Source of the DNA: Congeria kusceri
Taxonomy: Eukaryota; Mollusca; Bivalvia; Myida; Dreissenidae
DNA length: 64,000 bases
Assembly: GCA_027627225.1 (NCBI GenBank)
Contig: JAPFQT010000157.1
Location: 62,001-126,000, forward strand
Direction of reading: 5' to 3'
Shown: in pieces, positions 1 through 64,000 of the stretch
How the letters are laid out: each line of letters begins with the position of its first letter
Position numbering within the stretch: position 1 is the stretch's first letter
Translations under genes and position numbers: made by a program
Notes under the pieces: generated by a model
Told to the model about the DNA's origin: nothing
What the model saw: the letters and a program-made list of their open reading frames with translations, nothing else
Databases searched by the model: none

Positions 1-19
1 TATTTTCCAACCGGGAATA

Positions 20-250
20 TGTCTAATTTTCTTTTTGGGGACTAATTCCCCATCCTAGAGTCAAGCATTTTTGTCCAATCCCCACAGTGGGAGATGCTTG
101 GTGTATCAAATGGCCCGGGGGCGGCCCCAATATTACCGGGATCTAAAATCCGAGTCTTTTTCCTGGGATCCGGAATCATTCGGCGTGTCAAATTCCCTCC
201 TGTCGGAAATCCTTATGTGTAACAAACATAACAATGACTTTGTGCGGGGA
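20..250 (+). repeat. Dispersed repeat family copy 1
   Basis: This stretch, with 'gggatctaaaatccg', 'ggaatcattcggcgtgtcaa' and a nearby 'tgtcgg', recurs at about 1536-1760 and, inverted, at 38275-38400. The copies are diverged. A 62-codon frame here is a by-product of the repeat and is not called as a gene. Transposition mechanism is unknown. Confidence 0.6.
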
Positions 251-260
251 CGGGAGTGAG

Positions 261-1490
261 AAACAATACTCCGTTCGTAATGTGCGTAAATTACAAGAAG
301 CTAATCGTATTATTCTCCTTCGTCAAAAAACTTGGTGCACCTGTACCTGTCAATATCTAGGTCAGGACGGTCCTAACAAATCGCTCGCTTCCGGTCTGTA
401 AACGTCCGGTTTACGCGACAGCTCGACTTGATCTACACGACATTTCCCATCAAAATTTGGCACAGTGGCACGGAGCAGTCGTCGAGCATTCGACTTATGC
501 AGACGACAATTGCACGTGTCCAGAACGAGGCAGGGATGAAAGACCAGTCAATGTACCGGCATGCAAGCGGAACTTTGAGACGTCGTATGATCTAAAGCTG
601 GTATTCCATGGCCGCGTCTGCTCATTCCGTTTGCGTTTTGCGTGTTCCGTCTACGATTCCGTTAACGCAGACATTATTCCATGCATCCGTCACTCGCGAC
701 ACGTCTTTAAATAAATAGTATTGTGTAATTATTACTGATTAAATACATAATTATAATTTCATGGTATGATAAAATTTAAATATTCAACATAAAAAAGACA
801 GTTCGGGGAAAATTTAAATCAATTATTATGTTACAAAGAGTAGAATAGTCGATAATCTGAATATGTAACATCGAGAAGCTTGAGTGACAGTGATTTCTTT
901 TTCACTATTTTTCTTCAGCACAAAATATTGTATAAATTATTGTGTAAATCGTATACAAATTTGTATTTTTGTTCAAATTAATTGATATTTCTTAATATAT
1001 TTCCGCCTTTCTTTGATTGAACACAGCTGACGCAGACGATCGCATTCTTTATTTGAGTTAACAGAATGTATATCAATAAAAATATTTACATATATGAAGT
1101 ATATCTATGTTATAATTCTGAAAATCATGCATGTACATTTCAGCAAACATGGCATTATGACAAACCAAATAATACCTGTCAAATAGTCGATATCAAGCTC
1201 TGCCACGCATTGTTCACCAACTCAATGTCTTTGTAATCTTTTTGTTTGGTCATATAAAACACGCTTTTGGACGGGTATAACTATTATTTTTATTTTCAAA
1301 ATCCAGACGCGGAGTGTGTCTACATACTCAAGTCGGATTAAGTCCAATATGTCCGGACATCACAACCAAATATCAACAGTTGTTTTACCTTTAAGAAGCA
1401 TAGTAATTAAAATTCACTATCATTAAACATTTTATTGTATCTTGTATAAAATTAATACACCTAGCAATATTTCCCCCTCCCAACCGGGTG
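261..1490. other. No gene recognised
   Basis: Positions 300-700 are richer in CG than the surroundings and hold an 85-codon frame (457-714) with no recognisable domain. From 715 onward the sequence is AT-rich with stops in all frames. A poly-G run lies at about 1493-1505. Confidence 0.5.
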
Positions 1491-1535
1491 GTGGGGGGGG
1501 GGGGGTTGAGCGGCGGGCAAACCCAGGGGAATTGG

Positions 1536-1760
1536 ACTTATTGTATTTTTAAGGTCTAATTCCCCACCCAAGAGCCAAGCATTTTAGTCTAAATCCCCTC
1601 AATGGGGATGCTTAATTGGTGTATCAAATGGCCCAGAGGCCAATATAGCCGGGATCTAAAATCCGCCCAAAGTCTATTTCCCGGGGCCCGGAATCATTTG
1701 GCGTGTCAAATTCCCGCCTGTCGGGAATTGCTTTCACTCAAAGGTCCCGTATATGCCCGC
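1536..1760 (+). repeat. Dispersed repeat family copy 2
   Basis: Same order of blocks as copy 1: 'aattccccacc', 'gtatcaaatggccc', 'gggatctaaaatccg', 'ggcgtgtcaaattccc'. It follows a poly-G tract. The two copies are about 1.5 kb apart in the same orientation. Confidence 0.6.
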
Positions 1761-2214
1761 TGCTCCCCGCTAGATAGGTGCATAAATCGACTAATAGGTT
1801 TTCAGAAAATCATAACAACGTTAGTTGTAAAGATTTTAAAACACAACATCAATCTACTTGCACTGGTGTAAAATTTGATTGGCATTTTTGTAAATAGCCA
1901 ATGTACTGAAACTGCTCACAAGGAATTACTTCAATAGTAGTCTTTTTATGGAAACATATACGTAACTGGGTGGCACTCGCAGAGCGAAGACTTCCACCAA
2001 TGCATCTAAATCCCGCATGTGTTACCGGTATGCAACTAATAAATTATTAAGCATTTGATATTAGTCTCTCAGTGATAAATAATCTTTTAAACAATATCTT
2101 GGATCTAGACGGTGATCCGAATCATAAACAAAATCTAATCATTTATTGATTATTTTCATTAAAAAAATCATGCAATTCCGAGTGTAACGCTGTGTGTAAA
2201 GCTGCGAGCAAAAA

Positions 2215-2325
2215 CAAAACAAATAACAAACACACAAACAGACAAACAGTCAGACAAACAAACAGGCAAACTAACAGACAAACAAACAAAAAGCAAGCAG
2301 ACATACAAACAAACAAACGCCGGCA
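2215..2325 (+). repeat. Degenerate CAAA/CAGA microsatellite
   Basis: Short-period A/C-rich repeat ('aaacaaacaggcaaac' and variants) that creates open frames on both strands. These frames are low-complexity by-products. The flanks 1761-2214 and 2326-2735 show nothing I can support. Confidence 0.75.
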
Positions 2326-2735
2326 AAAACAGAACCTCCTTGACTTAGAGGTCTTGAAACGTTTCATTACGTCAGTAGATTTAGAATTTCACGGACGTAA
2401 CTCAATCAAATGTGGTAAACTCAAACAATGGAGTATATATATATATATTTGCAAACGTCGCTCTTTCTTGTATTTTAAAACAAGTCTGTATACGTTGCGA
2501 TTACATGTTTTAAGTTAGGGCTGTTTTCTACACTGTTCTTTGCACTGTTATGACAAATAAATCAAATCTGTTCATTTTTTTAAAAGACGTTTACATAAGC
2601 TGATACGTTGTGGCAGCAGATCACAACACAAATTCTTAAACTATAATTAACAGACAAAAACCCATTGCAATGGTGTCAGGCAAATCCGATATTTCTGTTT
2701 TGTACATTGCCGGTATGTTAATATTACAATGGGAA

Positions 2736-3368
2736 CATGGCGCGCAGAGACTTAATAATGCAAAACAGCCACGTGACAAAACTGCGTGACACTTCTCCGC
2801 GAACCGACCACGCAGAACAACCGCGTGACACATTCACGCAAACCGACCACGCAGAAAAACCACGTAACAAAATCGCGCGATACATTCACGCAAACCGACC
2901 ACGCAGAACAACCACGTGACAAATCCGCGCGACACATTCCCGCGAACCGACCACGCAGAATAACCATGCGACAAAACCGCGGGACACATTCCCGCGAACC
3001 GACCACGTAGAACAACCACGTGACAAAACCGCGGGACACATTCCCGCGAACCGACCACGCAGAACAACCACGTGACAAAACCGCGGGACACATTCACGCG
3101 AACCGACCACGCAGAGCAACCACGTGACAAAACAGCGGGACACATTCATGCAAACCGACCACGCAGAACAACCACGTGACAAAACCGCGCGACACAATCA
3201 CGCTAACCGACCACGCAGAACAAACACGCGACAAAACCGCGGGACACATCCAGGCGAACCTACCAAGCAGGACAGCCACGTAACAGACCGCGCTACACCG
3301 TCACGCTAACCGACCACGCAGAACAACCACGTGATAAAACCACGCGAACCACTACGCAGAACAACAAC
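2736..3368 (+). repeat. 52-bp GC-rich minisatellite
   Basis: About 12 copies of a 52-bp unit containing 'gaccacgcagaacaacc', 'acgtgacaaaaccgcg' and 'gacacattcacgcgaacc'. Most units carry CACGTG and several CG dinucleotides, unlike the AT-rich flanks. Since 52 is not a multiple of three, the long minus-strand cysteine-rich frames across it are repeat artefacts. Confidence 0.92.
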
Positions 3369-3499
3369 TTGACACAATGACGTAATTATTACCTGATAAT
3401 GTAGGTGATGATAAAGGTAAACGCCTAGTTTCAATTGAATAACTATAAAGTTTTGAAGTTATAAAACTTTAAATAGAAAATTAAATCTAAAACCCTATG

Positions 3500-4066
3500 T
3501 GCAAAAGGGACATAACCATGCCAAAATACAAAACAGAGTTATGGGAAATGTTGCACTTGATGCTGGAGTTGATGGCAAAGGTATATTAAATTTTTCAAGT
3601 GAATAACCTATGAAGTTTTGATTTTGCAAGACATTTGAATAAAAACTTTAACCGAAAATATATGTGAAAAAGAGGCATAACTCTATTAAAATACAAAACT
3701 GAGTTATGAGGAATGTTGCACCTGATGATGAAGTTGATGACAAAGGTACATTCCAAGTTTCAAGTGAATAATGTGTGTGGCATTGACGTTATAGGACATT
3801 TGAATATAAACTTTGATCAGAAAATCTATGTGAAAAAGGGGCATAACTCTGTCAAAATACAAAACAGAGTTATGGGTAATGTTGCCCCTGATACTAGAGT
3901 TGATGACAAAGGTTAGTTCCAAGTTTCATGTGAATAATTTATGTAGTTTTGAAGTTACAAGACATTTGAATAAAAACTTTAACCAAGATCACACGCGGAC
4001 GCCGACGCTGGGGGTAGTAAGACAGCTCACATATTCTTCGAATAGTCGAGCTAAAAACAGGTAAAA
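3500..4066 (+). repeat. Long-period (~165 bp) tandem element
   Basis: Three to four diverged copies of a ~165-bp unit marked by 'aaaatacaaaacagagtta', 'gttgatgacaaagg' and 'agacatttgaataaaaactt'. It ends in 'ggacgccgacgctggggg' and 'gtcgagctaaaaa'. Similar tails end the arrays at 52735 and 56985, so these are probably members of one dispersed bivalve repeat class. Confidence 0.75.
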
Positions 4067-4555
4067 TTGCCATCGCCGGGATTCGAACCACTCGGCCATT
4101 CGGACTTATACATATGGTTGTGAATTTTTTAAGCTATGATAGTGATACACGTGTTTTCCAAAATACCGACGAAAAGCTTTACAAACGCTTTATAATTTTA
4201 TCCATTTCGATTAATGATTATCCATAAACGAAACGATATTTCCTTCATATTTCTTAGTCATGAGACTTATTTCGATTGTTTGTATAATGTTTAATTTCTT
4301 TTTGGAATATATGACAAAAATTTTGAATCTAGTACATCAATATATGGGAAGCAACTGCTGCCTGGAGTTTGCACAGGAGTAACTTCGAGTTGTCTCTCTT
4401 GCGATGGACAGGATCCGTCTGTTCACTATTTAATTTTCATGTTTGCTTGAAATTTATATGGATTTTTTCGGTTGCAAATGCAAAAATCATAAAATGAGTC
4501 GGTTTATAATGTTTAACTTTTATTTTATCATATTTCCTAATGAACATTGCTGAAC

Positions 4556-6070
4556 CGCCCAACAGACTTGGAGAAAGACTAGCGCTCCAACATACTGGAG
4601 AAAGACTAGCGCTCCAACAGACTTCGATAAAGACTTGCGCTCCAACAGACTGGAGAAAGACTAGCGCCCCAACAGACTTGGAGAAAGACTAGCGCTCCAA
4701 CAGACTTGCAGAAAGACTATCGCTCCAACACACTTAGAGTAAGACTAGCGCTCCAACACACTTAGAGTAAGACTAGCGCTCAGACATACTTAGAGTAAGA
4801 CAAGCGCTCCAACACACTTAGAGTAAGACTAGCGATCCAACAGACTGGAGAAAGACTAGCGCTCCAACAGACTGGAGAAAGACTAGCGCTCCAACACACT
4901 TAGAGTAAGACTAGCGCCCCAACACACTTAGAGTAAGACTAGCGCTCCAACACACTTAGAGTGAGACTAGCGCTCCAACACACCCAGAGTAAGACTAGCG
5001 CTCCAACACACTTAGAGTAAGACTAGCGCTCCAACACACTTAGAGTGAGACTAGCGCTCCGACAGACTTGGAGAAAGACTAGCGCTCCAACAGACTTCGG
5101 TGAGGCTAGCGCTCCAACAGACTTAGAAAAAGACTAGCGCTCTAACAGACTTGGAGAAAGCCTAGCGCTCCAACAGACTTGGAGAAAGACTAGCGCTTCA
5201 ACAGACTTCGATGAGACTAGCGCTCCAACAGACTTCGATGAAACTAGCGCTCATACAGACTTAGAGAAAGATTAGCGCTCCAACAGACTTGGAGAACGAC
5301 TAGTGCTCCAACAGACTTGGAGAAAGACTAGCGCTCCAACAGACTTCGATGAGACTAGCGCTCGAACAGACTTGGAGAAAGACTAGCGTTCCAACAGACT
5401 TGGAGAAAGACTAGCGCTTCAACAGACTTGGATAAAGACTAGCGCTTCAGCAGACTTGGAGAAAGACAAGCGCTCAAACAGACTTGAAGAAAGACTAGCG
5501 CTCATACAGACTTAGAGAAAGATTAGCGCTCCAACAGACTTGGAGAACGACTAGTGCTCCAACAGACTTGGAGAAAGACTAGCGCTCCAACAGACTTCGA
5601 TGAGACTAGCGCTCGAACAGACTTGGAGAAAGACTAGCGTTCCAACAGACTTGGAGAAAGACTAGCGCTTCAACAGACTTGGATAAAGACTAGCGCTTCA
5701 GCAGACTTGGAGAAAGACAAGCGCTCAAACAGACTTGAAGAAAGACTAGCGCTCAAACAGACTTGGAGAAAGACTAGCGCTCAAACAGACTTGGAGAAAA
5801 ACTAGCGCTCCAACGGACTTGGAGAAAGACCAGCGCTCCAACGGACTTGGAGAAAGACTAGCGCTCCAACACTGTTGTAGAAAGACTAGCGCGGCAACAG
5901 ACTTGGAGAAAGACAACCGCTCCAACAGACTTGGAGAAAGACAAACGCTCCAACACACTTGGAGAAAGACTAGCGCGCAACAGACTTGAAGAAAGACAAG
6001 CGCTCCAACAGACTAGGAGAAAGACAAACGCTCCAACAGACTTATTGTATCCAAGACCAGCGCTCTAACG
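4556..6070 (+). repeat. 28-bp minisatellite with higher-order repeat
   Basis: More than 50 copies of a 28-bp unit built from 'cagacttggagaaagac' and 'tagcgctccaa'. Variants such as 'cacacttagagtaagac' and 'cagacttcgatgagac' cluster along the array. Nine consecutive units from about 5251 recur with the same variants from about 5502, showing a segmental duplication of about 251 bp inside the array. Confidence 0.95.
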
Positions 6071-8544
6071 CAATTATTATACATTTATTATATGTAATTA
6101 CAACACTGATGCATTCATAATGACGTAAAATGTTGTCATAATAAACATTCTGTTAACATTAATAGTTTTTACTACAAATTGTTAATGTGAGTCGATAAGT
6201 TTGAAATGTTAACCATTTAACAGTATGTTAGGCTTTGTAAGCAACAGTCATATTTGTATTTCTACATACATGTTACATTTCAAAGTGTTAATCAGGATGC
6301 ACCATGTCTTATATGTTATGTTTCTCGGTCACGGGAAGACATTTACCACAAATTAAACGCGAGACACAAAACGCTGTTTCCGCAATCAGTCTCAGACGTG
6401 GTGCAGGAAAAAACAAGCAACGTTTATTTCACCGTCGTTTTCGATTTTCGTAAACAAGCAACAAAAACAGATACAGCAAAACTGAATAAATTTTGTTAAA
6501 ACACATGGTAACATATTTACAGAAAATGTCAATAAAAAGAAAAATGTTTTTGAACAACTGTGAACAACCATAGTGACTGCCAGTCGGGAGGTATCTCTTC
6601 GGTGTAATAACAGTATTAAGATTAAGCGATATTTTCCGACAAACATGATAGATAAAAATATCGTTTTAAAATATCTTTTCGTGGACACAAATTGCATATT
6701 CAATTGTTTCTACAAGTATTAGCGGTATTAACATTTTCACTGGTAAACAATAAAATGTGATACAGTTAACGCGCATGTCACATGCGTGCAGAATCTTCAA
6801 TATTACGGTTATGAAACTGTTTTTATTTTATCGACGTGTTGGCTGTAAACTACCCGACGAAGACTACAAATGTAGTTGTCATTTTTGTTTTCAAAATTCA
6901 ATAGCAGGCCCCGATTCAGGATTTGTAGTTGGAGGTGGCGTAAATAGTTCAGTACCTTTCAATCTATATATATATACGATATATTTTGCAAATCAATAAC
7001 CAAATTAAATCGCGCGATATTATCAATAAGAATAGATTCTACAGGCGTTCTAGGCTTCTGTGCAAATATATTCTAGTAAGAAAGCGGATAAGACTCATTT
7101 GATAGACTTATTTTATTGTTCGATTAAGGAGAATGTAACAATGCCTAAGTAGTTGTAATTTAATATTGTGCAATTTAAAAAAATCGACTTTTAAAATCAG
7201 ACAATTTTACGGGAGACGTACGCCGCCTTATACCCCAACCGAACCCCTCTTAATCTGCCGCTTGAGCTTTAAGATAAATTTCCGACAAGCTATGTTCGTA
7301 TGTAGATGACATACATATTATTATGTGATGAAGAACTACGATTACTTAAAATAATTGATGTTTTCAGTAATAGGTTACCTTCTTATCTTCCAATAATAAA
7401 CGTTCATTTAAAAGGATCCAGACTGTTATCCGGATCACCACTTAACGCTAATCATGTGTTCAATGGGCAATTTCCAAACTTTCTAGAAAGTGTTTTGCGT
7501 ACAATTGTTAACAGACAGACGTCAACTTGCTAACAAACAGATAAACAAATAACCAACGTTCAATTCATTTAAACATAAGTACCTTGGCGTGGTTATTATT
7601 TCTTCGTTGGTGTTCGGTAGTGTTGTAATCGACTAACGGAGCGGTATAATCAAGGGTCGTCAGGCAATTGACCACTGTAGATGTTTGGATGACAGTGCTA
7701 TGTGAATTATTATTCTATCGTATTTAGATGGTAAACGACACTGTACTTTAATACTAATAAAGAATCGTGTTATATCATTTCGAAAATTTTGCTTTCTTGA
7801 TATTATATTACGGCTAGCGTCAAAACTGTTGCATTGGAACTAAACGTTAACGATAAATAACGAAATGGATGTAGACGGGAAACATTATGCGCTGTTTTTT
7901 TTTCTTTCAACTGAATTCATTTAGTATATTACTATTAACTGAAAGCAGACGTAAACATTTTAGAAGCGTTTAATAACTGACTGTAAATGGCCAATGTGTA
8001 TGCAGCAATCCGCCGAGATCCATAACTTTGTAAATGCATTTAAATCGAGCTTCAACATTTTTATAAATGGTAAAACTATGCTGGTGTTCACATCGCATCT
8101 CATTGCAGTGTGACGAACTTTGTTAATTATGCTGATAATGATAATGACGATGATAGTGATTTAAGGGGGGGGGGGCGTTATGAGGTCTGAGTAAACCATA
8201 TTGTATAATTTTAATCAATGTTCATCTTAGCATATTTAAAGGATTGCTTATTTTCTGGCCGGGAAATAATACACCAAAGGCCTACTAAAATTATATTTTG
8301 AAACATTTCCAATTTCCTTCATGCGTCTGGATACGAACGTTTTATTACGCGGGATATTTTATTTTATTGTTGTTTTTTTTTCTAAGCAATATTGACAAAG
8401 GAGCACCGAATGTAAATACAAAATATCTGGCTCCCGATCTGGCTAATTAAGATTGACAACATGGAACCAATGCATAAAGTCACGGAACCGGAAGGATTTG
8501 ATGTTCATATATATATTTCAAGTCATTAAGGCTTGGGATTGATA
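6071..8544. other. No gene recognised
   Basis: AT-rich sequence with short frames only (6254-6499, 6757-6999, 7306-7533). None shows a known domain or exon-like borders. A poly-G run is at about 8165-8175. Confidence 0.5.
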
Positions 8545-8549
8545 CTTAG

Positions 8550-9849
8550 GAAATAAGTAAGTAAGTAAGTAATTCTTTTATTACCATGTGCATACAACTG
8601 AGTAAACAAGCATATACAAAGCAAAAATGTAAATTGAGCACCCGGCCCAGTGGACCTATATGTCACCATCAATAAATATGTGATTAAATTTCGTTCCATA
8701 TAAATATTTACAAAATACTTTATCATAAGCATGATATGGGCAATAATGAATATAAAACTGGATATTGATACAAACAAATATTCATATATCACTATGAAAT
8801 TATGGGATAATAACAAGTATGATTTATAAGTAAATTGGTATTTCGCCTATGGAAATACGCTTTCACAATGAATTCGGCTGATATCCTGGGGTGCAATGTT
8901 AATAGCATTTTTAGTGTTTCCTCACAGTTATCTGTTGACAGTAACGCTATAGTGTTACTCATAGTGCTGGTCCTAATGTCATCGTACAGAGAGCACTCTA
9001 GCAAGAAGTGTGATTCACTTTTAACTGTTTCAGAGTCACAAAATCGACATAGCCTGTCTTCGGGGGATTCACCTATGTATCGTCCTGTTTCAATGCGTAA
9101 CGGAAGTATTCCCACTCGGAACTGGCATAGAACAGATCTTTCGTATTTAGAAAGATTCAATTTGACATAGTCTTTGCATTTAAATTCGCTCTTCAATGTT
9201 CTATATGTCCTGAGCTTTGGTGTCGCTTGTATATCACGGGACCATATTGCTGCGCAGTAACTACGTATGCGCGCTTCGGTGTCTTTGAGGTTAACTTTTA
9301 CTTTGTTTGTGAAATGATCGTTGAGTCCCAACGTGCACATTATAGGTTTAACCTCACTTGGCCAATTATTGTCACACTCAGTATCATGCAGGAATACTTT
9401 CTTCGTGAGACTTGTGTCGTCCATGTCGATAAGCCTATTCCAGAACCTCAGGGCACACTGCCACCGCCTGTAGACACTTGGTATCCAGCCCGTGTCACCG
9501 TGGATCGCTAGCGTAGGGGCGAACCTGTGGACGCCCAGGAAGTAGCGGAGTGCTTTGTTCTGTATGTTGTCAATGCACTGAAACTGCTTTAGTCCCCAAA
9601 CTGCAGCACTATAGTCCAGTATCGGTGTAACACAACTTTTAAAAAGTTTCTCAAATGCCTGAAATCCAAATTCTTTCCAATTATGGATTTTGCTGATGAT
9701 CGCTCCGAGCGCCCGTCCACCGCTCTTCGCAAGTGACTCCGCGTTAAATGTGTAATTGTTCTTTTCATGAAAAATCACTCCAAGATACTTATATTGTTCT
9801 ACAGTCTCTAGGGTGTTTTCTCCAACTTTAAACACAAAGTCAAACTGAA
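8550..9849 (-). mobile_element. 3' fragment of a LINE retrotransposon
   Basis: A minus-strand retrotransposon tail: the end of ORF2 (8792-9848), a short 3' UTR, and a (CTTA)n microsatellite at 8551-8568, a usual LINE 3' terminus. The upstream side is cut where the palindromic MITE at 9850 begins, so the reverse-transcriptase catalytic domain is absent. No target duplication could be defined. Confidence 0.8.
8792..9835 (-). pseudogene. LINE ORF2, C-terminal part (5'-truncated)
   Basis: A 347-codon open frame matching the region after the reverse-transcriptase catalytic core of non-LTR retrotransposon ORF2 proteins. It starts with the 'YKYLGV' block and continues with 'PILDYSAAVWG', 'NKALRYFLGVH' and 'RFWNRLI', all typical of metazoan CR1/Jockey-group LINEs. 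Near the C-terminus 'RLCRFCDSETVKSESHFLLE' followed by C and L, Y gives the Cys/His cluster (C-x2-C, H, C) seen at the end of these proteins. The YxDD catalytic motif would lie upstream and is missing. The frame stays open to about 9848, where the MITE begins. There are no internal stops, so the copy is probably young, but it cannot mobilise itself. Family level is confident; the exact LINE clade is not. Confidence 0.85.
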
Positions 9850-10190
9850 ATAATTTTCGATTTATCGTTGTTTATCGGCCAATAAAAACAATTTGGAGAT
9901 CTGGTGCGCAGGAATTAAATAACGAAGGCGCTTACACGAGTTGTTTAATAACCACGCATCAAAACGACTTAAAGTTATTTTTTGGCAGATAGACAACGGT
10001 AATGCAAAAACTATTTCGATTCTAGCATGATTTGACATATATTTTTGCAATTGTAATTGGAACTACTTTTTACAATGCTCTGCTCAGAATTGGGACTTCT
10101 TTTTGCGTTGTTTATTGGGTAGTTTAACAACGAAAATTTTGTTGTTTGTCTATAGAACAATTAGCGAGTATCATGTTAGAATAAAGGATA
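9850..10190 (+). mobile_element. Palindromic MITE family 'P', copy A
   Basis: Begins 'gaaataattttcgattta', then 'cgttgtttatcggccaat', an inverted partner arm near 9955-10015, and the tail 'tctatagaacaattagcga', ending near 'tatcatgttagaata'. The same arms and tail occur at five other places in this window. It has no coding capacity. It abuts and truncates the LINE frame on its left. Confidence 0.8.
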
Positions 10191-10573
10191 ATCGTGAAAT
10201 CTCTATTGAAGTTACACAGCTCGTTTCGAACTCTATACAACTAGTTAAGGACTGACGAACTTTTGAAGCGATTAAATAATTGTATACATGGTTAATATTT
10301 TTGTTATATCCTTAACAATAATTATACTACGGAAATAAAATTCAACTAATACTTAATGTACAAATATATACTGCGATTACACCGTGCAGCAAACATATGC
10401 AAAACAGGATTTCTAAAGTAAGGGGAACAAATCCAGATGTAATTCTGCCCACTTCATTATTTCAGCTATCTCCCGTGGTGAAAAGAAATATTACGTTTTC
10501 ATCCGTTAATAGTATGCCTTCCAAATTTACTTCATAAGAAATTAGTTGAAAGTCATGGCATCAAATAGTACAG

Positions 10574-11655
10574 GTTCACAAACGAACACGCACATGTTCA
10601 CACGCAAACTCGCACATGTTCAGAGGCGAACACGTACACGTTCACACGCGAACACGCGCATGTTCACAGGCGAACAGGCACACGTTTACAGGTGAACACG
10701 CACACACTCAACCGCACACCATCATAGGCGAACACGCGCACGTTTACAAGCGAACATGCACACGTTTATAGGCCAACAAGCACCCGTTCACACGCGAACA
10801 TGCACACGTTCTTAGGCGAACACGCACACGTTCACACGCATATGTTCACAGATGAACACACACACGCTCATATGCGAACACGCACATGTTCACAGGTGAA
10901 CACGCACACGTTCACACGCACACCTTCATAGGCGAACACGCACATGTCCATAGGCGAACACGCAGATGTCCATAGGCAAACACGAACACGTTCACACGCG
11001 AATACGCACATGTTCATAGACGGACACGTACACGTTCACAGGCGAACACGCGCACGTTCACAGGCGAACACGCACACGTTTACAGGCGAACACGCACAAA
11101 TTAACATACACACCATCATATGTGAACACGAGCATGTTTAAAAACGAACATGCACACGTTTATAGGCGAACAAGCACACGTTCACATGCGAACATGCACA
11201 CGTTCTTAGGCGAACACGCACACGTTCACTCGCACATGTTCACAGGTGAACACACACACGCTCATAGGCGAACACGCACACGTTCATAGGCAAACACGCA
11301 CACGTTCACACGCACACCTTCATAGGCGAACACACATACGCCCATAGGCGAACACGCACATGCCCATAGGCGAACACGCACATGTCCACAGGCGAACACG
11401 CACACGTTCACACGCGAACACGAACATGTTCATAGGCGAACACGCATACGTTCATAGGCAAACACGCATAAGTTCATAGGCGAACACGCATACGTTCATA
11501 GGCGAACAGGCATGCGCGAACGATCACATGCGAACACGCACACGTTCATAGGCTAACACGCACACGCGAACGTTCACAGATAAACACGCACACGTTTATA
11601 CACACATGTTCATAGACGAGCACGCACATGTTCTCATGTGAACACGCACACAAGT
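10574..11655 (+). repeat. 22-bp minisatellite
   Basis: About 48 copies of a ~22-bp unit, consensus close to 'aacacgcacacgttcatagg' plus 'cg'. The units alternate between 'cataggcg', 'cacaggcg' and 'cacacgcg' variants and there are several short units. Flanking 10191-10573 has nothing supportable. Confidence 0.93.
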
Positions 11656-14120
11656 TAACTAACGATGTCGTTTTAGAACATTATGACAAATTTCAATCTT
11701 TTCAATTAGTCAATGTCCACAGAAATTTCATTCATTTCTTTCATAGAACACTCAGCACCAATGTTCTTGAACCTCAAAACAAGCAGAAGTAGAAACACAA
11801 CTGCACTTACGGGTGCTAAGGCTAAACAAAATTAATGAATTGTTTCTCAGTCACTTTTTCCGCAAAATCAAGAGCGAGGGCGGGCTTTTATTTTATCGAA
11901 GTATTTTTTTGTGTGTTTTGCTCCTACTCTTTTCTATTGGCACTATGTAATGGCTTGTTAAAACGGGTAAATAAGTACAGATTAAAGACAATTTATAGTT
12001 TTAACAACAACAGAAGTATCCCTTTTAGTAAAATTCTAAATATAGATTTATTAATTACTCATGTTACAAACGGTCATTTAAGCAAGCAGACGTATAAAGG
12101 CAATCAATTTGAATGCTCATATTTAACATAAGTGCCTTTAAATTGATACACCACCAGCATTAAAGTACTTCTATTTATAGAATTAAACTTTTCGTAATTC
12201 ATATTTTAATAACTGTCAAAAAAAAGGATTTTTTTTGCAATAAATCACCAACAATTCCTGGAAATGAAACCCCTAGTATACTGCAAGACTTGTCAGTGCG
12301 GCTGGAATTTTCTTTTGTTTCGTTTGCAAGAGTATCTACGAAAAAAGAGTTGAAATCAACACATAGACCATATTTACAAAGGTTCCGAATCGGATATGAC
12401 ATGTTTCAAGGTTGAGATTTACAGATTATTTCACAGTGTGTGTATATCCGATTATATTACATCCGACAGGAAGAAAGTGATTTGAAATACCAAAATCTAC
12501 CTATACATGTGAGGCTTCTTCCTCAATGTTAAAATGCGGATTCGTGTCAAGCCGCTGTCAATGAAATCTAATTTAAAACATCGTATCGTAGAAATAGTTC
12601 TGGGAACGTTTATACGGCGTTTATCAGTCTGAAATCTGTTTCTTATTTACGAAAGGCATTTAAACTTTCTTTGTTCAGAAGCACTTGCTACGAACGGAGT
12701 ATACAATTATAATGAACATGCTGGTTTACTTCCGAGTTATCACCAGTTATCGCAGACAGGAAATAGACGATAGTAAGTTACCAAAACGCTATGATTGCAC
12801 CGATTTCAATGCGATTTTTATTTTGATTGGTTACATGCCAATTACAAAAAAAAATCTGCAAAGTTATCTTTTTCTTAACATATTTCTGGACAGCTACTTT
12901 AAAACCCGATCACAATCGACCAAAAATAGTAAATAAAAATTATTTTGGCATTAAATGAAATTCGTACCTGAGAAACAATTCATTAACTTTTTTAGCCTAA
13001 GTTACTTTCAGATGCAATACTTTTCACGGAATTATTTCTTATAACAAAATGAAGCACCTAAGTGCACATTCAAATAATTGTGTTTACTTTGTGGAACAAG
13101 CGCTATTACATCGCAATGTAATCATAGAAACACAATCACAACTTGATTGTTGCTGTCACACATTAAACACATTCTCGACATGCCCCGTTAAGGACACGTT
13201 TATGTTCCCATCCGTCAACCAGTACAACACCTTCTGAAACATCTCATCAATTGATTCAACATTTCGTATTTCGTGGCAAATCAAAAGAGTGCTATACAGC
13301 AGAAAGTGGAAAACACGTCGTTGCGAAAACTGAATATTTATGTACATACCTATATTGATATAGATATAGGGAAAATGTATTGTTCACATGTATTATTGCC
13401 CCCAACGCGAAATACCGTTGTATAAGCTTTTTTCTAGTTTATATTAAGTTCATGAAAACGACTACTAATAAAACGTGACTGTCATCAGATATCAGAAAAG
13501 GTGCGTAGTTAAAGGGACTATGTCAACGACAAATGTGTTTCCTATTGTACTATAAATGATATTAGATTATAAAAATACGCTATACTAAGGCATTCATATT
13601 AAATAAATAATAAATAATATAATACATTGTAAGATATTAGATAAAAAAAAACAATCAGCACAAATGTTTGAAAAAAATAAAACCCCAAACGGGTATCGAA
13701 CTCACGACTTAGGAGCCATACGAAGAAATGACAGTGGACACCGCTTTAACCAGCTCCACAATTCTTCTTTGTAACGAAATATGTGTATGCTGTGTAAAGA
13801 AATATGTGTAAACTATGTTTATACAAACTCCTCACAATTCTGAACGTCAAAATGTAAACTGGAAAAGGGCCAAGCAAACACGATCCATATTATAAATTGA
13901 TTTTTATTTAGACTGCGAAAACTCTTTTCCCATAATATGTACCTTATTTTAACCGTTATTATATGCCATTGTTAATATCTCAAGATTTAACAAAACAATT
14001 GCCCTGTTGAGGCCCTTTTCGTTGACATTTGGGAATTTTCAACACACACATGTTAGATTAATGGAGTAACATTATTTTCTGTACACAGTTATATCATTTA
14101 TAACCAGCAACATATCGGTA
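11656..14120. other. No gene recognised
   Basis: AT-rich sequence. Frames at 11835-12131, 12199-12402 and 12685-12936 have no recognisable domain and no paired splice sites. Nothing else can be supported. Confidence 0.5.
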
Positions 14121-14678
14121 AGGCCGCTTTTCCATAATGTCCGCATCCGCATTGCACAAATCCGTATGTCTTCAGTCCGTACTGTATCCGCAAAGTGCAT
14201 CCGCAAAAGCCGTCCGCAAGAAATCGCGCGCTGAGCGATTTTATGCGGATGCGGACGATATGGTATCTAACTTGTTAGTTAAACAAATGGCTGTTAAACA
14301 TTAAACATTGGGAAAATATAAAAATAATCTAGATACACCTTGATAACTCAACATAAGACTCACTGAGTACAATAAATCGGTAATAACGGGTAACCTTTAA
14401 ATGAGTTATTACTGACGCTGTAGATATATAACTGTTAAATTCTTTATTTTGTTAACATCCACCACCTGTGAATGTGTTCGCATACTGCGATAAAATATTT
14501 GCAGCCGACTTAATTAAATATGTTTATATTCTTCAAACGCAGGCTTCTAAACTCTTTGAAAATCAGCACAAAACTCAAATATTCCACGATATAAGCGGAT
14601 GCACAGAAAAGCGCCTTCCGCATATAATAATGAGGATACGGACACACTTACGGATGCGGACATATTTAAAAGCGGCCT
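14121..14678. mobile_element. TIR MITE of about 558 bp
   Basis: The ends form inverted repeats over about 30 bp: the left end starts 'aggccgcttttccataatg' then 'tccgcatccg'; the right end ends 'cggatgcggacatatttaaa' then 'agcggcct'. The inside is AT-rich apart from further 'ccgcat'/'atgcgg' motifs near each end and has no coding frame I would trust. No clear target-site duplication is visible. Confidence 0.7.
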
Positions 14679-15810
14679 AATACAAAATTCTGGAAAAATC
14701 ATCATAATGTTCCTCTTGGGCTGTGTCTGTGGCGCGACATCTATTAATAGAATGGGTCAAAGCGCTTGTTTACGCCCAAGACCACCATGGAATTCACGGT
14801 CCTAACGCCTAACCACACAAAAACAAACACCTCTTGCGATGGGCAAGACTTCTATTTGAAGGAATGGCAACTACATATTCATACAAACATGTTCGATATA
14901 ACATTGCACCATGTTTACAATTTACAATATATAATTGTTGCATAAATGATGTATAAACATTTAAACAAGTACAATTCATAACTGCATTTTAATACATGCG
15001 TGCACATATATAGAATATAATTATATATCATTATATAACAAGAGCGTGTCGATTATTTCTCACATCATTGTTCATTGTTCTACTACATACACCAACCAAT
15101 TTGGAGATTCTTACTGAAAATTCATACGAGACTATCATTCTCTTACTTTCAGCAACCATTTATATTATTTCAACAATGATTAGTGTTTAAAATAGAAATA
15201 ATCGATATTCATCTCTGGAATAGTGGCCGGACAGGAAAAACCTCTTTTTTTATGGGCTAAAGGTAGGAAACCTGTGTCCGATATCCTCACGGTACAGAAT
15301 ACCATGCATGTCTTTATCATTGATGCCTCTTTTTAAAGACAATGCCAAGCTATTCCTCCGAATAATAATCACGGACAGATTAACATGCTCACATTCGCAA
15401 TAAATATTATTGTGTATACGTATACACAAACTTGGAAGATATGCTCGTATGTTGTGTATTTCGAATTTGAATATATGACCGCACTGTGTGAAGCCAAGCC
15501 TAGAACTGGTTTCTATCCACCCGTTTATTCCCGCTTTAACACAGTCACGTGACTGACACGGTTGAGCACACCGCTCTTTGTATTCCTACGCGTTAGGACA
15601 ATCGTTCTACCCTATACTGCGTAACGTGTAGAACTTGTGAATATCCTCGTGCACAGTGTACATGTACATTTTGCGTCAGCTTGCAGCATCGATCGATAAA
15701 TTACGATGAGCTAGAGGAAACCGTGAAACGCGTGGTTTACAATTGATGCAATTGAAAATCGAAAAACCGGGGCGGGATTCACAAAAGCACCTGAAATATA
15801 TCATAATTTA
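14679..15810. other. No gene recognised
   Basis: AT-rich intergenic sequence. I see no exon-like frame and no clear repeat structure. Confidence 0.45.
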
Positions 15811-16651
15811 ACAAGAGATGTTTGTAAAACATGTAATACCCTCGACTTGCAGCCAAGTGGTGAATATGTGCAATTGTTAAGATTTTTTTTAATATGCAAT
15901 CCCAAGCGAGTTCTCGATATATGATATCTATGTATGAAGTTTCATGAAAATATCTCGATGCGTTCTCAAGTTATTGAGCGGAAATGGTTTTGCTATTTTT
16001 AGTAACGATGACCTTGACCTTGACCCCACCCATCCCACATGCAATCCCAAGCGAGGTCTCGATGTCAGGTATCTATGTATAAAGTTTCATTAAAATATCT
16101 CAATGCGTTCTCAAGTTATTGAGCGGAAACCGTTTTTCTATTTATAGTCACGGTGACCTTGACCCCACCCACCCCATATGCAATCCCAAGCGAGGTCTCA
16201 ATATAAGGTATCTATGGATGAAGTTTCATTAAAATATCTCAATGCGTTCTCAAGTTATTGAGGGGAACCGTTTTTCCATTTTTAGTAACGGTGACCTTGA
16301 CCTTGACCCCCCACACACCATATGCAATCCCAAGCGAGGTCTCGATGTAAGGTATCTATGTATAAAGTTTCATTAAAATATCCCAATGCGTTCTCAAGTT
16401 ATTGAGGGGAACCCGTTTTTCTATTTTTAGCAACGGGTACCTTGACCTTTGACCTGTTGACCTCAAAATATATAGGCTTTCTTTCCTCCCAAGTAACCAG
16501 CGTACCAACTTTCATGATCGTAGGACAAAGCGTTTTCAAGATATAGTGCGGAAACGAAATGGTCTACGGACAGACCTACCGACCGACCGACCGACCTACC
16601 GACAGGTGCAAAGCATGATACCCCCACTTCTTCGAATGGGGGGCATAATAA
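15811..16651 (+). repeat. 'gaccttgacc' long-period tandem element, copy 1
   Basis: Four to five units of about 140 bp with 'gcaatcccaagcgaggtctc', 'aagtttcattaaaatatctc', 'cgttctcaagttattgagcg' and 'gtgaccttgaccccaccc'. The element starts 'acaagagatgtttgtaaaac' and ends with a 'ccgaccgaccgacc' run and 'ggggggcataata'. These bounded ends suggest a dispersed element carrying internal tandem repeats. Relatives are at 50192-51355 and 60540-61385. Confidence 0.85.
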
Positions 16652-17392
16652 GAGAAGCTCGGGCGAAATTCATAAATCTCCCGAGAAAGATAATAATTTA
16701 GGATACAAAAGTAAAAGTTAAGATAAAGTTTTATGTGAAATGAAAATAAAAAAGTAGCATTTGTCACTGTTTTACTAGAATAAACAATTCAAACTCGAGC
16801 TATAATTGAAATGGTCACAGAATTTACGGTTTACGGGTAGATTTTACGATTTTAAGACATTGACTTACATGTTCACTAAAAAGCTGTATGAGTACATGCC
16901 CAGACACATAAGGCCAAACAAACAAACGCTTGGTTTCCGCTGATATCTCATACAAAATCTAGGAGGTGAGGTAAAATATAACTATTTTTGTCATTAACTA
17001 TTTTTTTCTTCGCCGCATATTCACCACGCAGTTAAAGTATATCGGAATGCATGTAAAATGTTTAAATGCCTCCCAACAAAGAAACTGTACCTTAACTATA
17101 AATAAGGTCATAGAAAGAGATTTCTAGCAAGAAACGTATAATATAAGCGAAAACTGCCGAAAATCTGAAAAACTTAATGATTGATAGGAAAAAAATCTTT
17201 TAGGGTCGGCGGAAAAAATAGGCTGGGGGAGGGTGGGGGGGGGAGGGGGCGGGCAAGCGGAAATTAACAACTTTTTACGCTTATTACTTGCTCAGATATC
17301 GCTGTGACCTGTGTTATTCTTGTTATTGTTTCACGTAGATTCATGTTAATGCCTATGCTACAATTACTCGTTCAACTTGTAAGCTATTATAT
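16652..17392. other. No gene recognised
   Basis: AT-rich sequence with a G-rich run at about 17222-17253. No coding region could be supported. Confidence 0.45.
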
Positions 17393-17965
17393 TTAAGAAA
17401 TAATTTTCGATTTATCGTTGTTTAGTGGCCAATAAACAACGATTTGGAGTTCTGATGCATAGGAATTTAACCACGAGGCCGTTAGCCCAATTGGTTTAAT
17501 AGCCACGCATCGGAACAACACAGAGTTGTTTATTGGCCAATAAACAATGATAATGCAACAATTATTTCGATTCTCACATGATATCATTACAATTGCAAAA
17601 TTATTTGTCATATCATGTGAGAATCGAAATAATTTTCGCATTATCGTCGTTAAGCGGCCAATAAACAACGTTTTTGAGTTCTGATGCGTAGGAATTTAAC
17701 AACGAGGTCGTTGGCCCGATTGTTTTAATAGCCACGCATCAGAACGACAAATAGTTGTTTATTGGCCAATAAACAACGATAACGCGAAAATTATTTCGAT
17801 TCTCACATGATATGACAAACAAATTTGCAATTGTAATGATCACTACATTTTAATATGCTCCGCTCACAATCGGGACTACTTTTTACTTCGTTTATTGCGG
17901 GGTAGTTTAACAACGATAATTTTGTTCCTTGACTATTGAAAAAAATCAGCAAGAATCATGTTAGA
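17393..17965 (+). mobile_element. Palindromic MITE family 'P', copy B (doubled hairpin)
   Basis: Two successive hairpin modules, each with 'cgttgttta...ggccaataaacaac' arms and central 'taggaatttaac' and 'tttaatagccacgcatc'. They are joined through a second inverted pair, 'cgattctcacatgatat' (17567) and 'atatcatgtgagaatcg' (17611). The asymmetric tail 'tactttttacttcgtttatt' to 'tcatgttagaatt' follows. It is non-coding, and the arms could extrude as nested cruciforms. Confidence 0.8.
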
Positions 17966-20019
17966 ATTCAAATTGATGATAGGACAGAAGTCAGTGAATG
18001 ACATGCTTTGTAAAATCGCGCCTGTTTTACATGGTGCAGTTAAATAATATATGATAAATACAACTTTAATTATTCATGTAAGAATAACGCTGAATTTATA
18101 CAAAACTTCCACAAAAATACGCTATGAATATGACCAGCCTCTAAATGCTGCTATTTACAATGACCGTCGGCAGACACACGGTTGCGCTCATCGGCCGACA
18201 CACGGTTGCCTACATCGGTCGACACGCGGTTAGCTTTCGTCGGCGGACAAACCTCGCGTTCATCGAAGGCATATAACCATCTTTAAAACAAATATTATTA
18301 TGGAATTCAATCAAATTAGTGAATTTGCCGGTTAATGGCTGACCCGTGCGTCTGTGTTACGATGCGCAGTCAAATGTAATTTAAATAATCCAAGACAGTT
18401 TAATACTATTACATACTACAACATAATATTTACACCGCTTATGAAATGTCTCAATACATTAAAACGGCAAACTATCAAATTATACGTCAACTCTCAAATG
18501 TAAGAACACACGTTTTTTGCCACGTGTTTATACATGAAATGCTTACAAAACAAAATTAAATGAATACCGATTTTAGTAGTACCCTACATATCCGTTGACG
18601 TTTGTTCATTAATAAAAACCAAATTTGCGTCTAACATTTCAGGAAGCATGAGCGTTTTATCTACAGCTGAGGACGACAGCAATAATTCGTGATGAATTCA
18701 ACGCTACCGGAAGTGTAACAGGCTGCTGCAAGACAACCGCGAAGGAAGTTACCATCCCTGAACAAGTCACGGTGGTACGTAGACAATGACTTAAATATGG
18801 CATATGGCCGAAATTGAGGGTACAATTTACGGCGAGACACAGTGCATTGCGGTGGATCTGGATTAGACGACATGTTTAACGTTCCATGGCCGACTGGGCT
18901 AACGTTGTCAATGTCAATAATTCCAGCTATGACGACAGAGCGCGTCATTGTTTTATTGCCAAATGCTGTTTTCACGACAGAGTAAGTAAGCGGGTGGTTC
19001 CATGAATCGCTACATAATACAACTGGGGCCGTATCACCGAAACATCTTATGTTTAACTGAACTGAATATGTTCACTTCGGTTTAAATTTATGTTATCTAA
19101 TAGTTCTACTAGTATAATGTATGATTTACAGTTACGTGAACACGATTCATGTATTCAGTTTACAGTAAATTGACACTATGCGAAATGTCAAATTCAATTT
19201 AAATAAAATGTTGATTTTAAAGTTATGGATAAGATTTTACTCAAGATGTTCCTGGAAAACAGCCCCTGAACGCGTAATTTGTTAACGTAAACTTTAAACG
19301 CAGTACGTTATCAACGGGGAGTTTTCAAACAAAACCTTTTACCATGAACTAGAAAGGAAAACTGAAGTATGATTATCGCGCGCCACACTGCTCCGTGTCA
19401 CGGGGGCAACACGGCATGCTACAGAACAGCCGCGTTCCTAAGACTGCAGACCATAGTCCAGTCGGTCAGGTTTGGGTGAGTTGGGAAGGCGGGTTGGATC
19501 AATGTTTGGGGTGAGTATGGAATAACCTGTAAACATCCTCACACGGCGGTTTATGCACAAAACAGCATCAATAAAACAAAGTATCGTGTCCAATCTACAT
19601 TAATAACTTGATGTAGAACAGTTGAGTAATGTAATGTAGGGAAGTAAATTTGCAATTCTTACTGCATGCAGTGCCCTAAATTAAATCCTTCAACGACAAC
19701 CGGTCCGAGCGAAAAGTCTCGGACCTACGGACACCCGTTAAGAACGAACCCTGACAACAACAACAACAGCCAAACCAGCACATTAATAATGCACACAAGA
19801 ATGTGAAAACCTGCAGTAGCGCTGAATATATTGATACTGAAACACGTAACAAATGTAATTTCGGATGTTGCAACATTTCTTAGGGTTTGATGGACGCTTT
19901 TAAACGGACATCATACTTGGTTGTTTTTAACATAACACCTGAGCAGGGCGACATACACCAAATTAAACTTTGAAATTCACAGTGGCATAATTGATATGGT
20001 GTCCAACCTGCAATTGGGA
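17966..20019. other. No firm gene; short tandem repeat at 18160-18250
   Basis: Three to four imperfect copies of a ~28-bp unit ('cggccgacacacggttg') lie at 18160-18250. A 104-codon minus-strand frame at 18661-18975 has no recognised domain and no convincing splice borders, so it is not called as a gene. Confidence 0.45.
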
Positions 20020-20170
20020 ATTTGGGAGCTCATGAGTTTGAATCGTACTCGGGAAGCGTTGACATGACCATAAGACACAAGTTTGGGTTCTTCCCAGGGA
20101 ATGGACTCGACAGTGTCAATTAGCTAGCTTTCAACACAATCGCGCTTAAATAAAAAAGGTTTAAACTTAA
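20020..20170 (+). mobile_element. Degenerate SINE fragment
   Basis: Aligns by eye with the 3' half of the SINE at 56392-56589: 'gggttcttcccagggaatgg' corresponds to 'ggttctgcccaggaaaccc', and both end in 'gctttcaa', a 'caatc' block, then 'aaataaa' and 'aggtttaaact'. The tRNA-like head is eroded. Confidence 0.6.
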
Positions 20171-23029
20171 TACGACATTATAATGAACAATAATGACCAA
20201 ACATTTGCGAATACGTCCCATGTTGTGACCTTTAATTAATTTAATTTAATTTAATTAGGAGTACTTCATATATAAGATGTAAGTTTATAAAATCACGAAT
20301 AAAATCTATTTCGAGTTCAATCAATATACGCATAATGTTTACAACATATAAATAAATGACATCTCAATTCATCGCAATTTCTGAAAATACTTAAATATTT
20401 ATAATCAAATATTGTATACAAGATTATAAAGCAATTATGTCGATATATGGTCTATTCAACGACCAATATCGCAACATCACGGTCCGTATCCTGATGATGC
20501 TGGCTCAGAAGATAATGCAGGCTTCAGCGAAGGAGCAGACAGGGGGGTACGTCAGTTTATGTATAATTGTCTTTTTACCTTTACCTCGTGCATTTTTTTG
20601 TAATAGATATGAATTAACCGATCCATTATCTACCTGCAGGTACCCTTTCGAAACTTTCGAAAATATTGGTAAGAGAAACGTAACATTAGACGTGAAACAA
20701 TGCCATTTAGAAAATATGTTATACTTTTTTTTTTATCTTTGCAAGCAAAGATTATACCTTGTACACCGTTATACTGAACACGCGCGGGAGTACTTTGAAA
20801 GAGTGAACATTGGCAAAGTTCGGAGCGTTTGTGACTTCGATAACGTCAAGACTTGTTCTGTTCTCGTGCGCCGGCTTGCGCACACACTGTTGTAATTGTC
20901 ATAGAAATTTAATATATGATTTTATTTTATTGAAATTTCCACTGTATATACAGGAAATGTTCCGATGTATTGTGTATATATAATCATATATGTAAATTAA
21001 AAGATGTTAACGTTATCGCCTCAGTGATATTTATTTTTGAACAACCCTCGTACATTCATAACGAAATATATGGTTGTGAAAAACAACTTCATTATTTTAT
21101 TTCCTATATATTTTAATGATTTTGTCGAATACAATCCCGACAAACAAATGAAAAAAAACTTTGAAACTTGTCCTACATATTTAGGTATATTTTCATATAA
21201 AACTAAACGTCACTTACCTTTGCTCGCTTCAACTTCCCGACACAGTCCACGTTCTTGCCAAGTTTGCAGTTTCACGCTCACAGATAGTTAGAATTATTAA
21301 TAACAAATATCTCCATATCGCAATCGTCACAAAAAAACAACGTTATTTGCAATTTTCCCCACTGCTTACACTTACACTTGGAGCACTGTTTAGACATATA
21401 TCATTATGCACGTGCTTAAACACATTACAAATTAAAGTCAATAAATACGTAAAAATACAAGCACATACCTAAACGATCACATTTTGCAAGTTTAGAATTA
21501 CACACCACACACTTAATCACGTGTACACAACCCATGTCGTACATAAAACTATAACCGTTACTTTAATTGGTTTTTTAATTTGTGAAGTCTCGTGCAGTTT
21601 CAATTGGATTATAACAATAGAACATTTAATCTGGCCTTGCCAACGTTAAAGGCGCTGTGTCGTGCTTTCATCATCTCTATCATAGTGATCATCGTCATCA
21701 TCATCATCATCATCTCTATCGTCGTAATGACTTTCGTCCTCATTGTCATCATCATGAACGTAATAAATAATCATTATTATCATCATCGTTGCATTCAATG
21801 CCATCGTCATCATCAGCTGCATGCGATACGTATTCATTCGTCTTCGGACTCCGCGTTCGCTCAGATATGCTTCTTGATTAATAACGTGGTAAAGGTAACG
21901 GAATATATACCGACGATGACTATCACTAAGATGCCAACTATTGAACACATTCAAACATTTGAAAAACAGATCACTGTGCAACTCGTGAAAGTATAAATTT
22001 CTACGATCACTTGTGAATTAAAATCGATATTCTAAAATTAAAGGTGTTAATATTTAGTTTTCGTCACGCAAATAGTACAATTCACAGTGTTTCAAACACA
22101 GATTCTTAATGTAACCTATGTTCAACTTAAGTTAACAATAATTAAGTATCCTCATAAATATGGACCCAGGTGTACTCAATGCGCTCCCCAACGAACACCG
22201 TGCAATGAGACAGTTCGATTCACAAGACATCTGTGTCCCACAATAAATTCCTGACTTTCTGAGCGGCTAAACCACCTTGGTCAAACCTTGAAGATCGGAA
22301 GCAGAATGCCACAGCTCAAACGACTGCTATCCTGACTGGATTTAAGATAATTTTGGGTTAAAGCACAATTGCACGCGATGCACGTGAAGTGTAAACTGGG
22401 CGGGAGTTTGGCGTGGTCTGTAACATAACTTAAGAGTAATTTAAAGTGGCATATCGCAGAAATACAGACGCATATACACGTAATAAACAAAATAGCCAGA
22501 TTCTCCAATAAATCTTTCATGCATTAAAATTACATCTATATTGAAAACATCAATAGAAATAACAGAAATTGGATACACGAAAACCAGTGCTGAAGCTGAG
22601 AATTGTGGCCTTCGTTGTCGAACATTTCACGCTTAACAACTTCCCAAGTAGCAATGGATTGCTCCAAGTGATTGTGCCTGATCTTCATTATAGAAAAAAA
22701 CGAAATAAGAGTGCTTTGTAGGATCACATTTTTCACACACCTGTGAAGAATAGGATCTCATTTGTCACATTTTAAGTGCGAATAATGAGATTGGCTAAAA
22801 AGGGGTATGCGCGAGGATCACAGAAGAATATAATTTCACTGCATATCAAAAACTGGATGCAATCACAATCTTCACAGAAAATTCGACGAATACAAATGGG
22901 ATGTGTAAAGAATAAAATAAAGATGTGTGAAGAATGAGATCCTTTTTTTCACAGATGTGAAAAATATTATTTGTAAAAAATATGGTCCTACAGTGCTTCA
23001 TTGGTTAACACTAATATTGCATATTGAAA
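20171..23029. other. No firm gene; CAT microsatellite at 21690-21800
   Basis: An open frame at 20437-20895 begins with a protein-like stretch (about 37 codons) followed by a GT at about 20547, but there is no clear acceptor and no recognised domain. A degenerate CAT/ATG trinucleotide repeat at 21690-21800 produces frames on both strands. 22740-22990 has short repeated 'tgtgaagaat' motifs. Nothing else is supportable. Confidence 0.4.
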
Positions 23030-24514
23030 CACTGTCCAAGAACTGGGGAATGGTGTAGTTGAAGAATGGAAGACCACACGTCTGTATAGCTTACATCAAT
23101 TGTAGAACTGGCGAATGGTGTAGAAAGGAAGACCACATGTCTGTATAGCTTACATCAATTGTAGAACTGGGGAATGGTGTAGTTGAAGAATGGAAGACCA
23201 CACGTATGTAAAGCTTACATCAATTGTAGAACTGGTGAATGGTGTAGAATGGAAGGCCACATGTCTGTATAGCTTACATCAATTGTAGAACTGGGGACTG
23301 CTGTAGTTGAAGAATGGAAGACCACATGTCTGTATAGCTTACATCAATTGTAGAACTGGGGACTGCTGTAGTTGAAGAATGGAAGACCACATGTCTGTAT
23401 AGCTTACATCAATTGTAGAACTGGGGAATGGTGTAGTTGAAGAATGGAAGACCACATGTCTGTATAGCTTACATCAATTGTAAAACTGGGGAATGGTGTC
23501 GTTGAAGAATGGAAGACCACATGTCTGTATAGCTTACATCAATTGTAGAACTGGGGAATGGTGTAGTTGAAGAATGGAATACCACATGTCTGTATATCTT
23601 ACACCAATTGTAGAACTGGGGAATGGTGTAGTTGAAGAATGGAATACCACATGTCTGTATAGCTTACATCAATTGTAGAACTGGGGAATGGTGTAGTTGA
23701 AGAATGGAATACCACATGTCTGTATAGCTTACACCAATTGTAGAACTGGGGAATGCTGTAGTTGAAGAACGGAATACCACATGTCTGTATAGCTTACACC
23801 AATTGTAGAACTGGGGAATGCTGTAGTTGAAGAATGGAATACCACATGTCTGTCTAGCTTACACCAATTGTAGAACTGGGGAATGGTGTAGTTGAAGAAT
23901 GGAATACCACATGTCTGTATAGCTTACACCAATTGTAGAACTGGGGAATGGTGTAGTTGAAGAATGGAACACCACATGTCTGTATAGCTTACACCAATTG
24001 TAGAACTGGGGAATGGTGTAGTTGAAGAATGGAAGACCACATGCCTGTATAGCTTACATCAATTGTAGAACTGGGGAATGGTGTAGTTGAAGAATGGAAG
24101 ACCACATGTCTGTATAGCTTACATCAATTGTAGAACTGGGGAATGCTGTAGTTGAACAATGGAAAACCACATGTCTGTATAGCTTACATCAATTGTAGAA
24201 CTGGGGAATGGTGTAGTTGAAGAATGGAAAACCACATGTCTGTATAGCTTACATCAATTGTAGAACTGGGGAATGCTGTAGTTGAAGAATGGAATACCAC
24301 ATGTCTGTATAGCTTACATTGTAGAACTGGGGAATGCTGTAGTTGAAGAATGGAAGACCACATGTCTGTATAGCTTACATCAATTGTAGAACTGGGGAAT
24401 GGTGTAGTTGAACAATGGAAAACCACATGTCTGTATAGCTTACATCAATTGCAGAACTGGGGAATGGTGTAGTTGAAGAATGGAATACCACATGTCTGTA
24501 TAGCTTACATCAAT
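23030..24514 (+). repeat. 65-bp minisatellite, left part
   Basis: About 23 copies of a 65-bp unit: 'accacatgtctgtatagctt', 'acatcaattgtagaactggg', 'gaatggtgtagttgaagaat', 'ggaag'. The last unit is interrupted in 'catcaatt' by the 13.5-kb transposon, and the array resumes at 38050 in the same unit phase. Small minus-strand frames at 24184-24691 are repeat by-products. Confidence 0.95.
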
Positions 24515-24612
24515 TAACCAGTAGACAGCGAGGAGATCGCTCCACCCACTGATCACGTGACCAAACCCTTGGACAACTTTCGACGACAAAATGGCCGACA
24601 CGCTATCGTTGA

Positions 24613-25083
24613 GGTTACAGTATACTAAATATTTCAGGTGTGCAATGCTATACTCTCTAAATAAATCAACACCATTTATTTGAAGACACAATTTTCTGTA
24701 TAGTCACTTGCCATGACTTTATTTTTGAATATTTCTTTGTACGTGTGGTAGGAAAAACATTGTTGTGTACTAAAAATTCACTGTTTCGCTTGAAGGTTGG
24801 AGACTACATGACGAGACTTTGACAGTTGGCAGTATACCTTCAACTGGAGAGTATCCGGTAAAAAGATGGCCGTAAAACAGTGAACTTTGATTCGCGTCGA
24901 GTTCTTTCTTACATATCACATGACCTATCTTTTTTATTGTCTAAATCAATTCGGCTCGGAATGCTCTTTAAGAAAAGGTATGGTTATGAGGGTCTCTACG
25001 CGCAAAATGTTGAGTTTATTTTTTGTTGAATTTATTGCTTTTACATTGAATTTGTTAAGGAAATCTTTTAGTATATTGTGACC
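24613..25083 (+). repeat. Direct repeat 1 (471 bp) with TIRs at both ends
   Basis: Starts GGTTACAGTATACTAAA and ends TTTAGTATATTGTGACC, so it has the ends of a complete small transposon (MITE-like). Left flank is TTGA, right flank is TAAA. It contains no convincing gene; a 64-codon plus-strand frame (24887-25081) starts at a non-ATG codon. It probably carries the promoter of the adjacent plus-strand endonuclease-like gene. Confidence 0.9.
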
Positions 25084-25130
25084 TAAACTGACTTTGGGTT
25101 AAAATAAAATATCGTCTGCAAGTGCAAAAT

Positions 25131-25672
25131 ATGGATGAGAAAGCAGATTTTTGGTCATTTCTGAGCAAAAGAGTAGAAAATATGTGCATTAAATGCATCA
25201 ATTCAGATTGTTTGATCTGGAATGGTTGTATTTCAAATAGTTCCTTACCCTATTATGGCCGAATGAGGGCTAAATTGCCTTCGGACATAAAATCAGAGAC
25301 ATACTTGGTTCACCGTGTAGCGTTAATGTGCTACATGAAGTCAGAATTGAACGCCAGGGACTCTGTGAGCCACTTATGCAACAATAGCTTGTGTGTTAAG
25401 CCTGAACATGTAAACATAGAGCCCCATTCCACCAACATGGAACGGCGGACATGTTTACAGTTCGGACAGTGCAGCGGGCATGGAACTGAGCCAGCCTGCA
25501 TATTTGGTAAAAACATGAATACAACAAGCTTTATCACTTCCTTTTATTCATAGAAATACACTTAAAATACATAAATGCATGTTTTTTTTCATTTTATATC
25601 TATTTCTATTGGGTATTTTTGCCTTTTTCAGGTAGAGGAACGCCTGATGCTGACGCGAGGGCCACTTGTTAG
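25131..25672 (+). CDS. His-Me finger (I-PpoI-like) endonuclease-like protein, unit 1
   Basis: Exons 25131-25506 and 25632-25672, with a 125-bp GT-AG intron ending in a pyrimidine-rich 'ttttttgcc...cag'-type acceptor; product 138 aa. The ATG at 25131 is the first in frame. Motifs: 'WNGC' (30-33), 'YYGRM' (41-45), 'LVHRVALMCY' (59-68), 'SHLCNNSLCVKPEH' (80-93), 'STNMERRTC' (100-108), then C114, H117, C123. This is the zinc-binding loop pattern of I-PpoI-type homing endonucleases; H81 is the likely catalytic His and N102 a candidate metal ligand. Family knowledge: such nucleases cut specific long sites in DNA. Its use by this transposon is inference. Its stop lies 57 bp from the stop of the convergent transposase. 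Without splicing the frame would run on to about 25553 with an unrelated tail. Confidence 0.8.
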
Positions 25673-25729
25673 AGGTCTCTTATGCCAAAACAGGTAATAA
25701 TAACAATTTATTATCAGGTACACAATCAA

Positions 25730-27688
25730 CTAAGCATATTTATGATGCTTAAGGTGTGGAAGACTGTCATAATCAGGTTTGGGGTCACTCATGCCCTTGC
25801 CGTAGTGTAATTCCTCATGCAGTTTGTATCGATAATTCCGCGTCCTGGCACGTAAAGCTCGTGCTTTGTTGGTAGCGGATGTTTGCTTTCGGTTAAGGTC
25901 GTTGCGGTCCTCATATGCTATCTGCTTAATAATCTTTGACCCCTGGGTAAGGTTAGCATTTAGTTCAGTGGTTTTTGCAATTACAGAGTCAGCATAGCCA
26001 TTGTTTAATTTGTGAACCTGCCCGTGAATTCGACCTACACAGTTGCGTGAGAAAGTCACAGTTTTAGGATTGACAGCTTGGTACGACCTGTTTACTGCTT
26101 CACTTTTTTGGGTTGTGGTTAAAAGTTTGGTAGCGTCAAGAGCAGCTGGACCTAAAACCATTTCAATGCATTTTTTAAGGACTTGTTGGTCACTGTCAAC
26201 CATTTTAACCTTGACATTGTCTGGCATGAAATTCTTAGCTTGCCTATTTGTACCAGCACAGACATAACTGTACTTTGCACAATGAGTACCGCAGTAACCA
26301 CTGAAGCATAGAACAATGGTTGCGATTACATCAACCATGACCTTCTTTAGAACCTTGATGTCACCCTGGTGTTTATTGTGGGCAGCTTTAAGCTCAGCCA
26401 TACACCTAGCTTTGACCGAGAGAGCGAACCGACTCCTGATATTAGACTTGGAATGACCCTTGAGCATGCCCTTTGAGAAAGGCGCTTTGTTGAGCTCGCG
26501 CTTCAGCGAGTTGCCTAGGTGCCTCAGATCCTTAAGATGACCCACATTGTGACCGTGAGAGTTACGAACACCTTGGAATGCCCTACTGTCCCCATCACAA
26601 GTGAAATTTGCTATTTTGATGTCCTTAGAGATCTGGTCACCTAACAACCTATTCCATTTGCCTTCATCACCTATTGGTTCCCTCTCTGAAACATTTGCAG
26701 AACAATGCCCCCTATGATTGGGGCACTGAACAGGTTTACCCTTATTCCTAAGCATTGATGCAGTCCTGCATAGTTTATTTGCTACTTGTACCACTACAAT
26801 TTGCTTGTTTCTGGTATTGTTTTCACACATAGTGCTTATGGCAATAGTTCCGGCTTGAAAGGGTGTCGCGTCAGAGTTAAAAATTGGATTGTTGTAGCAA
26901 GTGTCCCCTTCAACATTTACCTTAGAGGGATCTTTTTGACCAATTTTGGCATTTTCAGCAACTAAGTTTTCTCTAATCTGGTACATGCTTCTCTCATTTA
27001 GGGATTTAAGGGCAGTATTGACCTTATTTGCTTGTTTTTGCATAGCAAGTGGAGAGGGAGCAATGATATTGGTTGTGTTGAGAATTCTGCGGGAACCTGT
27101 GTTCCCAATAGAAGTACTTGCAACACCTATTTGGAAGCCTACATTGATCTGAGCTGCCTTTCTGGCCCTGGTACTTGATGGAACCTCATTGTAAAGCTTA
27201 TAATGCTTGCCTACATATCTGCATCTTGTACATTTTAACCTTTCCTCCCAGCCTAAGCCCCACTTTATGGAAGCACTGCCGTCAATTACCAAGTCGCCCC
27301 TACATTTATCACTTCTTAACCTATGCTTTCTATTTTCAGAGGACATCATAGACTGGAGTAGGGCGGGGACATAGACCTTGTTCGTAAGTAAGTCGGGATG
27401 GACTTTTGATGGAGCAGGAACCCGTAACAGGTCTACATAGCGAATCTTGTTCGCTCTCGGACGCAAGGGCTTAGCTGGGGTTTGAGAGCCGTCTACATCC
27501 CGAAAAGTAAGAACCTTGTCATTGTAAGCTACCCGTGCTTCAAAGGATGACCTTTCTAACCTTACATAGGTTGTGTTGGAATTTGACCTTCTTTCATAAT
27601 TATGTTTTTTCCCCTTCACCGGACTAGTCCCACCTCGTTTAAAACCAACATTGAGCAACTTTTTCTTTTGCTTGGTTATGAACCCCAT
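25730..27688 (-). CDS. Mutator-like DDE transposase, unit 1
   Basis: Single-exon 652-aa frame starting at ATG 27688. Basic N-terminus (1-50), a zinc-knuckle-like 'CTRC' (153-156) after 'IKWGLGWEERL', then the catalytic core. 'EGDTCYNNP' provides D262, 'FTCDGDSRAFQG' the second Asp at D365 (or D367), 'KDLRHLGNS' the DxxH motif (387-390), and 'TTQKSEAVNRS' the likely Glu E530, followed by 'PKTVTFSRN'. 'CPNHRGHCSAN' (322-332) and a Cys-rich 'CFSGYCGTHC' (461-470) lie between. This order is what I know from Mutator-like transposase domain proteins of invertebrates. An AATAAA for this strand is at 25707-25712, just past the stop. Non-coding 27689-28406 precedes it and would hold its promoter. The frame is intact, so it may be active. 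Confidence 0.85.
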   Translation of the reverse strand: MGFITKQKKKLLNVGFKRGGTSPVKGKKHNYERRSNSNTTYVRLERSSFEARVAYNDKVLTFRDVDGSQTPAKPLRPRANKIRYVDLLRVPAPSKVHPDLLTNKVYVPALLQSMMSSENRKHRLRSDKCRGDLVIDGSASIKWGLGWEERLKCTRCRYVGKHYKLYNEVPSSTRARKAAQINVGFQIGVASTSIGNTGSRRILNTTNIIAPSPLAMQKQANKVNTALKSLNERSMYQIRENLVAENAKIGQKDPSKVNVEGDTCYNNPIFNSDATPFQAGTIAISTMCENNTRNKQIVVVQVANKLCRTASMLRNKGKPVQCPNHRGHCSANVSEREPIGDEGKWNRLLGDQISKDIKIANFTCDGDSRAFQGVRNSHGHNVGHLKDLRHLGNSLKRELNKAPFSKGMLKGHSKSNIRSRFALSVKARCMAELKAAHNKHQGDIKVLKKVMVDVIATIVLCFSGYCGTHCAKYSYVCAGTNRQAKNFMPDNVKVKMVDSDQQVLKKCIEMVLGPAALDATKLLTTTQKSEAVNRSYQAVNPKTVTFSRNCVGRIHGQVHKLNNGYADSVIAKTTELNANLTQGSKIIKQIAYEDRNDLNRKQTSATNKARALRARTRNYRYKLHEELHYGKGMSDPKPDYDSLPHLKHHKYA

Positions 27689-28406
27689 TTTGACCAGATT
27701 GCCACCTTAAAAAAAGTCAAAGTACTTATTTTGTGCCCAAAATATGCAATTTTGTATTCCCTTAAACCTCTAAATGTGAGCAGGCAATGCAAATTGACCA
27801 CCTGCTGCAGTTTAAAGGCACTCATGACATTATATACTAGAATATATAATTGGTGGCCTGTAATTAAAGAGGCTGCGACAAACAAGGTGCTTTAAAGATT
27901 TTACACTTTATTGGTTTGAAACAAGCAATTACTGGAAGCTGATTGATTTCTACACTTCAAAGTATCTTTGATCTCCCATTTTGACTAATTTGTTAATTGT
28001 CTTGGATGAAATTGGAATTTTTTTTCTATAAAATTTACATTTTTGGGGTGATTTTTTTTAAAAAATACACAAAAAATACATTATCAAAATGGCTTAGAGT
28101 AAACATATCTAACAAAGTCATTCTCTCCTCACCCCACATAAGCCCCCCATACATGTTTGTTTGGTTTGTTTGGGTATTTTGTCACAAATATTGCAAATAT
28201 CAGCTTTATTTGTTAGAGGGACATTTAAGCTTCAAGACGCTTGAAATCACCGGCTTCCGACCAAAATCACCTGTGTTTGAAAATATGAAATAAAATGGCC
28301 AAATGGACAGATATACAAGCCAAACTTAATATATTGGTGCAATATGCATGGGAAGATAATTATATGCAAGAAAAACTAATTTTAATGAGAACAAATTTCT
28401 CTTATA
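27689..28406. other. Non-coding 5' region of inner unit 1
   Basis: AT-rich sequence between the transposase start and direct repeat 2. Short frames on both strands (27602-27895, 27997-28293, 28295-28477) lack domains. Its last bases before the repeat are 'cttata'. The corresponding part of unit 2 is 31484-32201. Confidence 0.5.
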
Positions 28407-28877
28407 GGTTACAGTATACTAAATATTTCAGGTGTGCAATGCTATACTCTCTAAATAAATCAACACCATTTATTTGAAGACACAATTTTCTGTATAGTCA
28501 CTTGCCATGACTTTATTTTTGAATATTTCTTTGTACGTGTGGTAGGAAAAACATTGTTGTGTACTAAAAATTCACTGTTTCGCTTGAAGGTTGGAGACTA
28601 CATGACGAGACTTTGACAGTTGGCAGTATACCTTCAACTGGAGAGTATCCGGTAAAAAGATGGCCGTAAAACAGTGAACTTTGATTCGCGTCGAGTTCTT
28701 TCTTACATATCACATGACCTATCTTTTTTATTGTCTAAATCAATTCGGCTCGGAATGCTCTTTAAGAAAAGGTATGGTTATGAGGGTCTCTACGCGCAAA
28801 ATGTTGAGTTTATTTTTTGTTGAATTTATTGCTTTTACATTGAATTTGTTAAGGAAATCTTTTAGTATATTGTGACC
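28407..28877 (+). repeat. Direct repeat 2 (471 bp)
   Basis: Middle copy; by eye it looks identical to repeat 1. It is flanked by TATA on the left and TAAA on the right, so it has no target duplication of its own. It separates the two internal units and serves both as the end of unit 1 and the start of unit 2. Confidence 0.9.
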
Positions 28878-28924
28878 TAAACTGACTTTGGGTTAAAATA
28901 AAATATCGTCTGCAAGTGCAAAAT

Positions 28925-29467
28925 ATGGATGAGAAAGCAGATTTTTGGTCATTTCTGAGCAAAAGAGTAGAAAATATGTGCATTAAATGCATCAATTCAG
29001 ATTGTTTGATCTGGAATGGTTGTATTTCAAATAGTTCCTTACCCTATTATGGCCGAATGAGGGCTAAATTGCCTTCGGACATAAAATCAGAGACATACTT
29101 GGTTCACCGTGTAGCGTTAATGTGCTACATGAAGTCAGAATTGAACGCCAGGGACTCTGTGAGCCACTTATGCAACAATAGCTTGTGTGTTAAGCCTGAA
29201 CATGTAAACATAGAGCCCCATTCCACCAACATGGAACGGCGGACATGTTTACAGTTCGGACAGTGCAGCGGGCATGGAACTGAGCCAGCCTGCATATTTG
29301 GTAAAAACATGAATACAACAAGCTTTATCACTTCCTTTTATTCATAGAAATACACTTAAAATACATAAATGCATGTTTTTTTTTCATTTTATATCTATTT
29401 CTATTGGGTATTTTTGCCTTTTTCAGGTAGAGGAACGCCTGATGCTGACGCGAGGGCCACTTGTTAG
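28925..29467 (+). CDS. His-Me finger (I-PpoI-like) endonuclease-like protein, unit 2
   Basis: Second copy of the gene at 25131, offset by 3794 bp in exon 1 and 3795 bp in exon 2. Exons 28925-29300 and 29427-29467; the intron is one T longer (poly-T tract). The protein is identical in translation to unit 1, with the same 'SHLCNNSLCVKPEH' core, the four downstream Cys/His positions and the spliced C-terminal tail ending in Cys. Convergent with the transposase at 29525. No change points to loss of function. Confidence 0.8.
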
Positions 29468-29524
29468 AGGTCTCTTATGCCAAAACAGGTAATAATAACA
29501 ATTTATTATCAGGTACACAATCAA

Positions 29525-31483
29525 CTAAGCATATTTATGATGCTTAAGGTGTGGAAGACTGTCATAATCAGGTTTGGGGTCACTCATGCCCTTGCCGTAG
29601 TGTAATTCCTCATGCAGTTTGTATCGATAATTCCGCGTCCTGGCACGTAAAGCTCGTGCTTTGTTGGTAGCGGATGTTTGCTTTCGGTTAAGGTCGTTGC
29701 GGTCCTCATATGCTATCTGCTTAATAATCTTTGACCCCTGGGTAAGGTTAGCATTTAGTTCAGTGGATTTTGCAATTACAGAGTCAGCATAGCCATTGTT
29801 TAATTTGTGAACCTGCCCGTGAATTCGACCTACACAGTTGCGTGAGAAAGTCACAGTTTTAGGATTGACAGCTTGGTACGACCTGTTTACTGCTTCACTT
29901 TTTTGGGTTGTGGTTAAAAGTTTGGTAGCGTCAAGAGCAGCTGGACCTAAAACCATTTCAATGCATTTTTTAAGGACTTGTTGGTCACTGTCAACCATTT
30001 TAACCTTGACATTGTCTGGCATGAAATTCTTAGCTTGCCTATTTGTACCAGCACAGACATAACTGTACTTTGCACAATGAGTACCGCAGTAACCACTGAA
30101 GCATAGAACAATGGTTGCGATTACATCAACCATGACCTTCTTTAGAACCTTGATGTCACCCTGGTGTTTATTGTGGGCAGCTTTAAGCTCAGCCATACAC
30201 CTAGCTTTGACCGAGAGAGCGAACCGACTCCTGATATTAGACTTGGAATGACCCTTGAGCATGCCCTTTGAGAAAGGCGCTTTGTTGAGCTCGCGCTTCA
30301 GCGAGTTGCCTAGGTGCCTCAGATCCTTAAGATGACCCACATTGTGACCGTGAGAGTTACGAACACCTTGGAATGCCCTACTGTCCCCATCACAAGTGAA
30401 ATTTGCTATTTTGATGTCCTTAGAGATCTGGTCACCTAACAACCTATTCCATTTGCCTTCATCACCTATTGGTTCCCTCTCTGAAACATTTGCAGAACAA
30501 TGCCCCCTATGATTGGGGCACTGAACAGGTTTACCCTTATTCCTAAGCATTGATGCAGTCCTGCATAGTTTATTTGCTACTTGTACCACTACAATTTGCT
30601 TGTTTCTGGTATTGTTTTCACACATAGTGCTTATGGCAATAGTTCCGGCTTGAAAGGGTGTCGCGTCAGAGTTAAAAATTGGATTGTTGTAGCAAGTGTC
30701 CCCTTCAACATTTACCTTAGAGGGATCTTTTTGACCAATTTTGGCATTTTCAGCAACTAAGTTTTCTCTAATCTGGTACATGCTTCTCTCATTTAGGGAT
30801 TTAAGGGCAGTATTGACCTTATTTGCTTGTTTTTGCATAGCAAGTGGAGAGGGAGCAATGATATTGGTTGTGTTGAGAATTCTGCGGGAACCTGTGTTCC
30901 CAATAGAAGTACTTGCAACACCTATTTGGAAGCCTACATTGATCTGAGCTGCCTTTCTGGCCCTGGTACTTGATGGAACCTCATTGTAAAGCTTATAATG
31001 CTTGCCTACATATCTGCATCTTGTACATTTTAACCTTTCCTCCCAGCCTAAGCCCCACTTTATGGAAGCACTGCCGTCAATTACCAAGTCGCCCCTACAT
31101 TTATCACTTCTTAACCTATGCTTTCTATTTTCAGAGGACATCATAGACTGGAGTAGGGCGGGGACATAGACCTTGTTCGTAAGTAAGTCGGGATGGACTT
31201 TTGATGGAGCAGGAACCCGTAACAGGTCTACATAGCGAATCTTGTTCGCTCTCGGACGCAAGGGCTTAGCTGGGGTTTGAGAGCCGTCTACATCCCGAAA
31301 AGTAAGAACCTTGTCATTGTAAGCTACCCGTGCTTCAAAGGATGACCTTTCTAACCTTACATAGGTTGTGTTGGAATTTGACCTTCTTTCATAATTAAGT
31401 TTTTTCCCCTTCACCGGACTAGTCCCACCTCGTTTAAAACCAACATTGAGCAACTTTTTCTTTTGCTTGGTTATGAACCCCAT
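29525..31483 (-). CDS. Mutator-like DDE transposase, unit 2
   Basis: Second 652-aa copy, starting at ATG 31483. It differs from unit 1 at two residues that I can see: His29 is Leu29 (tat/taa context near 31395) and Thr573 is Ser573. Neither touches the D262, D365, DxxH(387-390) or E530 positions. Both copies are free of stops or frameshifts, so the duplication is recent, has been kept uniform by gene conversion, or is an assembly effect. Its 5' non-coding region 31484-32201 matches that of unit 1. Confidence 0.85.
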   Translation of the reverse strand: MGFITKQKKKLLNVGFKRGGTSPVKGKKLNYERRSNSNTTYVRLERSSFEARVAYNDKVLTFRDVDGSQTPAKPLRPRANKIRYVDLLRVPAPSKVHPDLLTNKVYVPALLQSMMSSENRKHRLRSDKCRGDLVIDGSASIKWGLGWEERLKCTRCRYVGKHYKLYNEVPSSTRARKAAQINVGFQIGVASTSIGNTGSRRILNTTNIIAPSPLAMQKQANKVNTALKSLNERSMYQIRENLVAENAKIGQKDPSKVNVEGDTCYNNPIFNSDATPFQAGTIAISTMCENNTRNKQIVVVQVANKLCRTASMLRNKGKPVQCPNHRGHCSANVSEREPIGDEGKWNRLLGDQISKDIKIANFTCDGDSRAFQGVRNSHGHNVGHLKDLRHLGNSLKRELNKAPFSKGMLKGHSKSNIRSRFALSVKARCMAELKAAHNKHQGDIKVLKKVMVDVIATIVLCFSGYCGTHCAKYSYVCAGTNRQAKNFMPDNVKVKMVDSDQQVLKKCIEMVLGPAALDATKLLTTTQKSEAVNRSYQAVNPKTVTFSRNCVGRIHGQVHKLNNGYADSVIAKSTELNANLTQGSKIIKQIAYEDRNDLNRKQTSATNKARALRARTRNYRYKLHEELHYGKGMSDPKPDYDSLPHLKHHKYA

Positions 31484-32201
31484 TTTGACCAGATTGCCAC
31501 CTTAAAAAAAGTCAAAGTACTTATTTTGTGCCCAAAATATGCAATTTTGTATTCCCTTAAACCTCTAAATGTGAGCAGGCAATGCAAATTGACCACCTGC
31601 TGCAGTTTAAAGGCACTCATGACATTATATACTAGAATATATAATTGGTGGCCTGTAATTAAAGAGGCTGCGACAAACAAGGTGCTTTAAAGATTTTACA
31701 CTTTATTGGTTTGAAACAAGCAATTACTGGAAGCTGATTGATTTCTACACTTCAAAGTATCTTTGATCTCCCATTTTGACTAATTTGTTAATTGTCTTGG
31801 ATGAAATTGGAATTTTTTTTCTATAAAATTTACATTTTTGGGGTGATTTTTTTTAAAAAATACACAAAAAATACATTATCAAAATGGCTTAGAGTAAACA
31901 TATCTAACAAAGTCATTCTCTCCTCACCCCACATAAGCCCCCCATACATGTTTGTTTGGTTTGTTTGGGTATTTTGTCACAAATATTGCAAATATCAGCT
32001 TTATTTGTTAGAGGGACATTTAAGCTTCAAGACGCTTGAAATCACCGGCTTCCGACCAAAATCACCTGTGTTTGAAAATATGAAATAAAATGGCCAAATG
32101 GACAGATATACAAGCCAAACTTAATATATTGGTGCAATATGCATGGGAAGATAATTATATGCAAGAAAAACTAATTTTAATGAGAACAAATTTCTCTTAT
32201 A
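31484..32201. other. Non-coding 5' region of inner unit 2
   Basis: Near-identical to 27689-28406. Same short frames without domains, same 'cttata' before the third direct repeat. Confidence 0.5.
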
Positions 32202-32672
32202 GGTTACAGTATACTAAATATTTCAGGTGTGCAATGCTATACTCTCTAAATAAATCAACACCATTTATTTGAAGACACAATTTTCTGTATAGTCACTTGC
32301 CATGACTTTATTTTTGAATATTTCTTTGTACGTGTGGTAGGAAAAACATTGTTGTGTACTAAAAATTCACTGTTTCGCTTGAAGGTTGGAGACTACATGA
32401 CGAGACTTTGACAGTTGGCAGTATACCTTCAACTGGAGAGTATCCGGTAAAAAGATGGCCGTAAAACAGTGAACTTTGATTCGCGTCGAGTTCTTTCTTA
32501 CATATCACATGACCTATCTTTTTTATTGTCTAAATCAATTCGGCTCGGAATGCTCTTTAAGAAAAGGTATGGTTATGAGGGTCTCTACGCGCAAAATGTT
32601 GAGTTTATTTTTTGTTGAATTTATTGCTTTTACATTGAATTTGTTAAGGAAATCTTTTAGTATATTGTGACC
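32202..32672 (+). repeat. Direct repeat 3 (471 bp), right end of the inner element
   Basis: Third copy. Its right TIR end GTGACC is followed by TTGA, the target duplication, and then by the rest of the YqaJ gene's first exon. Confidence 0.9.
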
Positions 32673-33196
32673 TTGAGTGCTATTCCCAGCGCGTTTGGCG
32701 AACATTTTTTGCAATATAAGCCGTCATTGCGACAGAGAATTCAAGGGCGAAAGTTTGCGAATGAGTCGTACGTTGCCTTTGTGAATTTTTATAAAGGTTT
32801 GGATACGGAAATCTTGGTTAAAGCCGGGGTTTATCGAAGCCAGAGGCGTAATGACGATGCGCATAAAATCAACTTGTCGGTGGATGGAGATTCGATTTCG
32901 TATGCACTTTGCAGTTGCACGGCAGGGTATGTCAAGTTTACGTGTTCTTTGTTCGTAATTAAATTGTATAAAACCAACATTTAAACAATTAATCATAATT
33001 AGCTATTGTCGAAAGTCCTTATTGTTCTAAATCATTATGTAAACATTGCATCACTGTGCTAATTAAATTGCCTAAACTACATTTGATCTACATTCTACAG
33101 TACTATATTATAATAATTGATATATTGTACACCTCTACGCAGTATAGACAGTATCAATGTTTGCTCCAGCGTTGGAAATGTTTTATTGCATTTAAG

Positions 33197-33453
33197 AAAT
33201 AATTTTCAATTTATCGTTGTTTATCGGTCAATAAACAATGTTATGGAGTTATGATGCGTAGGAATTAAACCACAAGGGCGTTAAATTATTCCATTTATGA
33301 CATGATCTGTCAAATTATTTTGCAATTGTAATGAGGAATACATTTTACTATGCTCAGCTGCACTAGGAATCTGGAGTACTTTTTCATTGTTTATTGTGTA
33401 TTTTAACAACGAAAATTTTGTTCTTTGTCTATAGAAGTGAGTATCATGTTAGA
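33197..33453 (+). mobile_element. Palindromic MITE family 'P', copy C
   Basis: 'gaaataattttcaatttatc', 'gttgtttatcggtcaataaac', a shortened second arm, then 'tttgtctatagaagtgagta' and 'tcatgttagaatga'. It lies wholly in the first intron (32927-33585) of the outer transposon's YqaJ gene, so it inserted after that element existed or travelled with it. Confidence 0.75.
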
Positions 33454-34271
33454 ATGAGAATTAGGTCTATGATTCCTTGGTCATACAAGAGACTGGCGTG
33501 CATTTAACATATAATGTATGATTTTGTTTGTCATTTAAGACAAAAAAGTCATGATGAATAGTAAAAACAATTTCACTTTTTGCAGTGCATCTGGTGAGGG
33601 TGCACACATCTTGGCAGTCGTGTTCAAGATCACAGATCGGATTCTGCTCGGTTTGAAAGAGGTGCCTGTAGACCCAGCCTGCACGTCTCTTCCCCAACAA
33701 GGGGATCGACCCCGCGGTGCAAAGATATTGCCAGAACCAGTTGCCACCATGGTGATATCAAAACCCGCAAATACTACAAGAAAGAAGCGACCACTTGTTG
33801 CAGACTTTACTGATAACAGGTATATACTTTCATGAACAGATTACTGGTATTAGCCTAAGGATAACTAACAATAAGTGTAAAATATATTAACTTTGCTTTG
33901 CAAGTCACATTTATGCAACAAGTAAATCATTGATTTCTTTGAGTACAAAGTAACCAACATGTGTAGTGGTATTTTGCTCTCTTTTTCACACCAACACATT
34001 TCATATAACATATTTATTACATTTATGACAACAATTTTTTGGTAGCAAGTATATTCATACATCAGTTTTGTTTTTCAATGTTCTACATTCCCACAACATA
34101 TATATTTTATTTCCAGAAAAATACAGTTGCTGAAGACTGACCTTGAACATCTGCAGTCGCTGGATAGATGCCCAATTGCATATTTGGCGCATGATCCTGG
34201 TCATAACGGAACTGCCTGTGGACAGCAGAATTTAGGCAGTGCTCTAAGATATCAGGTATATTACATGATTA

Positions 34272-37200
34272 CTAGTCCTGTATCAACAATGGCATAAATT
34301 GTGTCAGAAAACAGCAATTGAACCAAATATGATTCACAACAGGAAACAGGGAAAGGTCCACACGATTGTCAACTATTTTAAATTTCTTCACACGAGCTAT
34401 TGCTCGTTCTACATGTACACGATGTTTTGCAATTTGGCGTGTTAATGTAACATCACTGGGTGTCATTTGCGTTGCTTTTGATGCAAATGGTGGAATAAGC
34501 AATTTAAGTCCAAGCATTTTAATTTCATCCTCAATGAGAAAGCCCTTGTCAACCATAACTGAGTCGCCTTTTTTCAACTTTCCAGCTGTTATTAAATCAC
34601 GAAGTAAATCCAGTAAACCACTTTGCTTTGTAATTTCCTTGTCTGATGTGGAGCCAGAGAAAAGCATAGATATAAATATAAATGAGCCCCTGGGATCTAT
34701 ACCAACTAAACCCTTAAGTGTAGTGGCCGACTTATAATCTGAGTAACACTGACTTTGAGATTTTAAAGAAGGTCTTTCTACTTTAATCTCAGTTCCATCT
34801 AATATAACCATGGTTTCTGGAAATACTTCTTTGAACTTTGGTGGCATATTATCTATTATCACATCTCTATTAGGCCAAATGGGTACAGATCCAAAGCTGA
34901 AAAACATATAGTTCATCCAATTTCGAAACAATAACCCAGCATCGGGTGGGGTGATACTGAAAAGGTTAGCTAAATGAATAAAGTCCACATTCAAACGCAG
35001 TTTAATGAGCACCATTAAAAACCGGTCTTGAAGCCTCATCGACTTGAACACTGAAATTCGTTTTGATATTTCAAATGGGATCTGTGATTCAGTTGGCACC
35101 AGAAACATAAATATATTCATGAATTGTGTGTACACAAATCCAGTATAGTACTTAAAGTTATTTTTAATGGATGAATCTCTCACAGATTCAACGGTCATTG
35201 GTTGACTTTGTTGGTGGCTTTTGCTTTGTTTCTCTACCTTGTTTATCACATTTTTGAACTTTAAATTTTCACGTCTAAGTTCTTCATTACACAGTATCTG
35301 TGCTGCTAGTTGCCTCTTCAACGAGTCATTTTCAGCTGTGATTGCCAAAAGCTGCAATGGTGCCACACCAGAATCTGGAAACAAAAGTAATTAAATACAG
35401 CTATTGTTTATGGACATGCCACATATTTTGTATCATTAATCTATTTCAGTTGCCCCTGGTTAAACAAGCAGACAACCCTGTTGGTCAGTCTTTTCCTTGT
35501 GGACAGCTGGCCTTTCCAGTGGTTACAGACACTGACTGGAGCAAGGCTGATGATGAAGACTGGTCAAAAGTTGAGTTGACTTTGTCGGAGGCTGTTCAGT
35601 TGGAAAAAAACACAAGACAACAGAACAGCTGTGAGTTGTGGATGGACCAGCGGAGGCACAGAATTACTGCGTCCAATTTGGGCCGCTATATGAACAGACG
35701 CGTGTCTTTCACACAGAAATTTGTGGATTCTGTTCAAAAACAGAAGCCATTTAAATCACCCGCCACGTCATATGGCTCTGCAAATGAAAAGGTTGCCCGA
35801 CTGATGTATCAGAAGAAAACTGGCAGTCATGTGCATGACTGCGGGCTTGTAGTCAACCCGGCATTCCCATTCATTGGAGCCACACCCGATGGGAAAGTGT
35901 GCGACTCCAAGACAATGGAAACGGGTATCCTAGAAATAAAGTGGCCGTTTTCCATCAGGGACATGAGCATTATGGATGGTATGACTGCCATGAAAGGTCA
36001 CACTCAATTCCATTTGGAAATGGATGAGAACAAAATCAAATTTAAAAAAATTCATGCATACTTCTTTCAAGTGCAGGGACAGTTGCTTGCTACAGGAGCC
36101 CAGTTTTGTGATTTTGTAACTTTTACAAAGTGTGAAATTCTTGTCGAAAGAATTTTTCATGACAAATCTGTCCAGTCTGATATAGTAAAAACAGCTAGAA
36201 TGTTGTATAAAACTTTCCAGTTTTAAAAGTATACCTGAAATAGAGCTGTCTTGTGGTTGAAATTGACTGCAAACGTCTTGATTAATCTGGCCGTCCGTTG
36301 CAACATTCTCTTTATTGCTGAAAGAATTATTATGTTTTACAAATAATGGAAGATTGTAGCTTTAACATGTCAATGTTATTGATATGATTGTTTGATATGT
36401 TGTCAGGAAGCATTTAATGGCTCTTCTAATTTTACTAATTTATTTAGTAAAACAAATATGTTATGTCATAAAAAAGTGACAAACCTGTGAAGACATAATT
36501 ATGTTATGGAAATGGGCTTTGTTTCAAAGGGTATTGTTGTTTTTTTTTGCTGATGGCTTGAGAGGTGTATTAATAAACTGCATGATAATTGATCTATGAT
36601 TGTTGTTATTCCTTGTTTCATGATGTAGAACTCACTGGACTACATAAAAGTGCAGGCTGTTTTTTCAATTAATCACAGTAGCCAGTATATAAAAAAGTAT
36701 TTGAAATAACCCACTGACCTGAAGCCCGGAACCAGTAAAATTCTATACCGGGAAGTTAAAATTTTGACCTGCCTGCCCAAAAGAGCATGTACAAAAAGGA
36801 TGAACAATTTTGAAATTACGATTCAATAATACAACAATGTTCATAATTTTTTTCTCAAAATATATCATCACCTGATTTTCTTTCCATATGACTGACTACA
36901 TGAAAACATCGCTATCATTTATAACGTTTATATACTATATGAGTTTTATTTCCTCATTTTGGACAAGTTCAGTTGAAATTGTATGGCTTATGCCCGAATG
37001 CACAAGCCCTTTCAAACAAGTTATTGTGAAGACTACTAAAATGCATTTAACAAGTACATACTTGTTTGTTCCATCAGCAGAACTTGACAGTGGTATCAGG
37101 ACTTTTTTCAAAGTTGCGGATACTGAGCGGTACTTAGGTGGTGGCCGTCTTGGTGTAATTTCCTGTCTTGAATATGGGGTGATAGCAGGTATTGGGTCTG

Positions 37201-37864
37201 GATAAGCTTCACTTGGCCTTCCATCATGGAAGTGCTAAAATAACATAACATTGATATGCATAAAACTGATACTTATGCTGCTGCTCTTATAGCAAAATGT
37301 AAAAATAAGTAAACATTTCCATATAAAGTTAAATAAGATAATGTTCTGTCAAGAATACAACAGTAAAACACAATATAGACTCTTACTTGTCATCATAAAA
37401 GATTTTCATACAAATAAACAAACTTTGATCTGGATCACTGAGAAGTCGTATTTACACTGTGCCATATAAGGAGTTTTACAACCGAAGTTGGCAATATAGT
37501 AAATTTTCATTGGTCAATAAATCGAATTACAATGACATAAGCAGCTCGTAACCATAGATGGAAATAAAACATTCAAGCGTTTGTATTGATCAAGAGCATA
37601 AGCCTTTTAAGTTTAACTATAGGCTAATCATTCATGCAATATTAAAAACGTTCTAACCTTACTGCAGACGTAAAGGCAGTAGTTTCCTCTTACGATCTCT
37701 ACATCTAGCTGGTGTTTGGGCCGACCGCAAGCTTTAATCCACTGCTTGCATCGCTCAAGCTGATATTTCGGTTTCTGGAACGGATGGAACACAACACCAC
37801 CTTCCAGACGTTCTTTATACCTACTATCGCTGTTACACAGCCCCCACTGGCACCGTTTAACCAT
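34272..37864 (-). CDS. THAP-DDE transposase of the outer ISL2EU-like element
   Basis: Four exons on the minus strand: 37658-37864, 37062-37234, 36235-36317, 34272-35374. All introns are GT-AG and the phases join to 521 aa. Residues 1-90 are a THAP zinc finger: C5, C10, C67, H70 (C2CH), W42, and 'PDPIPA' after it; THAP domains bind the element's ends in related transposons. Residues about 155-205 look like a coiled coil, about 265-312 a helix-turn-helix region preceding the nuclease, and the rest a DDE_Tnp_4-type core: D347 ('ILDGTEI'), D430 ('MVDKGF'), E477 ('VERAIARVKKFK'), with the conserved 'GSTSDKE' at 394-400. No stops or lost catalytic residues, so it may be functional. Its big exon sits inside a YqaJ-gene intron, and its stop is 16 bp from that gene's preceding exon. 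Confidence 0.9.
36318..37061. other. Transposase intron 2; no other gene
   Basis: AT-rich intron of the minus-strand transposase and 3' flank of the YqaJ gene; a plus-strand AATAAA lies near 36572. The plus-strand frame at 36888-37205 overlaps a real minus-strand exon and is a shadow. Confidence 0.6.
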
Positions 37865-38049
37865 TTTTCGCGATTTAAAATGAGTTGCAATTATCACTTA
37901 GTTAGAGAATAAACCAGATCTCCTTTCGGTTAGGTTGTCCAAGAAAAACGCCCGGATGTAAAACTTTACTAGGTGCGCGTCAACGGACGATTTTCATTGG
38001 TTAATCGGTTATCGGTTCTAGAATTGTGGGCGGAGCCGTCTACTGGTTA

Positions 38050-38183
38050 ATTGCAGAACTGGGGAATGCTGTAGTTGAAGAATGGAATACCACATGTCTG
38101 TATAGCTTACATCAATTGTAGAACTGGGGAATGCTGTAGTTGAAGAATGGAATACCACATGTCTGCATAGCTTACATCAATTG
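38050..38183 (+). repeat. 65-bp minisatellite, right part
   Basis: Two further units of the array that ends at 24514, in the phase expected if the 13.5-kb element were removed. Confidence 0.95.
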
Positions 38184-38274
38184 TTATTAGCATCAGCGAT
38201 CTATAGCTATAATAAGTGCATTAAATATTCATATTTCTATACGAATTGAATGTTCAGGAGGGGGGGGGGGGGCG

Positions 38275-38400
38275 CAGGCATATCCGGGACTTTAAACTGA
38301 AAGCGATTCCCAACATAAGTGAATTTGACACGCCGACTGATTCGGGGTAAAGGGGAAATACACTTCAGTCACATTTTAGATCCCAGTAATATTCCCTGCA
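38275..38400 (-). repeat. Dispersed repeat family copy 3 (inverted)
   Basis: Reverse complement shows 'gggatctaaaat', 'cccgaatcagtcggcgtgtc' and 'gggaatcgctttc', as in the copies at the window start. It lies beside a poly-G run at 38260-38272, as copy 2 does. Confidence 0.55.
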
Positions 38401-38880
38401 TATAACTAGTTCTTGGTATCTGTGAGAAAGTATATTTCATGGGTAGAACCAATACTAGGTGTATGTGAGAAGGTCCATTCACTGGACAGAACCAGTTCTT
38501 GGTGAATGTGAGCAAGTCTATTCCATGGGTAGAAACATTACATGTTGTATGTGAGAAAGTTAAATGGTGTACAACAGAAAGAGGAATTCTTGGGTAGAAC
38601 CAGTTCTTGGTGTAACTGTATGTGAGACAATCCAATCCTTAGGTTAAATGGTTTTTGCTGTTTTTGAGAAAGTCCATTTCCTGGGTTGAACCACTACTTA
38701 ATGTGTGTTATAAAGTCCATTCCCGGTTAAGAACCAATACTTGAGAAAGTCTGTTTCCTAGGTAGAACCAGTACTTGGTGTATGTGAGAAAGTCCATTCC
38801 TTGGGTAGAACCAGTACTTGTTGTATGTGAGAAAGGCCATTTCATGGGTTGAACAAGTACTTAGTAATTTGGTTTGCAGG
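38395..38880 (+). repeat. Degenerate ~45-bp tandem array of a SINE-core-like motif
   Basis: About ten diverged units with 'gagaaagtccattcc', 'tgggtagaaccagtacttgg' and 'tgtatgt'. The reverse complement of 'tgggtagaaccagtactt' is the 'aagtactggttctaccca' block found in the SINEs at 40768, 45408 and 56500, so the array may have grown from a SINE core. Confidence 0.7.
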
Positions 38881-40767
38881 TAATGGCAATTGTAAAGCCA
38901 CGCTAAATAGGGAAAAAACGCATGGTAACCATCTTAACTGAGGGGTTCCATAAATGAGGGAGGACATTGACAGCAACAAATTCCCTCTTAGTTAATGGAA
39001 ACAAACCATAATGACTGATTACCGGTATATTATGTTTTTACGCAGTAACCCAGTTTTGGAAATAGAAAACACAAAATATGTTAATTATAGATACATCTAA
39101 GGCCAAAAGAGTTGTGTTCAGCATTATATCAACATTATCCACAGTATTTTTTTAACTAAGTGCAAGATAACCCGTATTAACAGATTCAATTTAATTATTT
39201 TCTGAGAAATAACCTAACATATGTATGTTACCAATAGTTTGCTTGTGAAATGTTTAAAACCCTTGTTCCATATGTGAGTACAATATACCATTATGCCCAA
39301 TAGTTTCTCCCTGGCATATAAAACCCGACATTACCATACACAATCTGTAAAATAAATTGCCTCTAAATGGCTCTGAACAAATTGTTCTTCACCTTTGGCC
39401 GCATATTGTATTAAAGTAGAGCTTTTATAACAATTTATCCAGGAGCTTTTTGAAAAAAAAAATGAGTTTGTGAAAAACTGGTATCTCAAATCTGGAACAC
39501 ATCAAACCAACTGAACCAGCATGACATGCAGTGCAAATAGCAGAGGTGTTTTATTGAGACTGAATGGGAATGAACAATATAGAACGCGGATGAACCCTCT
39601 CTGCAATCTCTGGCATCAGCTGCAGCAAAAATGTGTCTACAGAAATAAAGCAACATGTCCCACTTAATTGATATGGTCAAAACATACCATTTGTTTTACT
39701 CAAAAGATGATATTCACATGTTATGAACAATTTATGGAAAATTGATATACACTGTTAAATGGTTTTGAAAACGAATGTAAATGGCGGCATTAAAAATAGT
39801 ACTTGCATTAATAATGATTTATTTCAAAATAATACTTGCATTAATGATTTATATCAAAATAATACTTGCATTAGTGATTTATATCATTGTAATCTATAAA
39901 TAAAACAACATTCACACCTTTGCATAATTTCATGTGGAATATTGATTAGTTTGTATGTTTAGTTTTTCTCTGCACATTTGTCATCAATTGCATGATCAAC
40001 ACAACACATCCCACATTATATTTACAAACAGTGCCCATTGGATTCTGACCACTATAAGGCCCAGTGTCTCACCAATAGTGGAAACACTGCACCCTAACTT
40101 TGTTGGTCAAAATACCGCCACATTATGTTCTTTATTTTTATTTAGTTTGCGGTTATGGCACTCACTTTTTGTTTTCCAAAATCTGAGTCCATGCCATTTT
40201 CTTGCAAAAAAAAAATCTTAAAATAATGATTTGTGTTAATATATGTTGTATGATTCTTAACTAATATCACATATGTATGTGCTGAGAAAAGAATAAACTT
40301 AAAAAATAATTATGCATCAATACCTTGTAATAAATTACCGTTACATTTCTATTTCTTTATTATTTTATAAAAATTTGTAACATGTAACTACACTCATATG
40401 AAATTCAAAATTTGTTTGAGCAGGTAGAATTGTTTTTACGCAACAAGTGTGACATAATGCCTGTATACAGAAACCTGAGTTTTGTGCCAGATAATGCTGT
40501 CTTTATAAGTGTTACATTTTCAAACCTTGCCTATCAAATGTCTCTATCAAACCCACACTGGCTGCTATTTGCAATTCAGGCTGTATTGCTTCCAAGGAAT
40601 CAATGTACTCCAGGTTAGATATACATATGTTAATTTTCCCCAGATGTGTCGTTTTTACAAACACTCAGATACAAAGCATTCAGTCCCATCCTTACAATGA
40701 ATTGTTTGTCAAACACTGAATAGCCAGTCCCAGACAACAAAAGATGATAAATGGTAAGTCATAGGGG
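38881..40767. other. No firm gene; 31-bp triplicate at 39795-39895
   Basis: Three copies of 'aataatacttgcattaatga' plus 'tttatatcaaa' lie at 39795-39895. A stretch at 40429-40616 has an acceptor-like 'tttgtttgagcag', an open frame of about 60 codons and a donor-like 'ccaggttaga', but the frame is hydrophobic and unrecognised. The rest shows nothing. Confidence 0.4.
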
Positions 40768-40935
40768 TGTAATGGATTTGATAACTGCCTTTCGATTGGT
40801 AGATCAGAAGATCTTTACTTTGGGAGTGTTTGAATCATTGTTCTCAAAAGACTCCAAGTACTGGTTCTACCCAGGAAACAGACTCGCACATTGTAACCTC
40901 AGGCACAAGGGTTTCAAACCTGATGCAGACAAGTT
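40768..40935 (+). mobile_element. Diverged SINE
   Basis: tRNA-like head remnants ('gtgtaatggatttgataact', 'gattggtagatc') followed by 'ccaagtactggttctaccca' and 'ggaaacagactcg', the same core as the SINE at 56392. The 3' part differs from that copy. Confidence 0.6.
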
Positions 40936-41944
40936 ACATGTAGGATACTTACAGAAAAGTACAAGAAAGAAAGTATAAACAAAAATCAGTGTACAGTTAC
41001 TTGCTTGTCAATGGACAGCAGGTTGAACAAAATCTTGGTGGGACCAAACAACATGTGCGTCATGACTGTCCATCATCTAACACCCACGTTTAGGCTTGCG
41101 AAAGAATTTTATCTGACAAAAAATTATTAATGCACCAAGAGAGACAACCAAAGTACACTTTGGTAAAAAGGCAATGTGGATTACCGCCTTTGTTATATGT
41201 GTAATTATATGATTGCTCTACATATTTCGCCAGCATATGAGTTTTTAATCATAGTGTTCTTTAGGAGTAGCAAGGTAGACACCCAAAGATATAATGCTTC
41301 AGAAGTCAGCATTTCTCTGTGAATCTGGGACTAGGAAGACTTGAAGACTTCTATTTCAATAATATCAAAAATTAATATTAAATGTATGCAGAATAACGAT
41401 CTATGAAGAAATGAGACTGTTCATTTATAAACCAAATCAACATATGCATCAGTTTTAAACATTCATGTTGGATATTCAATTTACATTCTCAATATCTTAC
41501 ATATGTTAAATAATATAAAAGGTTAAGTGAATTACACCCTTAAACAACAAAGGATTATTTTACTCACAAATGTGGTGTTAAATCAGTTTTATTTTAACAC
41601 TTATCTGATATCAAATAGTTGTACAAAGCTCTACGATAAGAACGTGTTAATCGTTCAAACTCATCACTGTGCAAGTCTATCTGTCACGGGGTAAATTTTT
41701 TTATTCTTCTGCCCAGAGTAGGTTATCTCCCTTTGACTATATTAAAACCAGTTCAGTCTGTGGGCACATTTTCTCACACATTTTAAATCTTTATTTAAAG
41801 AATAACAACATATTAGAAAATTGAAAAGAACTTAGTTAGAACTTAGAATGCACAATGATAATCCGTTTCACTCACAACATATAACGCAACAATTGCATGA
41901 TGCAGTATTAAATGGTTTGGTGTCACAGGGTGAGAACATTGTGC
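40936..41944. other. No gene recognised
   Basis: AT-rich sequence without supported exons or repeats. Confidence 0.4.
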
Positions 41945-42016
41945 AGCCAGTCCGGGACTCGAACCCGGGACCTCTCGCTTACATAGCAAGTGCTCTCCCG
42001 ACTGAGCTAACCTGGC
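41945..42016 (-). pseudogene. tRNA-like sequence, probably pseudogene or SINE head
   Basis: On the minus strand: 'GCCAGGTTAGCTCAGTCGGG' with a good A box, a GCTC/GAGC D stem, a 5-bp anticodon stem CTTGC/GCGAG, and a T arm 'CCGGGTTCGAGTCCCGG'. Two faults: the loop TATGTAA has A where U33 should be, with TGT in the anticodon place, and the acceptor 3' strand pairs over only five bases (GCCAG/CTGGC) before slipping. So a functional tRNA is unlikely. Confidence 0.55.
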
Positions 42017-42878
42017 AGGTACACAATCTCTCCCCTAAAGTAACATTGAACAGTTTCTACCAGTTACAAGTATTGTGAGGGACTAAATACAGCCAAATGA
42101 TATGAAATCTGGCTAAACAATTCAGGATTCATCTCTTAATCAATACTTTTTTGGTGTATGCAAGTATACAAAACATGCGAATATGGCAATTATTATTGAT
42201 TGAAAATACATTACGCACGGAACATAAGCATGTTTCAGGTATGTAATGGCATGGTAGATTTTTTGACAAACCCAAACTTGAACTTAAATGAAAGAAAACA
42301 ATTTCTGACAGTCTTGAAACACATGTTTTACATCTTAAATAAGTACCTGAATGTGTACTGTGATTTTTCTAAGTAAAAATCCCCCAAAATAACAAATACT
42401 GTTTATAATACATGAAAACAGAATGAATAAACTACAAACACCAATATGGAGAGGTTACAGGTACCGTCCAATTCTGACCGCCACTAAAAATTATGATATT
42501 TACACCAGTTGTTCGCTTATACAGTAAAAGATAACAATAAACACCTTTGGGAAATCATTTCAAGTTGAGCTAAACTCCAGAAATGTTTAATGAAACATAG
42601 GGAATAATGACAAAAATATCGCGGAAATAGGCAAATGGCAACCAAAGTTAACAACACTTTTCACTGCTTTTAGGAAACAGATCTAGTGTGTATGTAATAG
42701 TGTGAATTCCTTTCCGAAATAGCAGTATTATGTATTATGCAGTATTATGGTCTGTAATAGTTCTGGGTCTAATTTCTCAAAGGATGACCACCTTAAACCT
42801 CTTATTTCATCAATCAAAATTATTATTTAAAAATTAATTTACAACACAATATATCATTTATCGTAATTATCTATTTAT
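42017..42878. other. No gene recognised
   Basis: AT-rich, no supported exon or repeat. Confidence 0.4.
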
Positions 42879-43192
42879 ACACGATACTCGCTAATTTTTC
42901 TATAGACAAAGAACAAAATTATCAATGTTAAACTACCTAATAATCAACGCAACAAGAAGTCGCGATCCTGAGCGGAGCATAGTAAAAAGTTGTTCCAATT
43001 AAATATTGCAAAAATATATGTCAAATCGTGTTACAATCGAAATAACTTTCGTATTATCATTGTTTATCGGCCAATAAACAACTCTTTGTCGTTCTAATGC
43101 GTGGCCATTAAACAACTCGAACTAACACCCTTGTGGTTTAATTCATATGCATCAGAACTCCAAATTGTTGTATATTGGCCAATAAACTACTT
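42879..43192 (-). mobile_element. Palindromic MITE family 'P', copy D
   Basis: Opposite orientation to copies A-C: starts 'cgatactcgctaatttttc', 'tatagacaaagaacaaaat', passes 'gagcggagcatagtaaaa', and ends in the two hairpin arms 'tttatcggccaataaacaac' and 'gtatattggccaataaac'. Confidence 0.75.
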
Positions 43193-43433
43193 CAAACTGT
43201 TATATGTCTTGAAAACAGTATTTATTTTACTGCACACTTTATTGAAATATGAAAATGGTGAGCTTAAGCTTATCGTTTTAAAACATGCTGGAGAATTTGA
43301 GAAACCGGAGCCAGTACTCTGACAAATAAATGGTTACCTTGACCTCTGTGGCACAGTAGACAAGCTCTATTATCATTAATAGTGAACATATATGCTTATT
43401 AAGATAAACAGGGACATTTTAAAAATCAGAAGT

Positions 43434-43484
43434 TAACTTAAGTTAAGAAGTTAAGTTAAGTTAAGTTAAGAAGTTAACCCATGT
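43434..43484 (+). repeat. AAGTT microsatellite
   Basis: 'gttaagttaagttaagaag' pentanucleotide run, impure at both ends. Confidence 0.8.
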
Positions 43485-43617
43485 CATGCATTCTTACAAA
43501 CTATAAATCCAAGAGAATAACAGTCCTGTTGTTTTCAGCAGCATCCCTTTAATTTTTTGTATGGTTGTACTCTTACTACAATACTTAAGATATGATTTTG
43601 GTTTTCTATAATCAAAG

Positions 43618-43767
43618 ATTCAAGATTATATACAAAGACGGGATGAATTGCAACTGGAAATGAGAGATGCATTTGCCCCAATCTACAAGCATGACAACAG
43701 AAATCAGCCTCAGAATCTCACAAAAAACATTGTCAAGTATCAGAGCAAGACTACAGTGGACGGATAG
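43618..43767 (+). CDS. Candidate terminal exon, gene unknown
   Basis: An open stretch of 49 codons plus TAG following an acceptor-like 'tctataatcaaag'. It reads as ordinary hydrophilic protein ('RRDELQLEMRDAFAPIYK', later 'NLTKNIVKYQSKTTVDG') with balanced codon use, unlike the AT-rich chance frames nearby. An in-frame stop lies just upstream of the proposed acceptor, so it can only be coding if spliced. I do not recognise the protein and could not find a convincing partner exon within the preceding few kilobases. It could also be a decayed pseudogene piece. Confidence 0.35.
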   Translation: MQDYIQRRDELQLEMRDAFAPIYKHDNRNQPQNLTKNIVKYQSKTTVDG

Positions 43768-46700
43768 GAATCAATCACTGAAATTGTAAACCAAGGAATA
43801 CAAATAAGTTTTATTTTGATTTCATTTCATGAAAGGTAATGATCAAATTGAAATTCCAAGTGTTATTTAACAATTTCTACCTCTCCAAACATTAAATTAC
43901 TTTCCACTTAAAATTTAGCAAGTTTAAATAAGATCAGTGGTGAAATGGGTGATACAGGGAATATAAGAAAAGGATTTAGTTTGCCTAACAGGATCAATAA
44001 CTGGTTTTACTTGCCAGACCTGACTAGTTTCAACAGATTACATGTGAATATTTGGTCAACACTGGTTTAACTATTAAGGCTTATTTGTGAATGAAATACA
44101 ATTTGGTGACGGGCAGAAGTGAACGCACAAGAGGTTCTTTATACCGATAGCTTACGGATCATGTTGAATTGTATGCTTAATTGTTTAATTGGTAATAGAC
44201 ATTTCCAACTTTGACGAATCTGATGTTGGAAACTTAATCAGATAAGCAGTATGTAACCTTTGGGGTTGTCTCAAGTTGGGTGTTTCACATATGCATGCAA
44301 CAAACACTTCGTCCTTGCTTTTTGTTAAAAAAAGTAGTTTCTATGATATATTTCAGTATGCAATATATAACAAGACGTTACGCGTAATAAACATGCCGTT
44401 TCCTTGGTCTCACACTAGTTAGTATGCAGAGCACGTGTATGTCATGCTTTTTGGTAAACTCATGTTAATTTATATTTATGAGTTTAAATTTGAAAGAAAT
44501 ATCATTAAGGTAAAAAATAGATATGCAATATCTAACATACACTTAAATTATATGTTTTACTTGTTTTCCAGTAGTTCATTAACTGATGTATTTTAAATAC
44601 ACACTGAATTGTAAACACCAATATTTTACAGTCGATCATTTTATCCACACGATGTTACGGTAATGCAACTTTGTGTCACATGATATTCACGTGATTCTTG
44701 AAATCAACAAAGAGCATGTGCCTAGCAGTGTAGTACTATATATATTTCTGTATTGGTTTCTTATGTTTTAATAGACATACTGTAACACACTGATTGTTGT
44801 TGACTTTTTACAGACAATTTATCTGCCATATTTATAATGTTCACCACTAAAGGAAGACCCTACCAAGCATACAACATGCTGATCATTTTATACAATGTTT
44901 AACAATTAATAATTTAGAAACCTTTCCTGTTTCCCCGTTCAAAAACAGGTTAGCGGACTATATAAAATGACCAACGTTTCAAGAAAAGAATGGTATGCGA
45001 GGTCAATGTGACAAATTGGGCTATTAACGTAACATCACATACCATCATATCACTTAAAACATAAAATATATCATTCAAAGTAAGATTTACAGTTGTTCTT
45101 ATGTTTTTTGCTGTGTGATGATATATATCCAAACATAAATCAATTGATCGCACATATTAATCAGCCAATATTGTGCATGTGTTAAAACCGAGCATCATGC
45201 TAAATAGTACAAGGCCGTATGAAGAGCATGATGCTCAGTCTAACGATCATGATGCTCGTTTCTATGAGCATATGCAGGTGTCAGTCCACACATTTCAGGT
45301 CTCTCTATCTAATTAAGACATTAAACACATGACAAAAACCTAAGCATATTCCAATCTGCTATAAATTATCAATTGAATGTACAGTAATGTAGTGAATCTT
45401 TCACACTTAGTACTGGTTCTACCCAGGAAATATACTCGGGAATGTTTAAATACGCCACATATTGGTGACTGAAACAACATTTGATCCTGCCAGATGATGG
45501 CCCGTGTCGAGAACAATCCTCGACACATCCAGGACTAGAATAAACCAGCTACGAGTAATAGTGTCTATGACTTTGGTTTATTCTAGTCCTAACTGTCATA
45601 TGCTCATTTCAGATTATGTACATTTCATGAATTATGTTTGTTAGTTTAAGAAGGGTATGATGCCATGTGAAACTGTTTTTAGTATACGGCGATAAACGAG
45701 CAATTTAGTACCGAAAATCAAGATGAGGTATAGCTTCTGACTCAGAAGAGTGGACTTGCATATTAATATCATCTGTCGTCGACGTAAACCATTTACTTAA
45801 CAACTTCTCTGAAACCGCTTAGTGCCTTTAAATCTAACTTGGCAGGAATGTTCTTGATGACACAAGTTTAACTTTTTAGACCTCGTAAGTGCCTTTAAAT
45901 TAATCAGAGAAACACTGATCATGACGTTTTTGATTTATGCATACGAATTGCAGAGAAACGTTTACCCCGTTCCATTACTGACTGACAGTAAAATTACCTT
46001 AATAAGTATACAGTTATATTTCAACATGCTTTATAATGACGTACAAACGGACGTAACGAAAGAACTGTTTTTTGTTCATGAGGCGAATTTGTGCATGAGC
46101 ATCAAAGTTTTTTAATACCTTCAATTAAGGTATCTACCTTTTCTTCCATACTTTACGGGCTAAATGGTTATTTGTATATGCTATTTTAACAGTTAATGTT
46201 AATTAATGTAATAATTATCTGCATATCAATACCTTGTCACTGAACAATATCGCAGTTATCACGTACAAGTTTAAATAATATAAACAGTTAGTTCAATGTT
46301 TATAAATGACACCGAAGACAAAGGTGAAACAATCAAAATTTTATTCACACGCACAATATAAAGTTTGTTGTTATAACATGCTACATAATAATAACAGTAG
46401 AACAATCATCACATATGTTTAATTATATCATCCATGCAATTTAAATAAATGTTTAAATACATGAAAAATAATTATATATCTTAATTGTCTCCATTGTCTG
46501 AAGATTAACATACATCACTTACACAGAACAGAAAATGCATATGCATCCAACACTACAAGCAGGTAAGTTATTTATGTCTGATTGTTTTCACTTAACTTCC
46601 AGCACAAGTGTCAATGTTATAATAAACGATGTTAAATCATCATCAGTATAAAACTAAATACAATTAACCAATTTAACATCATGTTTTCTTTTTATATGAT

Positions 46701-47177
46701 TAAACTAAACAATACTCAAATCATCAATGTCTTTTCAATGCAGAAAATTACAATAAATCCTTCATATTTCAAAAACAAGTATTTATATAACATTACAGTG
46801 TCATGTTTTCAAGTAATTGATGAAATACATTTCTCAAATATGTGTACAAATGACAGTCTAAAAATAGCAATTGTCATGTACATTTTACATGTATATTTGT
46901 GTACACACATTGACTTCTAGACTAAAATTGTACCAGGTATTTGTCCTTTAACATACATCATATATAACTGGTTAAGTTAAGGACAAATGCAAAAACACTT
47001 ATTTGATACAAATAACGCAGACTATTGGCTCCAAAGTCATACTGTCATAATTATGATAAAAGTATATTATACAGAAATATAACACAGTACACAATAAATC
47101 ATTTCTAACTTACAAACTGTCATTTTAAGATAAACATATTTGTTAGTATACAAATGTCTGATACATGTAAAAGTAAG
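43768..47177. other. No gene recognised; SINE-core trace at 45408-45445
   Basis: AT-rich sequence. 'tactggttctacccaggaaa' at about 45411 is an isolated piece of the SINE core. 45180-45260 repeats 'gatcatgatgctc'-like motifs in both orientations. Short frames (45921-46115, 46681-46920) lack domains. Confidence 0.4.
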
Positions 47178-50100
47178 CTATTGCACTTTGAACACCAGGA
47201 TGTTGTTGTTGTTCCATTGTCCCACAAGGATGGAGGCTGTGTGCCTGTTGTAGCAGACTGACAGTGGTCTCCTCACTCCATCCCTGCATGTAGCCAGAGT
47301 GGCCAGGTTCTTCCTGCCCTCCCTGTCCACCTGTATGATAGCGTGGGACCCCCATCCACAGACCAACACCTGGCCTGCAGGTGTCACATGTACAGCATGT
47401 GGGTATCGTAGTTCAGGGTCCTCCAATGTAGAGAGTACAGACCCATCCCTGGCCAGGGTGAGGAGCTTGTGCTGGGAGTAGTCGGTGATGTATATACGAT
47501 CCCCTGTTGGACTCACAGCACACCTGTATACTGCAAAACAGAGTCACTTCAAGATATTAAATTACTTTATATGTTTAATAATGTTAATACACAAACTGCA
47601 GTGACATCGTATTATTAATGCGTCGTTAAACAGACAATTATGCATCTTAAAGATCTGCATAAAATCCAATAATAATGAATATTTTAGTGTGACAGGAAGG
47701 TTCTGTATCAGTTTATTGCCTAAAAGTTTGACACGTTGACTGGTGAGTTAGAATTGAAGTCTACCACAATTACACGGTACAGTGAACATGTATACATGAA
47801 TGTGTAACTATACGCAGTAATAACAGATTGCCTATACAGGTATACATGAATGTGTAACTATATGCAGTAATAACAGATTGCCTATACAGGTATACATGAA
47901 TGTGTAACTATATGCAGTAATAACAGATTTCCTATACATGTATACATGAATGTGTAACTATATGCAGTAATAACAGATTTCCTATACATGTATACATGAA
48001 TGTGTCAGCTGATGCAACTATGGCATATGCAGTATTAATAGATTTTCTATACATGTATACATGATTACTGACATCTGTGTTATTCTATAGCTGACACAGG
48101 CTGACATATTTATAACACGTACAGGTACATTATAATAACAGAAGTTAAGCTTTTACGACAGGAAATATGTTTCAAAACAACATGAAATAAAACTTTTCTC
48201 TCTCGTTCTTCTACACAAGTAACACAAGCCAGTTGTTATTTAAACAGTTTTAAAAATACAAATCTATTAATTTAACAAATTTCAACTACAACAATTTAAA
48301 GTCTATTTACTTCATATAACGTTTGGAAACACGATGAATTATGAAACAATAATGCATGTATATTTACTCGAAAACCACAAAATATAAACAGCAGGTCACA
48401 GAGTGTGTCAGTGATTTGCACTCAGTTTCTATTTATAGACATGCCATGAAGTCAGAAGTGACAGTTAAAATACATTATTACTTATATATATAAATCAATA
48501 ATATTGAAAATCATTCTTTACTGCTGTTGTAATAATAAATTGACACACATGTATATTCTACAACTATGCAGTCTTACAATTACTTTATGATACATATTGC
48601 TAATAATATCCGGATGAACCCGCCATGATTCTAACCTGTACGATTATCTGATGTATCCTCATACAGCTTGCTGACCAGTTTCCCACTCAGCGCGTACTTG
48701 TACAGTGCAGTCCATGAAGTGACATACAGCTCCCCCTGGTGGTGGGCAATACATATACAGCGATGTTGTAACTGAAGCTTCCTGCCCTTCACCAGCTGCC
48801 CATTGTTGACAGAGATAAACTGGATCTCATGTGTGTTATCATCATTCACAGTAACAGCAACTTCACTGTGTGTTATATGACATATGTCCTGTGGATCAGT
48901 AGACACATCACAATGAGTAAGCACCCTGTACTGCTGGTCCAGCAGCTTTAATTTGTTATTACTGTAGTCTACAACAAGGATCTGGCCATCAGGGAGAACA
49001 CATATGCCACTGATAAAGCATGGTGATGAATCACTTGGTATGCTCACATTATACTGTGACTTTCCTTTAACAGTCAATACTTGGTCTGGGTTTCCCTGCA
49101 CTGTCAATGGCTGGGTACCGTGTACGATCCTCCCCAGACCTGACAGTTTGGACAAGTACTGCTCAATGTCACTGTTAGGCTGGAATGTTAGTGAACTTTT
49201 AACCTGAACAGAGTTCTCCTTCAAATATGTTTCAGACTGTTGTATTTTGTCGCTACATTTCTTGCTCGCTATAAAGGAGAGTTCTTTCATGCTCATATCA
49301 CTGATGTCCTGAATGGCTTCATGCAGTATTTTCAAGTCGTCACGAAGCCTTCTGCAGTTGTTCACATCAGTCTTGAGAGAAGCTTGCAGACTTGTGAGTG
49401 TATTTTTCATTTCCTTCAAAGTGATTTTTTCAATATTGTCTAAAGTGTCATTTATTTTTCTGCGTGTTTCTCGTATTTTGTGTAATTGTTCATCATATGA
49501 ACCCTGCAGTGACTTAATGTGGGTCTCCCAATTTGTTTGAAGATTGTTCATTTGTTCCTGAATTGTTTGAAGCTTCACTGCAAACTGCTGCAGGTCAGTT
49601 GACTGGGTTTTGACACACTCAGATACAAGCGTCACTTTGGTGCACTGTCTGAAACAAAATATAGTATATTATAATAAAATGCTTAAAATTATTTGACAAA
49701 TATTTATTAAATATTAAAAAAACAAACTGTTATACATATTCTAAGTTCAAAGCTTGTGAGATGGATGGTTTACATTGGCCCTTTCAAAACAATATGTGGC
49801 GTGTCGTCGGAAAACCGGGCTTAATGCATGTGCGTAAAGTGTCGTCCCGGATCAGCCTGTGCGGATTCCGCACAGGCTAATCAGGGATGGCACTTTCCGC
49901 CTATAGTGGATTTATGTTTAGAAGAGACTTGAAACGGAAAATATCATAGCTTAAAGTGCCATCCCGGATTAGCCTGTGCAGAATGCACAGGCTAATCAGG
50001 GATGACACTTTACGCACATGCATTAAGGCCAGTTTTCCCACGACATGCCTCATATATTCTTCTACTGGATATTTAAGCGTACTTTGGCACATAAAATAGA

Positions 50101-53100
50101 ACGAGAGGCACATGAGTGTCTGTATCGCTCCACTGGCTTATTAAGTAAGGAGTGTCGGAAGTAAAAGGACCCTGATAAGCCATATAAGAAAACAAGAGCT
50201 GTCGGATACAGCGCGCTAGACTTTTCTTGTGCTTGTCAGAGTTACTGGCATTTTTTTCTTAAACAAGAAACATGGAAATTCCACGAAAAACTTTTTTTTT
50301 TCTAACGGAATGCATTAAAGTCAGCACATCAACAAAATTTATAGTAATGGTAAATTTGACCTTGACCCCACCCACCCCGTATGCAATCCCAAGCAAGGTC
50401 TCGATATAAGCTATCTATGCATAAAGTTTCATACAAATATCTGAGTGTGTTCTTAAGTTATTGAGCAAATTTTTTTTCTCCATTTTTAGAAACGGTGACC
50501 TTGACATCACCCACCCCATATGCAATCCCACTCGAGGTCTTGATATAAGGTAACTATGTATTAAGTTTCATTAAAATATCTCAATGCGTTCTCAAGTTAT
50601 TGAGCGGAAACCATTTTTCTATTTCTAGAAACAGTGACCTTGACCCCACCCACCCTATATGCAATCCCAAGCAAGGTCTCGATATAAAGTGTCTATGTCT
50701 AAAGTTTTATTAAAATATCTCAATGCGTTCTCAAGTTATTGAGCGGAACCCGTTTTTCTATTTGAGTAACAGTGACCTTGACCCTTGACCCTATACGCAA
50801 TCGCAAGTGAGGTCCCAATATAAGGTACGTATGTTTTAAGTTTCATTAAAATATCTCAGTGCATTCTCAAGTTATTGAGCGGAAACCGTTTATTATATTT
50901 TTAGTAACAGTGACCTTGACCCCACCCACCCCATATGCAATCTCATGCGAGGTCTCGATATAAGGTATGTACGTATAAAGTTTCATACAATTCTCAATGC
51001 GTTCTCAAGTTACTGAGCGAGTTAAATTTCATTTAAATATCTCAATGTGTGTTGAAATTATTGAGTAAAAACCGTTTTTCTATTATTAGTAACAGTGACC
51101 TTGACCCCACCAACCCCATATTCAATCCCAAGTTAGGTCTTGATATAAGGTACCTATGTATTAAGAGTTATTAAAATATCTCAATACATTCTCAAATTAT
51201 TGAGAAGAAAACGTTTTTCTATTTTTAGTAACAGTGACCTGTACCTTGACACCACCCATCCCATATGCAATCTAAAGCGAGGTCTCGTTATAAGATATCT
51301 ACGTTTGAAGTTTCATTACAATAGCTTAATCCGTTCTCAAGTTAGGGAGCGGTAACAAAAAAATGAGAAACTAGCTTACTGAAAAACTTTAACCTGTCCA
51401 TATAGCTTATATGCATACATGCCATACGTCCAATCTCACCGGGATTGTCCCGGTTTTGCAAGGTCTGTCCTGGCGTCCCGGTGAGATGCATTTTGTCCCA
51501 GTCAATCACAAAAATTGATGTTAGTGTACCATAAAACTTACATTGGGCCAACAATTAACTTCAGATCGTTAATCCCTTTATCGGTCCCTATGACAACAAT
51601 ACCCGCTAGCCGCATGTCAAAGAGGAGTAGTAATGATACTCCATTAGCGATTTATTGATCTTTTTGCAGGGTGGGGGACATATATCCGCGGTCGCTAATT
51701 GCTGCTGATTGTTGCATTGTTTCGGAATAAAAAAGGAACTGTGTGTGTTGTTATTTTCATTTTAAATAGAATAGGTGTTATCACATTTTTAGTCTGGTAA
51801 CGTTTGAAGGTAAGTATGAAAATAATTTGAGAACTTTTTCAGAATTAAAGATGCAAAAACAACCATTACTTTCTTTAAATCTTGTACTGTTCACATCGCA
51901 AAATTTGATGCAGTTAATGACGCAGTGTATAGTGGAACGTAGCCCAGGTATAAGTCAGCTGGAGTAGTCTCCTTTGTAAACGCATATGTTTATTTGACAA
52001 TCAGAATTTATATTTGCGTGTTTCGTGTAATTTCTTTGATGTCATAATAAAAAATACATGTTATCGTTTATATTATTGAGTAAATATGATTAAAATGTAT
52101 ACGTGTGTATGTTTGAGTGATTCATTTTGGGTGTTTACTGTTTGAACTATAACTATATAGACCACGAAATGGAATAGGACCTAGGTTAGATACAATAAAC
52201 TATTATTATAACTTTTTTTTTCCGACAAAATGACAGTATTAATGTGCCCCGGTCAAATGTCCCGGCGATTTCTTGGCAATGTCCCTTTTTGGCGTGAAGA
52301 AAATTATAACATGTATGCTTATATGTAAAATTTCTAAGTGTAAAAAGGCCCATAATTTTGACAAATTTCAAACTAGAGTAATAAAAATTGGCCTATGAGT
52401 TTATTTTAATATAGGGAATAAGTCTTCTAAGTTTGAATGAAATCCCTCAAGCCATTTCTGAGAAACCAGCTTACCGAAAAACTTTAACCTGTCCATATAG
52501 TTATACGTAAAATTTCAAAGTGTAAAAAGGCCCATAATTTTTACAAATTTCAAACTAGAGTTTCCAAACTTGGCCTATAGGTTCATTTTAATGTGGGGAA
52601 TAAATGTTATAAGTTTGAATGAAATCCCTCAAGCCATTCCTGAGAAACCAGCTTACCAAAAAACTGTAACCTAGTTTGGATGCTGACGCCGAGGTGAGTA
52701 GATAAGCTTGCCTTTTCTTCGGAAAGTCAAGCTAAAACGGCCCCAAATCACTGGCGGCCATGTTTTTGAACCAAATCAAAATAATTTGTTTTGGTTGAGA
52801 ACTAAGTGAGGAACATTTCTGTGAAATTCCTTCGAAATCCAACCAGTGGTTTCTAACATAAAGATCTTCAAAATTTTTAATATAATTCTATTAGGAAAAT
52901 TGGCCAGCCCGTTGGCAGCCGTTTGTTTAAGGACCTAAACCATTTGAGCAACTTTGGTAGAAAACCACCCAAGGAACATTTCTGTCAAAGAAGTTCGAAA
53001 TCCAACAAGATTTTCAAATTTTTCAATAAAAACATACAAGGTAAAAATGCCCTGCCTCCATAGTTTTTACAACAGACCGTAACAATTTGAGAAACTTTTG

Positions 53101-54374
53101 TAGAGAACCTCCCAAGGAACAGTAAAATTCTAAATCCACCAATAGTTTCAGACAAAGATTTTCAAAGTTTTCAATACAGTCATTTAAGAAAAAAATGGCC
53201 CGCCCCTTGGCGGCCATGTTGTTTTTCAACTGAGCATCAACATTTGGGCAATTTTGGTAGAGGACAACCCAGGGAACTTTTTTTCTAAATTATTAGAAAA
53301 TTCACCAAGAGGTTGAGGATGAAATGTCATGTAAATATATTTCTATTTAAAGCTCTGGTGGCCATTTTTTGCAGCGGACTGGCAAGATTGGAGTGACTTT
53401 GATAGAGGACAATCCAAGAAATATCTGTGTGAAGTTTCAGCAACTGTTTTCGGAGATGTTGTTTAAAGGAAAAATCTACGGACGCACACACACACGATGG
53501 ACGAACCGCCATGGCATAAGCTCATTGGCCTTCGGCCAGTTTAGCTTAAAATGAATATGCCAGCATTTGAATAAAGGCTACCTTGTTTGCAAAATAGTGA
53601 AGAAAAGGCAATAATGGAATTTCAAAGACTGAGTATGACTGTATTTTAATAGCTTTACATTTCTATATCAGATACAATAGATTCACACTCAACCCTTGAT
53701 GTGTAACTGATATCAAGAAGAGTGGTATTGAAGTCAATCTCAAACTGTACTAACCTTGATATGTATTGATCTTATAAAATGTTAACATTCAGGTAGTCAG
53801 TTTACCTGTTAAACATTGGTATCCAGGTAGAAACTGGAAGTTTAAAACTGCACCATTTCTGATATATATAAATATATGGGGTTCTCAAGCCAATCGTTAC
53901 ATGTATGTTACTGTCCTCAACTTAATTCTTGTTTATATTAATAAACAGACTAAATCAGGTTAGTCTAAAAAGTAAATTGTCTAATAATAAGGATTATTGT
54001 TATCTTAACAATCATTTTAACAAAAATGTCATAAGATACCTGTGATTAAGTAGAATACAATTTGAGCAGCACAGCTGTCCATGGTCTTCACAGAAAATTT
54101 CCAATTTTTTATCTTTGTGAACTTCGCATTTCAACAGAAAATCCTCCACTTTCTTTGAAATTGGCCATTTGTTCATATCTCCCCTTCCATAAGGGGAATG
54201 TTTTTGAAACAACTGACTATGAAGATGAATACATTTTCCACAATAAAACTTTGAACATGTTTCACAGTAAAATTCAGCGACTACTTCAATAGACTGCTCT
54301 TCGCAGGTAGAACAACAAAAATCTTTAAATTCATCTGACCCTTTAGCAACAGTAGACATAGAAAATGTCGCCAT
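47178..54374 (-). CDS. TRIM-like B-box / coiled-coil / NHL-like protein
   Basis: Three exons: 54040-54374, 48636-49648, 47178-47530. All junctions are GT-AG in matching phase; product 566 aa from ATG 54374. Residues 20-60 form a first B-box (C20/21, C24, C37, C40, C45, C48, H59), 83-114 a second (C83, H86, C95, H98, C103, C106, H111). About 120-270 is a coiled coil, and about 310-566 a six-bladed NHL-like propeller with blades such as 'DGQILVVDYSNNKLKLLD' and 'GDRIYITDYSQHKLLTL', ending 'ILVFKVQ'. No RING precedes the B-boxes, so ubiquitin-ligase activity is not expected from this chain alone. Proteins of this kind are greatly expanded in bivalves, with suspected immune or RNA-binding roles; the function of this one is unknown. 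B-box 2 is split by intron 1 after 'NCILLNH'. A RING-coding exon further upstream cannot be excluded. Confidence 0.9.
47791..48062 (+). repeat. 50-bp tandem repeat in TRIM-like gene intron 2
   Basis: About 5.4 copies of 'tatacatgaatgtgtaacta', 'tatgcagtaataacagatt', 'gcctatacagg'. It lies wholly in the intron 47531-48635, which otherwise holds only AT-rich sequence. Confidence 0.92.
49798..50049. mobile_element. Long-TIR double-hairpin MITE
   Basis: Ends are long inverted repeats ('ttaatgcatgtgcgtaaagt' left, its complement on the right). Each arm contains its own hairpin, 'agcctgtgcggattccgcac' and 'agcctgtgcagaatgcacag', followed by 'aggctaatc'. It lies in intron 1 of the TRIM-like gene. 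This family is one I associate with bivalve, especially dreissenid, genomes. Confidence 0.8.
50192..51355 (+). repeat. 'gaccttgacc' long-period tandem element, copy 2
   Basis: Starts 'acaagagctgtcggataca', then about seven units of ~140-150 bp with 'tgcaatcccaagc', 'ggtctcgatataagg', 'aagtttcattaaaatatctc', 'gttctcaagttattgagcgg' and 'gtgaccttgaccccaccc'. Same unit as at 15811. It sits in intron 1 of the TRIM-like gene and is followed directly by another repeat. Confidence 0.85.
51361..52735 (+). repeat. ~180-bp tandem element, interrupted by a hAT-like MITE
   Basis: Repeated blocks 'gagaaaccagcttaccgaaa', 'aactttaacctgtccatata', 'gtgtaaaaaggcccataat' and 'aagtttgaatgaaatccctc' occur before and after the insertion at 51414-52317. 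The tail 'ggatgctgacgccgaggtga' and 'gtcaagctaaaa' matches the tails of arrays at 4066 and 56985. Confidence 0.75.
51414..52317. mobile_element. Non-autonomous hAT-like element, 904 bp
   Basis: An 8-bp duplication CTTATATG flanks it exactly (51406-51413 and 52318-52325), and the ends are inverted CATACATG/CATGTATG. An uninterrupted neighbouring repeat unit ('atagttatacgtaaaattt') shows the empty target. The 8-bp duplication is the hAT-type size; the inside encodes no transposase that I can see. A 'caccgggattgtcccggt' palindrome lies near the left end. Confidence 0.75.
52740..53545 (+). repeat. ~140-bp degenerate tandem element
   Basis: Five or so diverged units carrying 'ggcggccatgtt', 'actttggtagagaacc', 'cccaaggaacatttctgtg' and 'aaatccaacca'. 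It ends in 'cacacacacacgatgg' and 'cttcggccagtttagctta', a common bivalve repeat terminus. All within TRIM-like intron 1. Confidence 0.75.
53546..54039. other. Rest of TRIM-like intron 1
   Basis: AT-rich intronic sequence between the last repeat and the donor of exon 1. Nothing else seen. Confidence 0.6.
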
Positions 54375-55230
54375 TTTGCTTATTGACTTTCAGCAAACAA
54401 AACTTTACAACTTAAATTAAATTGAAATATTAATGTCACAGTGTCTCTGTTTAAATTAATAAATATGCCAGAAAGCACACATTAAATGTAGTGGCAATTA
54501 TAGTCAAGCAATAAAAACTTCCAACTGAACAGAAACCAAGATAACCTTCAAATGACGCTCAGTGGTCTGATACATGTACCAGTAAACAGTGTAACTATGT
54601 GAACTGTCACGTGAGTATTAGGTCACGTGAGTATTGGATTAATTTAAATATTGCACTGCGACAAACGTTTTGTAGCTGAAATGTAGGTTACATTGAACAA
54701 GTTTTTATCACACAGACCAAATGCAGTTGGTTTAAACGTGTACTGATCAATGTTTATATTATGTTTATTATTTAAAAGATTTACCACACTGACTATTTTA
54801 TCACAGTTGTCATTTCCTTTTCCAAAATAGCAAACTGATTTGATCTTTTTCTCTTGAGTCACTTTAAAAACAATTTCCCTGTTTAATTCTCGTAATATGC
54901 TGCCAACTCCGATAATTAAAACCAAAGGGAGACAACTCCTGTCCTAAAACGCTTTAATTGTCTGACCCACATTAAGGACACACTGTCAGTATCAAATGTG
55001 GGTTCCAACTGATTATGTGAAGACTCACAATCAAACTTCAAATACAAAGTGAGGCAGCAACTGCTTTAAAAATATTTGTTTATATTTACCTTTTTACATA
55101 CTTTTTCGGTAAAGATCAACTTTATTGGAAATCATCTGAACATATATGCCCATTTTTTTTTCAAGTTTTTCAACTTCCTTATAGTGTTTCAGAGAACAAG
55201 TTTAAAGCAAAATGTTCACAATAAATGACA
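54375..55230. other. Upstream of the TRIM-like gene; no gene recognised
   Basis: Would contain the TRIM-like promoter and any 5' UTR exon. A 93-codon minus-strand frame (54644-54925) looks protein-like ('VCYFGKGNDNCDKIVSVV') but has no recognised domain and no consensus splice pair, so it is left uncalled. 'gtcacgtgagtat' occurs twice at 54606-54635. Confidence 0.45.
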
Positions 55231-55532
55231 ATTCTAACATGTAACATGCAGAATTTTTCTATAGACAAAGAAAAAAATTCACCGTTGTTAAACTATCAAT
55301 ATACAACCCAAAATTAGTTTAGAAACTGTAAAATACAAATTGCACTGTAACTGCAAAAAAAATTGTGCTAGGTCATGTTACAATTGAAATAATGTTTGCA
55401 TTATCGTTATTAATCGGCTAATAAACACTAACAGCCTTGTGATTTAATTCATAAGCATCAGAACACAAAATCGCTGTTTATTAGCCGATAAACAACTCTA
55501 AATGCAAAATTATTTCTGAATTAACGACAGAC
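55231..55532 (-). mobile_element. Palindromic MITE family 'P', copy E
   Basis: Same orientation as copy D: 'aattctaacatgtaac', 'tttctatagacaaagaa', 'gttacaattgaaataatgtt', then the arms 'tcgttattaatcggctaata' and 'gctgtttattagccgataaa'. More diverged than B. Confidence 0.7.
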
Positions 55533-55922
55533 ATCGGAGGATGACTGACCACAATATCTCTCAGTTCGAGATCAGGTGAGCCAAAAATCTGTTGGGTGCA
55601 ACCACACTACATTTAGGCAGCGTGTCACTGCTTTAGCAACTGTTGTTGTTGATCTCCATGTCATCTTACCTTGACAAGACCTCAGGTTGCATTCCTCAAC
55701 TTGATAACTATCGCAACCATGGTCACTTCTGTCGGTACAGGTCCTGTGTCTGGCTCAAGTTCCATTCCAGCTGTTTACTCCCTGGCTGACCAATCTATTT
55801 CTGTACATCACTGCCAGGCCCATCTGTTCCTGTATGTGTGTAAATACAACTAAATAATATTGGCACTCATGTGGATGTTGTGTTAATAATTATAAGTGAA
55901 GACCTAATCAAGCTTTATATTA
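55533..55922. other. No gene recognised
   Basis: A 60-codon plus-strand frame (55671-55853) has no recognised domain. Nothing else supported. Confidence 0.4.
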
Positions 55923-56990
55923 ACAAGAGTTATCAGCCTTTATCACTACAAAAAAAGAGGCATATTTCTCCTAAAATGCTGGTCACAGATATCGAGGTTG
56001 TGCGTGAAACTATGGTATCCGATATACAAATGTTAAGCAGATACAATAGTTTCACGCTCAACCCTCGATATAAGTCTTGGTCAGTGACCTTATATAATGA
56101 CCTTGAAAACATGTGTGATCTTTAGTTGAATATCTGTAGCAGATATAGAGATAATCCTACTACATTGTAGGTCAGAGCTATGGGACTTGGTCAGTGACCT
56201 TATACACTGACCCTGAAGACATGTGTAAAGCTTCAATTGAAGATCTGTAGTAGTTATAGAGATATAGAATTGTTGCACGCCAACTTTAACCTGAATTCAT
56301 AAGTACAAAAAGGGGCATATTTCTGCTAAATTACTGGGCAGATTTATGGGCCTTAGTCCGTGATCTTACATAATGACCCCAAAGACATATGAAGTCTCAA
56401 TGGTGTAGTGGATATGGTGTCTGCCTTGCGACCGGAGGTCCCGGGATCGATCCCCACTCAGGGAGTGTTCTCAAGATCTTTCCAAAGACACCAAGTACTG
56501 GTTCTGCCCAGGAAACCCACTCAAGAGTGTCTTTATAAGCCAAGGCTTTCAATGCAATCAAGCTAAAATAAATAGGTTTAAACTAAACTAAAGACATGTG
56601 TGAAATTGAATATCTGTAGTAGTGTTAGAGATATGGAGTTGTTGCCACGCAAACTTCAACCTGAATATTTAAATACAAAAAGGAACATAATTCTGCTAAA
56701 TTGCAGGTCATACTTATGGGCCTTGGTCAGTGACCTTACGCAATGACCTCAAAGACATGCGTGAAGTTTCTTTTTAATATCTGAAGTAGTTACAGAGATA
56801 TGTACTTGTTACACGCAATCCTTAACCTGAATTTTCTCTTGCACGCAAACCTTAACCTGACTTTTCTAAGTCATATCTGTAGTAGTTACAGTTACAGAAA
56901 CCTTAACCAGAGCATTATGGCGATGCGGACAAACAGGTGAGTAGTGTAGCTTGAAGTATTCGGTGAATAGTCGAGCTAAAAATGTAAGTA
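55923..56990 (+). repeat. ~150-190-bp tandem element with SINE insertion
   Basis: Begins 'acaagagttatcagcc', with units marked by 'aaaaggggcatatttctgct', 'cttggtcagtgaccttata', 'gacctcaaagacatg' and 'atctgtagtagttatagag'. It ends 'gagcattatggcgatgcgga' and 'agtcgagctaaaaatg'. Head and tail resemble those of the other long-period arrays. Confidence 0.8.
56392..56589 (+). mobile_element. tRNA-derived SINE with target duplication
   Basis: 198 bp with a pol III A box (TGGTGTAGTGG) and B box (GGGATCGATCCC) in the head, a core 'aagtactggttctgccca', and an A/T-rich tail 'aaataaataggtttaaact'. It is bounded by an 11-bp near-perfect duplication, AAAGACATATG left and AAAGACATGTG right, as expected for LINE-mediated insertion. 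The surrounding array supplies the empty-site sequence. Confidence 0.85.
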
Positions 56991-57268
56991 CTCAACAGGT
57001 CACCTGTAATTGTAAACAGAAGGGTGATTTTGGCAGGTAGATAATCAAACATTATCAAATATGTCTGCATAGGTTTTTAAACAGAAATAAATACTGTCTG
57101 CATAAACATTTATCACACTACTTCAAAAGGTTTCTATTGCACACATATTTATTACCGCAATAGTCTACATTTGATGTTACTCTGTATGTATGTCAAGACC
57201 ATATAGAGTTCATATGCTGACAGTAAATGCAGTCAAACATTGAGTTCTATAACACTAAACTAAGTTAC
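56991..57268. other. Nothing recognised
   Basis: AT-rich sequence next to the orphan exon; no repeat or frame supported. Confidence 0.4.
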
Positions 57269-57352
57269 CAGGCCTGTTAAACAGTCGGCCTGTTACTGGG
57301 AAGATCGTGTCCACAGCCTCTTCCTTCATCTCCACAGCCTCGCAATGACATA
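57269..57352 (-). CDS. Candidate internal exon, gene unknown
   Basis: An 84-nt block on the minus strand with an acceptor 'tcttccag' and a donor 'CCTG|gtaac'. One frame is open throughout: 27 codons, 'CHCEAVEMKEEAVDTIFP' then 'VTGRLFNRP', entering in phase with two bases and leaving with one. GC content and codon use stand out from the AT-rich surroundings. It lies 2.9 kb upstream of the TRIM-like start on the same strand, so it could be an upstream exon of that gene, an alternative first-part exon, or a piece of another gene. I do not recognise the protein. Confidence 0.4.
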
Positions 57353-57709
57353 CTGGAAGATATGGTGAACATAGAAATCAATGAGTACATACAAGCATAC
57401 AATTCTTATAAACTATATTTTACTAATTATGCTATGGTGGTAAATTTTTTTTTGCTGTATGGTTTTGCTTTATGTTTGTTTTTGTCTTTTGAAACACCCC
57501 ATGTATATTGACATATATGTTAACGTGAATTCTGAATACAATTAGAATTTTGTTATTTTATGTCTACTACTAATGTTCCTGCGCCTGCAAATGTGTCATC
57601 GATGACCAGTGTTTATATTATTAAATTAGTTTTGTAATTTGGGTTTTGTCAATTGTTTGAAGAAACAAGGCCATCACATTTAGCAATGCTTCGTTATTAA
57701 TTATTCGCA
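57353..57709. other. No gene recognised
   Basis: AT-rich sequence; no supported feature. Confidence 0.4.
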
Positions 57710-57985
57710 ATTCTAACATGATACTCACTACTTTTACTGTAGACACAGAACAAAATTATAGTTGTTAAACTTCCCAATAAACAACGCCAAAAGTAGTCCA
57801 GATTCTGAGCGGAGCATAGTAAAATATAGTTCTCATTACAATTGCAAAAATATTTGTCAAATCATGTTAGAATCAAAATAATTTTTGCGTTTTCGTTGTT
57901 TATCGACCAATAAACAATTCTTTGTTGTTCCAATATGTGGTATTAAACCACTCGGGATAACGACCTTGTGGTTTAATTGGAGATG
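57710..57985 (-). mobile_element. Palindromic MITE family 'P', copy F
   Basis: 'attctaacatgatactcac', 'tactgtagacacagaacaaa', 'gagcggagcatagtaaaat', 'ttgtttatcgaccaataaac'. The second arm is missing after 'accttgtggtttaattgg', so the copy is truncated. Confidence 0.75.
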
Positions 57986-58369
57986 GGCTCTGATTTGTTA
58001 GGGTCTATAAAATTCACAGATTGGAGCAATGTCTGGAATATATCTGTTCTCTGCTTTGTCTGTATGCATACAAATCATTTTGCAAAAGGAGAATTGTCCT
58101 TTTATATTGTACTTTCTGCTAATGTATTCTCTTATTCTGTGAAGTAAGTTGAGGTATCACAAAATAGTTTTAGTCTGACAAAAAATCAACAAAGGGTAGT
58201 ATTCTAAACTTTTGTGCAATTATGAGTTATGGTTCTTGTAAGCTTTACTTACACCTGCTATCATAAATCATTCTGTGCAGAATTAACAAAATGCCTTTTA
58301 TCATTTTTGACTTATGCTTTGCACACTCATAAATAAACGGAAAATAATTCAATTACCTTACAAGTCAGG

Positions 58370-59617
58370 TTCTTGCATGCAACACACCATATGGTGATGG
58401 TGATCATTTCTGCCAATTTAACTGAAAATCCCAGCATGCATGACAATATTATGCTCTTGACAATTATTTGACCTTTGACCTTAATTAGTGACCTTGAAGT
58501 TTAAGCTACAGACCTGGTTCTTAAACGCCACGTGCCGTCTCATAATGATCATCACTTCTGCGAAGTAATTTGAAAATTCTTCCGTGCCCGGCAAAATTAT
58601 ACTTTAGTCAAAGTCAATGACCTTGGACCAAAGGACCTGGTTGTTGCATTGCCACATGCTGTCTCATTATGCTTATCATGTCAAGTCATTTGAAAATTCT
58701 TCCATGCTGAACAAAATTATGCTGCGACAGAGTCCATGGTATTAATTCTATTATTTGACCTTTGACCTTTAAATGTGAACATGACCTCGGGCCTAGTTGT
58801 TGCGCATGACACACCATCTTATAATGGTCATGACTTCTGCTAATTTATTTGAAAATCCTTCAAAGTTATTGCCTGGACAAGAATCTTAACATATGTACAT
58901 TAACTTGATCTTTGAACTTTAAGTGCAACCTTGACCTTGGACCAAGGCATCTGATTCTTGCACGCCACACACCGGCGCATAATACAAAAATCCTTCCTTG
59001 CTGGATAACATTATGCTCCGGCCAGGGTCTATGGCTTAAATTCTTGTATTTGACCCTTGACCTTTAAGTGTGACCTTGACTTTGGACCAAGGGACCTGGT
59101 TTTTTCGCGCGACACACCATCTCACTGCTTAGCACTTCAGCCAAGTTATTTGAAAACCCTTCTCTGCTGGACAAAATTATGCTCTGGACAGTATCTATGG
59201 CTTAAATTCTTATATTTGACCTTTGACCTTTAAGTGAGACTTGACCTTAGACCTAGGGAACTGGTTCTTGTGCACGACAAACCATCGCACCATGCTTAAC
59301 ACTTGGGCTAATTTATTTCAAATTCTTTCCATGCTGGACTATATTATGCTCCAGACAGGGTCTATGGCTTAAATTCTTATATTTGACCTTTGACCTTTAA
59401 GTGTGACCTGGAACTTGGACATAGGGACCTGGTTCTTGCGAGTGACACACCGTCTCATTATGTTTAACATTTCTAAGTTATTTGAAAATCCTCCAATGCT
59501 GGACAAAGTTATTGTTCGGACAAGAATCTGAACATACATACACACGTACATATGTACGTACCCATGGACAGGGTAAACACTATTAGTCTAGCCATCATTG
59601 ATGGTGGGGGCATAAAA
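58370..59617 (+). repeat. ~176-bp tandem element ending in 'gggggcataa'
   Basis: About seven units with 'tatttgacctttgaccttta', 'agtgtgaccttgaccttgga', 'ggacctggttcttgc', 'gcgacacaccatctca' and 'aaaatccttccatgctggac'. Ends in a 'catacacacgtacatatgta' run and 'gatggtgggggcataaaa'. Same overall design as the copy at 15811 but a different unit. Confidence 0.85.
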
Positions 59618-60539
59618 AAGCTGCACATGATTCTAAAACAATTATATTTATCACTTGTCAAACAAGATTTATTTTTTGTGTCAGTAACTCAGCAGCATAT
59701 CTATGAATGTGAAAAGCAGTAAATGTTTTATTGTCAGAAGTTAGTGAAGGAAATTATGTTACATAAATATCCATTTAACCATCTAAAAGGCACGATACAT
59801 TATACCATGTTAATATATTGTTTAATTATCAGAGAGTCTGTATTATCAGAACAGCAATGCTTTCATTCTAGCAAGACATAAGCTTTCTTTTTCAGTAATA
59901 ATACACACATCATCTTGTAAGACTGCACCAATCATAACTGCAATAACAAAGAAATGTCATAGAATAATAGAAACAGATACACTGGTTTAGCTATAATAAC
60001 TTGAAAATGAATTTGCTGGATTATTGGGCCATGCCTGAAGTTGATTGATTCTTAATATTATATACACCATAACAGGGTAAGGTTCTGCCTAAATCATATT
60101 TATGACAGATGATTGTCATGCAATAAAGAAAGACCTGATACAACAGTACATTCTTTAAAGTACTGAGTTTGTCTACACACAAAAAACATCTAAATTATTT
60201 AAGAATTTAACAGTATTTTTTCTGCATATCATCGGTGTATAAACTGTCGGGAAAATTTGGGACCAACTGAAGATGCGTCACTAAAACCATGGGATCTGAT
60301 GAATGTGAAGTTAACGAAGGCTTACATGTGTGATGTTCACGCCTCAAAAGCAAATGAAGTAAACACACTAAATATGTCATCATGTTTTCTTAGATTGGTC
60401 AGGATTAACATAGCAGTATTTTGTGAATTATGATTTTCAACTACTTGTCGGTTTTCGAAACCTTAACCAAAGCAATTTTATGACAAATTGTGTAAGTGTT
60501 GGATTAGGAGTGCTGTTCAGTGTATATACAGTATGACGT
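59618..60539. other. No gene recognised
   Basis: AT-rich sequence without supported exons. Confidence 0.4.
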
Positions 60540-61385
60540 TTCACTACAATAGCTCAATTTTAACTGGTATCATGGTGTGGAAACTATATTTCTTTTTGAT
60601 AACCGTGACCTGGGCTCCACCATCGTCAATTGCAATCCACAGCGAGGTCTCGATATAACATATCTATATCTGAAGTTCCATAACTATATCTCAATGCCTA
60701 TGCAAGTTATTAATCAGAAACTATTAGTTCTATTTGTATTAACAGTGACACTGACCACACCCACAAAATATTAATCCCAAACTAGCTCTGTATATCAGAT
60801 TTCTACATACACTGTGTTTTTTCACTGTCGGGGGAATGGTGGCGGGGCCCATCAAGAGGGGAATTAAACGGTAAAAGGGGAATTTTCGAGAATCTGGTAA
60901 AACATATATTATACTATGTAAGATAAACACGCGTAAATTGTTATCATTACATAAATTGTTATCATACACTTCTTATATTTAAATGCAACCAGCTGGGTTT
61001 CTTGAACAAATTATGATGTTCACAAAAAGTGCACTATCTTTGCCAATTTTTGTCCGAGTTTGCTCAAATTAGTTTCTTATGAAGAATATATTCTGAGGGG
61101 AACTTTTAGGATAAAAAGGGGAAACATATACACTTGTTTAGGAGAGGAATGGTGCTGAATATCGGCCACAAAATGACCCTAAATTAATCACTGATACATG
61201 CATGAAGTTTCATTGCAATAACTCATTTTTGAGTTTTTGAGCACAAACCATTTGTCTATCTTTAGGAACTGTGACCTTGACCCACCCACCATATTTGCAA
61301 TCTCAAGTGAGGCCTTGATATAAGTTATCGTTGTATGAACTTTCATTACAATAGCTCAACTTGTTCTCAAGTTATTGAGCCAAAA
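60540..61385 (+). repeat. 'gaccttgacc' long-period tandem element, copy 3 (degenerate)
   Basis: Diverged units with 'cacagcgaggtctcgatata', 'gaagtttcattgcaataact' and 'tgttctcaagttattgagcc'. Between about 60812 and 61196 the unit pattern is broken by unrelated sequence with several 'aggggaa' motifs, probably a later insertion whose exact ends I cannot fix. Confidence 0.65.
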
Positions 61386-63115
61386 CCAAAAGTAAAAGCC
61401 AGTCCTGCCCACCTGCCCAACAACATACCCCAAACTTATAACCAAATTCTTTCTTTAAACATATATTAATAGTTAAAAAGTAAAGAACATTTTCAGGCAA
61501 AAGTACCACATATCTTTTGAAGACAAATACATGTATGTAAATGTATGATATTTTATTTGTCTCTGAACGGAAAATGTCAGATCCGAGAATAAAACAAAAC
61601 AGCCGATATGGCCATGGGTTCAATAAGTCATAAAGGCATGTAAAAATTAATGATGACCACTGACAGCCGTGTTTTTTTTAAATCAAAATGATTTCAGGGT
61701 TATGCATGGAACAGTTTTGGAAGGAAAGTTTAGATTTCAAAATGATGTTACTATATCACTATAGTGCTTGGTGAAAAGAAACATACAGATTTAAGTCCTT
61801 TATATTTTATGCTGATGTACAGGCAATCATAGATAAGATCATCATCCTGTTTTTTGTTTGTTTAATAAATGAGATAGAGTGAACAAGTTTGAACCCACAT
61901 AAACCACATGTTATCATAATGAAATATTCCTACTTGCTTTCAGCGAGATGAAACCGCATAAAAATGACATATCTGTCTAATTAATTGGTGTTTTTCACCG
62001 ATAAAACTGTGTGTGTGGTCGGTCTTCTTGATAAGCAGATTATCTGGCTTTCATATTGAGTGTTATTGTATCCAAATATGGTATTAACTTGGTTAAAGCT
62101 TCTTATCGCTAAAGCTCACCCTATTTGCAATTTCGAAGCCGCACCTGATTAAACTTTTCCCTTCCAGCAACCAGGTATTTTCTATTTGATAAGTATGGTA
62201 TTGAATAAATATGTACATCCATATGATATCTGCATTTTCAAACACGATTACTCATATTACAAAATATTCCACCTGCATGTTGCGCAACTATGTGTATAAC
62301 AATTTCTGCCACCAGCTTAAAGATTAAACCTATTAATTTTAGCTAGATTTTATCGAAAGCCTAAGGCGAGACTTTGTTGATTTCTAGGTTCTTTGATCCG
62401 CCAACCCGGTTTTTTCCGAAAAGCCAAAAAAACCAACAAATTTGTTGAATGTAACCGATGTCATAAAATGACCTTGTGAAAAGGTTTCAATTTGTTACAT
62501 GGAATGCAAAAAAAAAACTGAAGAAATTCTTAAATTTTATGTAACAAGCATTTTGATTGTATATCGCTATAAGATTCATATGATCTGCTCCTAGAATCAT
62601 TGCATTAAAAACACATTTATAATTTTATATCAATATTATAACTAACAAATTTCATTGGTGTGTATGATATATTCAGTTTGTTTTCACTTTAAAACATGCT
62701 GTTATACATATAATATGGCCACTGTCCAGCTATATGTGACATACTCTATTTAAGTGCGAGTATATTGTAACTGTAGTTTTTATACGATCAACCGTGCCTT
62801 TTAATGTTATTATTATTGGTATTTAAATGCATGGTTATCATGCCATGATTAAGTTAATGTTGGGTAATTAACACTTTTCTAAGTAATAATTCATAAAGAT
62901 TTTTTTATATTTTATGTGAAATTCTAGTCATTAATTAACTCAAGTCTGTGTGTTCATTTTAATTTTTTTTTTGTTCCCTCCTCCAACCGGACTCTTCCAA
63001 AAATGTCAGAGAACCAATACATAAACAACTCTGGCCTAAGGCTTATTGAGACACCATTGAGTCCATTCGTTTCCTGTGTAGATCAGTTTTTTTTTTGTCT
63101 TTTGAGAAAGACCAT
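61386..63115. other. No gene recognised
   Basis: AT-rich sequence. The 83-codon minus-strand frame at 61372-61623 overlaps the array end and has no recognised domain. Confidence 0.4.
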
Positions 63116-63139
63116 TCAAAGGATGGAAATCCTAATCAC

Positions 63140-63238
63140 AAGACGGCCACCATATCCATTACACCCTTGTGACCTCTGCCACTGCCACGGGCCACCATAT
63201 CCATAACACCCTTGTGACCTCTGCCACTGCCGCGGGCT
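63140..63238 (+). repeat. 47-bp tandem duplication
   Basis: Two copies of a block with 'ggccaccatatccatta' or 'ccataa', 'cacccttgtgacctctgcc' and 'actgccacgggc'. Copies differ at a few bases. Confidence 0.85.
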
Positions 63239-63339
63239 TTTGTCAATCATCATCTACCGACTGCAACTTGTCTGAACTATACAACTAAACTAAACACTGA
63301 CGACCAACTTTGGGAATAAATAGTTTTCAAATGGAGAGA

Positions 63340-64000
63340 CCTTGTAACCCAATTGGAATTTGCATCCCCGAAACGTGGCTTATTTTTATCCCAGGGGCAT
63401 AAGTTGAACAACCTTGAACAAACCTCTGGGCCTTGCGGTTTCAGGTAAAGATTTGTTAGGTCATTTTGCTATTTACGTCTATATAAACCATGTGACCATT
63501 CGGGGTGGCCAGACTTGACCCCAGGGGCATAATTTGAACAATCTTTGGAGAGGACCACTATGCAATATTACGTACCAAATATAGGAAAGCTGTGGGCCTT
63601 GCGGTTTCAGGTAAAGATTTTTTAAGTCATTTTGCTATTTAAGTCTTAATAAACCATTTGATTCCCCCCCCCCCGGGCGTGACCAGTTTTGACCCCAGGG
63701 GCATAATTTGAACACTCTTTGTAGAGGACCACTACACAATGTTACATAACAAATATGAAACATCTAGGCCTTGCGGTTTCAGGAGAAGAATGTTAAAGTC
63801 ATTTTGTTATATAAGTTTATGTAAAACATGGGACCCCCGGGGCGTGGTAAGTTTTAACCCCAGGGGCATGATTGCTATTTATTCTATATTAACAACGAGA
63901 CTCCAGGGCCGTGGCCAGTTTTGACCCCAGGGGCATAATTTGAACAATCTTTGTAGAGGACCACTATAGGATGTTACATACCAAAGATGAAACCTCTGGG
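63340..64000 (+). repeat. ~170-bp tandem element running off the window
   Basis: Units with 'gaccccaggggcataatttg', 'tttgtagaggaccactat', 'gggccttgcggtttcaggta' and 'agtcattttgctatttaag' recur at about 173-bp spacing (63518, 63691); the unit after that is shortened. The array is still open at the right edge. Confidence 0.85.

Follow-up and report, generated by a model that had tools for sequence, protein, structure and literature searches.

The window analyzed, a stretch of 64,000 nucleotides of DNA from the bivalve Congeria kusceri, contains three direct repeats of 471 bp, designated long terminal direct repeats (LTDRs), which alternate with two internal regions (INTs) of 3323 and 3324 bp (Table 1). 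The LTDRs are identical (0 differences in each of the three pairwise comparisons), and every copy begins with GGTTACAGTATACTAAA and ends with TTTAGTATATTGTGACC. The LTDR ends are imperfect 17-bp terminal inverted repeats (TIRs), in which 15 of the 17 positions are paired, and the terminal dinucleotides are GG...CC. With up to three mismatches, the 17-mer end occurs six times in the window, in all cases at an LTDR end, for an expectation of 0.38 (six occurrences were reached in none of 100 shuffles). The two INTs are distinguished by two substitutions and by a 1-bp indel within a T run. TTGA flanks the array on both sides as a 4-bp target site duplication (TSD), here observed for one insertion only, and the inner flanks, TAAA at the start and TATA at the end of each INT, are not duplications. 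The first-pass annotation had reported three direct repeats separated by two units, with TTGA present only at the outer junctions; this description was confirmed, the repeats being identical and the units almost so. Additional copies of one monomer (LTDR-INT-LTDR, 471 + 3323 + 471 = 4265 bp) were not detected elsewhere in the window by blastn (E ≤ 0.01). No open reading frame of at least 80 residues lies wholly within an LTDR, and the transposase gene is internal.

Table 1. Coordinates of the array, of its predicted genes, and of the target transposon in the window.
Feature	Positions	Strand	Details
Target ISL2EU transposon	24515..38049		5471 bp minus the insert and one TSD copy
TSD, left copy	24609..24612		TTGA
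LTDR 1	24613..25083	+	471 bp, own 17-bp imperfect TIRs
INT 1	25084..28406		3323 bp, TAAA start, TATA end
Predicted His-Me finger nuclease gene 1 (I-PpoI-type, zf-His_Me_endon)	25131..25672	+	Pfam PF05551, E = 2.7e-10 (unspliced frame)
Predicted DDD/E transposase gene 1	25730..27688	-	652 aa, no stop; Pfam PF20700, E = 8.2e-41, and motif columns
LTDR 2	28407..28877	+	Common to both units
INT 2	28878..32201		3324 bp
Predicted nuclease gene 2	28925..29467	+	Protein frame and exon 2 same as gene 1
Predicted DDD/E transposase gene 2	29525..31483	-	652 aa, no stop
LTDR 3	32202..32672	+
TSD, right copy	32673..32676		TTGA

The target of the insertion

The array is inserted in an ISL2EU transposon, whose YqaJ gene it interrupts in exon 1; this transposon itself lies within a 65-bp satellite. 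The target transposon is bordered by 19-bp inverted repeats (24511-24529 and 38035-38053), which include the AT duplications (24513-24514 and 38050-38051). The hallmarks of ISL2EU elements, namely a DDE transposase, a YqaJ protein, TIRs, and insertion at A|AT|T (PMC4482050), are all present. A THAP domain is stated to occur in the transposase of most autonomous ISL2EU candidates (PMC4482050); four Pfam families without THAP were detected at 34275-35390 in the single stop-to-stop frame scanned, and an upstream exon is possible. The Pfam scan of the exon-1 frame (32661-32981) returned no match. This frame was assigned to the YqaJ gene because homologues cover both of its parts: seven of the 13 YqaJ-family homologues examined, which were taken from 77 matches, align unbroken across the insertion point. 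Some of the YqaJ-family matches are named 'SWIM-type' by their source.

Transposase and nuclease genes

Each unit carries a transposase gene and a nuclease gene in convergent orientation, and the frames of both genes are devoid of stop codons in both units. The two transposase copies differ at two residues (H29 and T573 in gene 1, L29 and S573 in gene 2). Motif residues were assigned by following the order published for the transposase of KolobokP elements (Kojima and Bao, 2022; PMC9587614). The putative catalytic and zinc-binding residues are, in this order, D262, the CCHC finger C307/C322/H325/C329, the second catalytic aspartate (D365 or D367), D387xxH390, and E530, with a second finger (C461/C466/C470/C477) preceding E530. 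In an alignment of the window sequence with 16 of 40 homologues, 13 of the 14 motif columns were invariant among the 17 transposases; the remaining residue, C466, was missing in two of them. All named matches carry mollusc names. The closest of these are from Dreissena polymorpha, with four sequences matching at 83-87% identity and a fifth at 51%. The single-sequence PDB search with the transposase gave no credible relative. The DDE and zinc-finger layout is conserved down to 33% identity to the window sequence, which speaks for a long-established and stable lineage rather than for a local accident, as far as can be judged from homologues for none of which LTDRs were seen.

The second gene would encode a nuclease of the His-Me finger type, since its match to PF05551 exceeds the Pfam cut-off. 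A 138-residue product is predicted by joining exon 1 (25131-25506) and exon 2 (25632-25672) across a GT-AG intron (25507-25631); this model was picked by eye from the sequence among four donor/acceptor combinations. The unspliced frame would specify 140 residues. In a PDB profile search, I-PpoI was the fourth of four matches, below three chance-like ones, and was not significant (E = 1.5). In this profile match, residues S80, H81, H93, E97, and N102 of the nuclease align with S97, H98, H110, E114, and N119 of I-PpoI, which are the residues named by Kojima and Bao (PMC9587614). I-PpoI was absent from the matches listed by the single-sequence PDB search, which contained no credible relative. Only two relatives were found among public proteins, and the AlphaFold model, based on an alignment of three sequences, had a mean pLDDT of 31.4. 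Because the PDB matches were insignificant and the AlphaFold model failed, the proposed His-Me finger assignment is based on the Pfam match and on residue spacing.

Relationship to KolobokP and to other composite-like elements

The KolobokP transposons described by Kojima and Bao in 2022 (Mob DNA 13:24; PMC9587614) have the anatomy LTDR-INT-LTDR. The LTDRs are about 450 or 660 bp long and possess their own short TIRs of up to 18 bp, the ends are 5'-RR and YY-3', and the TSDs have 3-4 or 4-5 bp. The Kolobok-type DDD/E transposase contains a C/DxxH motif, a CCHC finger after the first aspartate, and a further finger before the glutamate; its gene is convergent with that of an I-PpoI-like His-Me nuclease. 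KolobokP is said to resemble 'composite DNA transposons', its description includes multimers of the form (LTDR-INT)n-LTDR flanked by TSDs, and TSD-flanked multimers, monomers, and solo LTDRs are tabulated for three molluscs. D. polymorpha and D. rostriformis appear among the hosts in Table 1 of that study, which characterized 228 families and left open how the lineage ultimately originated.

The array shares with KolobokP the length class of the LTDRs, their own TIRs with RR...YY ends (GG...CC), a 4-bp TSD, the transposase motifs, a convergent PF05551 nuclease gene, and the TSD-flanked dimer; Dreissena, the source of the closest named transposases, is among the listed KolobokP hosts. The monomer of 4265 bp also falls within the range of the autonomous oyster KolobokP families (4,022-4,748 bp; PMC9587614). 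The INT of KolobokP-1_MeMe ends in TATA/TATA versus TAAA/TATA here, and no structural difference from KolobokP was found. Sequence features thus point to an autonomous DNA transposon of the KolobokP type, residing in an animal genome as a dimer, (LTDR-INT)2-LTDR, an identification to which we assign a probability of roughly 93%. The composite-like architecture recognized in the first-pass annotation is striking but already known, since it corresponds to the published description, multimers included. The proposed use of the ends of any repeat is likewise argued for KolobokP: excision of LTDRs is 'strongly suggested', and solo LTDRs, most of which are bordered by TSDs, may move alone (PMC9587614).

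A single LTDR has the form of a MITE, and solo LTDRs have been suggested to move independently (PMC9587614), as would be expected if two solo MITEs had by accident come to surround an unrelated gene block, the origin proposed in the first-pass annotation. The genes of the block, however, are the transposase and His-Me nuclease that characterize the published lineage, and the association of LTDRs with the gene block is old since KolobokP elements with LTDRs are known from seven animal phyla (PMC9587614). We therefore regard chance capture as very improbable.

Bacterial composite transposons and IS26 pseudo-composites also display a gene block between direct copies that each possess both TIRs, and may form a circular translocatable unit (PMC9587614). 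In bacterial composites, the transposase is encoded by the flanking insertion sequences, whereas it is encoded here by the internal block; the KolobokP dimer additionally has animal relatives, encodes a homing-type nuclease, and carries no passenger gene that we could see. A bacterial composite transposon, or contamination, would account for the layout only. It is contradicted by the predicted intron of the nuclease gene, by the mollusc names on all named transposase matches, by insertion into an ISL2EU element within satellite DNA, and by the search for transposase relatives in viral and prokaryote genome contigs, in which none of the eight pattern matches obtained for each set was confirmed by tblastn. 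We give this explanation next to no credence. Tandem arrays and solo LTRs of LTR retrotransposons similarly involve direct terminal repeats common to adjacent units, but the repeats here have TIRs and accompany a DDD/E transposase, and no reverse transcriptase was found among the Pfam matches of the two genes of the element.

Formation of the dimer

The dimer is recent, with three differences per 3.3 kb between the units and none among the LTDRs. Such near identity of 3.8-kb repeats is difficult for short reads, and the assembly could have expanded or collapsed the array, whose true number of units would then be one or would exceed two. The units can nevertheless be told apart by two substitutions and an indel, and TSD-flanked multimers have been repeatedly reported for the KolobokP group (PMC9587614), making an assembly artefact improbable.

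A form of KolobokP would have been inserted by its own DDD/E transposase into the TTGA sequence of the YqaJ exon, and the 4 bp would have been duplicated in the process. Each LTDR would constitute a complete substrate extending from TIR to TIR, so that any pair of ends could in principle be used by the transposase. The first-pass annotation had concluded that all 8 kb were mobilized together. The outer TSD, the absence of duplications at the inner junctions, and the identity of all ends, any pair of which could serve, are compatible with transposition of a donor dimer via its outermost TIRs. This conclusion is not established, because insertion of the 4.3-kb monomer or of a solo LTDR, followed by doubling, leaves identical flanks. 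Two routes to multimers have been proposed, unequal crossover between LTDRs and integration of an LTDR-INT circle (PMC9587614), either of which generates an array with TSDs at its outer borders and no duplication at the inner junctions, as seen here. No feature of the locus separates the two scenarios, and the difference counts fit doubling before or after insertion alike. We infer that doubling most likely, at well above even odds, occurred in place after insertion, through unequal LTDR-LTDR recombination or the integration of an LTDR-INT circle, and that the His-Me homing nuclease encoded by the element may have stimulated it; transposition of the 8 kb as a single piece is the less probable course.

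A more specific proposal is that the element multiplies in place, the His-Me enzyme cutting an LTDR and repair on a neighboring LTDR adding one LTDR-INT unit. We consider this version doubtful. The hexamer TTAAGG, which we take to be part of the I-PpoI site, occurs once per LTDR (25055-25060 in LTDR 1) and ends 23 bp before the 3' end of the repeat. A hexamer of this type was also present in 27% of 2000 mononucleotide-shuffled LTDRs, and TTAAGG may thus be regarded only tentatively as a candidate nuclease site. This candidate is the sole new element beside the nuclease-driven multimer model already published (legend of Fig. 5c, PMC9587614), in which the I-PpoI overhang is given as TTAA (PMC9587614). 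If the proposal is correct, nuclease-driven multiplication would only recently have produced this young dimer, whose genes are intact. Since it is young, lacks stops in either copy of the genes, and has an exactly defined target, the dimer provides a useful test case for discriminating between two origins of KolobokP multimers, unequal crossover induced by the nuclease and transposition of elements that are already multimeric.

Anatomy and genes of the repeated element

A composite-like transposon with three 471-bp direct repeats and two gene-bearing units, flanked by TTGA on the outside and by TAAA and TATA on the inside, had been described in the first-pass annotation. These features were all recovered. 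The three long terminal direct repeats (LTDRs) are identical. Between them lie two internal regions (INT), 3323 and 3324 bp long, which differ at two substituted positions and at one indel. Each LTDR starts with GGTTACAGTATACTAAA and ends with an imperfect inverse of this start (15 of 17 positions). Scanning for the 17-bp end motif with up to three mismatches detected six occurrences in the window, every one at an LTDR end (0.38 expected; 0 of 100 shuffles). No further trace of the element was detected by blastn of the monomer (LTDR-INT-LTDR) against the window.

A 652-residue minus-strand reading frame is intact in each unit, and that of unit 1 matched PF20700 (Mutator-like transposase, E=8.2e-41). 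The two proteins, both free of stop codons, differ at residues 29 (H/L) and 573 (T/S). In an alignment of 17 transposases (the window protein and 16 of the 40 homologues found), D262, the CCHC set (307, 322, 325, 329), D365, D367, D387xxH390, C461, C470, C477, and E530 were present in all sequences; C466 was absent from two. On the plus strand, both units have the same frame, which matched PF05551 (zinc-binding loop of homing endonuclease, E=2.7e-10). This gene probably contains one predicted intron and encodes a 138-residue nuclease, according to a splice model that we picked from four donor/acceptor combinations. Residues S80, H81, H93, E97, and N102 correspond without gaps to S97, H98, H110, E114, and N119 of I-PpoI, with a score that is not significant (E=1.5). 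A single-sequence PDB search with the nuclease missed I-PpoI, and structure prediction yielded no usable model.

This kind of element is already known, having been published in 2022 as KolobokP (228 families; Kojima and Bao, 2022, PMC9587614). The group is described there as an INT located between direct repeats, roughly 450 or 660 bp long, that have their own terminal inverted repeats, with RR...YY ends, target site duplications (TSDs) of 3–5 bp, and convergent genes for an I-PpoI-like nuclease and a DDD/E transposase of the Kolobok type, the latter bearing two zinc fingers. TSD-flanked (LTDR-INT)n-LTDR multimers and many solo LTDRs are tabulated in the same source. The composite-like interpretation was right in kind. 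The window element agrees with KolobokP in every testable sequence feature, and the order of the two fingers in its transposase is the published one. Judged by its anatomy and coding features, the locus is very probably a KolobokP dimer.

Dreissena polymorpha and D. rostriformis both appear in the KolobokP host table (PMC9587614). The closest named transposase relatives were four D. polymorpha proteins (83–87%); a fifth from this species stood at 51%. None of the transposase matches was identical to the window protein, which makes Dreissena or some other bivalve the likely host. Two D. polymorpha homologues, P0002 and P0003, have consecutive locus tags (DPMN_175128 and DPMN_175129). All of P0003 matches the final 566 residues of P0002 exactly. 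At the protein level, the pair would fit a tandem multimer in D. polymorpha.

The nested target site

Rejoining the flanks with a single TTGA generated a frame starting MADTLSLSAIPSAFGEHF, which on its own had no Pfam match and was connected by homologues to the YqaJ domain. The insertion point was inspected in 13 of 77 YqaJ-family matches. Seven aligned unbroken over it (six different sequences, as homologues P0061 and P0067 are identical there), five were devoid of that part, and one aligned solely from the breakpoint onward. The junction between the ISL2EU element and the satellite is consistent with A|AT|T, the reported ISL2EU target (PMC4482050). A THAP domain, stated for most autonomous ISL2EU elements (PMC4482050), was not found by Pfam in the DDE_Tnp_4 frame, the sole frame scanned for it. 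Since homologues span the insertion point, inverted repeats bound the gene pair, and the A|AT|T junction lies in the satellite, the locus reads as a three-level nest, with the KolobokP dimer inside ISL2EU and the latter inside the satellite.

Features of the window.
Feature	Position	Remark
LTDR copies, 471 bp each	24613-25083; 28407-28877; 32202-32672	all three identical
ISL2EU transposon (YqaJ gene and DDE_Tnp_4 transposase)	24515-38049	interrupted by KolobokP dimer
19-bp inverted repeats	24511-24529; 38035-38053	95%; bound the YqaJ/DDE_Tnp_4 gene pair
DDE_Tnp_4 transposase	34275-35390	Pfam
YqaJ frame	35342-36226	adjoins DDE_Tnp_4 transposase
65-bp satellite	23039-24515; 38049-38184	around ISL2EU
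28-bp minisatellite	4559-6043	~53 copies
Related tandem repeats, ~140-145 bp	15892-16454; 50357-51351	two distant sites; common consensus ATATGCAATCCCAAGCGAGGTCTC...
359-residue frame	8792-9871 (-)	
NHL-repeat and B-box zinc-finger frames	47178-49668; 54012-54389 (-)	

Elsewhere in the window, the 359-residue frame looks by eye like a C-terminal portion of a protein from a non-LTR retrotransposon, and it had no Pfam match at E<=0.001. The NHL-repeat and B-box frames are perhaps pieces of TRIM-like host genes. Among the homologous proteins, P0117 combines YqaJ (PF09588) and PF20700 domains and may perhaps be a Kolobok transposase fused to an exonuclease; the KolobokE lineage carries a lambda-exonuclease-like nuclease (PMC9587614).

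Origin of the dimer

The KolobokP copy is young, in view of LTDRs that are identical, units that are nearly so, and a single TSD at the outer ends. In the likeliest account, a monomer or a solo LTDR would have entered the TTGA site first. Unequal crossover, or else the integration of an LTDR-INT circle, would then have lengthened the inserted form; both are proposed as routes to multimers in PMC9587614. We give such doubling in place a probability of about two in three; the odds relative to dimer transposition are a judgement and were not computed. Transposition of the dimer as one piece, which we consider rather unlikely, is compatible with the locus data but is not required by them. The outer TSD had been taken as proof that the 8 kb moved together, an argument that fails because insertion of a shorter form at TTGA followed by extension in place leaves the same sequence and identical flanks. 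It is attractive to consider that doubling in place may have been stimulated by the putative nuclease.
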